Assembly (NCBI GenBank): GCA_946699065.1
Contig: CAMPDV010000130.1
Span: forward strand, 496,001-560,000
DNA: 64,000 bases
Source: Loxodes magnus
Lineage: Eukaryota > Ciliophora > Karyorelictea > Loxodida > Loxodidae
Direction: 5' to 3'
Shown here: positions 1 to 64,000 of the stretch, one piece after another
How the letters are laid out: each line of letters starts with the position of its first letter
Position numbering within the stretch: position 1 is the stretch's first letter
Translations under genes and position numbers: made by a program
The notes under the pieces: model-generated
What the model was told of the DNA's origin: nothing
Seen by the model: the letters and a program-made list of their open reading frames with translations, nothing else
Databases searched by the model: none

Positions 1-300
1 GGGCACGTAGTACCTCCGAGGCGCGCAGCTCTTTAATAAAGATTTTAAAAGGATAAATTTCCTCGCTGAAATCTTCAACAGTGCTAGCATTCCCTTGTGA
101 GTCTTGTCTTCTTTAGGCTGAAATCAGAATGCTACCCTAAGAGACCTTAGTATCTGGAATCTTTTATCATTAATACTGCTTGATGCCTCTTCAGTCTTTT
201 CTTCTCTTGACTTTACCAAGATTCTTGCTTGGTTTTTCGCCTATGTGCACTTTCTGGTATCGGAGTTTAAGCCATATTCAGTTGGAAGATTATTCCAACC
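1..300 (-). repeat. SINE-like retroposon, family D (cut by window edge)
   Basis: The first ~42 bases are the reverse complement of a 3' box (GTGCTACGCGCTC-like) that also ends several other short elements here. The body to the right resembles 5745-6063 (shared stretches such as CCAAGATTCTTGCTT and TTTCCTGGTA-like sequence). Base composition is clearly less AT-rich than its surroundings. No coding is evident. Confidence 0.55.
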
Positions 301-815
301 TATCTATATATAATAGAAATTTAAGATAAAAAGATATTATGTATATTAAGTATTATTGTATTTAAATAAACAAGACTGTGAAATTATAACAAGCATTTTC
401 TATTTTTAATAATAAAAGTCAGAAATAAAAGTTTATTTAGCAAGTTTTATTATCTTAGTAAAAGAAATTAATGCTTTATTTATTTTATCAAAAAGAATGA
501 GAAATATTTCTAAAAAGCTTGAAAGAACAAAGTAAATTGAAGTTTATTAAAATAAGAAAAAATGGAAATAAATATTTTAATATGTTTAAAGAATATTTAT
601 TAATTAGCAAAAATTAAAAGATTAATATAATACTTTAAGAGAAAAAAACTAGATATTTTGATATTATAAATGTCATAAAGGAAAAATAGAATTTTATGGA
701 ATATTCATTTTAAATTCTTTTACCAATGGATAAAATACTTGTAGGATATAATAAAAATATACAATCATATAGCTAGAAAATAATAAAATTAGTAAAAAGG
801 AAAATATAATTAAAA
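301..815. other. AT-rich spacer, no feature seen
   Basis: Low-complexity A/T sequence. No frame with a convincing amino-acid mix and no repeat or RNA signal was recognised. Confidence 0.5.
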
Positions 816-1010
816 AGATGGTATGGCCTGAGAATGCTGTCTTCGAGATTATCCGCTTTTGGTAGGGGCTTGAAGTCTGGCTGCTCATAGCGATAGAACT
901 CTCTAATAGCTGTTTCTGGAAAACATCAGGATATCTCCGGTATTCTTAAAAAAGAGAGCATCGGGTCGTATAACTAGAAAGGAGTTTCTAGTTCTAAAAA
1001 TTCTTGAAGT
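816..1010 (+). repeat. Retroposon-like element, family E (short copy)
   Basis: Starts at an A-rich stretch plus ATGG. It matches 29607-29893 over most of its length (shared GCTTTTGGTAGGGGC and AAGAGAGCAT stretches). Near the 3' end it has a perfect 7-bp hairpin, CTAGAAA-GGAG-TTTCTAG. It is GC-richer than its flanks. It does not carry the 3' box of families A-D. Confidence 0.5.
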
Positions 1011-1890
1011 TAGAAAGAAATTAAAAGAGAACGAAAACTTATAAAAAGATATTTAAACATGTAGCAGTACTTGACATCTTTTGAGAAGCTATAATTAAAA
1101 AAAGACGATTAGCAAGCAAATTCGAAAAGGAATACTCCTTTTCAAACAAAAAATTGACGGAAAATTATAGAGAAAGAAGTTTAGTAAATAAAAGCAACAT
1201 ATCCTTAGATTTTAGCTGACTTTAACTTATGAATCCTGGACTTGACATAAATTCAGGTAGACAAAAAACTTTTTTAAAATACATTTTCTATTGCCAAAAG
1301 CCTTTTCTTTTAAGTTTGATTAAAATTTTAAAATAAAAAAAGGAAATTTTTTTCTTTTTATTACACTTAAAAATTAAATTTTTAATTAATTGTTTATAAA
1401 TTAATTAAATTTTTGCTTTAACCTTAAATATAAAAGCATTCAAAAAATGTGGGTTTTTTATTCACTTGATTTTTAAATTTTAGTTTTTCTTAAATTGAAG
1501 ATTTAACTCTGTAAACTTTAAATAATTTAAATTGAAAATACTTATTTAAAGTATTTTTAAAGAAGTATAAGTTTCCCATTTCTTAAGAAAAATAAACTTA
1601 AATAAAAGTTTTCAGATATCTATTTTCTTCAGTTTAACCCGAATAAAAATGATAATAGTTTATATTTTTATTTTTTAAATAAAGTAGTTGAAAGTTTAAA
1701 TCTGCTTATATTGAATAATTCATCTAAAAGATAATATAAAATAATGATTTAAGAGGAAAATTTGATAAAGAATAGTTTTAATTTAAAAATAAATATAAAA
1801 CATCTAAAATTAAATTAACATTCAATGCATATTGGTTAAGCGTATTACACTTATTTTCATCTTATATTTATAAGATAATTTTATAAAAAT
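1011..1890. other. AT-rich spacer upstream of the first GTPase gene
   Basis: Mostly A/T runs. The 3' part must hold the promoter and leader of the gene at 1891, but no specific motif could be recognised. Confidence 0.45.
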
Positions 1891-2424
1891 ATGGGAAGCT
1901 TATTAGAAACTTTTTGCATAAATTGTGGAGACAAAAAAAATTTAAACTAATTGAATAATAGTTTTTCAGATTAAATAAAAACGATAGCTTTTGTTGGTCC
2001 TTAGAAATCCGGTAAATCTAGTATTATTTATTACCTAAAAAATAAATAAATTAAAAAAACTTATTAAAAAACGGAAGCAATTGAATAAACATTGATTGAA
2101 TTTTAAGGATATCAGTATGAACTAAAAGAATTACCAAACTAACTTTTTAAAATAAAGCCAGATGCCTTTGTATATGTCTATGATTCTTAGACTGGTTAAA
2201 ATTATTTAGAACTAAATTAATTTCTCAGTAACATTGATAAAAGAATTCCTGTTTTACTTTTCATAAATAAATGTGACTTAGTAGAGATTTCAGTTGATAT
2301 AAGACAAATAAACTTTGGAAAAGATATGAAATATAATATTTTAAATAGCAATAATAAGGGAGAAGGAGTAGAAGAAGGATTTTAATGGCTTAACCAAGTG
2401 TTTAATCCTAGAATGCTTAACTGA
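1891..2424 (+). CDS. ARF-like small GTPase, divergent (177 aa)
   Basis: Reads as one frame with UAA/UAG as Gln and a UGA end. The start MGS plus Cys9 suggests N-myristoylation after Met removal and possible acylation, as in ARF-family G proteins at membranes. The P-loop GPQKSGKSS lies at residues 36-44 and NKCD at 126-129; the C-terminal EGFQWL resembles the ARF GLDWL helix. The switch II motif WDVGGQ of true ARFs is replaced by ELKELPN, so the catalytic Gln and the usual Gly pair are missing; hydrolysis may be weak or GAP use unusual (inference). It is the outlying member of the family repeated at 9828, 14759, 19681 and 24029, sharing KSGKSSIIYYLKNKQ-like sequence with them. It may act as a lipid-anchored nucleotide sensor. 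The family call is good; the cellular role is unknown. Confidence 0.85.
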
Positions 2425-3544
2425 AATAACTAACTTTTTATTCTAGTAATTATTTACTTTTTCTGAAAAAAGAAACTTAAATCAATTTTTTTATTTTAAA
2501 ATAAAAAATCGAAGTTTGTAAATTTCAAAGTATATACCTCTTAAAATTCTCTTTAACTTTATTTAAAAAGTATTTCGAATAAAATATCTAAAAAGGCAAA
2601 CAAAATAAAGATCAATTTAATTAAGCATTCAAAATAAATTCATCTTTTTCTTTAAGTCAAATAATCTAAAATTATATAATTTTTTATATTTTTTTTTATT
2701 AAAAAAAAATTTTAATCTTTTTTCTAAATAAACTTAAGAATAAATTATTTAGATTACAATTTTTTATTTCTCTATTAAAATTATTAGAACTAAAATTTTA
2801 TTTTCGTTTACATTAATAAAAATAATAAAAAAATTTAAATAAAGTAGAAAATTTTAAAATTTCTAGCACTAAATATTCCATCTATTTTTGATAAAATAAG
2901 TTAAATGAATATCTAATTACAATAAATTATAAAGTATCTGTAATAAGTATTTTGATAATTTATAAAAAATGTTTCAAGTTAATTAAAAATAAGTTTTAAC
3001 TTTATTTAAATTTTCCTTTCTTTTTTAATAAGTAAATACATTTTTAATAATTTATTCATTATAGCTCAAATCTCTATCTTATTCCTTGAATGAAAAATAT
3101 ACTCATATATATTGCTATAGTTAAATTATGATTATTTTCTTTTTTCGTTTCAAAATTTAAATTGAATTTTTACTTTTCGATATTATTTTTCTTATTCCTT
3201 TCTCTTTATTTAGCTTATAAATTTCCACTCTTTGCTCATCAAATAGTTTGACTATTTAAATAGAAATATTAATTTCTTTTATTTTTGCTAAAATATTCAA
3301 TGATCTTAAAATTTAATATTCATAATCAATAAATTTTATTTAATTAATCTAATATTTTTTATATTAAAAGAGCAAGAAATAATAAATATAAACTATATTA
3401 ATAGAGATGTATATTAAAAAATAAGAAAATAAAGGATATTAAATAATATCAAGAAAATTATAAAATTTAATTAGCTTTATGCTATTTAAAGGAGTAGTTA
3501 AAAAGTATTTATATAGATAATTTAAGAAAATAACTTTGTTTCTT
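2425..3544. other. AT-rich spacer
   Basis: No gene can be supported. A minus-strand stretch at about 2900-3320 is open and slightly richer in charged residues, but with UGA as the only stop such openness is expected by chance. Confidence 0.4.
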
Positions 3545-4263
3545 AATAGATCGTTTATAAGATGAAACAAGATATTTCTGCTGTTTCCTTATAAGTTGCT
3601 TATTGAATTTTTAATTCACCTAAATCTTCATCTTGCACTGAATTTCAGTCTTCTTCTTCCTCTTTTATTATTATGCATCTTATAGCTTCTTTTATCATTC
3701 TTTTTAATAATTATGTTATTTGCTTAGGTAATTGATTCATGTAATTATATTCCTTGATATGATTTTCTTCCGTAAATTTACCCTTCTTGCGTGCAGATTA
3801 TTTAGTTCAGTTTTCTCTTAAGTCTTTTTTCCTAATTTCTTTAGTTTATGTTAAAAATTTAACGTTGTCTTACTAAACGTCCTTTTCTCTTGCAGAATCA
3901 ATATCTTAATAAGATATTCTTCTTTAGGTAGTATCAATTTTTAAGCTTTTTCAATATCCATATGATTTCTATTGCTTTAGTTTTTCTAGATTATTGATTA
4001 CTTAGTAATTTAATTTAGTCCTTCTTCTATTATTTTAGCTGAAAATTTACTTATTATGTTTACGCTTTGATACTAATTTCCATTTTTATTTATTTATTTT
4101 CTTACAATATCTCCTCAGCGATAAATACAAAATCCTAAATTTTTCTTTACATTCCAAGATTTAAGATTTTAAGGTTTGATTCTCCAATAACAGCCATTAT
4201 ATTTATTATTATCAAACCATTACTAATTTTATTTAGTTCTTTTGAAGAAGAATTTTGATCCAT
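3545..4263 (-). mobile_element. ORF1-only LINE-like element, old copy
   Basis: On the minus strand an ATGGA start after an A-rich stretch opens a basic, Gln-rich frame. It ends with a decayed zinc-knuckle segment related to the CCHC knuckles of the better copies at 35342, 51959 and 55340, and a downstream GxIYxxK-like motif shared with them. The knuckle no longer has a full set of ligands, so this is an old, degenerate copy. Confidence 0.5.
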
Positions 4264-4664
4264 TTTATACAACACATAATTAAAACTAAATTTTAAGATA
4301 AAATATTTTATCTAAATAAAGTAGCAAACTGAATATAAATAAATGGAATATTCTAATATACTCTACTATAAATAAACTAATTAAAAATGTATCAGATTGT
4401 ATTTTACTTTTTCTTACACTTTATTTGCATTTAATATTGGTAGTTAAAATTTTAATCCTATATATTTAGAATTAACTTAATTTAATATACTAAAACTTTA
4501 GTTAAATATGAATTTTGCTTTTTTTTGTTTAAAAGGTTTATTATAAATAAATAGTTTTCTTTTCTTATTTAAAATTAATTATATTGTATATTAAACCTTT
4601 TTTTATATAAAAGTCCTTAATTTTCTTAAAAAGCTTTAAATTTTCTTTTTTTTTCTAGAAAATT
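4264..4664. other. AT-rich spacer
   Basis: Low-complexity A/T sequence with no supported feature. Confidence 0.4.
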
Positions 4665-5386
4665 ATGATTTAGTGAATAAAAGAAAAAATTGAAAACTGG
4701 ATAGATAGGTATTATTTAGAATATTGAGAATATTATGTTAAAAAATGTAAAAAAGTTGTAATAGATGGTGATTGTGATTTTTATGTAATTTTGGAGATAT
4801 TTATTAGTCACTTGAAGCAAATAAATAGGAAAGGATTAAAGAGATGGAAGAGGATTGTTTCTATGAGTCTGTAAAAACTTAAGGCAATAAAAAAAATACA
4901 GAGGAGAAAATTAAATAGGCTTACAAAAAAGGAAATTTAATAAGAAGATAACTGAAAGCTTTCATTTATAACAAGAAAGTGAGGGAATAAAGTATGGGAT
5001 AAAATAAATGTGAAAATTTAATACCAAAAGGTATCCTTGAGAAGATTGAGATGCTTTAGCAATTTAATAAGAACCGCATCATTGAGGTGTTACATGCTCT
5101 ATGCTTTTTCATTAATAAGCATTTTAAACAAAAATAATGTTTATTGTATAATTTTTACATAATCACTTCTTTTAAAATAATTAATATACAAACATATTTT
5201 TTTACTTCATCTAATATCTTTCAATAATAGATATATAAGTAAGTCCAAATTGAAAAAAAATTTATTAGTTTTATAATAAAATTTTGTAACTAGTTGCTTA
5301 TAATAACTCTACAAATTTATTTTTAATTTTAAATAATTAATTAACGCAAGAATTTAGATAAAATTAAAATAGAAAATAAAAATTGA
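4665..5386 (+). CDS. Hypothetical protein with one 23-nt intron
   Basis: Exon 1 (4665-4784) encodes a Trp/Tyr-rich basic start (MIQWIKEK). The frame then shifts by exactly one 23-nt segment bounded by GT and AG (4785-4807). Exon 2 continues with a charged, helix-like sequence including RIKEMEEDCFYESV and LIPKGILEKIEML, up to about 5136. After that the frame is open but of low complexity until UGA at 5384-5386, so the true C-terminus is uncertain. No known domain was recognised. The segment around 5085-5115 faintly resembles the 3' box of the SINEs; it reads well as protein, so this may be chance. Trp codons include UGA. Confidence 0.45.
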
Positions 5387-5416
5387 AATAATTCTTTAAA
5401 TATTTGTAATTTAAAA

Positions 5417-5720
5417 TACGGAAGTCTCCCCACTAAAACATAGCTAAAGTGGTTGGACCTCTACTCTAACCTAAGTCTAACTATAGTGCCAGGCAAACAT
5501 GGCACGCATACCCCCAGACTTAGTTGTCTGGTGGTGGCCTTGGGTAGCTTTTGAGCCCAGTTGATGGGAAAACGACCTTAAATCTTTGAGGGAGAAGATC
5601 AAGAGCAATACTAAGAAATAAAACTAGAGGGAGTCTTCTCTTCAAGATTGTTTAATAAAATTAAAACTTTCTGATTTGTGGCGACCAAATAAAGGTGAGG
5701 CCTCATTAACATATTATTAT
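5417..5720 (+). repeat. GC-richer structured element of unknown family
   Basis: A sharp island of mixed composition between AT-rich flanks. Two neighbouring perfect hairpins are visible, GTGCCA-loop-TGGCAC and CCAGAC-TTAGTT-GTCTGG, followed by a GGG/CCC stem around GGGTAGCTTTTGAGCCC. The 3' side runs into an ATT-type microsatellite near 5710-5740. It could be a SINE or a structured noncoding RNA; no second copy was seen in this window. Confidence 0.4.
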
Positions 5721-5744
5721 TATTAATATACTATTATTATAGAA

Positions 5745-6063
5745 AAATAAACTCGATTCTAGAACGTTGCACTCTCGATAGAAGCACTTTAAATTTATTT
5801 TATTTAAAGTTAATAAATTTTCTCCTTGGAAGTTTTCTCCAGTGCTTCACTCCTTTGGAAATTCTTTTTCTAATAGGGCATGGTCGGAGTGATGCCCCAA
5901 GAGAGTTAATCATCCGGCATCTTTCAACAACCATTACGAAATGCCTCTATTTCTTTCCTCTTGGCTCCTGCCAAGATTCTTGCTTAATTTGTTCGCTCTT
6001 GAAGTATTTCCTGGTACTATGGGCTAAGTTAATTTCAGTTAGAGGATTTCTCCTCTCCATTTA
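5745..6063 (-). repeat. SINE-like retroposon, family D
   Basis: On the minus strand it starts with AAATGGAG and ends in a worn version of the common SINE 3' box (left end, about 5758-5795). It matches 1-300. The apparent plus-strand reading frame at 5855-6064 lies inside it and is not a gene. Confidence 0.55.
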
Positions 6064-7200
6064 AAATATATTATTAAAATAAAAAATAATTATCTTCATT
6101 TTTAAACTTAAATGAAGTTATTATCAATGAAGATATTATTAAAAATATTTATATTTAAAACTGTTAAATTCGATCCATTTCCAAGATTTAAATTTCTTAA
6201 TTTCATTAATAAAACAGAGCAATAAATTTCAAGACTTTTATCTTAGTAAAATCTTAACTTGATCAAATAGTCACTATAAGTTTAATTAGTAAAACTACAT
6301 GATATAATAGATCGATAAAAATTCTTTATCATTTTATTTTGAAATGGCAGATGTATAAAAATGTTTATAAAACAGAAAGAAAAAAAATTTATATTTGATG
6401 CGTTTTTGTAAAAATAAACATTAAATATTTCAAATTATTTCATTATAGGCATATTAACTTATTTTTATATAGATGTTATAAAATCCAAAAAATTAAATCA
6501 AAATTTAGAGACACTATTTTAATTAGGTTCTTCATCTATAAATAGTTATAATTTATTAATCTGAAACAATTCAGTAAAAAATTTTGAAAATTAAAATGAT
6601 TTACTTAAAAATTTATTCTTAACTTTTAAATAAAACCATCGTACTATTTTTATTTGAATCGCTTATCTATAAATAAAAATTATCTTTTAGTATTTTTTAA
6701 TGATCAAGTAAATAGATTTAGAAGGTACATTTTAGACAAAAGATTAGCCTTAAAATAAGAAAGATAATTATAAAAAGTAGTAAACAAGTGAAATTAAATT
6801 AAATTTACTAATATTGGTTTCTCAAGAAAATAAAATATCCAATCCATTAAATAAAATAGATATAAGATTTATTTTGACGGTAATTTGGTTTTGTATATAT
6901 TATTTTCATATTTTGCTATTATTAACTTTTTAATTGAGAAAACTAAAACTTTGGTTAGATATCTTTCGTTAATATAACATCTCTAATCATTAGATTATTA
7001 TCATATTATTAAATACTTTTACTCATAAAAAAATTCTAAAAGAACTGATAAATTAAAAAGAGTTTTTAAATATCTTATTTCAAATTTTATTTTGGAATTT
7101 TTTTAGTTCTAATCAATTTCAAATATTACTTAAATGCAAGAATAAATCAAAATAATTAACGACAATAAAAATAATTATCGTTATTTAAAAATATTTTGAG
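6064..7200. other. AT-rich spacer
   Basis: No convincing gene. A plus-strand frame at about 6595-6945 is open from ATG to UGA but has the F/I/K/N/Y mix expected of random AT-rich sequence. Confidence 0.4.
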
Positions 7201-7809
7201 ATGCTCAAAAAATCAAGATTATTTAAGTAAGGGAAAGAAAAAATTTTTCTAAAACTCTAAAAAAAAATAATTAAGCAAGCTTTATTTAAAAAAAGGAATG
7301 GAAGAAAGAATTTTCTAAGAAATAGAATTTAAAATAATAAAATAAGATTAAAAAATTACATATCAATGGAAAATTTACAGGCAATCGTTTTATTTAAATT
7401 GAACTAACTAGTAAATTTTTGGAAAGAGGAAAGAGTAACCTAGTATAAATGAATGAAAAATTTAAAGTCAGAACACCAGCTTTTCAATTAAAAGTATTTT
7501 ATAAATTTCTTTCTAATCTTCAAGGTTAAAGTGCTTAAGAGCATATAACAAAGAATTATAGAAAGAAAATCTAAAGTAGGAAATATTTATTTAAGAATAT
7601 AAGAACAGAACCAATATGTAATAATATAAATAAACTTATTAAATAAGAAAATAAAAACTCTTAAACGGTTATAATATCTCATTTTTGATAATATAAATAT
7701 AAAAAATCAAAAGCATCTCGAAAATTTTTGCTAAAAAGTCTTGACAGTGTAAAATAAGGATAGAGTAATTTTAATTCCAACACTAAAATACAAATCCTAC
7801 AACGATTGA
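7201..7809 (+). CDS. Hypothetical basic protein (202 aa)
   Basis: Single frame from ATG to UGA with one internal UGA read as Trp (YKWMK). The composition is more protein-like than neighbouring spacer: clusters such as FWKEERVTQYKWMK and KSEHQLFNQKYF, and many charged residues. Most Gln codons are UAA/UAG, as in the sure genes. It is strongly basic, with no recognised domain, signal peptide or clear membrane segment. It stands alone between spacer and the SINE at 8047. A chance open frame cannot be excluded. Confidence 0.35.
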
Positions 7810-8046
7810 TCCTTAAAATATCTATGAACATTATATATGTAATAAAAATAATTTTTTTTAATTTATTTAAAATAGTTAATTTTGCATTATCTAAAAGTTT
7901 TACTATTTAATCTTTATATCTCTTTCTTTTTGCATCAAAGACTTTTATCATAATTTTATTTTTATCTTTTTCAATTCCATTTTTTAATTTAAATAATTTG
8001 ATTTTAATTCTTTAATGCTTTTATAAAACTTTATTATATATATAAA

Positions 8047-8440
8047 ATGGAAGATTACCGCGCCAGAAAAAGTAGTAGATAATCTGGTGCAGTGTATACT
8101 GCATTGCGAGTAATCTCGCACTAGATGCCACCACGGGGAAGGGGGATAAGCTCCGTTGAGACATGCCTAACTTACCCCGAGGGTTCTCTCTAGCAGTATG
8201 AAAGTTTGACTGACGGGCCTTCTAATTACTGACTTAATAATTAATTCTTATTTAGACCTTATTCAAGAAGACTGAAGCATTTGACTCAAGATTTAAGAAT
8301 AGATTTTAATAAAAAGATTCTCCATTTGAAGAAGCTGACATAATTCATTGAACTTCTAGAATTTTAACAAGAAACATGAGAAAATTTTTCTTAAAATTAA
8401 AAGACCTGCACGCCAATGAAGTGCTACGCGCTCTATAATC
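8047..8440 (+). repeat. SINE-like retroposon, family A, full-looking copy
   Basis: Begins ATGGAAGATTACCGCG after A-rich sequence and ends in the common 3' box (8401-8440, GTGCTACGCGCTCTATAATC). It shares long stretches with 31204-31712 and 59796-60182, for example GCAGTATGAAAGTTTGAC and TTCAAGAAGACTG. It is GC-richer than its surroundings. A/T-rich TTTATTTATT-type sequence follows the box. No tRNA-like A and B boxes were recognised with confidence. Confidence 0.7.
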
Positions 8441-8817
8441 ATTTTTATTTATTTAAATAAGCAGATCTTATATCCATTTATAATATACGCTATTAAAAGA
8501 GTTTTAAAAGTTTTATATTGAAGTTTTGTTTCTTGTTTATCTTTAATAATTTCATTAACAGTAACTTTAAAAATTAGTAAACAGGTTAGATAATGTTAAA
8601 AGTTTAAATGTTAAACAATATTTTAAATTCTTCTTTCAGTTAAATAATTCGAAGAAATAATATCATTAATACCATAACTTTTATATTTAAAACTTATAAA
8701 TTAAAAAAAGAAATTTATTTATCCTTTATTATAATAGAGCTTTAGTAATTTAGATTAAGAGAGTAAGATAAAAAGTTTAGTTTGCATAAGGATTCAGGAT
8801 TTTTTGGTTACCAGAAA
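8441..8817. other. AT-rich spacer
   Basis: Nothing recognised. Confidence 0.4.
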
Positions 8818-9490
8818 TCATTTATTTTTTAATTTTATTCTCCTCTTGTCAATTTCATCTTCATTCTAAGGAGTATCCATTTTTGTGCTACTAGATTTAA
8901 CCGTCAATTAAAATTGCGTCCTAGATTTGATAGTGACCTTCAATCTATCCTAACTCGAATTAGAAGACATAGAATAAGTATCCATATTTTGATTGCATCT
9001 TATTTTGCAAATACAGAAAAATATTAATTGAATCCCAACAATTGCAGTTATGCTGCTAAACTTCAAGAGAGAATCTTAGATGCTTGTATCAAGCACGGGT
9101 ACACTGTTTCATCACATATGCCTTTTAACCTGATAAAATCTAATTGTGTTCAAGATTCCAAATTAATCACTATTTTTAAGGTATATAGACTTTAAATAAA
9201 AATAATTATTCTATTAAAAAATATCCAAATTCTTTTCAAAATTTAGCAAATGCTTTCCAAAATTTGAAATTTTTATCAAAATTGGTATATCGATTGGTAT
9301 TCGACTCTGACCGGGTGTTATATTTTTAACCCACTTACATACATTCTATTCGTCTTAGCCTTTAATTCTCACACTTAAAATAATTTAACAATTAGTTATG
9401 AGTATTCAAATTTATGTAAGTATAGTGATATCTTATTAAGTGATCTCACCTAGCCTACTCTTTGATTCTGAAGTTTATCCAATTTGATTT
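8818..9490 (-). CDS. Hypothetical gene divergent from the first unit GTPase, probably with introns
   Basis: Minus-strand translation gives diverse, non-low-complexity protein in more than one frame. One stretch is around 9480-9200 (contains NVCKWVKNITPGQSRIPID), one around 9190-8990 (SKILSWSLAAQLQLLG), and one ends on UGA at 8818-8820 (MDTPQNEDEIDKRRIKLK). Gln is mostly UAA/UAG and Trp includes UGA, as in sure genes. The frame changes may be short introns; a 31-nt GT-AG segment near 9150-9190 would join the first two. The plus strand also looks coding-like in places, so strand choice is not certain. The left break of the 4.93-kb repeat (9131) lies inside it, so units 2 and 3 keep only its 5' part. 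Function unknown. Confidence 0.4.
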
Positions 9491-9827
9491 ATAATAAAAA
9501 CTAAAATGATATTCTTAATAAAAAGGCTATTAATATTAATTTAATTACAACTAATTAGCCTTTAAATAAAATATTAAAATATCTCAGTGATATTTTTATT
9601 TCAGTTACATTTAAAGCAAAAATATTAAATTTATTATACTGTCCCAGTAAATCATCAGTTTAGTTTTTCTTTAATTAGATTATTATTTTTTAATCTATTT
9701 TTCATTATCTTTAAGATTTTATTTCAATAAAGGGATAGAAATAATTTTAATTTTTTTAAGCTTTTTAAGATAAATTTATCTTGTAATTCATTTAATTTAA
9801 TTTAATTATGAATTAAATTAATAAAAT

Positions 9828-10325
9828 ATGGGAGCGAAATGTTGTTCGATTCGTGATGAGAAGGATAAAAATGAACCCTTTAAAACTATCGTTTTTATTG
9901 GACCTAAAAAATCGGGTAAAACTAGTATCATTTACTATTTGAAAAACAAATAGATAAAGAAATAATGTGAAGAAACTAAAAATATCCAATAATGCCCATT
10001 TGAGTTTTAAGAAAAAAAATATGAGTTAAAAGATGTTCCGTCTTATAATGATTAAGTTAAAGCTGATGCTTGGGTATACGTTATGGATAACAACAATCCT
10101 TAGTAAGTTTAGGAATTGAATGAGTTCTTAAAAAACTAAGATGAAAAGACTCCAGTTCTTCTTTTAAAGAACAAAAATGACTTATCTGGATAAGCATAAC
10201 AAGTTGATGAATCCAGAATATAATGGGGTAATGTATAAAATTATAAAATATTAAAGACCAGCAATAATGGAGAAAAAGTAGAGATGGGATTTGAATGGTT
10301 GCATCAAGAATTATGCAAAAATTGA
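9828..10325 (+). CDS. ARF-like small GTPase, repeat copy 1 (165 aa)
   Basis: One open frame with UAA/UAG as Gln, ending on UGA. The start MGAKCC has the Gly2 of a myristoylation site and a Cys pair suited to palmitoylation, so membrane anchoring is likely. P-loop GPKKSGKTS at residues 25-33; guanine-specificity motif NKND at 115-118; C-terminal GFEWLHQEL resembles the last ARF helix. Switch II is DVPSYND instead of DVGGQ, so the residue that positions catalytic water in ARFs is absent. Trp is TGG here. Compared with the other copies it has CPFEFQEKKYEL in the middle, shared with copy 3, and ELNEF, shared with copy 4. It is oriented away from the minus-strand gene at 8818-9490. The antisense frame at 10081-10335 is a shadow. 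Confidence 0.85.
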
Positions 10326-10571
10326 ACAAAAACAATTTATTTAAATCATTTCTTAATTAAAATAAAAATAATATTAATTCAAGATATAAAAATTGAAAAA
10401 TTATTTTTATACAAAAACTTAATAATTTTTATATAATTATTTGAATATGAAATATATTTTAAAAAATTTATTGTAGAAAATTTAAGGGATTCACTAGACA
10501 GAATAGATCGTAAGAGAAATTTAAGATATTAGAAAATTAAGCCATAAAAATCTTAATACAAATACAAAATT

Positions 10572-11450
10572 AAATGCTTGATGTTCTTGAAGGTATTTCA
10601 ACCTTTTTACCGCCAGCCTCATGATTGCTCCAGAGGCTAAATATAAAAGTTTTAATGTCTCTATAACTCTTCTCCTTGATATGCAAACTGCCACTTAGTT
10701 ATCCTTTCGCCTAGATAAGGATTGACATCTTTGATTTTTTATATTTTTCCAAATTTGTTGCAATATAATCTTTCTCTTTTCTGTTTTAGTTGTTGCTGTA
10801 TCTTCTTTTTATTCTCCAACTTATTTTTGTAGTTTCAGTATTCTTATTTAAAGTTTTGAAATTTCTAGCATCTTTTCCATAGATGTATTCGAGTTTCTTT
10901 TTGCTTCTCGCTTAAATCTTGGGTTATTTTTCCTTCGATTATCATTGGGTCATTTCCTTGTTCTTGTAAATCCATTTATGTTATCTTTTACTGTTTTTCT
11001 TCTATTATTTCTATTTTGTTGATTAGTTCTTTCTGCTTCTATTGTTACTGTTATGATTAATTGTTCTGGTCTTGTGAAATATTTAAAAATGCATTAAGGT
11101 CTCTTTTGTAAATCATGAGTCTTTATTCTATTTCCTCTGCAAGTTCAAGCTTTCCATCAGTCTATTATTATCTTTCTTCTGCTTTTGACCTCTTCCTGGA
11201 GGTCAAGCACCACTTTTATCAGGTATTCATAGCTTATTTACTGCTCTATGGTGAGATTCGAGACTTCCGAGCGTATAATACTTTTAGCATATTTCCTTGG
11301 CTTTTTCTTCAGAAGTAGGAGAATCAATTTGATGGTTGATCCTTTTTATTCCGATTTCCTGATCCTAGTCTCTCTAGGATATCGTTAACTTCTACCTTTT
11401 TGGAGCCGCAAAAAATCCTGATTTGAATCCTGGGATAATTTTTTATCCAT
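10572..11450 (-). mobile_element. ORF1-only LINE-like element a, unit 1
   Basis: Minus-strand copy of the element also present at 40428-41300 on the plus strand. An ATGGA start lies at the right end. A coiled-coil, charged coding remnant spans the middle. The left end carries the terminal hairpin AAGGT-TGAAAT-ACCTT, matching the 3' hairpins of the other ORF1-only elements. It is broken in several places. The plus-strand frame at 11115-11318 is antisense to it. Confidence 0.65.
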
Positions 11451-11607
11451 AAAATTCCTAAATTCTCAATGAGCCAATGGAAATAGATCAATAACCTGTA
11501 ACAAAAGATTTTCTAGTTAAAGAGTTAAGATTGCTGAAATTGTAAGCGGGTAGGAAATAAATAAGGATATTGCTAGCAATTTAAGCAAAAAGAGAATAAA
11601 TAAATTT

Positions 11608-12096
11608 GATTATAGAGCGCGTAGCACTCTCGTCGGTGCGCAGTTCTTTAAAAAATGTTTCATACTGACAAGAATGTTTGTTACTGATAAAATTATCAGA
11701 TACTGGTAGACCTTGTTCAATACTGGTATAATTATTCAGTACTGATAAAAATGTTCAATACTGATATAATTTTACAATACTCGTAATCTTTAACACTTGC
11801 TGGAGGTCCAAGGACATGGCAGGATTGTGTCTCATTGCATCACCAAAGCAGAGGACCACATGTGTCAATTATGGGTACTTAAATTCCCTTCCTCTGATGA
11901 AGATCCAATATTATTTCTTTTTCGTTCCACAATCAAAAATAAATTATGCCAAGACAGTGTCGAAGGTCTAAGAATCTAATGTCTCGAGGCCAAGCTAAAG
12001 CAGAGGAAGACATAAAGTCGATTATGGGTACTTAACTTCCCCAACCTCTGATGAAGATGACCTTGTTGTTCACCTTCGAACAACTATGGCGGTTTT
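11608..12096 (-). repeat. SINE-like retroposon, family C, unit 1
   Basis: Carries the common SINE 3' box in reverse at its left end (GAGCGCGTAGCACTC). Next to it are short imperfect repeats built on TTCAATACTGATATAAT-like sequence. Further on, two copies of a GCAGAGGA...TATGGGTACTTAA...CCTCTGATGAAGAT segment lie about 160 bp apart. The head at the right end is AAAACCGCCATAGTTG on the minus strand. The short frames at 11797-11979 and its copies fall inside it and are not genes. Confidence 0.6.
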
Positions 12097-12130
12097 AAAA
12101 AATATATATATAATTTATAATTAATTATAG

Positions 12131-12785
12131 TGATCCCATCTATCAATAAGGTTCGTCACTTTTTAAAGTTTAATAGTTTTGTTAAAATTTCCATTTCCAG
12201 TCTTCTTCTGGGTCTTCTTCTTGAAGCACATATCTATCTGTGCTATGTTCTCCCTTTTTTATTTTCATAATCTTGCTTCAATCAATCTTCATTCCAAGCA
12301 TTTGTTCATTTCTTCTTTGTCCTGCTATAATCACGTCTTCTAGAATTTCATACCCTGCGTATATCTTTCTTCTATAAATTCTTCCTTCCGCAATGCAATA
12401 TAGTTTACTTATGGTTCTTCATAGCTTTAAATTTTCTGCTTTCTGTTTTTATTGGAATTAGAAGCAGTTTCTAACTTTGTGTCCTGGTCTCTTGCAGTAT
12501 CAGCATCGCAGTATTTTCCTATAGGGAATATCTTTTATTGCAGGCTGTTTCTTCACATCCATAGGATCATTCCCCTGTATATTTTGCAAAAATACGCTTT
12601 CAGTTAGTTCTGCGAATTAGTCGAATTTTTTCTCTAGCTCTTCTATTTTGTTGTTTCCTGTCTATTTATTTTCATTTTTCATTTATTCTTATTAATTGTA
12701 CATCAGGTGCTCTATTTTCTTTCTAGTTCTTGAACTGTTCTTAGGAGGTTGAAATTTTCTTATTACAGCAATTGGAGTGCTTAAA
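12131..12785 (-). mobile_element. ORF1-only LINE-like element b, unit 1
   Basis: On the minus strand it encodes a CCHC zinc knuckle, CWYCKRPGHKVRNC, near 12490, with a charged upstream region and basic downstream region. This is the layout of the other ORF1-only elements. It is a fossil remnant with unclear ends. It sits directly beside SINE C in all three units. Confidence 0.55.
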
Positions 12786-12806
12786 ATATATTTTATTGCT
12801 CGTAAG

Positions 12807-13092
12807 ATGAATCCTTTTGAGAAGAGGTTTTTTACAAGAAGTTTTCCATTTTTTATATAGTAAAAATAAATTGGAAATATATTTAAAATATAATGCTCTC
12901 AAAAAGGTTTGCTTTGAAGGAAAAAATTACTTGAAGTCGATAATGAAGCCTCTCATATTTGGAAAACAGTTAATTATCTCATTAAAAAATGTTTGGAATT
13001 TCTCTAAAAGAAAAAATCATGAAAGCAATCTTAAAATAATCAAAACTTATGACAGTGAAGATCTTAGCAAGTTTAAAGTAAATATTTTTTAA
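12807..13092 (+). other. Open stretch with ATG starts, coding status unclear
   Basis: Two overlapping frames look possible. One starts at 12807 (MNPFEKRFF) and uses UAA/UAG/UGA codons; the other starts at 12817 (MRRGFLQEV) and has no UAA/UAG/UGA for 91 codons. The sequence is nearly unchanged in units 2 (17732-18017) and 3 (22668-22953), but so is the noncoding sequence next to it, so conservation does not help. No domain was recognised. Confidence 0.2.
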
Positions 13093-14060
13093 TAATAAAC
13101 TCATAAAATAAATGCTTATATGAGATAATTATAACAAGATAAATGTTCATTAAAAGCTATTTTTATATTTTAACTTTTCCATATTTTTTACATAAAACGT
13201 ATTTTAAATTAAATAGTTAGCAATAATCTTATTTATTTCATTTAATATTTCAATAATTAAAAGATATTAATAATTATAATTTCCTAAATTTTAACTATAC
13301 TTCTTAAATATAAAATGTTCTACACAAACTAAAAGTAAATAATTAATGAAATTGAACTCATATTTTAACTTTTAGTCTAATCTTTATAAATATTTTAGAA
13401 TAACTCACTAAAATTTCCTATAAAATATAAGCATAATTATTTTAAATACTTATTATATATTTAATCTATTAGATACATATTTAGTAAAATTATAATATGC
13501 TTTTAGTTTTAAAGTGATATTTATAACTAATTATTTAAAATAACTTAACAGATTACTTTTAATTTTTAATTATAAATTATTGCAAAAATAAAAATATTTT
13601 TTTAAATAAAAAAAAGTTATTCTTTCAATGCTAATGCAATGTAATTATTAAGAATAATAATTTAGCTAAGAAAAAAAATGGAAAGCAAGTAAAAGAAAAT
13701 TGAAGTAAAGAAAGTCAGGAAGTGTTCACAAAAAAATTATGACTTTAATAAGATAAAATTTTTTATTTTAATTCAAAAATTCAAAATTGTTAAATTTTCT
13801 TATATCATTAAAAAATCTAAAACTATTTCTTAAAACATAATATTATTTTTCTTAATAAATAAGATGCTAAAATTAACTTCTTTAAAACTATTTGTCTTTA
13901 AATATATTTTTAAAACATCTCAATGATATCTTGCTTTCAATTTTATTAAAATTAAAGTTTTTAAATTTTTATATTGATCTAGCAAAAAAATTATTATTCT
14001 TGTAATTTAAATAATTTTCTTTGTTTTATGTCTTTTTTTTTCAATTTCATCTCATTAAAA
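13093..14060. other. AT-rich spacer of unit 1, nearly identical in units 2 and 3
   Basis: Low-complexity A/T sequence. Only about one or two differences from the unit 2 and unit 3 copies could be spotted by eye, showing that this part of the units was duplicated or homogenised very recently. Confidence 0.6.
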
Positions 14061-14420
14061 TGATAAAATCTAATTGTGTTCAAGATTCCAAATTAATTAC
14101 TATTTTTAAGGTATATAGACTTTAAATAAAAATAATTATTCTATTAAAAAATATCCAAATTCTTTTCAAAATTTAGCAAATGCTTTCCAAAATTTGAAAT
14201 TTATATCAAAATTGGTATATCGATTGGTATTCGGCTCTGACCAAGTGTTATATTTTTAACCCACTTGCTTACATTCTATTCGTCTTAGCCTTTAATTCTC
14301 ACACTTAAAATAATTTAACAATTAGTTATGAGTATTCAAATTTATGTAAGTATAGTGATATCTTATTAAGTGATCTCACCTAGCCTACTCTTTGATTCTG
14401 AAGTTTATCCAATTTGATTT
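14061..14420 (-). pseudogene. Truncated 5' part of the minus-strand gene, unit 2
   Basis: Matches 9131-9490, the 5' portion of the gene at 8818-9490. The unit junction at 14061 removes the 3' part. The equivalent in unit 3 is 18986-19345. Confidence 0.45.
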
Positions 14421-14758
14421 ATAATAAAAACTAAAATGATATTCTTAATAAAAAGGCTATTAATATTAATTTAATTACAACTAACTAGCCTTTAAATAAA
14501 ATATTAAAATATCTCAGTGATATTTTTATTTCAGTTCCATTTAAAGCAAAAATATTAAATTTATTATACTGTCCCAGTAAATCATCAGTTTAGTTTTTCT
14601 TTAATTGGATTATTATTTTTTAATATATTTTTTCATTATCTTTAAGATTTTATTTCAATAAAGGGATAGAAATAATTTTAATTTTTTTAAACTTTTTAAG
14701 ATAAATTTATCTTGTAATTCATTTAATTTAATTTAATTATGAATTAAATTAATAAAAT

Positions 14759-15256
14759 ATGGGAGCGAATTGTTGTTCGATTCGTGATGGGAAGGATTAA
14801 AATGAACCCTTTAAAACTATCGTTTTTATTGGACCTAAAAAATCGGGTAAAACTAGTATCATTTACTATTTGAAAAACAAATAGATAAAGAGATCTTATG
14901 AAGAAACTAAAAATATCATATAAGACTCATTTGAGTTTTAAGGAAAAAAATATGAGTTAAAAGATGTTCCGTCTTATAGTGATTAAGTTAAAGCTGATGC
15001 TTGGGTATACGTTATGGATAACAACAATCCTTAGTAAGTTTAGGAATTGAATGATTTCTTAAAAAACTAAGATGAAAAGACTCCAGTTCTTCTTTTAAAG
15101 AACAAAAATGACTTATCTGGATAAGCATAACAAGTTGAAGAATCCAGAATATAATGGGGAAAAGTATAAAATAATAAAATATTAAAGACCAGCAATAATG
15201 GAGAAAAAGTAGAGATGGGATTTGAATGGTTGCATCAAGAATTATGCAAAAATTGA
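14759..15256 (+). CDS. ARF-like small GTPase, repeat copy 2 (165 aa)
   Basis: Same gene as at 9828, starting MGANCC and ending ELCKN then UGA. P-loop GPKKSGKTS, NKND and the altered switch II (DVPSYSD) are all kept. It differs from copy 1 at many residues clustered in the first two thirds: GKDQ near residue 11, KRSYEET instead of KKQCEET, IIQDSFEFQG instead of IQQCPFEFQE, and EESRIQWGKVQNN. Some of these variants are shared with copy 4, others are unique, giving a patchwork. The frame is intact, so the copy is probably functional. Role and anchoring as for copy 1. Confidence 0.85.
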
Positions 15257-15502
15257 ACAAAAACAATTTATTTAAATCATTTCTTAATTAAAATAAAAAT
15301 AATATTAATTCAAGATATAAAAATTGAAAAATTATTTTTATACAAAAACTTAATAATTTTTATATAATTATTTGAATTTGAAATATATTTTAAAAAATTT
15401 ATTGTAGAAAATTTAAGGGATTCACTAGACAGAATAGATCGTAAGAGAAATTTAAGATATTAGAAAATTAAACCATAAAAATCTTAATACAAATACAAAA
15501 TT

Positions 15503-16381
15503 AAATGCTTGATGTTCTTGAAGGTATTTCAACCTTTTTACCGCCAGCCTCATGATTGCTCCAGAGGCTAAATATAAAAGTTTTAATGTCTCTACAACTC
15601 TTCTCCTTGATATGCAAACTGCCACTTAGTTATCCTTTCGCCTAGATAAGGATTGACATCTTTGATTTTTTATATTTTTCCAAATTTGTTGTAATATAAT
15701 CTTTCTCTTTTCTGTTTTAGTTGTTGCTGAATCTTCTTTTTTTTCTCCAACTTATTTTTGTAGTTTCAGTATTCTTATTTAAAGTTTTGAAATTTCTAGC
15801 ATCTTTTCCGTAGATGCATTCGATTTTCTTTTTGCTTCTCGCTTAAATCTTGGGTTATTTTTTCCTTCGATTATCATTGGGTCATTTCCTTGTTCTTGTA
15901 AATCCATTTATGTTATCTTTTACTGTTTTTCTTCTATTATTTCTATTTTGTTGATTAGTTCTTTCTGCTTCTATTGTTACTGTTATGACTAATTGTTCTG
16001 GTCTTGTGAAATATTTAAAAATGCATTAAGGTCTCTTTTGTAAATCATGAGTCTTTATTCTATTTCCTCTGCAAGTTCAAGCTTTCCATCAGTCTCTTAT
16101 TATCTTTCTTCTGCCTTTGACCTCTTCCTGGAGGTCAAGCACCACTTTTATCAGGTATTCATAGCTTATTTACTGCTCTATGGTGAGATTCGAGACTTCC
16201 GAGCGTATAATACTTTTAGCATATTTCCTTGGCTTTTTCTTCAGAAGTAGGAGAATCAATTTGATGGTTGATCCTTTTTATTCCGATTTCCTGATCCTAG
16301 TCTCTCTAGGATATCGTTAACTTCTGCCTTTTTGGAGCCGCGAAAAATCCTGATTTGAATCCTGGGATAATTTTTATCCAT
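15503..16381 (-). mobile_element. ORF1-only LINE-like element a, unit 2
   Basis: Copy of 10572-11450 at the same place in the unit, with the same terminal hairpin at its left end. Broken remnant. Confidence 0.65.
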
Positions 16382-16542
16382 AAAATTCCTAAATTCTCAA
16401 TGAGCCAATGGAAATAGATCAATAACCTGTAACAAAAGATTTTCTAGTTAAAGAGTTAAGATTGCTGAAATTGTAAGCGGGTAGGAAATAAATAAGGATA
16501 TTGCTAGCAATTTAAGCAAAAAGAAAAGAGAATAAATAAATT

Positions 16543-17033
16543 TGATTATAGAGTGCGTAGCACTCTCGTCGGTGCGCAGTTCTTTAAAAAATGTTTCATA
16601 CTGACAAGAATGTTTGTTACTGATAAAATTATCAGATACTGGTAGACCTTGTTCAATACTGGTATAATTATTCAGTACTGATAAAAATGTTCAATACTGA
16701 TATAATTTTACAATACTCGTAATCTTTAATACTTGCTGGAGGTCCAAGGACATGGCAGGATTGTGTCTCATTGCATCACCAAAGCAGAGGACCACATGTG
16801 TCAATTATGGGTACTTAAATTCCCCACCTCTGATGAAGATCCAATATTATTTCTTTTTCGTTCCACAATCAAAAATAAATTATGCCAAGACAGTGTCGAA
16901 GGTCTAAGAATCTTATGTCTCGAGGCCAAGCTAAAGCAGAGGAAGACATAAAGTCGATTATGGGTACTTAACTTCCCCAACCTCTGATGAAGATGACCTT
17001 GTTGTTCACCTTCGAACAACTATGGCGGTTTTA
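16543..17033 (-). repeat. SINE-like retroposon, family C, unit 2
   Basis: Copy of 11608-12096 with the common 3' box at the left end and the same internal duplication. The frames at 16733-16951 and 16801-17019 lie inside it. Confidence 0.6.
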
Positions 17034-17066
17034 AAAAATATATATATAATTTATAATTAATTATAG

Positions 17067-17710
17067 TGATCCCATCTATCAATAAGGTTCGTCACTTTTT
17101 AAAGTTTAATAGTTTTGTTAAAATTTCCATTTCCAGTCTTCTTCTTGAAGCACATATCTATCTGTGCTATGTTCTCCCTTTTTTATTTTCATAATCTTGC
17201 TTCAATCAATCTTCATTCCAAGCATTTGTTCATTTCTTCTTTGTCCTGCTATAATCACGTCTTCTAGAATTTCATACCCTGCGTATATCTTTCTTCTATA
17301 AATTCTTCCTTCCGCAATGCAATATAGTTTACTTATGGTTCTTCATAGCTTTAAATTTTCTGCTTTCTGTTTTTATTGGAATTAGAAGCAGTTTCTAACT
17401 TTGTGTCCTGGTCTCTTGCAGTATCAGCATCGCAGTATTTTCCTATAGGGAATATCTTTTATTGCAGGCTGTTTCTTCACATCCATAGGATCATTCCCCT
17501 GTATATTTTGCAAAAATATGCTTTCAGTTAGTTCTGCGAATTAGTCGAATTTTTTCTCTAGCTCTTCTATTTTGTTGTTTCCTGTCTATTTATTTTCATT
17601 TTTCATTTATTCTTATTAATTGTACATCAGGTGCTCTATTTTTCTTTCTAGTTCTTGAACTGTTCTTAGGAGGTTGAAATTTTCTTATTACAGCAATTGG
17701 AGTGCTTAAA
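17067..17710 (-). mobile_element. ORF1-only LINE-like element b, unit 2
   Basis: Copy of 12131-12785, including the CCHC knuckle coding segment. Remnant. Confidence 0.55.
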
Positions 17711-18985
17711 ATATATTTTATTGCTCGTAAGATGAATCCTTTTGAGAAGAGGTTTTTTACAAGAAGTTTTCCATTTTTTATATAGTAAAAATAAATTGGA
17801 AATATATTTAAAATATAATGCTCTCAAAAAGGTTTGCTTTGAAGGAAAAAATTACTTGAAGTCGATAATGAAGCCTCTCATATTTGGAAAACAGTTAATT
17901 ATCTCATTAAAAAATGTTTGGAATTTCTCTAAAAGAAAAAATCATGAAAGCAATCTTAAAATAATCAAAACTTATGACAGTGAAGATCTTAGCAAGTTTA
18001 AAGTAAATATTTTTTAATAATAAACTCATAAAATAAATGCTTATATGAGATAATTATAACAAGATAAATGTTCATTAAAAGCTATTTTTATATTTTAACT
18101 TTTCCATATTTTTTACATAAAACGTATTTTAAATTAAATAGTTAGCAATAATCTTATTTATTTCATTTAATATTTCAATAATTAAAAGATATTAATAATT
18201 ATAATTTCCTAAATTTTAACTATACTTCTTAAATATAAAATGTTCTACACAAACTAAAAGTAAATAATTAATGAAATTGAACTCATATTTTAACTTTTAG
18301 TCTAATCTTTATAAATATTTTAGAATAACTCACTAAAATTTCCTATAAAATATAAGCATAATTATTTTAAATACTTATTATATATTTAATCTATTAGATA
18401 CATATTTAGTAAAATTATAATATGCTTTTAGTTTTAAAGTGATATTTATAACTAATTATTTAAAATAACTTAACAGATTACTTTTAATTTTTAATTATAA
18501 ATTATTGCAAAAATAAAAATATTTTTTTAAATAAAAAAAAGTTATTCTTTCAATGCTAATGCAATGTAATTATTAAGAATAATAATTTAGCTAAGAAAAA
18601 AAATGGAAAGCAAGTAAAAGAAAATTGAAGTAAAGAAAGTCAGGAAGTGTTCACAAAAAAATTATGACTTTAATAAGATAAAATTTTTTATTTTAATTCA
18701 AAAATTCAAAATTGTTAAATTTTCTTATATCATTAAAAAATCTAAAACTATTTCTTAAAACATAATATTATTTTTCTTAATAAATAAGATGCTAAAATTA
18801 ACTTCTTTAAAACTATTTGTCTTTAAATATATTTTTAAAACATCTCAATGATATCTTGCTTTCAATTTTATTAAAATTAAAGTTTTTAAATTTTTATATT
18901 GATCTAGCAAAAAAATTATTATTCTTGTAATTTAAATAATTTTCTTTGTCTTATGTCTTTTTTTTTCAATTTCATCTCATTAAAA
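17711..18985. other. Unit 2 right part: open stretch and spacer
   Basis: Copy of 12786-14060. It holds the same unclear open stretch (17732-18017) and AT-rich spacer. Confidence 0.5.
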
Positions 18986-19345
18986 TGATAAAATCTAATT
19001 GTGTTCAAGATCCCAAATTAATTACTATTTTTAAGGTCTATAGACTTTAAATAAAAATAATTATTCTATTAAAAAATATCCAAAATCTTTAAAATTTAGC
19101 AAATGCTTTCCAAAATTTGAAATTTATATCAAAATTGGTATATCGATTGGTATTCGGCTCTGACCAAGTGTTATATTTTTAACCCACTTGCTTACATTCT
19201 ATTCGTCTTAGCCTTTAATTCTCACACTTAAAATAATTTAACAATTAGTTATGAGTATTCAAATTTATGTAAGTATAGTGATATCTTATTAAGTGATCTC
19301 ACCTAGCCTACTCTTTGATTCTGAAGTTTATCCAATTTGATTTAT
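18986..19345 (-). pseudogene. Truncated 5' part of the minus-strand gene, unit 3
   Basis: Matches 9131-9490 and 14061-14420. Cut at the unit junction; the 3' part of the gene is missing. Confidence 0.45.
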
Positions 19346-19680
19346 AATAAAAACTAAAATGATATTCTTAATAAAAAGGCTATTAATATTAATTTAATTA
19401 CAACTAATTAGCCTTTAAATAAAATATTAAAATATCTCAGTGATATTTTTATTTCAGTTCCATTTAAAGCAAAAATATTAAATTTATTATACTGTCCCAG
19501 TAAATCATCAGTTTAGTTTTTCTTTAATTAGATTATTATTTTTTAATCTATTTTTCATTATCTTTAAGACTTTATTTCAATAAAGGGATAGAAATAATTT
19601 TAATTTTTTTAAACTTTTTAAGATAAATTTATCTTGTAATTCATTTAATTTAATTTAATTATGAATTAAATTAATAAAAT

Positions 19681-20175
19681 ATGGGAGCGGAATGTTGTTC
19701 GATTCGTGAGAAGGATAAAAATGAACCCTTTAAAACTATCGTTTTTATTGGACCTAAAAAATCGGGTAAAACTAGTATCATTTACTTTTTGAAAAACAAG
19801 TAGATGAAGAAATAATGTGAAGAAACTAAAAATATCCAATAATGCCCATTTGAGTTTTAAGAAAAAAAATATGAGTTAAAAGATGTTCCGTCTTATAATG
19901 ATTAAGTTAAAGCTGATGCTTGGGTATACGTTATGGATAACAACAATCCTTAGTAAGTTTAGGAATTGAATGATTTCTTAAAAAACTAAGATGGAAAGAC
20001 TCCAGTTCTTCTTTTAAAGAACAAAAATGACTTATCTGGATAAGCATAACAAGTTGATGAATCCAAAATATAATGGGGAAAAGTATAAAATTATAAAACA
20101 TATGATACCAGCAATAATGGAGAAAAAGTAGAGATGGGATTTGAATGGTTGCATCAAGAATTATGCAAAAAATGA
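19681..20175 (+). CDS. ARF-like small GTPase, repeat copy 3 (164 aa)
   Basis: Starts MGAECCSIREKD, one codon shorter in the N-terminal linker than copies 1 and 2, and ends on UGA. P-loop GPKKSGKTS, NKND and DVPSYND are kept. It shares YFLKNKQMKKQC with copy 4 but CPFEFQEKKYEL with copy 1. It has a private NYKTYDTSNN where the others have ILKTSNN. The frame is intact. The mix of shared blocks suggests gene conversion among copies. N-terminal Gly2 and the Cys pair again predict lipid anchoring. Confidence 0.85.
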
Positions 20176-20425
20176 ACAAAAACAATTTATTTAAATCATC
20201 ATTTCTTAATTAAAATAAAAAATAATATTAATTCAAGATATAAAAATTGAAAAATTATTTTTATACAAAAACTTAATAATTTTTATATAATTATTTGAAT
20301 TTGAAATATATTTTAAAAAATTTATTGTAGAAAATTTAAGGGATTCACTAGACAGAATAGATCGTAAGAGAAATTTAAGATATTAGAAAATTAAACCATA
20401 AAAATCTTAATACAAATACAAAATT

Positions 20426-21304
20426 AAATGCTTGATGTTCTTGAAGGTATTTCAACCTTTTTACCGCCAGCCTCATGATTGCTCCAGAGGCTAAATATAA
20501 AAGTTTTAATGTCTCTACAACTCTTCTCCTTGATATGCAAACTGCCACTTAGTTATCCTTTCGCCTAGATAAGGATTGACATCTTTGATTTTTTATATTT
20601 TTCCAAATTTGTTGTAATATAATCTTTCTCTTTTCTGTTTTAGTTGTTGCTGAATCTTCTTTTTATTCTCCAACTTATTTTTGTAGTTTCAGTATTCTTA
20701 TTTAAAGTTTTGAAATTTCTAGCATCTTTTCCGTAGATGCATTCGAGTTTCTTTTTGCTTCTCGCTTAAATCTTGGGTTATTTTTTCCTTCGATTATCAT
20801 TGGGTCATTTCCTTGTTCTTGTAAATCCATTTATGTTATCTTTTACTGTTTTTCTTCTATTATTTCTATTTTGTTGATTAGTTCTTTCTGCTTCTATTGT
20901 TACTGTTATGACTAATTGTTCTGGTCTTGTGAAATATTTAAAAATGCATTAAGGTCTCTTTTGTAAATCATGAGTCTTTATTCTATTTCCTCTGCAAGTT
21001 CAAGCTTTCCATCAGTCTATTATTATCTTTCTTCTGCTTTTGACCTCTTCCTGGAGGTCAAGCACCACTTTTATCAGGTATTCATAGCTTATTTACTGCT
21101 CTATGGTGAGATTCGAGACTTCCGACCGTATAATACTTTTAGCATATTTCCTTGGCTTTTTCTTCAGAAGTAGGAGAATCAATTTGATGGTTGATCCTTT
21201 TTATTCCGATTTCCTGATCCTAGTCTCTCTAGGATATCGTTAACTTCTGCCTTTTTGGAGCCGCGAAAAATCCTGATTTGAATCCTGGGATAATTTTTAT
21301 CCAT
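20426..21304 (-). mobile_element. ORF1-only LINE-like element a, unit 3
   Basis: Copy of 10572-11450 at the same place in the unit. Broken remnant. Confidence 0.65.
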
Positions 21305-21466
21305 AAAATTCCTAAATTCTCAATGAGCCAATGGAAATAGATCAATAACCTGTAACAAAAGATTTTCTAGTTAAAGAGTTAAGATTGCTGAAATTGTAAG
21401 CGGGTAGGAAATAAATAAGGATATTGCTAGCAATTTAAGCAAAAAGAAAAGAGAATAAATAAATTT

Positions 21467-21958
21467 GATTATAGAGCGCGTAGCACTCTCGTTGGTGCGC
21501 AGTTCTTTAAAAAATGTTTCATACTGACAAGAATGTTTGTTACTGATAAAATTATCAGATACTGGTAGACCTTGTTCAATACTGGTATAATTATTCAGTA
21601 CTGATAAAAATGTTCAATACTGATATAATTTTACAATACTCGTAATCTTTAATACTTGCTGGAGGTCCAAGGACATGGCAGGATTGTGTCTCATTGCATC
21701 ACCAAAGCAGAGGACGACATGTGTCAATTATGGGTACTTAAATTCCCCACCTCTGATGAAGCTCGCAATATTATTTCTTTTTCGTTCCACAATCAAAAAT
21801 AAATTATGCCAAGACAGTGTCGAAGGTCTAAGAATCTTATTTCTCGAGGCCAAGCTAAAGCAGAGGAAGACATAAAGTCGATTATGGGTACTTAACTTCC
21901 CCAACCTCTGATGAAGATGACCTTGTTGTTCACCTTCGAACAACTATGGCGGTTTTAA
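21467..21958 (-). repeat. SINE-like retroposon, family C, unit 3
   Basis: Copy of 11608-12096 with the common 3' box at the left end. Confidence 0.6.
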
Positions 21959-21990
21959 AAAATATATATATAATTTATAATTAATTATAG

Positions 21991-22640
21991 TGATCCCATC
22001 TATCAATAAGGTTCGTCACTTTTTAAAGTTTAATAGTTTTGTTAAAATTTCCATTTCCAGTCTTCTTCTGGGTCTTCTTCTTGAAGCACATATCTATCTG
22101 TGCTATGTTCTCCCTTTTTTATTTTCATAATCTTGCTTCAATCAATCTTCATTCCAAGCATTTGTTCATTTCTTCTTTGTCCTGCTATAATCACGTCTTC
22201 TAGAATTTCATATCCTGCGTATATCTTTCTTCTATAAATTCTTCCTTCCGCAATGCAATATAGTTTACTTATGGTTCTTCATAGCTTTAAATTTTCTGCT
22301 TTCTGTTTTTATTGGAATTAGAAACAGTTTCTAACTTTGTGTCCTGGTCTCTTGCAGTATCAGCATCGCAGTATTTTCCTATAGGGAATATCTTTTATTG
22401 CAGGCTGTTTCTTCACATCCATAGGATCATTCCCCTGTATATTTTGCAAAAATATGCTTTCAGTTAGTTCTGCGAATTAGTCGAATTTTTTCTCTAGCTC
22501 TTCTATTTTGTTGTTTCCTGTCTATTTATTTTCATTTTTCATTTATTCTTATTAATTGTACATCAGGTGCTCTATTTTTCTTTCTAGTTCTTGAACTGTT
22601 CTTAGGAGGTTGAAATTTTCTTATTACAGCAATTGGAGTG
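21991..22640 (-). mobile_element. ORF1-only LINE-like element b, unit 3
   Basis: Copy of 12131-12785, including the CCHC knuckle coding segment. Remnant. Confidence 0.55.
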
Positions 22641-24028
22641 CTTAAAATATATTTTATTGCTCGTAAGATGAATCCTTTTGAGAAGAGGTTTTTTACAAGA
22701 AGTTTTCCATTTTTTATATAGTAAAAATAAATTGGAAATATATTTAAAATATAATGCTCTCAAAAAGGTTTGCTTTGAAGGAAAAAATTACTTGAAGTCG
22801 ATAATGAAGCCTCTCATATTTGGAAAACAGTTAATTATCTCATTAAAAAATGTTTGGAATTTCTCTAAAAGAAAAAATCATGAAAGTAATCTTAAAATAA
22901 TCAAAACTTATGACAGTGAAGATCTTAGCAAGTTTAAAGTAAATATTTTTTAATAATAAACTCATAAAATAAATGCTTATATGAGATAATTATAACAAGA
23001 TAAATGTTCATTAAAAGCTATTTTTATATTTTAACTTTTCCATATTTTTTACATAAAACGTATTTTAAATTAAATAGTTAGCAATAATCTTATTTATTTC
23101 ATTTAATATTTCAATAATTAAAAGATATTAATAATTATAATTTCCTAAATTTTAACTATACTTCTTAAATATAAAATGTTCTACACAAACTAAAAGTAAA
23201 TAATTAATGAAATTGAACTCATATTTTAACTTTTAGTCTAATCTTTATAAATATTTTAGAATAACTCACTAAAATTTCCTATAAAATATAAGCATAATTA
23301 TTTTAAATACTTATTATATATTTAATCTATTAGATACATATTTAGTAAAATTATAATATGCTTTTAGTTTTAAAGTGATATTTATAACTAATTATTTAAA
23401 ATAACTTAACAGATTACTTTTAATTTTTAATTATAAATTATTGCAAAAATAAAAATATTTTTTTAAATAAAAAAAAGTTATTCTTTCAATGCTAATGCAA
23501 TGTAATTATTAAGAATAATAATTTAGCTAAGAAAAAAAATGGAAAGCAAGTAAAAGAAAATTGAAGTAAAGAAAGTCAGGAAGTGTTCACAAAAAAATTA
23601 TGACTTTAATAAGATAAAATTTTTTATTTTAATTCAAAAATTCAAAATTGTTAAATTTTCTTATATCATTAAAAAATCTAAAACTATTTCTTAAAACATA
23701 ATATTATTTTTCTTAATAAATAAGATGCTAAAATTAACTTCTTTAAAACTATTTGTCTTTAAATATATTTTTAAAACATCTCAATGATATCTTGCTTTCA
23801 ATTTTATTAAAATTAAAGTTTTTAAATTTTTATATTGATCTAGCAAAAAAATTATTATTCTTGTAATTTAAATAATTTTCTTTGTTTTATGTCTTTTTTT
23901 TTCAATTTCATCTCATTAAAATGATAAAATAAAATGTTGGTTTTATCTTAAATGTTTATTTCTTTTTCTGAATTTAAATTTCTTTATAATTTTTAAATTT
24001 AATTAAAAAATAAATATTAAAATAAAAT
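22641..24028. other. Unit 3 right part and junction to the lone GTPase copy
   Basis: Copy of 12786-14060 up to about 23921 (unclear open stretch at 22668-22953). About 100 bp of unique AT-rich sequence then leads into the GTPase at 24029. Confidence 0.5.
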
Positions 24029-24514
24029 ATGGGAGGAGAGTGCTGTGGTCGTGATTAGAAAAATTTAGAAAAAACTATCGTTTTTATTGGGCCTACAAAA
24101 TCAGGTAAAACTAGTATCATTTACTTTTTGAAAAACAAGTAGATGAAGAAATAATGTGAAGAAACTAAAAATATCCAATAAGACTCATTTGAGTTTTAAG
24201 GAAAAAAATATGAGTTAAAAGATGTTCCGTCTTATAATGATTAAGTTAAAGCTGATGCTTGGGTATACGTTATGGATAACAACAATCCTTAGTAAGTTTA
24301 GGAATTGAATGAGTTCTTAAAAAACTAAGATGAAAAGACTCCAGTTCTTCTTTTAAAGAACAAAAATGACTTATCTGGATAAGCATAACAAGTTGATGAA
24401 TCCAAAATATAATGGGGAAAAGTATAAAATTATAAAATATTAAAGACCAGCAATAATGGAGAAAAAGTAGAGATGGGATTTGAATGGTTGCATCAAGAAT
24501 TATGCAAAAATTGA
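24029..24514 (+). CDS. ARF-like small GTPase, copy 4 outside the repeat (161 aa)
   Basis: Starts MGGECCGRDQKN, with an N-terminal linker different from the unit copies, and ends ELCKN then UGA. P-loop GPTKSGKTS, NKND and DVPSYND are present; the last two thirds are almost the same as the unit copies. The 5' flank differs from the units, while the first ~25 bases of 3' flank match copy 3. So the homology is largely limited to the gene: it is an older duplicate since homogenised, or a gene-conversion partner. Trp is TGG. The antisense frame at 24270-24524 is a shadow. Confidence 0.85.
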
Positions 24515-26540
24515 ACAAAAACAATTTATTTAAATCATCATTTCTTAATTTAAAGTTTATAATATATGTTCTAAGATAAAAAACTGAGCATAATTAGATT
24601 TTCTTTAAAATTTTAATACATTACATGATTATTTATGAAATTATTTATTTTAAGGTTAAAAATTAAGAAATATATTTAATAGTTGAATGTTTTTTTAATT
24701 TATTTTAAGCTGAAATTCTATACAAAATAAACGAAGCTTTTTCTTAAAAATAATTTAAAATGAAATTATACTATTTAATATATAATTTCTTTTTCTTTTT
24801 CTTAGATTATTAAATTTTAATATTTTATAATTTGTATTTTTTCTAATTTTCGTACTTTAAATTTTAAATTTTAAGTATGAATTTTCTTAATTGTAATTTC
24901 CTCAACAATAAGATAAATTTATTTATTTTTAAGTCGATTAAATAACTAGAATTAAATTTCTTATTTTTCTTTTTAACTTAATAAGAATTTTCCTTTTATT
25001 ACTTGTCATTCAAATAATAAAAATCGAAAATAAAATATATAAAATTCTCTTCATTGCTATTTTTCAAGTTTAACACAAAAACTATTCTAAAATTGAATTT
25101 CTATTTTGTTAGTACCAAAATATATCAACTTAAAAGATAAATTTATTATAATCATATAAAATATCTTCTTTAATCTGGAATAAATTATCTTGTCTGCTTG
25201 TATTTCTTAAGAAAAATATTAATACTCTAGCATTCTTATTACTTTATATAAATAAAGCATTCTTTATTTTAACTCATTCAATAATGGTTTTTTACTATTT
25301 TTTCAAATTGAATCTTCTTTATTGAAAATCCTTTTAATTAAAACGTCTATCTAAATTCAAATGAAGACATATTTTTTAATTTTTTCTTATTTATTTAGTT
25401 TGAAGTTTGAAGTTCTATTTCTAAAAATTTATTTTCAATTTTTTATCTTATTCAAAAATTTAGAATCACACTCTATTCATTTTTTGCTATAATTATAGAT
25501 GTTAAAAAATAGAATTAATACCAATTTTTCTAATAAACTAAATAAAAAGCGATACATTAATTATTAAGAATATAGATGCCTAGTTATTTCTAAATTTGCT
25601 TTAATTTATTAAAAGCTATTTAAAAAGATTGGGGAATTTGGAGCCAAATAGATACATAGTTTTGAGTAAAATCTAAAATTTTTTGACTATAAATATAAAA
25701 TTTTTAAGATAAATAGGCTAAAAATCATTTTTATTCGTTCATTTTAAGTTTGGCTCTGTAAACATATATAACTCTTTGGCAAAGCTTTAAAAATATCATA
25801 AGAAAAAAATTAATTTTTTTTCTAACTTTATTCGAAAAAGATCAATCATGACTGAAGCATCAATATATTAAATCTTTTAAGATCCAATAACCTATCAAAA
25901 CTATCTTTTCTGAACACAGAACTTGAATTTATTCAAGTTTACTGAGATTTTAGCCTCTAAACGATTGAACACAGTTCTACTTAGGTTTTTAAACTTCAAT
26001 AAAGCAAAATTAATAAACCTATTTAATCTAAAATAAATCTTAAAATTTCTAAATATTTATAAATAAATAAAAAAATTAAAGGGTTTATTTTTATATTTTA
26101 TCTCTTCCAAACTAATTTATTTATAGTGAATTATTAGTGAGATAAAAAACAAAAATTTTAATTTTCTATTTTGATAATTTTGATAAATTTTTAATAACTA
26201 AATTAAAAAAAAAAGTAAAAAAGCCCTTAAATATAATAATTAATTTACGCTCCTTGATAAAATTTAATATATTAATTTTATGAAATTTCTTAACCTATGA
26301 TAAATAAAAAGATATATAATCTAATTTTAAAGAACGGATTATTAATAAAATCCATATAATTAATTTCTTCTATTTAGAACTAACTTTTTCTTTTATCTTT
26401 TTATAACTTTTATAGTATGATTTAGATTTAGTTGTAAATTTAAGTTTGTACTAAAATATTAAAAATTGTTTGTTATAGCACAAATAAAAACGCAAATAAA
26501 ATTAAAATAGATCGACTATAGTAAGTGTTGTTAACAAGTC
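24515..26540. other. Long AT-rich spacer
   Basis: Mostly low complexity. A stretch around 25840-26000 is less AT-biased and open on both strands (plus-strand MTEASIYQIFQDPITYQ), but no strand could be preferred and no domain is visible. Confidence 0.4.
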
Positions 26541-26544
26541 GAAA

Positions 26545-27675
26545 GCAAAAAAACTTGAAAATGTATAAAAAGAAGAAATTTAATCAAAAAAATTTTTGTG
26601 TAAAAAGATGTTGATAATTACGCCAATTTATCTCCTTTACTAGCCATTCATGAAAAGAGTAACATAGTAATTGAGATTTAATAGTAAACATAAGATTAAA
26701 ATGATTTTTTAAAGCTAAAAAAAAATTGAAAAAGAAGAAAATCCGTAAAAATTAGATTATTCTACTATAAAACAAGAGGAATTTTAAAATTTGCAAGCAA
26801 AACAATTTTAAGTATCTGAAGCTGAATATTTATGATAATTAAAAAAATAGATACAAATTTTGTCATAAAGAGAAAAGATATAAGTCATAGATTTAATAGC
26901 AGATGAGAAAGGGATGATATTCCAACTAAATGAATGCAAAAGATATTTATTTATAAAAATCAAAATAATAGAAAGATTAAACCTGCTTAGGTAAATTTTT
27001 AAGAGAGAAAAGTAAATTTTTGGAGTTTAATTTGATGCAAATAGATTATTTTGTGAAGATGATACATTAAACGGAAAGAGAAAAGGAAGTAGAATTTAAT
27101 TTATGTTATAAAGAAGTTAAGTGCAAAGGATAATTTGCAATTGATAAAGGACATGGAAGAATTTTTTGTTTTAGAAGAAAATTTTGGAATAGAAATAATA
27201 ACTTAAAGATATTTGAATGACAAAGTAAGAAAAAGAAATATTATTTTTAAAGAAAGGAAACTTCTATGAAAATAATTGAGGATAGATAGTTTACTATGAA
27301 TACAGGATTATGAAATTTTATATCGGGAATTAGTATGAATGTGATTAGAAAGAATTAAAAAAATTAAATGAATATTTATATTACATAATAAAGACAGTCA
27401 TGAATAAAACTACGCATAAAATAAATATTAGAAAAGGAAATTTTTATTTGACAACATTGTGAATATTAACGAGCCAGATAAGTAGGATGATGATAAAAAT
27501 ATAAATAAAAAAGAAATTAATTATTATGAAAATATTTATTTGCATAGAGACGAACGAAAAGCTGGAGAAAGCATGGAATTAAAATTTCTATTAAGATTAT
27601 TTATCAATTTTAAAAAGAAAATTTCTGAACGAAAATTAAAGGGAAAACAGTCATAAATTCTTTAAAAACACGAAA
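26545..27675 (+). pseudogene. Decayed or intron-rich coding region with a MORN-like piece
   Basis: Protein-like sequence appears in successive frames. The first is at about 26720-26960 (KLDYSTIKQEEF, VIDLIADEKGMIFQ), the next at about 27090-27340 (GQFAIDKGHGRIF, which looks like a MORN repeat), the last at about 27349-27660 (NEPDKQDDDKN, LHRDERKAGESMEL). The last change is exactly bridged by a 16-nt GT-AG segment at 27333-27348, a credible tiny intron. The earlier change has no obvious intron, so this may be a decaying gene. Trp includes UGA. Function unknown. Confidence 0.35.
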
Positions 27676-28377
27676 TTAACAATAAAGTTATGAAATTAAT
27701 ATTTTTAATTTCAGATATAAATAAATAAAAATAATTCTAACTTTAAAGGACTAAACATTAATGTAAAATCCTGGGTTTTCAGTGAATTATTAGTTTGATT
27801 TTAGGATATAAAATTAAAATTAAAAAAATTATTAATAAATATTAAGACTTTTCCATTGTAATATGTTTATATCCTTAATTTTTAATATACGAATTTCAAA
27901 GTATTTTATTTAATTTATTAACAAAAAAAATAAAATTTTGGATATTTAATTTGTAACTTTTCCATTAATTTTAAGTTTATTCTAAATCCAAATAATTTAT
28001 TTTATTTTTATATTAATTTCACTTAAAAAATATTATTATTAATTGAAGAAAACTCTATTTTTATATTGTAAAAATATTTTAAGGAATTATAGATTTTCTT
28101 TAAACATATAATAATATTAAAAATAATAAATATTTCTACTTTTTTTTTTATTTTAAGAATAAAGTAAAAATTTAAAATTGTTTCAATCACATTTTTTTTC
28201 TATCTAAATATTTTAAAAAAAAAATTATCTAAATAAAAAGATATTAAAAAATAATAAGAAATAATATTTATGATTAAACCTTCACTGGACTCTTCTTATT
28301 TCCAAAGTTAATATTAAAAATTATTTAATTTTTTTATTGCTTCTATAATGTTATTTTTATAAATAAATAAAAATGAT
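27676..28377. other. AT-rich spacer
   Basis: Homopolymer-rich A/T sequence; nothing recognised. Confidence 0.45.
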
Positions 28378-28441
28378 TATAGAATGCAAAGCTCATTGGC
28401 GCGCAACTCTTTCTACTTTTTTCGCGCGATCAACATCCATT
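28378..28441 (-). repeat. Very short SINE family A copy (internally deleted)
   Basis: On the minus strand it reads ATGGATGTTGATCGCGCG, a family A head, joined almost directly to the common 3' box with GCGCGCCAATGAG. It contains both ends but almost no body, which supports the idea that head and 3' box are the essential parts. Confidence 0.5.
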
Positions 28442-28552
28442 TTAATATAAATAATAATCTATAAAGAAAATACCTTTATTGAAATTTCTTAAATCACGAT
28501 TTTTATGAAAAATTTAAATTTTATTTTATTAAAAAAATAAAATTGAAAATTT

Positions 28553-29135
28553 ATGTCTAGTTGTGCTTCTCTAATTATAGGAAAAATCCTGTTAAGGATT
28601 CTTAAGCGAACTAAACTAAATGTAATCTGAGATTCGAAAAAAAAAAATTTTTATTTTTTGAGAATAGATTTAAAACTTAACAATAAAATCTCTTGTCTAA
28701 TCAATAGTATGATAAAAAATTGAATAATCTTAGCATTAAATTTATTTAGCAGTAAATAACAAAAGATATGAGAGATGCTAGAATGAAATAAATTAAGAAA
28801 ATTAAGAAAAAAAACAAGATTTCAAGAGAAAGTAAGACTAGATATAATAACAGATTAACCTTCTAATTGAAAATCTATTTAGTTATTGGTGGTAAACTAT
28901 ATAAAAAGAAATTCTAAAACATGAAATTCAATAAATAGTGATAAAAAAAATGAAAAACGTTAATAATTCATACTTTGAGATAAAATTCAATAGGAGAAAA
29001 TTAGTATAGGAAAGTGAAGAAGATCAAAAAGTTTTCGAGAAATTATTGCTAAAATGTATAACTCCAGAAAAAGAAAAATACAAAAAATGAAATTTTAAAG
29101 AGGTTAACTTATTGATGAGTGGGAAACAACTATGA
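28553..29135 (+). CDS. Hypothetical charged protein with introns
   Basis: The N-terminal half reads NPVKDSQANQTKCNLRFEKKKF. A GT-AG segment of about 21 nt just after the ATG (28553) would put this in frame. The C-terminal half, in another frame, gives INLLIENLFSYWW, VQESEEDQKVFEKLLLKC and EKYKKWNFKEVNLLMSG and ends on UGA at 29133-29135. At least one more short intron is needed between about 28690 and 28760. Gln codons are mostly UAA/UAG and one Trp is UGA. It is predicted helical and soluble; no known domain was recognised. The exon borders are inferred, not proven. Confidence 0.45.
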
Positions 29136-29606
29136 TTAATTTTAATTACATATTTTTGCTAGCCTATTTTTCAAAACCAAAATTGTTTTAAAGCTTATTT
29201 TTAAATTTTTAAACTAAAAGAGTTTTATTGATTTCTACAACTGTAAGAATTTCTTTCTTCAATTATAGACATAAGTAAATTTTTTATGTTTTTTAAATAT
29301 AATCTTGATATCAATTTTTTATTACTCTTGCTATAGTCTCATCTTTTATTTCTTCCTTTTTTTGCTTTTTTTAAAGCTTATAATATTATATATATATAAT
29401 TTGCTATGTGAAGCACTATAACAAAAAAAAATAAAAAATATTTCTATTAAGATTGGTTTGAATATTTATTCTTTTTATTAATTAAATTTGTTTTGCCTAT
29501 AACTTTTATATAAATCTATTTTATTATTTCAATTACAAACAAAGATCTTTTTTGTTTACTTTATTAAGCCACCATTTTCATAAAAAAATTTGGAATAATT
29601 GAAAAA
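29136..29606. other. AT-rich spacer
   Basis: Nothing recognised. Confidence 0.45.
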
Positions 29607-29893
29607 ATGGTGGAAGCTGATATTAGTCTTCTTGACTACACTTTCTGGTTTTATGGCTAGGATCAAATTCTTTCCTGTCGCTGAGAAAGTCTCCGGTCAG
29701 AATCATTTTCTGAAGGGAACGCTGTCTTTGAGATTATCAGCTTTTGGTAGGGGCCTGAAATCTAGCTACTCATAACGATGGAGCTCCCTAGCAGCTGTGT
29801 CTGGAGCACAACAGGATATCCCTTATATTCCTAAAAAGAGAGCATAGGGTCGTGCATTTGGAAAGGAGTTTTAGGTCCAAAAACTTTTTTAGT
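29607..29893 (+). repeat. Retroposon-like element, family E (longer copy)
   Basis: Starts AAAAAATGGTGG and is GC-richer than its flanks. The right two thirds match 816-1010. The left part (about 29610-29710) is absent from the shorter copy. No open frame of note. Confidence 0.5.
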
Positions 29894-29964
29894 TAAAATT
29901 AATTAATGAATAAAAAATGTTTTGGCAATATTTCTCAATTCATAAATTTTTATTTTCTTTAATT

Positions 29965-30350
29965 ATATAAATTATTATTTCGATTATCTCTCATAGAATT
30001 AACTTTTAGTGTCCATTTCTTTTAAGGCATAGGGCACACAATTTTTTTAGTAATTTTAAGCTTAGATCTGATTCCTGTTTAAATTAAATTAACTCACTAA
30101 TAAATTAAAGTTCAACTACTTCTAATCGAATCAACAAATAATTAATTTCCGATTTGACCTAAACTTACTTTCACTATCGGTTCTCCTCTTTTTATGGTAA
30201 TCATTATCATATCGATTAATTCTCAAAGAGTTAACTATAACTGTCCATTCTCTTTTAGAGACAATTAATCTAAATACTATTAAAATCCTATTATTTTTTA
30301 TTATAGAAAACAGAAATAAAAGCAAAAAAATGTTTTTCTCAATCAAAATT
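29965..30350 (-). CDS. Possible fragment of a duplicated Trp-containing domain
   Basis: Two segments about 235 bp apart on the minus strand resemble each other at protein level: KREWTVIVNSLRINR near 30260 and KKWTLKVNSMRDNR near 30020. This suggests a duplicated small domain, loosely like a Myb/SANT start, but only the Trp and basic residues support that. Frames differ, ends are unclear, and the intervening sequence is AT-rich. Confidence 0.22.
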
Positions 30351-30639
30351 TCTTAAAATTTAAGTATTTTATCTTTGTTTTGCTACTATAATGTTGATTT
30401 AACTTATTTCAGTCATTTTATAATCAAAAATTATTAAAAATTTTACTATAATATAAGAAGCTTTTGGTTAAAAGGATAATTTCATCATTGATAAATAGAG
30501 ACAAAATTGAACTTAGAGTAATAGTACTTTGACATTATATTAGTTAATCATGTGTAGGAGTGTTTTTTGTTTGCTTTCTTATATAAATTAATTGTTTTAA
30601 TCCCATTTCTTATAAAAAAGAGGTAAGATAGAATTGACT

Positions 30640-31170
30640 ATGGATTCCGGTAACTCGCAATCGAGCAAACGGAAGTGCGAATTTAATACTGAACATCAAC
30701 ACTGTTTGGAAGCTTTCATTTTTGAGGGCGAAATCATTCCAATCTGATCTCACCCTTTCTAGTTTTTCTTGAGGAAAGGTAAGTATTATATAGGTGAAGC
30801 AAGAAATTAAACCCTTATGTGGGTTAAATAAAACCGAAAGAAGAACTTATTTGAATTGAATTTAATTCCCTTACTTAAATAAAAGAAATAAAACCTAATC
30901 TCACAAAATAAATAATGTCTTAATTGGAAAATTAAATTTCATAACTAAGTTATCTAGTTTAATTAAATTACCACTTTTAAACAGGAAAAGCTAATAATTA
31001 AGATTAATTAAAGATAAGATAGAATCTACATTAATCAATTCTTTCTCTACTTAAAACTAGATTTCTAATAGAAGATAAATTTTCAAAGAATAGAATAAAT
31101 AAGAATTAAATCTTTATTATTATAATACTTCTAAATATAATTTTAGTAAAAATGTATTTTAAATAACTGA
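30640..31170 (+). CDS. Hypothetical ORF with a GC-richer 5' third (176 aa)
   Basis: Open from ATG (MDSGNSQSSKRKCEF) to UGA at 31168. The first ~65 residues are compositionally normal (EAFIFEGEIIPIWSHPF, with UGA as Trp). The rest is AT-driven I/K/N/Q sequence and may be untranslated or chance. The ATGGA start in mixed-composition DNA resembles the start of the retroposons here, so this may be another element head rather than a host gene. Confidence 0.3.
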
Positions 31171-31203
31171 AAGAAATTTATTTATTTATTATTATTTAAA
31201 AAA

Positions 31204-31712
31204 ATGGACATCGGCTGTGGTCAGGAAAACAAGAAGGCAATCTGGTGCAGTATATACTGCATTGAGAGTAATCTCGTATTAGATGCCACAACGGGGAAGG
31301 CTGGACAAACTGGGAAGAGACAAGTCTTACTTGTCTGAGGGTACTCGCTAGCAGTATGAAAGTTTGACTGACAGGCTTTCTAATTAATGATTTAATAACT
31401 AATTCTTATTGTGACCTTATTCAAGAAGACTGGAGTATTTGATTCAAGATTCGAGAATAATCTTTAATAAGTAGATTTCCCATTTGGAGAAGCTGACGTG
31501 ACTTATAGGACGAATAGAGTTTTAGATCTAGATATCTTTAAAGGTGAATTATTAAAATTTGAAGGAAAATATCTTACCTTATTTTTTACTTTTTCCTCAA
31601 TAATATTCCTAGACTTAGAATACAACAAGAAGCATGAGAATATTTTTCCTTAATATTAAAAATTAATATTGAAAGAACTGCGCGCCAACAAGGTGCTACA
31701 CATTCTATAATA
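31204..31712 (+). repeat. SINE-like retroposon, family A, longest copy
   Basis: Starts ATGGACATCGGC after AAAA and ends in the common 3' box (about 31672-31712, AAGGTGCTACA). It matches 8047-8440 and 59796-60182 along most of its length, with about 100 extra bases near 31500-31620. It lies about 70 bp upstream of the MORN gene start. Confidence 0.7.
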
Positions 31713-31783
31713 AGCATTATTTATTTAATTATTTTATTTGAAATAAATACAATTTTTATATATAATCATATAACAAAAAAAAT

Positions 31784-33720
31784 ATGGAAAGAAAAATGAT
31801 GAAACTTATGATAATTTCGGTATTAGTATTCTTTTTAATGATTTTTTTCACTTTTTATTTATGGATAAACTGAAATAAATAAAGCTATATTAATTAGATT
31901 ATAATAAACCAAAAATAAAGAGAAAAGATTTAGGATTTAAAAATAGAAGATAGTGAACTAGGATATGGAGTTTAAGTATTAAATGGAGATAAGTATTCAG
32001 GAAATATTTTTGAGGGATAAAAATAAGGTATGGGAACTTTATGATTTGCAAATGGAGATATTTATATAGGAGATTTTTCTAAAAATTAAAAACATGGATA
32101 CGGCTCTTATACTTATAAAAATGGAGATAAATTCGAAGGTTATTATGTTCAAGATTTAAAAGAAGGAAATGGAAACTTTTCTTATGCTAATGGAGATAAA
32201 TATTTTGGAGAATATGTAAAAGATAAAAAGTAAGGAAAGGGAATTTTTATTTATAGAAACGGAGATAAATATGAGGGAGAATTTTTGCTTGATAAATTTC
32301 ATGGATATGGAATTTAATTATATAATAATAATAATAATAATATACTTAAAGTTAGTAGAGTTTTGCATTCTCTGGAATTGCAACCAGTTCCTGCGGACAG
32401 CTTTTTTAACGTGGGTGTGATCCACGACCTTTTTATTAAGTGGAAGGTTACCACTGTAACCGTTCAAGTGGTCTTGCAAAAAGCTTTTATTTGTAGATCC
32501 CTGTTGGAGTTATTCATAGTTTATTGAGTTATCTCCATGTTCTTTTCTGCTCTTATTCGTTTATTTTCTTTCACTATCAACAGTTTTTTAAAATATGTTG
32601 ATTTGATTTGCAACATCAACAAAGTTTGTATTATTGTCTTTATTTCGTTCTTTTTTATGATAATTTATTTTCTATATTTTCTAATCTTTTAATGAAACTT
32701 GTAGCAATCATTTCTTTTTCTGGATTCAATTCTGTTTTTAATTCTATTGGTATTTTTTCTATTTCCATTTTTGTGTCGTATTTAAAATTTTATTATGATT
32801 AAGTTCAGAGTTATTCTTCCGTTATTAATTTGCTACAAATAAGTTATCTTCTAAGTATTAGTAATTCGTTGTTCTAATCTTCTATATTACTCATTAGTTC
32901 CCGTATTTTTTCGCCTAAGTTGTAAGTTGTTTCTTCATAATTTGAGATTACTTTTTACATTTGGTCTAATTAAATTTAAAGTTTTTGATTAGTTTCGTTT
33001 TTAGGTTAACTTATCTCTATTTATCCTACCATAACTTTACCTTCTGAAGAAGAGCTTGACTCCTCCTATTGTTATTATTTTTTCTAAATTTCTTTTGCCG
33101 CTTTTCTCTTTAGGTTTCTAAGTTAATTTTTTGAGAGTCGAAGAGATTAATCCATTTTATTAATTAATTGAATTTAATTATATATAGATGGAAGTATATA
33201 TGAAGGAAGATGGATGTAAGGATTAAAGTTTGGTAAAGGAAGATTTAATTTTTCAAATGAAGGTATATATGAGGGTGATTTTTTACTAGATAAAAGGCAT
33301 GGAAATGGAAAAATGAAATACAAAAACGGAGATTATTATGATGGATAATGAGAAGAAGATTAAAGACATGGAAAAGGAAAATTAAAAACTTTAGAGTGAG
33401 ATAGATACGAAGGATAATTTCATTAAAATAAAAAGCACGGATACGGTGTTTTTAAATATAAAAATGGAGATAGATTTGAAGGATATTTTGTAAAAGATTT
33501 AAAATAAGGCGAAGGAGTTGAATTAAAAAATGATATGAAGATATATTAAGGAGAGTATTAGAATAACTCAAGATTTGGAAAAGGAATTTAATTTATTTAA
33601 TAAATAGGAAAGCATGAAGGAATTTGAGTTGGTAAAAACTTTACTGGCAAGGTTAAGTTTACTGATATTTAAGGAAAGGTAGAAATTTTAAACTTTGATC
33701 AAGACTTCTAAGGATAATAA
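31784..33720 (+). CDS. MORN-repeat membrane protein gene split by an insertion
   Basis: The N-terminus has one hydrophobic segment (about residues 9-28, ISVLVFFLMIFFTFYLW), so it is likely membrane-anchored. Five MORN repeats follow (for example GDKFEGYYVQDLKEGNGNF) up to 32324. Six more MORN repeats continue at 33170-33600 (for example IYEGDFLLDKRHGNGKM). MORN proteins bind lipids or scaffold the cell cortex. The two parts are separated by an 845-bp minus-strand ORF1-only element flanked by the 15-bp duplication GAATTTAATTATATA (32310-32324 and 33170-33184). The empty site reads straight through. In-frame UGA falls at positions where MORN repeats favour Trp or aromatics (GTLWF, GQWEED). After about 33720 no in-frame UGA occurs before the next retroposon, so the C-terminus is unresolved. 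As it stands the gene is interrupted unless the element is removed. Confidence 0.8.
32325..33169 (-). mobile_element. ORF1-only LINE-like element inside the MORN gene
   Basis: Minus strand. It encodes a CCHC knuckle CWCCKSNQHILKNC near 32600 after a coiled-coil-like region. The 3' end (left) has stem-loops, including CTGG-TTGCAATT-CCAG, and then a TTA microsatellite. A 15-bp target duplication flanks it. The single-ORF layout without reverse transcriptase and the long variable target duplication indicate LINE-type retroposition supplied in trans. It appears broken at protein level. Confidence 0.75.
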
Positions 33721-33942
33721 AACAAGAATAAAAACATAATTAAAATAAATTTAAAATCAAAATATTTTTAAACTTAGAATTAAAATTTTTATAGTAACAA
33801 TATAAATTAATTAAAATAATATTTAACTCAAAGTTTTAACTAATTTTATTTTAATAATTAATAGAAAATAAAAATAAAATTATTAAAAACTTAGCTAAGA
33901 AATTTATTTTTCCTATTTCTTTAATTTTATTAAAAAAATAAG

Positions 33943-34420
33943 ATGGAAAGTCATCTCCTTCGGATGCTGCTTGGAAGCCCAGCAAGGCAACAAATAATGA
34001 GCGCATACGGAGGTTAAATCGGAAGAAGAAAAACCTATAACAAGATGGAAGATATGACAAGCTGGAGAAATCTGAACGCTAGGAGGAAACTTTCTTCAAC
34101 ATAATTCTGGGAAATGTAGTGTAATCGCATATTGCATCCTGTGCTTTGAAAGAAAAAATTACAGGGACGTACCGCAGGAAGAGAAAAGAGAGAAAAGAGA
34201 GAAAAGAGAGAAAAGAGAGAAAAAAAGAGAGAAAAGAGAGAAAAGAGAGAAAAGAGAGAAAAGAGAGAAAAGAGAGAAAAGAGAGAAAAGAGAGAAAAGA
34301 GAGAAAAGAGAGAAAAGAGAGAAAAGAGAGAAAAGAGAGCCCTATAAACAAAAATATCGACATTAAATAAAATTAATTTAAAGAGCTGCGCACCAACGAG
34401 AGTGCTACGTGCTCTTTAGT
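33943..34420 (+). repeat. SINE-like retroposon, family B, with internal minisatellite
   Basis: Starts ATGGAAAGTCATC and ends in the common 3' box (about 34379-34420, GAGAGTGCTACGTGCTCT). Its body is unlike family A. The middle is filled by a 9-nt tandem repeat. The open frames on both strands at 34079-34370 are products of the repeat. Confidence 0.6.
34181..34339. repeat. 9-nt tandem repeat (AGAAAAGAG)n
   Basis: About 17 near-perfect copies of AGAAAAGAG with one slightly longer unit. It gives the artificial KERKER and FLSFLS reading frames. Confidence 0.9.
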
Positions 34421-34661
34421 CAAATTTATTTATTTATTTACTAATAAAATTTTAAAAAATATTAAAAAAAGAAAATCAGAGATTAAAAAACTTACCTAAA
34501 ATTGGTGAATAAAACAAATATAAATTTTAAATTTTAATTTAAAAAGTGCTTATTTAATTTAGATAACATTAAAATATATGCATAGTATTAAAAAATATTA
34601 ATAAAAAGATTTATAATATAAACTGAAGACAAATTATATTTGAATAATATATAGAAAAAAT

Positions 34662-35040
34662 ATGGAAACTAAGTTGTTATTCAGATTAGTAGGTAATTTG
34701 TCGCAGTGTATATTATCATACAAAAATCTCGTATTAGATTCCAAAGATAAAGGTGGACGGCCTCCTAGAGATAAGATTAATTTATTCTAGGGTTCTCTCT
34801 AGCAGTATGAAAGTCTGGTTAACGATTTAATATCGGAGCTTGATTAATCAGGTTGTGAAAAGCGAATCTCAGATCTTTTGATTTCACAAGGATGAATTGA
34901 AAAAGATAAGACTAAGAATAATTTAATTCTAGAAAAAGAATTTAAATTTATTCTAAATTTTTTTTCATGAGAATGAGATATCCTCTTTGGCCTTGCCTTT
35001 TCATTCTTCAGAATGAAAATCAAGAATAACAATTAATAGG
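34662..35040 (+). repeat. SINE family A, worn copy
   Basis: Starts TATGGAAACT and contains recognisable family A blocks (GCAGTGTATA, GGTTCTCTCTAGCAGTATGA). The right half is diverged and the 3' box is not recognisable. The minus-strand frame at 34844-35032 lies inside it. Confidence 0.45.
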
Positions 35041-35341
35041 AAGATAATTGATTTCAATTCTAAAAAACGGAGAGAAACAGAAAAATTAAAGTTTTAATTC
35101 GTGAAAAGTTAAACAAAGGCGACATTACGTTAATAACTTATAATAATTATTATATTCATTTTAGTGAAGATAAAATTATTAGAAGAAATAAAAAATATAG
35201 AAAAATTGAATAAAAAAAATGAACATAAAATAAATAAAATTATACTAATATATTAAAGATTTATTTAGTATTCTAAACAATATCTTTTTGTATAAAACAT
35301 TATGAAATTACTTAAATTAAATTAAATTAAATTTAAGTTAT

Positions 35342-36271
35342 TCAGATAAGGGATTGTTTTCTTAATAGTTTCCTACTCCCTATCCAACTGATAGGTACTT
35401 GAACTCTTGGTGGTCTGTTCCTCCAGTCACTTTCAAGTCTTCGCAGTGGATTACTCCGAATATTGCTCTTCTTCCTATAAATATTCCCACTGCTAGTTGG
35501 GTAGAATTAGGTTAGTTCGTTTCAAATTTTCTTCTGGATCTCTTTTCTTTATCTGCATTTCCTTCAGAGATGGTTTATTCTTCCACAGATAAAGCATTTT
35601 TTCTTAAAGTATCTTTCTTTAATTAATTCGATTTGTTTATTCTAGACCTCTTCCAACTCCATTGGAACGGAGTGTGCTGTCTAGACCTTGATATCATTCT
35701 TGATATTCTCCATTTTAAGGTTAATATTGCTTTCAATTTTCTCTAACTTGATGTGCATGTTCTCGTTCATATCATATAGCTATTCCAACTGCCTGTCGAA
35801 TTCGTCAATTCGAATATTCATGGCAGCTTAGTTTTTGTTTCTAGGAGCATGCATCTCCTCGTCGTCCAGGTGTCATTGTTGTTCTTGGGCAAGCTCCATA
35901 ATCTATTTCTCTAGGTCTTAGTTATGGCTAATTAACGGTATAATTAATTTAGCCATTTCCTCTTTAGCCATTCCGAGTATTTGTTCCTTGTCTATCTCAC
36001 CGAGGTCCATATATGGTGAGAAGTTCCGAATTTGCATCTGAAAGTCGCTTATCTTCTGCTTCTTTGGAAGATTTTCCGTTGAGGTAGTAGCATGGCTATG
36101 CTTCTGAGGCTGTCTGGGAGGAGTTGTTTAGAGTTATTTTTAGGTCTTCTGGGGAGAATGTTATTATTAGAGGGTCTAGGTTTGGGTTTTAGTCTTTAGA
36201 ACTTCCTGTTTCCTCTCCTCCTTTTAGACTTTGGAGGAGGTGGTGTAGAAGCCTTTCTTAAGACCTTCCAT
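35342..36271 (-). CDS. ORF1 protein of an ORF1-only LINE-like element, frame looks whole (309 aa)
   Basis: A single frame runs from an ATGGAAGG start to UGA with UAA/UAG as Gln and two internal UGA read as Trp. The N-terminal ~70 residues are basic and Thr/Gln-rich. A coiled-coil-like acidic region follows (about 95-230, for example MDLGEIDKEQILGMAKEEM). Then comes a CCHC knuckle, CFICGRINHLWRKC, near residue 245, and a basic tail with GNIYRKKSN. LINE ORF1 proteins of this type bind the element RNA. No reverse transcriptase follows. GC content and codon use are richer than in host genes nearby. It is the best-preserved ORF1 in the window along with 51971-52741. Confidence 0.7.
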
Positions 36272-36429
36272 ATTTTTAAAATGAAATTACTTAATAATAA
36301 ATTTATTTATTATTAAAAATATTTTATCTTATTTAAAACAAAAATTAATTGTATTTAACTTTACGATTTTATAATCTTAAATTTTAGAAATAATAACGTT
36401 TAATTTTAAAAGTTAAAAAAGGATTTTCT

Positions 36430-37200
36430 ATCCCTAGAATTTTCAACCTGTTTGAAGCAGCCCATATTTTTAGTCATAGTTGGATTCTACTGTCTTTTGA
36501 TAAGGAAGACTATCCGAAAGCTTAGTTTTCGCATGAGATTCCTTAAAAGAATTTTGTTTTATGTATAATTGATTTGGTAAGATAGATTTTTGGTATTTCT
36601 TAAAACGTTTTACTTCTTCCTATTTTTTTAGTTTTTTTAAGAAGTTTTTAATTTAATGTCAGCTTGATTGACAATATCAACATTTCTTCTTGATAATTGT
36701 TCTTTGTGTTTTTTTCCTAATTTTAATTCAACATTTTATATTCTTTAATAAGGAAACTTTAATCTTTATTTCTCTCTTATAAATCTTGATATTGAGGAGT
36801 GAGTACAAGCGATAATTAATTTTAGTTAGCTTCTATTTCCATTTTTTTTAAATTAAGATGTTAAAAGTTAAGTCTGAGTTCAGATTTATTCTTGTTTAAT
36901 ATAATTTTTTTACTAATAAATCTTTAAATTAATCAATTTCACTATTTAGTTGATTGTAGTTGGTTAAAATTTATCATACTAATTGGAAAGATTAAAGATT
37001 ACATCCTCTTGCTTAACTATGACTTTTTTAAGATTTGCAATTTTTTCCTTTTCTAGATTAATAGACTAAGGATTTGCCATGTGTTTGCTTTAAGAAGGAT
37101 ACGATGAGCTTGACTAGTCGATAGTCTTCAGTTTTTGATTTTAGATCTTAAAATTTTTTTTTTCTAACCTTCTTGATTTATCCTTTGGCAGATATAAAAT
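36430..37200 (-). mobile_element. ORF1-only LINE-like element, worn copy
   Basis: A minus-strand charged coding remnant contains a partial knuckle (CWYCQSSWH near 36680). The left end has a GGTTGAAAAT block like the 3' hairpins of its relatives. It lies head to tail behind the element at 35342-36271. Old and broken. Confidence 0.5.
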
Positions 37201-37477
37201 ATGAAAATTAAATATTTTGTTTCATAAAATTTAAGTAAAATTACCAAAAAAATATCTTATGAATCAACTTTTTTTATTTAAATTTTTGAAATGAAGTTAT
37301 GAAATATATTTTGGTTTTTATAATTAAATTTATTATTTTTATTTTTATTATTTTATAAAGGATTTTTCTTAATCTAAATAAAAGTATTAGTTATAGAATT
37401 TATTTCAAATATTTAAGGAAATATATAAGCTAATAGCATCTATTAATCTTAAGTATCTATTTAAGTTATTTGTTTTA

Positions 37478-39925
37478 TCATTTTGATTTTAGGAGGATTT
37501 CCATGTACTATCCTCCTTTTTCTAATCCCATTGATACAAGCTCTCCTTTATTGAATTTTTCATTCATATTAAAGTAATATGGACTTAGAAAATGGCCGCA
37601 TACTCCTGTGTCAATGGCGAATAAGCTATCTTTCCACATATTTCCAGGAGAAAGCACCATCTTGTAATTTTAACCCCAAACACCACGAAAATTTCTATTT
37701 CCTTTTCAATCGAATTCGCTAAATTAGACACAAGCATCATCACAACCCTCAACTTTACTCTCTCTATTAAATAAAGATTTAATTAATGGAATCTTGTTCA
37801 TTTCCCTATGAATATAAGTGTTTATGTGTAAATCCCCTCATTTCTTAGAGGACTGATTTTCTAAATAATGTAATGCTTATTCCAATGCATTTAGTAATAA
37901 AGTTACACAATCTCCTTAGCATCACTTCGTAGTATTATAAATTCCTTTTTTTTCTAATATTTCTTCGACTGTCTAATTCCAGAAATGTTAGACAAATATT
38001 TTGTACTATAATGATCTTGAAACTCTTTCAAAAAGATCAGGATGATCTTTTAGATCTACTAACATAAAGCTCATAGTTTTTTAATACCAAGCAGTAAATA
38101 AAGAAGCTTCAATGCTGTCATAAGACATTTGGTAATTCCATTTTTGCAGAAGACTAATAACTTTATTGTATTTTTCTTTAAGAGTTACATTTGCAAGAAT
38201 TCCTAACATAGTATTTAAGTTATAACGAGCTAGCATGTTGTAATTGTCCATTTATAGTTCAATCATATCTTTTACTGTTACTGTTTTACTTTGTAGTCAT
38301 CTTTCTATCACTTCTTCTATTCTTTCCAATCTATTTGAAGGCCTACTAAATACATTAATTCTTGCAAAAAGATTATCTGTAATTTCAGGAGGAGTAATCA
38401 AGTTATTAGCACTGACTAAATAACCTCTTTTAGGATTTATAATCTGGGGCATTCTTTCAACTTCTATAAATCCATTTCAGTCAGTCTCTATTTTAGTACC
38501 ATCTTATACTCTGCTTTATTAATTAATTTTTACTTTACGTTTTGGAATCTTCCCTATCGCTTAATATCCTATATCATCTTCGTCTGAAAAAAAGAGGAAA
38601 TTTATGGCAGGACCAATAAAATTAGCAGCGCCTTACTATGCTTATTTTATACTTTTTGCTTTAAGTAACTCTCACTATGCCTCCATTTACTTATCTTTAG
38701 GTATTTCAAATCTTACTCATCTCAAGCTGATTGCTTTATCTTATATATCAGGAGAGAATCTATTTGTGAGTTAAATAGTCTTCGAAAATTCATTTATTAG
38801 AGGTCCATAAACAGTAGTTTTAACTTTATGAACTACATCTGACTTGAAGCGAACTTTTATCTTTTCTTCTGTAACATTTAAAGAAACCCAAGCATTCTCA
38901 TGCCAATACTAATCAGGATTTTCAGGATGCATTTTATGAAGATAAACATCTGTGTTATCACCCCAAGCTATTGTGAAACTTCATCCTACGTGAAAATTAT
39001 GTCCCATAAAAGAAAGTGGACTTCCAGGGAAATTAGCTCCTTGAATATGAAGCGAAGACATATTACAGTCAATTGGATATCATTAAGAAGGCATCATATT
39101 AAGTAAATGAGGATCTGATCCCATTAGAGGCTATCCAGAATATGTGTACTTGCCTGATATTACTCAGTTATTAGAACCATCTATTTATCTTTACTCAGAA
39201 TGTAAAAATAAGCTCTATGGATTTTACGATTCTCCTTGGTCTTCTTTTTATTTTTCTTCTGAATAAGTTGGAAAATCAGAAGTCTTAAGAATAGTTTTGA
39301 GCAGTGGAATTTTTTCTTACAATGACATAGGCAAAATTTCGTCAGTTAGTTTTTCTCCAAGGACTTCAGATAAAGTAGACCTTAACAACTTGATACTTCA
39401 AGAGTAGCTTATTGAAAAATCAAACAGCACATTTAATCCACAAGAATCTATAGGAGATCATTCTTCCCAACTTACGAAGAAAATATCGAATTCAGGAGGT
39501 AAATAATTATTCTTTGCGTAATGGTTAATTCCATCACTATATGCTTGCAAAATCTCTCTTACTTCTTCAGATAACTCCTCTTCACATTTTCTTGCCAGTC
39601 TTGCTAGCTAAACGCTTCTTAAATATTTATCGCTTTCTAATGTCGAAGAGCTGAAAACTTCACTCAAAGTACCTCTATAAGTTCTTCTTAACGATTCTAA
39701 TTACCATAATCTATCTGACCCATGCACATATCCAATAGCGAAAAATCCATCTTTTACAGAATCAGCTTATATATGAGGAATTCCGTACTAATCCCTTAAA
39801 ACTTTAGCATTATAACCGTAAGAATTTAAATAAGTTCCACTATAGCTAGGAATAGAAAAAATAAATTTTAAATAAATAGAAATCAGAGGAATTAATAAAA
39901 ATGTTATAATAGCTAATTTAGCCAT
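37478..39925 (-). CDS. Penicillin acylase-like Ntn hydrolase (815 aa)
   Basis: One uninterrupted frame of 816 codons. It starts MAKLAIITFLLIPLI (signal peptide or anchor) and then reads LRDQYGIPHIQADS, GYVHGSDRLWQLE and VSWEEWSPIDS, classic for the N-terminal half of penicillin/acyl-homoserine-lactone acylases. The self-cleavage site is GSNNW with Ser251 as the new N-terminal nucleophile, followed by SGQPLMGSDPHL, PSQWY, FPGSPLSFMGHN and AWGDNTDVY. The C-terminal half has DWNGFIEVERMPQIINP, SANN and the late GNRNFRGVWGQNY. Length fits the family (about 750-850). Enzymes of this family hydrolyse amide bonds of acylated substrates, usually outside the cell or in vesicles; the substrate here is unknown. 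Trp254, Trp282, Trp315 and the Trp of DWNG are UGA codons, other Trp are UGG, and the gene ends on UGA. It may descend from a bacterial gene but is fully adapted to the host code. Confidence 0.95.
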
Positions 39926-40427
39926 TTTTAACATTAACTCAAAAGTATTTCCAATTAAAATTCAACTGATTTAGCTTATATATTTTTGGAAAATATTCCT
40001 TTAGTTAAATTTTAATGTTTTTAAGTACATGAAATATATAAAAGTCATCAAATATCAATCAGTTCATTTTTCAGGTTTTTTCCTCTTATTTATTTTTAAT
40101 GTAAGTATAACTAATTTATAGGATAAAAAATATCTAGGTTTTACAAGTATCCCCAAATAATTAATTTAGATGCATTTTGATTATATAAAGTTACAGTATT
40201 TTAAATTAGCAAAATTTTTTATTATCTGAAAAAAGTTACAAAAGAATTTGAAAAAATATTAGATTGAAAAATAAATAAATAATAGATTTATTTAAAGTTT
40301 TATAGAATATTTCTACTAATTTAATTTTTATAAAATTTATAACTTAATTAATAAACTTTATTAACATGACATATTTTTTTTAGTTTGTCACGTTTAAGTT
40401 AATAAAATATCACAAGGAAAAAAAGTT
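39926..40427. other. AT-rich spacer with the acylase promoter region
   Basis: No promoter motif was recognised. Nothing else supported. Confidence 0.4.
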
Positions 40428-41300
40428 GCCAGGATTCAAATCAGGATTTTTTGCGGCTCCAAAAAGGCAGAAGTTAACGATATCCTAGAGAGACTAGGAT
40501 CAGGAAATCGGAATAAAAAGGATCAACCATCAAATTGATTCTACTACTTCTGAAGAAAAGCCAAGGAAATATGCTAAAAGTATTATACGCTCGGAAGTCT
40601 CGAATCTCACCACAGAGCAGTAAATAAGTTATGAATACCTGATAAAAGTGGTGCTTGACCTCCAGGAAGAGGTCAAAAGCAGAAGAAAGATAATAAGAGA
40701 CTGATGGAAAGCTTGAACTTGCAGAGGAAATAGAATAAAGACTCATGATTTACAAAAGAGACCTTAATGCATTTTTAAATATTTCACAAGACCAGAACAA
40801 TTAGTCATAACAGTAACAATAGAAGCAGAAAGAACTAATCAACAAAATAGAAATAATAGAAGAAAACCAGTAAAAGATAACATAAATGGATTTACAAGAA
40901 CAAGGAAATGACCCAATGATAATCGAAGGAAAAAATAACCCAAGATTTAAGCGAGAAGCAAAAAGAAACTCGAATGCATCTATGGAAAAGATGCTGGAAA
41001 TTTCAAAACTTTAAATAAGAATACTGAAACTACAAAAAGAAGTTGGAGAAAAAAAAGAAGATACAGCAACAACTAAAACAGAAAAGAGAAAGATTATATT
41101 GCAACAAATTTGGAAAAATATACAAAATCAAAGATGCCAATCCTTATCTTGGTGAATACATACCTCAGGGACAGTATGCATAGTGAGGAGAAGAGTTGTA
41201 GAGACATTAAAACTTTTATATTGGACCTCTGGAGCAATCTAGAGGCTGGCGGGAAAGAGGCTGAAATGCCTCCAAGAATGTCAAACATTTAATTTTGTAT
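40428..41300 (+). mobile_element. ORF1-only LINE-like element a, plus-strand copy outside the triplication
   Basis: Matches the minus-strand elements at 10572, 15503 and 20426 over nearly their whole length. A coiled-coil coding remnant (VLDLQEEVKSRRKI) is visible, and at the right end the terminal hairpin GAGGC-TGAAAT-GCCTC. It is broken in more than one place. The frames at 40474-40746 and 41094-41288 on the minus strand are antisense. Confidence 0.65.
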
Positions 41301-41339
41301 TTTTATTATTAAAATATCGTAAGAATCATCGTAAATATA

Positions 41340-41960
41340 ATTAAAATCTTTCATATTCTTGATAGCATATTTATAACTGCTAATTTATCCTTTCTTAATC
41401 ATTTATATTTATTTTCAATCTCAATCTTTTCAAAGCATTTACTTGGTTCTACTCTTTTGAGAGCCAATTATTTACTAGAGTTATCAGAATCCACTAATCA
41501 ATTTCTTATATAGGTTATCTTCTAATGAACATTAAATATTGGCTATATTTTTTCTGAAATTTTTTTCGCTCTTCTATAGTTTTTGGTATCTCTAACAGGA
41601 TTATTTTATGTGTTTTAGCCTTTTACAAAATAAGCACATAATTGATCTTCTTATCATTATTTAATTAATTTCCAACCCTTTACACTTAATTATTATTTTA
41701 ATATTCATTTTATAATCTCCATTGAAATATATGGCTTTAAGCATAAGCAGCTAAAGGTTTGCTTAATTAGAATCTCGAATTCCTTATAATTTATCTTTTC
41801 TTTCTAATTTCTTAATTAAATAGATGTACAGAAGATTTCAGCCAAATTCTTCATTCAAGATTAGATTTGATTTGATTTTTATTTTAAGGTCAATTAATTT
41901 TTAAATTTAAGCTGCTTTTTATCTTTTTTTCCTAAGGGATTTTTAATATTTAATTTAATT
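41340..41960 (-). mobile_element. ORF1-only LINE-like element, old copy
   Basis: A minus-strand frame carries the CCHC knuckle CLFCKRLKHIKQSC near 41650, flanked by charged sequence. The element is strongly AT-shifted, so old. Ends are not defined. It abuts the plus-strand element at 40428-41300. Confidence 0.5.
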
Positions 41961-43034
41961 AAATAAGTTAATTATCTGCTAATATTTTATTTGTTAATTT
42001 TTTTAATAATTTCAATTTATATCATAAAATAAGTTTAAAATCAAAATTTTTTAAAAAATAATTTTTTGGTCATAATAAATAAAAAAAAGTTTATTACTTT
42101 TTAAAATAAAAGCTTTAAAAAAGTTTTTAATATTAGCAAATTTCAAATTAATTAAATGTTAATTATTTTGATAAATTTTAAGTTAACAAATTTTATTATT
42201 GAAAACAATTATCTTTCAGAGAGAATACTATTAGTTTCCATTCTTATTTTAAGGCTTAAGTTTACTTTTTTTTTAATACATATAATATTTTCTATAAAAG
42301 GTATCAAACTTTAATAAGTTAGATTTATCTTAATTATCATAAAATTTTATCTAATTATAATAATTTTTTGGGGTAATATTATAACTTTTCTGATTTATAT
42401 TTCATCATAAAATTAATTTTAATAAGAGAAAGTATTAACATAATGATACCATATTACCTGTATAAACATTTAACTAAATGATAATATTAAAAGATATCCT
42501 TTTTATAGCTAGCTGATAAAAATATTTAGTTCATATTAAATTTAAATATTTTGCGTAGCTTTTTTAAAAATTATTAAATTAAACTAGTTTTAAAATAAAA
42601 TTCTAAATAGTTTATAAAAGTATAAAGAGACTAACTTATAACTCTAATTTTTATTCTAAAATAATAGAAAAAATTAAAATCATTTTCTTGTATTTTTAAA
42701 GAACTTCTATTTGTAAAAATTATGCTTTTTCTTTGAAATGCTTTATATTTATTGCAGTCCGAAGTTTAAAAGTGAATGTAATTTTTTAAGTTCAGAGAAT
42801 TGCAAAAATCCTTATCAAAATCATTTAAGATGTTTATCTTATTTCATTAAAAAAATGTATTTTGATAATCACTTTTAAAAATTTTAAGCTTTTTTAAATA
42901 TCTAAGTTAATATGAAAATATACTAAAATAAAAATTAATAAATTTAAGGAGCATTTTGACTAAAATAATTATAAAAAGGCAAAAATAAATTAAATTTAAT
43001 ATCTTTTTTTTAAACTAAAATAAAAGATTTATTA
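41961..43034. other. AT-rich spacer
   Basis: Nothing recognised. Confidence 0.45.
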
Positions 43035-43043
43035 ATACATTTA

Positions 43044-43861
43044 AAAAAAAATGGAGTAGTCAATAAGAATGTCTAAGAACTAAGCCAGAAAAATTAGAAA
43101 GAAAACAGTTAAGACTATTAGACAAAAAGAAAAGTTGAACGAATCGAACTCTTCCTCCCAAGGTAAGATTATGGTGGATATTCTGAGAAGGAAGAGTACT
43201 AAACTATAACAGTATTAATAGCAATGGAACAATATTAGCAACTAAATAAAAGAATATCTGACTTTGACGAAATCATATTCAATTGAGGAGCGAGAATTCG
43301 CAATTTTATGAATGAAATTGTAGATTTAAACAACGAAATAATAATATTAAAAAATTAACTTATAGAAAATAAGTTGTAAGTGAACAAGAATTGTATTTAT
43401 AATCTTAGCAAAGCTTTAAGACATAAAATAGAAGGATAATCGAAGATTAATAACCTAATGTTTAACAAAATCGCATGAACAATGAAGAAGGACCAAATTA
43501 AGAAATATTAAAACGAATTGGAATCCTAGAGAATAAAATTCTTCCAAAAAGTAAAGAGTGAACTAAAGTCAAAAGTTGCTTTTATTGCAAATCGAAGCGG
43601 CATTTACTAAAATATTGCAGAGAATGAAGAATACTTATAAAAATGAAAAAAATAAAAGATGAAAGGAAATCAACTGACTTTACATAAACTAATAAGGAGT
43701 TTTACAAGAAGAATCTTTACAAAACCAGAGCACGAAACGTGGACACCATCCACAAGGAAAAAATTGTCATAATATCCATCCACGAAACCAAATGGCAGCA
43801 CGTACCTGGTTGAGATCCCAGGGGAGGCAGAACTTTTTTTATTTTTAGTTTACACATATAT
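43044..43861 (+). mobile_element. ORF1-only LINE-like element with 9-bp target duplication
   Basis: ATACATTTA lies on both sides (43035-43043 and 43862-43870). After an A8 run comes ATGGAGTAG, then a Ser-rich and coiled-coil coding remnant similar to 51971, then the knuckle CFYCKSKRHLLKYC near 43580. The 3' end has the hairpin CCTGG-TTGAGATC-CCAGG and a short TTTAGTTTACACATATATA tail. It appears broken at protein level. Confidence 0.75.
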
Positions 43862-43870
43862 ATACATTTA

Positions 43871-44285
43871 TTTAAATTGTATAAGTAAAGAATAGATTAA
43901 ATTTAATTAATTATAAAATAAAATAATGAATATTTTAATTTTAATATAGCCAAGTAAAATAATTAATAATAAATAAAAATTAATTAATTAATTATAAATA
44001 TATTAGGAAGATAAATTATAGATTTAATATTTAACTATAAAAAAGAATAAGAATTATCAGCTTAATATAGTAGTTAAAAAATTAGTCAATTATTAATTTA
44101 AGAAATATTTTTGATAAATTAAAATTGCAATTATCGATAATAGCATAGTAATAGAATTTGATTCCAAGTTATAAATAGCATATCCAAGTTAAATTTTTTA
44201 ATTGAAAAAAATATTTAGTAAAATATAAAAATCATAATGTTTTATTCACCTAATAATAATAATTAAATGATGTGATGACACCATT
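43871..44285. other. AT-rich spacer
   Basis: Nothing recognised. Confidence 0.4.
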
Positions 44286-44289
44286 AATA

Positions 44290-44985
44290 GAATCATCACG
44301 ATTAAAGAGTTTAGTGCTTAAAGATAGTAGTCATTTCAATATTATTTGAATCAACACTTTCATAAGTCTTGATTAATTTAAGATTATTTTTCTTGATTTA
44401 TTCATATAGGTCAAATCTCAATATATTTCTGTTGAGTTCATTATTTTTCTTAGATATTGGGGCCTTTTTTACTTGGATTATTTTTTTCCTGTAAAGTATA
44501 TCTTCTTAATTGTAATAATCCTAATAAATTTTCCATTAATCTATTATTATTCACTTTTCTTTTCTTTTAAATTTGTAGCTATTTAGCACTTTATGTTCTG
44601 GCCCTTGAAACATCAGCATATTGTTACTCTTCTGAGGGGATTTCTTTGATAAGAGTTATTGTTCTATTTCAATTAGATCTTTGCCTATTTAAGGTTTGTA
44701 CTATCTTATAGTTTCACGTATTTTAAATTTTTCTTATGATCTATCTGTCTATAAATTGGCCCTTAGATTTTCTACAATGATGGGTTTAGAACTAATTACT
44801 ATCTTAAAATTAAGTTTTCAGATTTTAAAATTTCCATAAATTTATTAAGCCTTAAGTCCGTAAATAACTATCCTAATAGCCTTTTTTAATTTTTATTTCT
44901 CCATTTGAAAAAGAAAAAATAGTTTCCTTATCCTACTACGATTTGTTCAGTTTTGTTGGAGAAGTTTGTTATTTCTGAGGTTGCA
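44290..44985 (-). mobile_element. ORF1-only LINE-like element, worn copy
   Basis: A minus-strand ATG (MQPQKQQTSPTKLNK) opens a Gln/Lys-rich remnant running to a damaged knuckle region near 44590. The 3' end is not clear. It lies just upstream of the TRIM-Kelch gene in opposite orientation. Confidence 0.45.
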
Positions 44986-45086
44986 TTTTTTATATAAATA
45001 AAAATATAAGAATATATGAAAAAAAACTGCGTAAATATAATAAAGATGAAACCCTTTAATTTATTATTTTATAATTAGAGTATAAA

Positions 45087-47120
45087 ATGTCATCTCATTT
45101 ATGCTTTTTATGTGAAGAGCTGTTTGATACTGATACTAAATTACCTAGAAGACTTGATTGTAACTGTGTTTACTGTGAGTAATGTTTAAAGGTATTCACT
45201 AAATTAAATAAGTTTTATAAATGCTAAATTCATAAGTAGAGAAGTAATAAATTGATTGAGGATCTAGATATAGCTGTTGAATACCTAACAGAAGAAATAG
45301 ATTCAGAAATTAAGTAAACTTAGATCTGTTAAAATCACTAAGAGATATATAAGTTTTACTGCTAAAACGATAACGAAGTAGTATGTGGTGCTTGCACTGT
45401 TACTAGCCATGATGGACATAAATTCATATCTTTAGAATAAAAATTTCAAGAAGCTAAAAGTAAAATGGAAATGGAAATGAAAATCCTTGAAGATTATATG
45501 AATCTAGAACAAAAAATAGAAACTTACAAAACTACTCAATAAACTCTAGGAAGAAAATCAGCATAACTAAGAGAATAAGTTATACAATTCTAAAACTATT
45601 TCTATAAATAATTAAGATAAATATGCTAATTAGAACTGGAAAATTAACTAGAAAATTTCTATAAATTATAGTAAGACAATACTAAAAAGCTAACGTAAAG
45701 TAAAAGCATATAAAAGAAGCTAATTTCATTTAATTAGAAGAATAATACCACTCTTGAAGATTTTTAATAAATAACTTAAGAAATGTAGAGTTTATAGAAT
45801 GAGTATGAACAAAATATCTTAAACAATGAGGGCGAAAATAATTAAAAAAATGACTAAGATAACATTTTCAGTGCTTTTAAAAATAAAATATTTAAATAAT
45901 TTATGTAATAGAACTAAGTAGAAGAAATATAAGCTGAATATCAAGAAAAGTCTATGGATTAAGAATAAGAGCAGCATGCCAACTAGCTTTATTAATAGTT
46001 AGAAAATGCTAGAGTTTAGAATATAAAGTTAAACGATTAGATTTAAAACGCTAATAAAATAACTGAATAGCTTTTTATTTCTTTAAGAGAATTAGAAAAA
46101 ACAAAGGGAGATCTAACATAATAGATAAAGCTGTTAACTGAAAAGATAGAAAAATATTAGTTTAACTAAGAATAAAATGCAGCTGAAAGGAATTCTGATT
46201 AAGAAATCGAATAAGAACGTTAGATTTAATAACAAAACGATAAAGAATTGAAATATTAATATAGTTAACTCCCTTATAATGCATAGTCCATCAAGAGCAG
46301 AAATTTAAATGCTAAAAAAGAATGAACTCATTATATAATATGCTAATATCATAGCAGCAATAAGCTTATTTATAAAATAAGTTCAAAATAGATGTAATTA
46401 TATAGCATTCATATAGAAAAAATTTGACGTAATTATTCTTTTTCTACTTAGATAAGTAATGATCTTTTAGCTCTTGCAGGAGGTGATGGAATCAGAAGAT
46501 ACTAATCAAATATTTTGTTAATACATATGTCTGCAGTTAAGAAATTCAACTTGATTTATCCTAAATTATGAACTTCATTAGTTTACGATAATTGGAGTTA
46601 AGTATACGTCATAAATGGATTTTTACCTTCAACCGGTTATTTAAATAAATGTGAGACATTCAGCATCTAAAATTATAAGTAGAAGGAAATATAAGAGCAT
46701 CCTTATTAAATGGGAAGATCAGGAAATATATATGCATATGATTTTCTTGTAACCTTTGGAGGATATGGAAATAATAGTCAAGACAAAGTTTGCTTTTATG
46801 ATGTAATTGATAACAAATGATTCCAATTTCAAAATTAAATTCCTGCCAGAGCAGATTATTGTTCCGCTATTTTTACTCCTGATATCGAATCAGCTTTTCT
46901 TTTTGATAATTTCGATAGACTATAGTAAACTTTTATTTTTGATCTCTAGCAGTTTTATATCCATGGTGATAAATTTCCCTAATTCTTGCAAACCTAATAC
47001 TATTCTTTCTGTTTCAATGGAATTTATTAAAGCTAGAACTTATATATGTTCCAGACAAATGGATAGGAATTATTCTCTTATAATGTGCAACTAGGGACCT
47101 GGAGAAAGGTAAACATTTGA
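45087..47120 (+). CDS. TRIM-like protein: RING, B-box, coiled coil, Kelch-type C-terminus (677 aa)
   Basis: A single frame of 678 codons ends on UGA. RING-like zinc finger at residues 6-49 (CFLC, CNCVYCEQC, CQIH). B-box at 81-111 (C81, H84, C92, C100, C103, H108, H111; CGACTVTSHDGHKF). Long Gln-rich coiled coil about 115-400. The C-terminal third from about 413 has Kelch-like blades: LALAGGDGIRRY, VTFGGYGNNSQDKVCFYD followed by NKWFQ and IPARADYCSAI, and LGTWRKVNI at the end. The layout matches ubiquitin E3 ligases of the TRIM type, with Kelch as target-binding part; activity is inferred. Several Trp, including NKW of the Kelch blade, are UGA. A paralogue with the same front end lies at 48759 in the same orientation, so the pair arose by tandem duplication and then diverged. 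The frame at 46807-47094 is a shadow. Confidence 0.9.
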
Positions 47121-48758
47121 AAATTCTTATTCTTACTTATTAATAATTTAAATAATTTTATTATTGAACTATTATTTTACTACCTCCATTATTATTCTCT
47201 TTACTTGTAAAACATCAAAGTCTTTTATTTTTATTTTTCTAGCTATTTTTCTTTAGTCCTACATATTAAATATTTTCCTTTACATTTTTTTTATTAGTTA
47301 TGAATAAGAAAATTATTTTTTAAGAACTGATCTATTTTCCTAGAAATTAAAACTAAAATGAAAGGAAATCTTTTATTGTCTTTTTATAACTATTAATGAG
47401 GCTATTTTTGTATTCATTTTGCTTTTTTTATTTTCTCTTTTTTAATGCTTAAATTTTATCTTTCATTCAATAAACATTCTAATTCTAATTTAGTCGCTTA
47501 GCTTTTAATATTTTAGCTTTGATCATTTTAAGAAGAGAAACTATAAAATTATTTAGAAATTAAGAAATAGCAAAGTTCTGAGTAACTTTCATAGTTTAAT
47601 ACTTTATTCATACAACTTTTATAAAAAGCAGCAAATTTAGAAAAATGCTATAAAAGAAAATAATTGTAAATAAATTTCCAGTCAAGTAGTTATCTCATAA
47701 GTAATCCTAAGAAATAACTATTATAAGTAATAATTTCTTTAATAGAGCTTTTCATATCAATCTATTAATTCTAACTGCTAATGCAAATTAATAACCTTTA
47801 CATTAAAAGAAATGTTAAATAATAATTATCATGCAAATGCTAGCAAAGCTATTAATAGAGATATTTTATCTGAAAGTACTCTACTAGTAGTTCATAAGAT
47901 TAAGAATTTAGCTAGAATTAATTATGCTTAATAAATAAAAATAATTATTAGTAAAAGTCTAGGATTTTAATACTGTAGATCCTAAAATAATTTAAAATAG
48001 TAATATAAGAAGTGAAGCTTAAAAGGAAATTAATTTTTCAGCTATAAATCCTAAATAAGAATCTTAAAATCCTTACTAATTTAAATATAGTTAAAATAAA
48101 TAGAAATGAAGATCAAATTAATATAATAAATAAAAATAACTTTAAGATTGTATTTAGTTATATAGGTTTCAGTTGAGAATTTATTTAAAAATAATATGAA
48201 AGGTAATATACATTAAAAATAATAAATAGGCTATTTTAGATAAATAAATTTAGATATAGATATAATGAGAATAAAATACAAATCATCATGTAGATAAGAT
48301 ATTTAATAAGGATATAGTTAAGATAAGTTTAAAAAGAGTATCTCTTAAATAGTAAGAAGATATTTAATAATAATATGGCAATTAGATATACTTTTATTCC
48401 TTATCTTATTACATAATTAGATCTCTAGAAATGTTTTATATTATTTAGAAGAAGATGTATATTATATTTCATATTTCATACTTAATCAATTATTTCATTT
48501 TATCTTACTAAAATATATGAACCAAACTAGTAGAAGAAAGTAAGGAGGTTTATAATATTCTCAAAACTGAAGAAAAATAGAGAGCAAGAAATGAAAAACT
48601 CCTTATGTTAAATTTAAAAGAAATTAAAAATAAAATTAAGAAAGATTTGAAAGGCAATACATAGTGATGTATTATAGCTTAAATAGGAATATGGTTAGTT
48701 GCATATAGATGCTATTTTATTATTTAGAAATGTAAAGTATTTCTATTCTACTTTAAAT
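47121..48758 (+). other. AT-rich region between the TRIM genes, possibly with a decayed coding stretch
   Basis: 47121-47530 is plain AT-rich. From about 47536 to 48160 the plus strand gives Gln/Asn-rich sequence with some protein character (EEKLQNYLEIKKQQSSEQL, then in another frame FNTVDPKIIQNSNIRSEAQ). It may be a decayed gene piece between the paralogues. No domain was recognised. The start at 48699 suggested by standard-code reading lies upstream of, and in a different phase from, the MSSHFC start used for the next gene. Confidence 0.25.
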
Positions 48759-51700
48759 ATGTCTTCTCACTTCTGTGCATTATGCGAACAATTGTACGAT
48801 CTTAATCAACATATTCCTAGAAGACTTTTGTGTAGTTGTGTGTATTGTGAAAAATGCTTGAAAATCTATAGCAAAGTAAAATAATATTTCAAATGCTAGG
48901 TTCATAAGTTTAAGAGTTAGACTAAGATAGAAGAGTTAGAAATACCTAGTTCACTTTTATCAGAAGACTAAGTTATTAAGCTAAATTAGCTCAAATAAAG
49001 ATGCTAGCAGCATTAGGATATATTTAAGTTTGTCTGTATTAATGATGGAATGTAAGTATGTGGAGCATGCACTATAACTACACATTAAGGACATTCATTC
49101 TAACCTATTGAGTAGAAGCTGAAACAAATGTAAAACTAAATGCAATAAGAACTTGGTGAAATAAAGTAACTAATGTAGGTTGAATAAAGGATAAAGGAAC
49201 TAGAAAATATATAAAACTAAGTTTGTTTTGAGGAGTCTTACTTAAGAAATTCAAGCAGTAAGATTTTAAATTTCTTCATACAAAAAGTAAACTAAATATG
49301 CTAAGAAGAACTGGAAAGTTTATTTTAATAGTTTCTAAATGATCAACAAGAAATAATAGTAAACATGATTGATACTAAAGATATTTAAAAATAGTTTCTT
49401 GAAATAGAAAAATAAAAGTTATCTGATATTGAGGAGTGCAAGTAAGGTCTACAAGCTGTTATTAATTTGAAAGAGAAAATTGGGTAGAGAAATTGATAAG
49501 CTAAGGAGTAATAAAATTATGGAAAACAAAAAATATTGAAGATATATAAGAATAAAGTAGAAGCAAGACTAATTAAAAAAAACTCAGAAAGTAATAACTA
49601 AATTCAAGGTAACTTATCAATATAAAATTAGAATGAAAACCCAATAAACTAATTAAATTAATAAATAGCTGCTTTATAAAGATAAGAAGAAGAATTTAAA
49701 AGATAAAAAGCTGCATAGATATAGTAATTAACTGATAGAATTAAGGATTTGTAGCAATAATAAGATTAAAAATAAGACATAATCAATAGGTTACAAAAGG
49801 AACTAAAGGAGTCATAAAATAATGTTGAGTATTATAGTAATGAGATATAAGGATGAGTAGATCAAAACTACGAAATGGAATAATTTTTAAATCAAAAGGA
49901 GATAAAAATTTAGAATCAAAGGAGATAAATCAATGATTTTTAAACTTAATAGAAAAACTTTAAAAATGAAGTTGACAATTTATAAAAAGATTCAGCGTTT
50001 CATAAATAATAAGTAATTGATTTAAGTAAAAAGGCATAAGAAAATTTAGATACATAAAAACAATTAGAAGAAAGTAAAAAATAAAATAAAAAATATAACG
50101 AAGAATTAGAAAACAATAAGAAAGTAATTCAATAATAAAATGATTAAATAAAAAAGATAAACAATTAGTAGTATTAATAAGACTAAAACTTAGACATGAT
50201 CAATAGGTTGGAAAAGGAACTTGAGGAGTCACAAAATAATGCTGAGCATTATAGTAACGAGATTTAACAATATATAGATCAAAGCTACTAAATGGAATAA
50301 ATTTTGAATTAAAAAGAGCTAAAAATTTAGAATCAAAGGAGATAAATCAATGATTTTTAAGCTCAATAGAAAGACTTGAAAAATGAGGTTACTAATTTAT
50401 AGAATGATTTAGCGTATCAATAGCAATAAATAGAAAATTTAAGTAAAAATTTATAAAAAAACGAAGACTCTATTTATTATAAAGATATTTAACTTGAAAA
50501 GAAAGAAAAATTAAATTAGGAATAAAAATTTTAAATAAATGACTATATAAAAAAACTAGAAGAAAGCAAAGCTCAAATTATTAATCTAAATAAAATTATA
50601 GAAAATTATAAAAAATAAATAAATGCATAACATGCTAATGATGAATAACTAGAAAGAACTAAAAAAGAATTTTAAGATTATAAAATAGAAAAAGAAAAAA
50701 TAATTCTATAATAATATCTTTAAGTTTAAGAGAAAAATAAATAAATAGAAGAAAGTAAAAGATAAAATACTAAATAAAACGAAGAGCTAAAAAGCGCTAA
50801 ATAAACGATATAACAACTAAATGATTAAATTAAAACTATGAAAAATAGTAAAACAAATATAGGAAATAATCTTATAGAAAAAGAAAACTAAATTTAAGCC
50901 AAAAATAAGAATATAAAAGAACTAACAGAATAGTAGCAAAATCTTAATCTCTAAGTTTAAAGAATTAAAAAGGAATTTCAAGTTTGCTTGTAAAAAAACT
51001 CTGAACTAAGTATTGCAAACAATGATCTTTTAAATCAAAATGAATTAAAAGCTAATTTATTAAAATAAAACGAAAAGATAATCTAGAATCAAAAAAAGCT
51101 AGTAAGTGATTTACAAAATGAAAAAGAATAGCTTAACGTTTAAACTTTGAGCCTTTAAAGAAAAGTTGAGTATGACTAATCTCAGTAAATTTTTATGACT
51201 AATAGAATAATGTAGCTAGAAAAAATGCACTCAGAGAAAGAGACTAAATTAGCAGAGAAAGAAAATGACATTTATAAGCTTAAAAAAAATATAAATGAAA
51301 TGCAAAAGAAAATAGAGTAATCATAATCATAATTAGTTAACTAATATGGAAACTTAAAAAAATAAAATAATACAAATAATGAATAAGCTTTAATTTAAAA
51401 ATAAAAAAATTAAATATCTGACTTATAAAAATATTAGCAATAATTAGAATTTTAAATAAACTGTCTCGGCTAATAACTACTCTTTGCAAATTAGAATTAA
51501 AATTTATATTTAGTAGAAAAGTGACATAAAGAACAAATCAAAAGTGATCAAATATAGCTTAACATGTAAGTATAAATAGAGAAATAAAATTCTGCTACTT
51601 CCAAATTACAATTTGCTTACATTTGCGTAATCACTTCGGCTATTATTCTTTATGACTTATTAAAAAGCTTTGAGACAGCATTCTCTAGAGAATCTTAACA

Positions 51701-52831
51701 TTTATATTAAACATTAAAGTTCTTAAAGTATATAAAGAGTTAATTAAATTAAAAAACATATTATAAGCAGTTTATATATGAGAATATATTAATACCTTAA
51801 TAAACTTAGATATCCTATATTAATTTTATACCTTTTAATATCTTTTGTTCTATCTTCTTTATTCACTACTTTTTATTCCTTCATTACTATTAATTTAACT
51901 TTTTCCTTTTTTATATTTTATTTGAAAGCTTAAATACTTCATATGAATATTACCATAAATAAAAAAAAAAATGGAATAATCTATTCGCCTTTCCAAAAAC
52001 CAAATTAAGAACGCAAAAAGGAAAGCTGCGAAACTAATGCAGAAACAATAACAAGAAGAAGATAAATCAAGTTCCTCATCTGAAGGAAAAGTTATAATTG
52101 GAACAATAGAGACGAATCCAGTAAAAGTACAAAAATAATCAGAAATCTAAATATAAATTGACTAAATGAAAACAATAATACAAAATTATTAGGAAACAAT
52201 TTACAATCAAGGGGAAAAAATAAGAGAACTAATGAATACTATCGAAGATTAAAACAACGAGCTACTAATAATAAGACGACAATTAATTTAAAATAATTTA
52301 GTCACGGAATAGTAACTATATGAATAATCTCAATCGAATTTTAAGCAAGAACAAAATATGATTATTGAAAAAGTTTCTACATAAACAAACATCCAAGAAA
52401 AATAGAATGACGAAAAGAATAATATAGAATTACTCCAAAGAATCGATTAACTTGAAAAAAAAGTATTTCTGAAGAGATTCAAGAAAAGACCAATCAAAAA
52501 TTGCTATTATTGCAAATCAAAGTGACACTTATTACAAAATTGCGATCAGTGAAGATAAATTTAGATGAAAGAACAACAAAGAACGTTAAGAATGCTTAGC
52601 AGACTCTGAATCACCGAAACGGGAATTTACAAGAAGAAGATATTCGTATAAAAGACAGAAGATTCTCAGTGGTTCCATCCACAAAAAAAAATGGCGTGGT
52701 ATCCATCCACGCTAAAAAAATGGTAGCAAAAACCTGGTTGAAAATCCAGGGAACGCTAAACTTTAATTACTTTTAGTTTACTATATATATATATATATGA
52801 ATATTACCATAATCACTTTTCGTAAATATGA
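48759..52831 (+). CDS. TRIM-like protein: RING, B-box, very long coiled coil; ORF1 element inserted near its end
   Basis: The start MSSHFCALCEQ is a clear paralogue of the 45087 gene: RING-like Cys pairs CALC, CSCVYCEKC, CQVH, then B-box CQQHQDIFKFVC and CGACTITTHQGH. No Kelch part follows. Instead a coiled coil of more than 800 residues runs on, with an internal duplication of about 140 residues (INRLQKELKESQNN / INRLEKELEESQNN; 49781-50040 and 50195-50450). A Trp encoded by UGA in the first copy (IQGW) matches Tyr in the second. From about 51600 there is a hydrophobic segment (FAYICVITSAIILYDLL), then AT-rich hydrophobic sequence. No in-frame UGA occurs before the element at 51959. With the element and one target copy left out, the frame meets UGA at 52829-52831. 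The last ~90 codons before the insertion are weakly supported. Probably a membrane-linked scaffold or E3-like protein. Confidence 0.75.
51959..52794 (+). mobile_element. ORF1-only LINE-like element with 18-bp target duplication, looks whole
   Basis: Flanked by ATATGAATATTACCATAA at 51941-51958 and 52795-52812. It starts with an A-run and ATGGAA. One frame (51971-52741, 256 codons) runs to UGA: basic Ser-rich start, coiled-coil middle, zinc knuckle CYYCKSKWHLLQNC, then GIYKKKIF and a Trp-rich tail ending PG-stop. The stop UGA sits in the loop of the terminal hairpin CCTGG-TTGAAAAT-CCAGG. The element ends in a TTTAGTTTACTATATA-type TA repeat. No reverse transcriptase. This is the clearest defining copy of the family and a young insertion. 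Confidence 0.85.
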
Positions 52832-53042
52832 ATTGGAACTAGAATCTACTTTTATTAACCTGCTTCAATAAAAGAAAATTAAAAAGAAATTAAAATTTTT
52901 CCCCTTTTGATAAATAGGATGTATTAGATTATAGAGAATTAATTAAAAGGTATAAATAAAAAGGGGTTAAAAGCATAATATTAAAAATAAAAAGTTTGAA
53001 TTAATGCTAAATAATCAACTAAATATATATTAAAGCTCTTAT

Positions 53043-53642
53043 ATGAAATATATATGCTAAGCTTAAAAATTAATTTACAGTGAGATTGACAGCTAAAGCT
53101 AAAGAAGTAAAGCCTTTTAGCACTTAATACAAGATTAAAATTGGATTATTCTAATATTATCATAAGATTAAACTAAAAAAAAATCAGAAAAAAATGAAGC
53201 AAGTAAAAGTGAAGAAAACAAATACACATTTGCTTAAGAACAAAAATATTATTACAATCAAATTTTCATAAGTGTTAATCTTAGAGATGTATATAAGCAT
53301 TAACAAATTCTAAAATAAATTTAATGAGCTAAAAGCTTTAAAAAGAAAATCAAATATTGTTAAAACGTTAAAATTGGTTGTAAATAAAAATAAAATTTTC
53401 CAGAATGTATTTATATAAATATCAAACTTGACGCTAGCTAAAGATTCTTAAAAAAATTATAAAAAAGAACAATGAAAGCCAAAAAATTGAAATTGGTTAA
53501 ATAAATAAAAGCTATTGGTTTACTGAAGCAAATAAAATTAAATTTATTCAAAAAATGTTGGAAATATTTTTAAAATATTATTAAACATCTTTGCATTAAA
53601 AAATTTATAAAAAGGGGAAAACATTAAATTAAAGATAAATGA
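53043..53642 (+). CDS. Hypothetical basic protein (199 aa)
   Basis: Open from ATG (MKYICQAQKLIYSEID) to UGA at 53640. Protein-like stretches include SEENKYTFAQEQKYYYNQI and NLRDVYKHQQ; Cys and Pro are present (CQNVKIGCK, FPECIY) and the C-terminus is Lys-rich. Gln is mostly UAA/UAG, with one UGA as Trp. An upstream in-frame ATG at 53004 is also possible. No domain recognised. It follows the TRIM-like gene in the same direction, about 210 bp after the stop at 52831. Confidence 0.4.
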
Positions 53643-54226
53643 GTTAGAGAACTTAGAAAATTAAAATTTCTTGGATAGATATATAATATAAAAATTTATT
53701 TTGATTTCATAGTCTCCTCTTTGAAAGGAAAAATTTAGAAATTTTTTTCAATTTTTTTATCTATCTAATAAAAAAGCCAATTAACATTATATATTATTAT
53801 TATTATTATTATTATTAATATTTATTTAATAAATATTCTAAAGCAAGAGCAAATAAATTTTAAAGAGTGAAAATTAAAAAATTTATATAGTTTTTTATAA
53901 TTTTAAATTTACTATTCTAAGATATTATTTATTTCAAACATTTTATTAATTTTCTCTTATAATCATTTTTTTCTATTATTTTTGTCTTTTTGAAAGGAAA
54001 TTACTAAGGATATAAAATTTTATTTTATTTTCTTAAAATTACTTATATTTATATAATATAAATGGTATTTTTAGCAATAATTTTTTTAGTTATTTTATTT
54101 ATTTATAATTAATTAATTAAAATATAATAGTTTCAATATTTAAGAATATTGAGACATAGTTGCAATAAATATAGCTTAGACTATAATATTACAAATATGT
54201 TGAAAGATAAAAATTTGTAATGTCAA
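53643..54226. other. AT-rich spacer with ATT microsatellite
   Basis: An (ATT)n run of about 10 units lies near 53790-53816; otherwise A/T low complexity. Confidence 0.5.
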
Positions 54227-55300
54227 TCAAGCTTCTTCTTGTTCTTTCTCTATTGTATATTTTTATTTATTGTCTTGAATAAATTTGTCTTTTTTTCCTT
54301 CTTGAAACTCTTCTAAAAGCTCATCTTGTAATTAAAACATTTCAATACGCTTTTTTAGTAATTTAGAATGAAAATTTTTGATTAATTTGTCTATTTTAGG
54401 AATTTGATTTTTTGAAAAATGTTTGTTTATATAGTTTTAGTCATAAAGAATTAGTTTTTTCTTGTCTTTTTCTTTAAAAGCTTTATAACTTTCAAGTTAC
54501 TCAATAATGTCTGCATAGTATTAGCAATAAAAAATATGATCAGTTTCATCAAAGTCTTATCCACATAAGCAAATAATGCTATATCTAACGTTAATGTGGC
54601 GATTACTAAGTTCTTATTGAAAATTATAAGAAAAAGTCCTCAGTTTATAAATAGAAATAGTCTCTCTAATATAGTGTTTATTATATTTGGTATAAGTAAT
54701 TTCAGGAAATAAACTTTAATTATTTTCTATTTAGTCTATAATTCTTTTTGCTGTTGGCATAAGTGTATTCCTTGAGAGACATTCCATTTAGAATTTATGT
54801 TTTATTTTTTATTCTGTGAGCTTATAAAAATCCATCTTACTCTAAACATGTGACATGTCAAAATTATGCAAATCGATACATTTCTTTATATGTTTCTAGT
54901 ATGGTAAATTAAATTTAGTGCATTTTTCTAATAGGAAAGCAGTATCTGAGTTAGGATTTTCTTTGCTATATTACATTAATTTTTAATAAAAGGGCATTAA
55001 ATTTTTAGTTGCTATATGTGTAAAAGGAAGCCAATTTAGGTCAATAAAGCATGACTCATTGAATGTGGATTCTTAAGATCTAAACGCCTATCTTGAGATA
55101 AGTCTTTACGATTTTTTTATCTTGTTTTTTATTCCTTTAATTCCAGAAATAGTAACTCACGGAGTAATATCACCTCCATATTCAACTTTATGCAAAATAA
55201 AAGTTCTAAAAAGAGTTTCGAAGCTGAGAGGGGATACTAATCCATATTTAGAAAGTATTGCAGTAGCTTTTTATTTATAATAAATTAAATTATATTTACT
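54227..55300 (-). mobile_element. 5'-truncated LINE: C-terminal part of the reverse-transcriptase protein
   Basis: The minus-strand frame of about 355 codons has no interruption and ends on UGA at 54227-54229. It begins with ILSKYGLVSPLSFETLF and ILHKVEYGGDI, typical of the region after the RT domain of LINE ORF2 (LxxxxVLPxLxYG-like). A C-terminal zinc-finger motif follows, CLCGQDFDETDHIFYC, with the ET..H.F..C pattern of LINE ORF2 proteins, then a charged tail. The RT active site itself is missing, so the copy is truncated at its 5' side, as usual for LINEs. It is the only RT-related sequence in the window and a possible relative of the machinery that moves the ORF1-only elements and SINEs. 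Confidence 0.7.
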
Positions 55301-55339
55301 AAATTAAATTAAAAAGTTTAAATTGGAGTTTATTGAACT

Positions 55340-56236
55340 TGGAGGATTTTCAACCTCGTGTTCACAGGAACCAGTTTGATAACCTGGCTGGAACCAGCTT
55401 CCTTCAGAACTCTTTCTTCAGTCGCCTTGGATTGTGTACCACTTCGGTTTGTAGATTTGACCTCCTGACGGATAAAATTAGTTACAGAATTCACGTCTAA
55501 TCTTATCCTAATATTAGTACTATTATTTTTCTTATTATTTTCTATTCCAGTACTATTATTTAATTAATTTCAATTTCTAACATTGTTTATATTTATGTCC
55601 AGTTTGTTAGCATACAAAGCATCTTGATTTATTTCTAATTCATTTCTTGTCTCGACTCCTCGGTAAATTAATAGCTCCTTCTAAGTCCATTGGATCTTGA
55701 ATTATCCTAACTTTTAATTCCTACTACTGTTGCTACTTGCTGTTCTCTTCAAGCACAGTTGTTCTCTGCTGCAGCAATCCCATTTCCCTGAAGAAAATGT
55801 TTTGATCTCGATCGTAGACTTCCCAGAAGCTTTCTTTCCATTCCTTGAGCTCAGTAACTTGATTTTTTAGAGCCCTACTCTCTAATCGTAGCCTCTTTAC
55901 TTCCTCCTTCAGGTCACCGAATGCGACTAAAATTTATGCCTGTTCTTCCTGGAACTATGGCATCGCAAACTCTCGCACGGCTACTGCTTCTTGCATCTCC
56001 AGCACCTTTCTAGGTCCTTCCTCTTCAGTTGGTGTCATCAGAGTAGCCTTTTGGCGCTTTTGTCCCATCTTTTAGGTTGGTCTGGAAGTTCCTTTTTGAG
56101 TCTATTATTCTTGAAGATTTTGAGAAGAAAATTATTTCTAGGAAGAAGATGCGAGAGTTAAAGATGAGAATTCTTACTTTCTCTCCCCTTTTTAGGAGGC
56201 GGTATAAAAGCCTTTCTTGAACCTTCTACCATTTTT
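55340..56236 (-). mobile_element. ORF1-only LINE-like element next to the LINE fragment
   Basis: Minus strand. The ATGGTAGAAGG start at 56232 opens a short basic piece related to the start of the 35342-36271 ORF. From 56068 another frame gives a well-kept coiled-coil region (LKEEVKRLRLESRALKNQV), the knuckle CFVCQQTGHKYKQC near 55630, and GGQIYKPKW. The left end carries the GAGG-TTGAAAAT-CCTC hairpin. GC-rich compared with flanks. Whether the two frames are joined by splicing or the copy is broken is not known. It lies just upstream of the LINE fragment on the same strand. Confidence 0.7.
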
Positions 56237-57026
56237 ATTCCTGATATTATTTAAATTAAACTATATTAAAAAGATATTTAATTTCTAAGCTTAATTCATA
56301 GCATAATAAATTATAAGAATTATCTGAAAAATATAAATATTTATTATCTTAATTTATATATTTAAAAATTTAATTATTAGCTATATTACTAATTCTTTTT
56401 ATTGGCATTAACCATACTTATTCTTATTTTTTTATACTAAATTTAATATTTATATATAAAATCCAACTCTTTTATAGCTATATTTATTTTCAGTATTAAA
56501 CTCAATGTCTAAAATTTTTAAATAAATGTATAGATAAAATTATTAAAATAAAATATTAATTTTAATTAACTAAATTTGCTTTAATAAAATTGAAGTATTA
56601 GAAACTTAAAAAAAGGTGAACCTTGTTATTATAAAACGTTTAGGTAAATTAAATAAGGAAAATTTATATAACTTATGCATAATTAAACAGATTTAAATTA
56701 AGTATTTAGAAGTACTATTATAACATAATATTTCAGCTGGATTCATTTAAAATTTTTTAAAAGCTTTATATAAACAATAAAACATTTATTTGTTAGTTCT
56801 TCTTTATTTGAAGCATTTCCTTTTTATTTTTACTTTTACTTTGATTTATCTTACTAGCGTTTAATTTATTTCTTTGTTTCAGGAATTATTAATTTATGGA
56901 AAAATAATTTAGAAAAGATTCTTTAAAATTTTCTTATTTTGTTTAAAATGAGATAAAAAGAATTACCAAAATAGTTTTAGATCTGTAGAATAATTTAGTA
57001 AATAAGATGAAATAAAATAATATTTA
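56237..57026. other. AT-rich spacer
   Basis: Nothing recognised. Confidence 0.45.
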
Positions 57027-57041
57027 ATATCACAAGTAAGA

Positions 57042-57928
57042 GATATAAAAATAGAGTCTTAAAATCTTGTTCCCGGCTTTTTCCTGAGCAAAGAAGAGAA
57101 AAAAACTCTGGAGAAAAAGCAGGCATAAAAAAAGTATCAAGAGTCTTCTTCTCCTCACTTACAAAATTAATAAAGAACCTAATAACTAGAATAAACACCT
57201 CCTAAAGTAATAAAAAGAAAGGAATCTAATATAATAACAGGAAAAGAACTTCCATTAAAGATAATTAAAAAGGAAATCAATATTTAACAGTTAGTATTTG
57301 AATTATCCAATCTCTAGGAAGAGTTAAAGTGCTTAAGTAGGAAAATTAAGAACTAAGAAGCTTATTATCGCTTGGATAAGATAACTTAGAGATTAGAATT
57401 ATTAATTAAGAAAGGGAACTCCAAGCATATTGGAACATTTAAACTGAACATAGATAAGAAACAGTAAGGCTTGGAAATATCGTATAAAAACAAGAGTTGG
57501 AGTTTATTAAGCAAAAGAATATTAGCACAAACATAACTAATTAGACAAATTAGATGGAGATAGAATAAAAAGAGGTTATAAATCGAAAACAAATCTGATA
57601 AGTAAGGAAGAATGCTACTACTGTAATAGTAAGTGACATTTGTAAAAGAATTGCTAAAAATTTTAGAATTTCAAGAAAAAATTTTGGCGTAAAGAATAAG
57701 AAAAATACTAGAGACTCTATTGTAATGAGCATGGAGATATTTACAGAAGAAAATGATGTGAAGTACCTTTTGAAATAATAAGAACAAGAAATAAATGAAA
57801 CTGAGAAGCCCTTAGTGAAGATAATTTCATTAGAAAGTCAAGAATGATGAGAAGTGTTGCTGATAAAACAACTTATTTTAAACAGTGTCCAGATTGGCAC
57901 TGTTGAACATTTTAATTTAATTGTTATT
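57042..57928 (+). mobile_element. ORF1-only LINE-like element with 15-bp target duplication
   Basis: ATATCACAAGTAAGA flanks it (57027-57041 and 57929-57943). The charged N-terminal region (KEEKKTLEKKQAQ) and coiled coil lie in one frame, the knuckle CYYCNSKWHLQKNC near 57620 in another, so it appears broken. Minus-strand frames at 56995-57198, 57386-57592 and 57550-57732 are antisense to it. Confidence 0.7.
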
Positions 57929-58012
57929 ATATCACAAGTAAGAAAATTTAATTTTTTTTATCTATTAAAGATTAACTATTATATTTACAATTAATCAAAA
58001 AAAATAAAATAC

Positions 58013-58738
58013 ATGACTAAGAAGAGTAATTGATAAATTATTTTAGGTTAATACGAATTTTAACTTGCTTAAATAAAAATTGGAATTGACTATGTAATTA
58101 TGATTACTAAATAAATTAAGATTTCATCGTAATGTTCCAAAAGAAAAAATAATGTTATAATTAATAAAGGAAAAATCTCTATAAAAATGAAAAAAAAAGT
58201 ATAAACCATTTTAATAAAAGAAGCTATGAAATTTTTAGAAAAAAGATACTATAAAAAAATATATAGAGAAAATTATAAATTAAGAAAGAAATAAATAAAT
58301 AATTAAAGAAATTAATATGTCCAAAGAAGATAAAGGTTAAATAAAAATAAAAAGAAAGTTTTTAAGCATTCCTTTTAAATTTAAGAATAAATGAAAATAG
58401 AAAATGCTTAGATTATATCTTATTTAGTCTATTTAGTTTTAAAGATAAAAATAAAATTCTTTGAAGCAAGTTTAAAAGCGAGGTTAAATAGTGTTTAAGA
58501 TATAATAAAAATCAAAAATATTTTATCAAAATAAATAATTTATGTCCATATTTCATTTTAATAAATGAATTAAAAAAACTTAAGACTCATTTAATTTTAG
58601 AATTTTAAAAAATTAAAATTTTTTTTCTAAAAGATAAATTTATATTTTAAGTTAAATTAAAAATATTTTAAGTTTCCTTTAATCTATATTTAATAACAAA
58701 ATATTAGAATCTTTTTATAGTTTGTTTATTTTTAATGA
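58013..58738 (+). CDS. Hypothetical basic protein (241 aa)
   Basis: Open from ATG (MTKKSNWQIILGQYEF, with UGA as Trp7) to UGA at 58736. The first ~150 residues look protein-like (IKIGIDYVIMITKQIKI, IKEAMKFLEKRYYKKIYREN). The last ~60 are AT-driven and may not be real. Very Lys-rich; no domain recognised. It starts about 70 bp after the target duplication of the element at 57042-57928. Confidence 0.35.
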
Positions 58739-59795
58739 ATTTATATTAAATATTTATATTGTTTTGTAATTTTTTATAATAAAATAATAAATTTTCAGTA
58801 AATGATTTTTTATAATTTTAAAAGAAAAAGAATTGATTGATCAAAAGGACTTTAAAATAATTATTTTTAATTTTTTGAAAAAAATATATGAAAAGAAGTT
58901 ATCTTACTCACATTTAAATATTTTGATTTTATAAGAAATCAAGATTATTAAAAGTAACAGTTATATTATCCAGTTAAATATTTAATATAAGTATAACATT
59001 AAATTTTTTACATTGCTTAAGATCAAAATGATATTCATCTTATTTAATTTTCAACATTATATTTTTATAATTATTAATTTTATTTAAATATATTTTATTT
59101 ATTGAAATTAAATGAAATTTAGTTTTATTTTATTTTAGTTTTTTTTTTTCTTGAAATTTCTATGATATAATTCAAATAGTTTAACCTTATTTTTTTAACT
59201 TTGGTCATACTAAAATCAAAATTAATGAAAGCATATTCTTATATAAAAAGACTTTAAACTATAGTTCTACATATTTTCAATGTAAAAGAATCATTTTATA
59301 AATAAAGTTACATAAATTTCTTCTCTTTATAATTAAATTTGTAAATATATGTCTAAACATAAACATTAACTTTTCATCTTATAAAAAAAAAAAATTTGTT
59401 AATTCTTATATAAATGTAAGTTTTAAAAAATATAGTATATATTTGAATTTTTTATTCCTAACAGTAAAAATAAAATAAGAATAAATTATAAATAAAAAAA
59501 TAAATATTTTAATTTTAATTTGTAGTTATTTTTTATCAAATAAATCTAATTTTATTGTCTAAATTTAATATTAAGCATTTTTTCTATTTTTCACAAATTT
59601 TTTATAAAAATAACATTTTTTGCAAGTCATATAAAATAAAGATTAAAATTTTAAATTAAATTTTAATAGAAAAAATATTTTCATATCGTTATTTGATTCT
59701 ATTATATTAAAAATTTTGCATTTAAAGAATAAAAAAAATTTATTTTTTTCATTTAAATTTAATTTAAAATTACTTATTTTTTATTCTATATAAAA
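58739..59795. other. AT-rich spacer
   Basis: Extreme A/T content, nothing recognised. Confidence 0.5.
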
Positions 59796-60182
59796 GGATA
59801 TCGATCGCGTCAAAAAAAACTAGTAAGAAATTTGGCGCATTTTATACTACATTGCGAGTAATCTCGAAAAAGATGCCACCACTAGGAAGGGTGGATAAAC
59901 TCAGTTAAGACAAGCCTAACTTGACCGAGGGTTTTATCTAGCAGTATGAAAGTTTGACTGACGAGCCTGCTAACGATTAATGATTAATTCTTATATGGAC
60001 ATTATTCAAGAAGACTGAAGCATTTAATTCAAGATTTAAGAATAATTTTTAATAAGAAGATTTGGAAAAGATGAAGTGACTCTTAGGACGAATAGATCAT
60101 AATCAAATTTTTGAGAAAATTTTTTTAATTCTAAATAATAATACTGAAAGAGTTAAGCGCCAACAAGGTACTACGCGCTCTA
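59796..60182 (+). repeat. SINE-like retroposon, family A
   Basis: Head AAAAGGATATCGATCGCG, body shared with 8047-8440 and 31204-31712 (GCAGTATGAAAGTTTGACTG), and the common 3' box at about 60145-60182 (AAGGTACTACGCGCTC). No gene inside. Confidence 0.7.
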
Positions 60183-61390
60183 AAAATATATTTATTTATT
60201 TTTTATAATTACTTTCTAAAATTATTTTTAATAAAAATAAATTTAATTATTTTAAGTTCAGGTATTTTTTCAGTCAAAATTATAGTAAATTTCTTAAAAA
60301 AAGAGTATGAGTTATGAAAAATCTTTTTTATGAATAAATAGTTTATTAAAACAAAAAATTTAACAAAATTATTAAATTAATTTTTAAGTCCCAAAGAAAT
60401 TGAATCTCTAAAATTTTTATAATTTATAAGATTGATTTTTAAAAATTCTAAATATCTAAACACTATAAAACTAAAAATTATTCTTACTCTTTTTAAAATT
60501 ATTCAATTTAAATTTAATCTAAAATTTTTATTTTAAAATTTGAAATATATCCAGAAAAATCATAATAGTTTAAAATCACAAGAGGCTAAAAAAATATTTT
60601 ATTGTATAAATTTTTTGCGTTCTTTAACTTTCGAATTATGAGCTTCGAGTATTGTCTTAAATAAAAATAGAAAATATATTTACGCGAAATACATCAACTT
60701 TCGTTGAAAAAAAATATATGGATTACGCATAAATATTACACTGTAAAAAAACTGCTCACAAAAAATAAAAATAACTAAATGAAGTAAAAAACTAATCGAT
60801 TTAAATTAAATAAAATCGAAAAAAATTTCGAAATACAATGATTATTCCAAGTCTATAAAAGAGTGAATTCAGATAAATCTATCAACTTGCAAGAAGTTTT
60901 TAAATGATGTCTTTTAAAAAATTAATTTTGAGAAAATAGCTTTTTAATAAATACACATCTTTAATACAATAAAAACAAAATATAAAAACATAGAAATAAA
61001 AAACAATCTGTATAAATGATAAAATCTATGAAAAAAAAAATTAAAAAGAATTAAAAAAATTAAAAAAATTAAAAAAATCATAATTATTCTAAGAAAAAAA
61101 GAAAATAGGCATCTTAAAATTAACAATAAATGAAAAATATAAAGATAAAAATGACTAAAATATCTAATCATTAAAAAAAATAAATAAAAAACAAAATCAC
61201 GGATTATCAAAAAAATAAAAAATTAAAATTAAAAAAATTCTAAAAAATCTCTAAACGAAAGAAATGTCGAAAATTGAATTAAAAAAAAAACTAAAAAAAA
61301 AATTAAAAAAAATAATGAGTTAAAAAATATTAATCGAAAAAAAAATAGTAAACCTCTAAAAAACGAAAAAAAAAGAAATTCATATCTTAC
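60183..61390. other. AT-rich spacer with A-rich simple sequence
   Basis: 60560-60900 is slightly more complex, with TCGAAA/TTCG words but no gene. 61020-61330 is dominated by AATTAAAAAA repeats, which create the spurious hydrophobic minus-strand frame at 60944-61210. Confidence 0.5.
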
Positions 61391-61415
61391 AAAATACTAT
61401 TTTTATCATAAAAAA

Positions 61416-61487
61416 GCCTCCACGCGGGCTCGAACCACGGACCTTTCGCTTACTAAGCGAATGCTCTGCCAACTGAGCCATAGAGGC
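61416..61487 (-). tRNA. tRNA-Thr (anticodon AGU), unit 1
   Basis: 72-nt cloverleaf: acceptor GCCTCTA/TGGAGGC, D arm GCTC/GAGC, anticodon stem TTCGC/GCGAA with loop TTAGTAA, T arm CGTGG-TTCGAGC-CCGCG. The anticodon AGT is usually edited to IGU, reading ACU, ACC and ACA. The T-loop region matches a Pol III B box and a T6 terminator follows directly. Confidence 0.97.
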
Positions 61488-61639
61488 TTGTTAATAAGTA
61501 TTATATAATCATTATTTAAATCCAAAAATATCATACGACTTTTAAAAAGATTTCGTTCTTAACATCCAGAACATAAATATGCTTTATGAAAAAAACTTTT
61601 CTAGTTATTATTATAGTTTAGTGAAGTCAATATTTAATA

Positions 61640-61710
61640 GCTCTTATGGTGTAATGGCGAGCACCTTGGACTCTAAATCCAATGATCTGAGTTCGAATCT
61701 CAGTAAGAGC
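61640..61710 (+). tRNA. tRNA-Gln (anticodon CUA), reads UAG as glutamine, unit 1
   Basis: 71-nt cloverleaf: acceptor GCTCTTA/TAAGAGC, D arm GTGT/GCAC, anticodon stem TTGGA/TCCAA with loop CTCTAAA, T arm CTGAG-TTCGAAT-CTCAG. Anticodon CTA pairs with UAG. The sequence around D arm, anticodon arm and T arm resembles ciliate tRNA-Gln, and UAG is glutamine in the genes of this window, so it is the normal glutamine decoder and not a mutant suppressor. A T5 Pol III terminator follows one base after the acceptor stem. Confidence 0.95.
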
Positions 61711-62003
61711 ATTTTTAGAAATATTTCTATATTGTTCTAACCTTATGATCACACTACTTTTTTTTCTTAATAATGTTTAAAATTTAAAAGTCGAAAATTT
61801 ATTTAACATTAAATATTATTTTTTATAACATTTTTTTTGGTAATAAACCTTTTAGAAAACTATGAATTTTACTTTTTTAAACTGAGTTTTTTTCGCTAAG
61901 ATAGCTAAATATTTTAATATATGTATTATAAAAATATTCACCTTTTATAACATTTTTTATTGATTTTAAAACATAACAAAAATACTATTTTTATCATAAA
62001 AAA

Positions 62004-62075
62004 GCCTCCACGCGGGCTCGAACCACGGACCTTTCGCTTACTAAGCGAATGCTCTGCCAACTGAGCCATAGAGGC
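62004..62075 (-). tRNA. tRNA-Thr (AGU), unit 2
   Basis: Identical to 61416-61487. Confidence 0.97.
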
Positions 62076-62227
62076 TTGTTAATAAGTATTATATAATCAT
62101 TATTTAAATCCAAAAATATCATACGACTTTTAAAAAGATTTCGTTCTTAACATCCAGAACATAAATATGCTTTATGAAAAAAACTTTTCTAGTTATTATT
62201 ATAGTTTAGTGAAGTCAATATTTAATA

Positions 62228-62298
62228 GCTCTTATGGTGTAATGGCGAGCACCTTGGACTCTAAATCCAATGATCTGAGTTCGAATCTCAGTAAGAGC
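62228..62298 (+). tRNA. tRNA-Gln (CUA), unit 2
   Basis: Identical to 61640-61710. Confidence 0.95.
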
Positions 62299-62591
62299 AT
62301 TTTTAGAAATATTTCTATATTGTTCTAACCTTATGATCACACTACTTTTTTTTCTTAATAATGTTTAAAATTTAAAAGTCGAAAATTTATTTAACATTAA
62401 ATATTATTTTTTATAACATTTTTTTTGGTAATAAACCTTTTAGAAAACTATGAATTTTACTTTTTTAAACTGAGTTTTTTTCGCTAAGATAGCTAAATAT
62501 TTTAATATATGTATTATAAAAATATTCACCTTTTATAACATTTTTTATTGATTTTAAAACATAACAAAAATACTATTTTTATCATAAAAAA

Positions 62592-62663
62592 GCCTCCACG
62601 CGGGCTCGAACCACGGACCTTTCGCTTACTAAGCGAATGCTCTGCCAACTGAGCCATAGAGGC
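62592..62663 (-). tRNA. tRNA-Thr (AGU), unit 3
   Basis: Identical to 61416-61487. Confidence 0.97.
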
Positions 62664-62815
62664 TTGTTAATAAGTATTATATAATCATTATTTAAATCCA
62701 AAAATATCATACGACTTTTAAAAAGATTTCGTTCTTAACATCCAGAACATAAATATGCTTTATGAAAAAAACTTTTCTAGTTATTATTATAGTTTAGTGA
62801 AGTCAATATTTAATA

Positions 62816-62886
62816 GCTCTTATGGTGTAATGGCGAGCACCTTGGACTCTAAATCCAATGATCTGAGTTCGAATCTCAGTAAGAGC
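62816..62886 (+). tRNA. tRNA-Gln (CUA), unit 3
   Basis: Identical to 61640-61710. Confidence 0.95.
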
Positions 62887-63179
62887 ATTTTTAGAAATAT
62901 TTCTATATTGTTCTAACCTTATGATCACACTACTTTTTTTTCTTAATAATGTTTAAAATTTAAAAGTCGAAAATTTATTTAACATTAAATATTATTTTTT
63001 ATAACATTTTTTTTGGTAATAAACCTTTTAGAAAACTATGAATTTTACTTTTTTAAACTGAGTTTTTTTCGCTAAGATAGCTAAATATTTTAATATATGT
63101 ATTATAAAAATATTCACCTTTTATAACATTTTTTATTGATTTTAAAACATAACAAAAATACTATTTTTATCATAAAAAA

Positions 63180-63251
63180 GCCTCCACGCGGGCTCGAACC
63201 ACGGACCTTTCGCTTACTAAGCGAATGCTCTGCCAACTGAGCCATAGAGGC
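63180..63251 (-). tRNA. tRNA-Thr (AGU), unit 4
   Basis: Identical to 61416-61487. Confidence 0.97.
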
Positions 63252-63403
63252 TTGTTAATAAGTATTATATAATCATTATTTAAATCCAAAAATATCATAC
63301 GACTTTTAAAAAGATTTCGTTCTTAACATCCAGAACATAAATATGCTTTATGAAAAAAACTTTTCTAGTTATTATTATAGTTTAGTGAAGTCAATATTTA
63401 ATA

Positions 63404-63474
63404 GCTCTTATGGTGTAATGGCGAGCACCTTGGACTCTAAATCCAATGATCTGAGTTCGAATCTCAGTAAGAGC
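63404..63474 (+). tRNA. tRNA-Gln (CUA), unit 4
   Basis: Identical to 61640-61710. Confidence 0.95.
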
Positions 63475-63767
63475 ATTTTTAGAAATATTTCTATATTGTT
63501 CTAACCTTATGATCACACTACTTTTTTTTCTTAATAATGTTTAAAATTTAAAAGTCGAAAATTTATTTAACATTAAATATTATTTTTTATAACATTTTTT
63601 TTGGTAATAAACCTTTTAGAAAACTATGAATTTTACTTTTTTAAACTGAGTTTTTTTCGCTAAGATAGCTAAATATTTTAATATATGTATTATAAAAATA
63701 TTCACCTTTTATAACATTTTTTATTGATTTTAAAACATAACAAAAATACTATTTTTATCATAAAAAA

Positions 63768-63839
63768 GCCTCCACGCGGGCTCGAACCACGGACCTTTCG
63801 CTTACTAAGCGAATGCTCTGCCAACTGAGCCATAGAGGC
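63768..63839 (-). tRNA. tRNA-Thr (AGU), unit 5
   Basis: Identical to 61416-61487. Confidence 0.97.
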
Positions 63840-63991
63840 TTGTTAATAAGTATTATATAATCATTATTTAAATCCAAAAATATCATACGACTTTTAAAAA
63901 GATTTCGTTCTTAACATCCAGAACATAAATATGCTTTATGAAAAAAACTTTTCTAGTTATTATTATAGTTTAGTGAAGTCAATATTTAATA

Positions 63992-64000
63992 GCTCTTATG
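63992..64000 (+). tRNA. tRNA-Gln (CUA), unit 5, cut by window end
   Basis: Only the first nine bases (GCTCTTATG) are in the window; the position in the 588-bp unit identifies it. Confidence 0.85.

Follow-up and report, generated by a model that had tools for sequence, protein, structure and literature searches.

UGA as both tryptophan codon and stop codon in a 64-kb window best explained by the karyorelict genetic code

Which genetic code applies to a stretch of DNA in which a long coding frame of an enzyme family is crossed by all three of the usual stop codons? The question is raised by a 64-kb window (the whole stretch of DNA analysed here), which is AT-rich (GC 16–32% per 2-kb window) and in which no closed open reading frame of at least 150 amino acids was listed under standard stops (table 11). 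When UAA, UAG and UGA are read as sense, a single unbroken frame of 815 codons runs on the minus strand from an ATG at 39925 to a UGA at 37478–37480. It contains 12 internal UGA, 10 UGG, 24 UAA, 10 UAG, 6 CAA and 2 CAG codons. The first-pass annotation had described a penicillin-acylase-like gene with exactly these limits and had proposed the ambiguous code of karyorelict ciliates. Both the gene and the code are upheld by our analysis; the code matches NCBI table 27, described for Parduczia sp. (PMC4967479) and for karyorelicts including Loxodes magnus (PMC11441545). The features on which the assignment is based are collected in Table 1.

Table 1 Coding, termination and tRNA features of the 64-kb window. 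Trp values are the tryptophan frequencies of the corresponding columns in the homologues.
Feature	Position	Strand	Details
Penicillin-acylase (PF01804) homologue	37478..39925	-	815 codons + UGA stop; intron not required; 12 internal UGA
Acylase sense UGA, codon 156	39458..39460	-	Trp 0.97
Acylase sense UGA, codon 176	39398..39400	-	Trp 0.50
Acylase sense UGA, codon 254 (GSNNW)	39164..39166	-	Trp 1.00; three residues past Ser 251
Acylase sense UGA, codon 282 (PSQW)	39080..39082	-	Trp 0.97; no spanning GT..AG of 14-32 nt
Acylase sense UGA, codon 315	38981..38983	-	Trp 1.00
Acylase sense UGA, codon 403	38717..38719	-	Trp 0.97; no spanning GT..AG of 14-32 nt
Acylase sense UGA, codon 483 (DWNG)	38477..38479	-	Trp 1.00; no spanning GT..AG of 14-32 nt
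Acylase sense UGA, codon 696	37838..37840	-	Trp 1.00
Acylase stop UGA	37478..37480	-	next codon UAA
B-box/Kelch-like gene	45087..47120	+	677 codons; internal UGA codons 413, 447, 495, 578; stop UGA 47118-47120
Kelch sense UGA, codon 578 (NKW)	46818..46820	+	weak alignment (E 0.0012) with the Kelch Trp of 9tsn
MORN sense UGA	33349..33351	+	YxGxW position of MORN repeat; aligned to Trp of MORN1 6t6q
Small GTPase-like paralogue	1891..2424	+	stop UGA, UAA in frame 3 codons later; 77/143 residues identical to 9828 copy
Small GTPase (Arf/Ras-like)	9828..10325	+	stop UGA, no in-frame UAA/UAG for 36 codons, UAA at 37; Pfam Arf 7.4e-8
GTPase paralogue	14759..15256	+	stop UGA, no in-frame UAA/UAG for 36 codons, UAA at 37
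GTPase paralogue	19681..20175	+	stop UGA, no in-frame UAA/UAG for 46 codons, UAA at 47
GTPase paralogue	24029..24514	+	stop UGA, UAA in frame 13 codons later
tRNA, anticodon CUA	61640..61711	+	Rfam tRNA 68.5 bits; 5-bp anticodon stem; would read UAG
Further tRNA(CUA) copies	62228-62299, 62816-62887, 63404-63475		

The protein translated from this frame matched the PF01804 profile with 545 bits (E 4e-163) over residues 40–801 and profile positions 2–668 of 675, and by this match it is assigned to the penicillin acylase family as a near full-length predicted homologue. Of 7997 candidates scored in a protein search, 2844 reached E ≤ 1e-3. Among the 120 relatives listed, which were about 30% identical, most carried no name and the names given were bacterial or archaeal only. 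Scanning genome contigs with the acylase returned 26 loci with bacterial or archaeal titles, which were left out of the later steps, and the scan of viral contigs gave no match. It is possible that the gene entered a ciliate by an old transfer and that its tryptophan and glutamine codons were recoded afterwards. The closest solved structures (PDB) were D-succinylase and penicillin G acylases, and Ser 251 of the acylase aligns with residue 1 of the beta chains of its solved relatives. We take this serine to be the N-terminal nucleophile of the beta chain in the penicillin acylase family, and it is presumably catalytic.

The reassigned codons were decoded by masking UAA, UAG and UGA in the acylase and adding this query to the aligned set of 120 listed homologues. 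The query of the homologue search had been pre-translated with UGA as tryptophan; the decoding step itself was masked and is independent of that. The control consisted of the 35 sense codons represented by eight or more sites: 31 decoded to their standard residue, and ATT, AAG, TCA and GAG did not. Eleven of the 12 internal UGA codons were alignable (columns at least half occupied), and their summed log-odds were +36.2 bits for tryptophan versus −4.2 for tyrosine as the next residue and −9.4 for phenylalanine. Seven of these eleven lie on the 17 tryptophan-majority columns (tryptophan frequency at least 0.5) present among 749 query-aligned columns (hypergeometric p 2.4e-10). Codon 176, whose frequency of 0.50 is a rounded value, falls just under the cut and would be the eighth. 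The remaining ten tryptophan-majority columns hold UGG in four cases and another residue in six (L, F, I, T, F, F), and two further such columns have no query residue. The tryptophans of the GSNNW, PSQW and DWNG motifs had been described as UGA-encoded and other tryptophans as UGG; indeed, the three motifs correspond to codons 254, 282 and 483, all of them UGA, and the gene also has its ten UGG codons. Four of the 12 UGA codons (418, 543, 668 and 740) gave no clear tryptophan signal, with log-odds of +0.20, −2.40, −3.36 and +0.95, respectively, the column of codon 543 being sparsely occupied. Selenocysteine or cysteine as the meaning of UGA was rejected, since the residue in these columns is tryptophan and not cysteine. 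From this comparison with penicillin acylases, which the first-pass annotation had suggested, we conclude that UGA is to be translated as tryptophan inside genes.

In the same masked alignment, UAA decoded as glutamine (21 sites; Q +2.9 bits, next E −7.7). UAG was undecided when taken by itself (7 sites; K −1.6, Q −3.0 bits), and the pooled UAR codons gave −0.2 bits for glutamine, yet 15 better than the next residue. The CAR codons likewise decoded weakly (8 sites; Q +3.9 versus S +3.2), so that even true glutamine codons are hard to recover here because glutamine is poorly conserved in the acylase alignment. The mean glutamine frequency at the 28 UAR columns was 0.142 versus 0.043 overall (20,000 permutations, p 4e-4). 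With the best residue for UAA and the enrichment of the pooled columns, the earlier reading of both codons as glutamine is retained, and on the strength of this alignment we assign UAA and UAG to glutamine. If UAR is counted as glutamine, 34 of the 42 glutamine codons of the acylase are UAA or UAG, in keeping with the remark that glutamine is mostly encoded this way.

The end of the window, from 61391 to 64000, is occupied by a 588-bp tandem array with five tRNA-Thr(AGU) and four tRNA(CUA) genes in opposite orientation; its four whole units are identical. These two were the only tRNA species found in the window, and a tRNA pattern scan of viral contigs gave no match. The free-energy fold of tRNA(CUA) was not a cloverleaf, though its Rfam score is high (Table 1). 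This tRNA is presumably charged with glutamine.

Gene ends were accepted only if homology or paralogy fixes their position, which left seven: those of the acylase, the Kelch-like gene and five GTPase copies. An eighth, that of the gag-like frame at 35342, was dropped because nothing places it. Codon-usage segmentation and two runs of a small gene finder, which allowed GT..AG introns and could end genes at UGA alone, gave many doubtful short genes and served for choosing frames only. All seven placed ends are UGA. Since the UGA of the acylase is directly followed by UAA, UGA and UAA stops are not separable in that gene alone. In four of the seven (the Kelch-like gene and three near-identical GTPase copies), in-frame UAA and UAG are absent for 29–46 codons past the UGA, which must therefore terminate, provided that the gene ends where the homology ends. 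For the GTPase at 9828 the Arf profile covers residues 20–161 of the 165-residue protein, so this gene ends where expected. The copy at 19681 has a one-base insertion soon past the stop relative to the 9828 copy, and the length differences inside the genes keep the frame as judged by eye. The acylase and the gene at 45087 had both been said to end on UGA, and they do; in the latter, 29 codons free of UAA and UAG lie behind the stop, the first in-frame UAA being 30 codons on and the first UAG 59. We conclude from these placed ends that UGA is to be read as terminator as well. It thus does both jobs, and in the acylase and the Kelch-like gene it does so inside one gene.

The region 9200–24550 consists of a tandem unit of approximately 4.93 kb in three copies and a partial fourth, with a GTPase gene in each. 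The three full copies carry further open reading frames, one of which weakly resembles a zinc knuckle (E 0.0031, short of the cut-off), and most compared 300-nt blocks of the unit are 91–100% alike, with one family down to 62%.

Further genes extend the tryptophan assignment beyond the acylase. The Kelch-like gene matched the Pfam B-box (1.7e-10) and, under the cut-off of 25.3 bits, Kelch_6 (22.2 bits, 1.4e-4). Its NKW tryptophan had been claimed to be a UGA codon, and codon 578 does align with a Kelch tryptophan, in a match that is weak (Table 1). The gene also carries UGA codons 413, 447 and 495; its Kelch half, used as the query of a protein search, returned no relatives at E ≤ 1e-3. In a MORN-repeat gene (31784–33800, plus strand), the UGA at 33349 falls on the tryptophan of the repeat and the one at 33397 falls off it; farther downstream, the UGA at 33625 on the plus strand apparently occupies a MORN tryptophan position by eye. 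Past 33625 there is no in-frame UGA until 34147, and UAA codons stand at 33709, 33715 and 33718. The segment 33625–33720 may hold a candidate UAA stop or belong to a dead gene.

This MORN gene is interrupted by an insertion of 845 bp with a direct repeat of 15 bp on its two sides, at 32310 and 33170. One end of the insertion carries TAA repeats and its minus strand a gag-like open reading frame; judged by its sequence, it has the appearance of a recently inserted retroelement. By calculation, the two sides keep the same MORN frame. Related open reading frames lie at 32616–33155 (−), 43051–43813 (+), 51971–52741 (+), 35342–36271 (−) and 54227–56299 (−). Several of the five have a CCHC-like pattern by eye, and they look like first open reading frames of retroelements. 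UGA positions are poorly conserved between these copies. Codon comparison of 12 paralogue pairs was of no help in the decoding: it never showed UGA opposite UGG; outside near-identical copies, UGA mostly faced other residues (retroelement-like frames and the B-box pair), and UAR stood opposite CAR in places and opposite many other residues too.

Two explanations would do away with tryptophan at UGA altogether. If the genes were pseudogenes, UGG could have decayed to UGA by a single transition, and the DNA is AT-rich. We consider this most improbable: an open frame of 815 codons matches nearly the whole family profile with Ser 251 in place, the UAR codons fall non-randomly on glutamine-enriched columns, and the Kelch-like and MORN genes likewise have UGA at a tryptophan position. 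We give next to no credence to the idea that the UGA codons lie in short introns and are spliced out. Nine of the 12 acylase UGAs are spanned by some GT..AG of 14–32 nt, as is frequent anyway in AT-rich DNA, but codons 282, 403 and 483 have no such pair around them. Moreover, six of the eight tryptophan sites (all except 403 and 696) are gap-free in the homologues for five residues on either side, and the conserved residue at these columns is tryptophan itself.

Two others concern which code of this kind is used, and by whom. Condylostoma magnum (table 28) resembles the window in UAR as glutamine, UGA as tryptophan and a context-dependent stop, but there all three codons also terminate (PMC4967479), whereas every placed end of the window is UGA. 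Sense and stop functions for all three codons here, rather than UGA alone as stop, would fit the UAA directly behind the acylase UGA, the three UAA codons in the UGA-free MORN frame and the apparent scarcity of UAA near gene ends described below. This is nevertheless quite unlikely in view of the seven UGA ends, four of which lack a nearby UAA or UAG (three of these being near-identical copies); the MORN gene, split by an insertion, may be dead, and UAG is not scarce near ends. Somewhat less improbable, though still doubtful, is the same code in a lineage other than the karyorelicts, a Plagiopyla-like ciliate or Amoebophrya sp. ex Karlodinium veneficum, since lineages with such a code have been published (PMC10553269; PMC12005148). 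For Plagiopyla a similar dual code is described, but according to PMC10553269 Plagiopyla frontata rarely uses UGA (3 of 240 proteins), whereas the codon is common in the window, and the AT-rich flanks and repeat-rich DNA of the window fit Loxodes (PMC11441545). Amoebophrya shares with the window three stop codons in frame, probably as Gln, Gln and Trp; unlike the window it belongs to a dinoflagellate relative whose gene-ending codon is left open in the part of PMC12005148 used here, and nothing links it to the window. Another known system, the Blastocrithidia nuclear code, likewise has UGA as tryptophan and a dual-use stop codon, but there UAR is glutamate and UAA the sole stop (PMC12153298).

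We are therefore highly confident that the window is nuclear DNA of a ciliate using the karyorelict code, NCBI table 27. No marker genes (rRNA, eRF1) were seen within the 64 kb. The published table 27 systems (Parduczia sp., Loxodes) share with the window UAA and UAG as glutamine, UGA as tryptophan and stop, genes ending on UGA and AT-rich 3' flanks, and apparently also a scarcity of UAA before the stop (PMC4967479, PMC11441545). Loxodes magnus is in addition similar in the GC content of coding sequence and 3'UTR, in repeats and in retrotransposon load (PMC11441545).

How sense and stop are told apart was addressed at the gene ends. No simple motif had been recognised around UGA, and we saw none: comparing by eye only the 16 sense UGAs of the acylase and the Kelch-like gene with five stops, no flank stood out. 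GC content drops from 24–31% in the coding sequence to 9–17% in the following 100 nt (four genes), in line with 33.5 and 18.6% for coding sequence and 3'UTR of Loxodes magnus (PMC11441545). Counting the final 20 codons in each of four distinct genes, we found no UGA (0.4 expected, too few to inform), one UAA versus 4.5 expected (P 0.051) and two UAG versus 1.5 expected. In Loxodes, UGA and UAA are depleted before stops and UAG is not (PMC11441545); the UAA scarcity in the window leans towards this pattern, without proving it. Swart et al. rejected motifs and proposed nearness to the transcript end as the switch (PMC4967479), and following this proposal we regard such nearness as the likely mechanism.

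A mechanism consistent with these data would be as follows. UAA and UAG would be read as glutamine by suppressor-type tRNAs, of which a CUA one is present in the window. UGA would be translated as tryptophan by ribosomes still distant from the 3' end and would become a stop near it, the switch being, as the literature suggests, proximity to a short 3'UTR and the poly(A) tail. By the same literature, eRF1 would compete for UGA with a decoding tRNA-Trp(CCA), the anticodon stem of which may be 4 bp long.

UGA makes up 12 of 22 tryptophan codons in the acylase and 16 of 32 in the acylase, the Kelch-like gene and two distinct GTPases together. In the acylase, 12 of 815 codons (1.5%) are UGA, whereas the published values are 0.120% for Parduczia sp. 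and 0.042% for C. magnum (PMC4967479); few genes enter the figure for the window, and the values compared do not include one for Loxodes. For these reasons we do not claim heavy UGA use as new. There is an outside chance, which we rate as small, that the window comes from a ciliate, perhaps of an unsampled lineage, in which UGA is an ordinary tryptophan codon (about half of all tryptophan) and yet the main stop, UAA perhaps serving now and then as a second one. If true, dual use would lie far above the 0.04–0.12% of Condylostoma and Parduczia, and the model of distance to the 3' end would come under much greater strain.

To summarize, the code itself is rare but already known, and the window is a clear instance of it that adds no new code or principle. 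It provides a demonstration, made from sequence only, of a code without a dedicated stop codon. In the acylase, invariant tryptophan sites are placed on UGA, and one such site is only three residues away from the presumed catalytic serine; this would make the protein a good target for mass spectrometry and ribosome profiling of the discrimination between tryptophan and stop.
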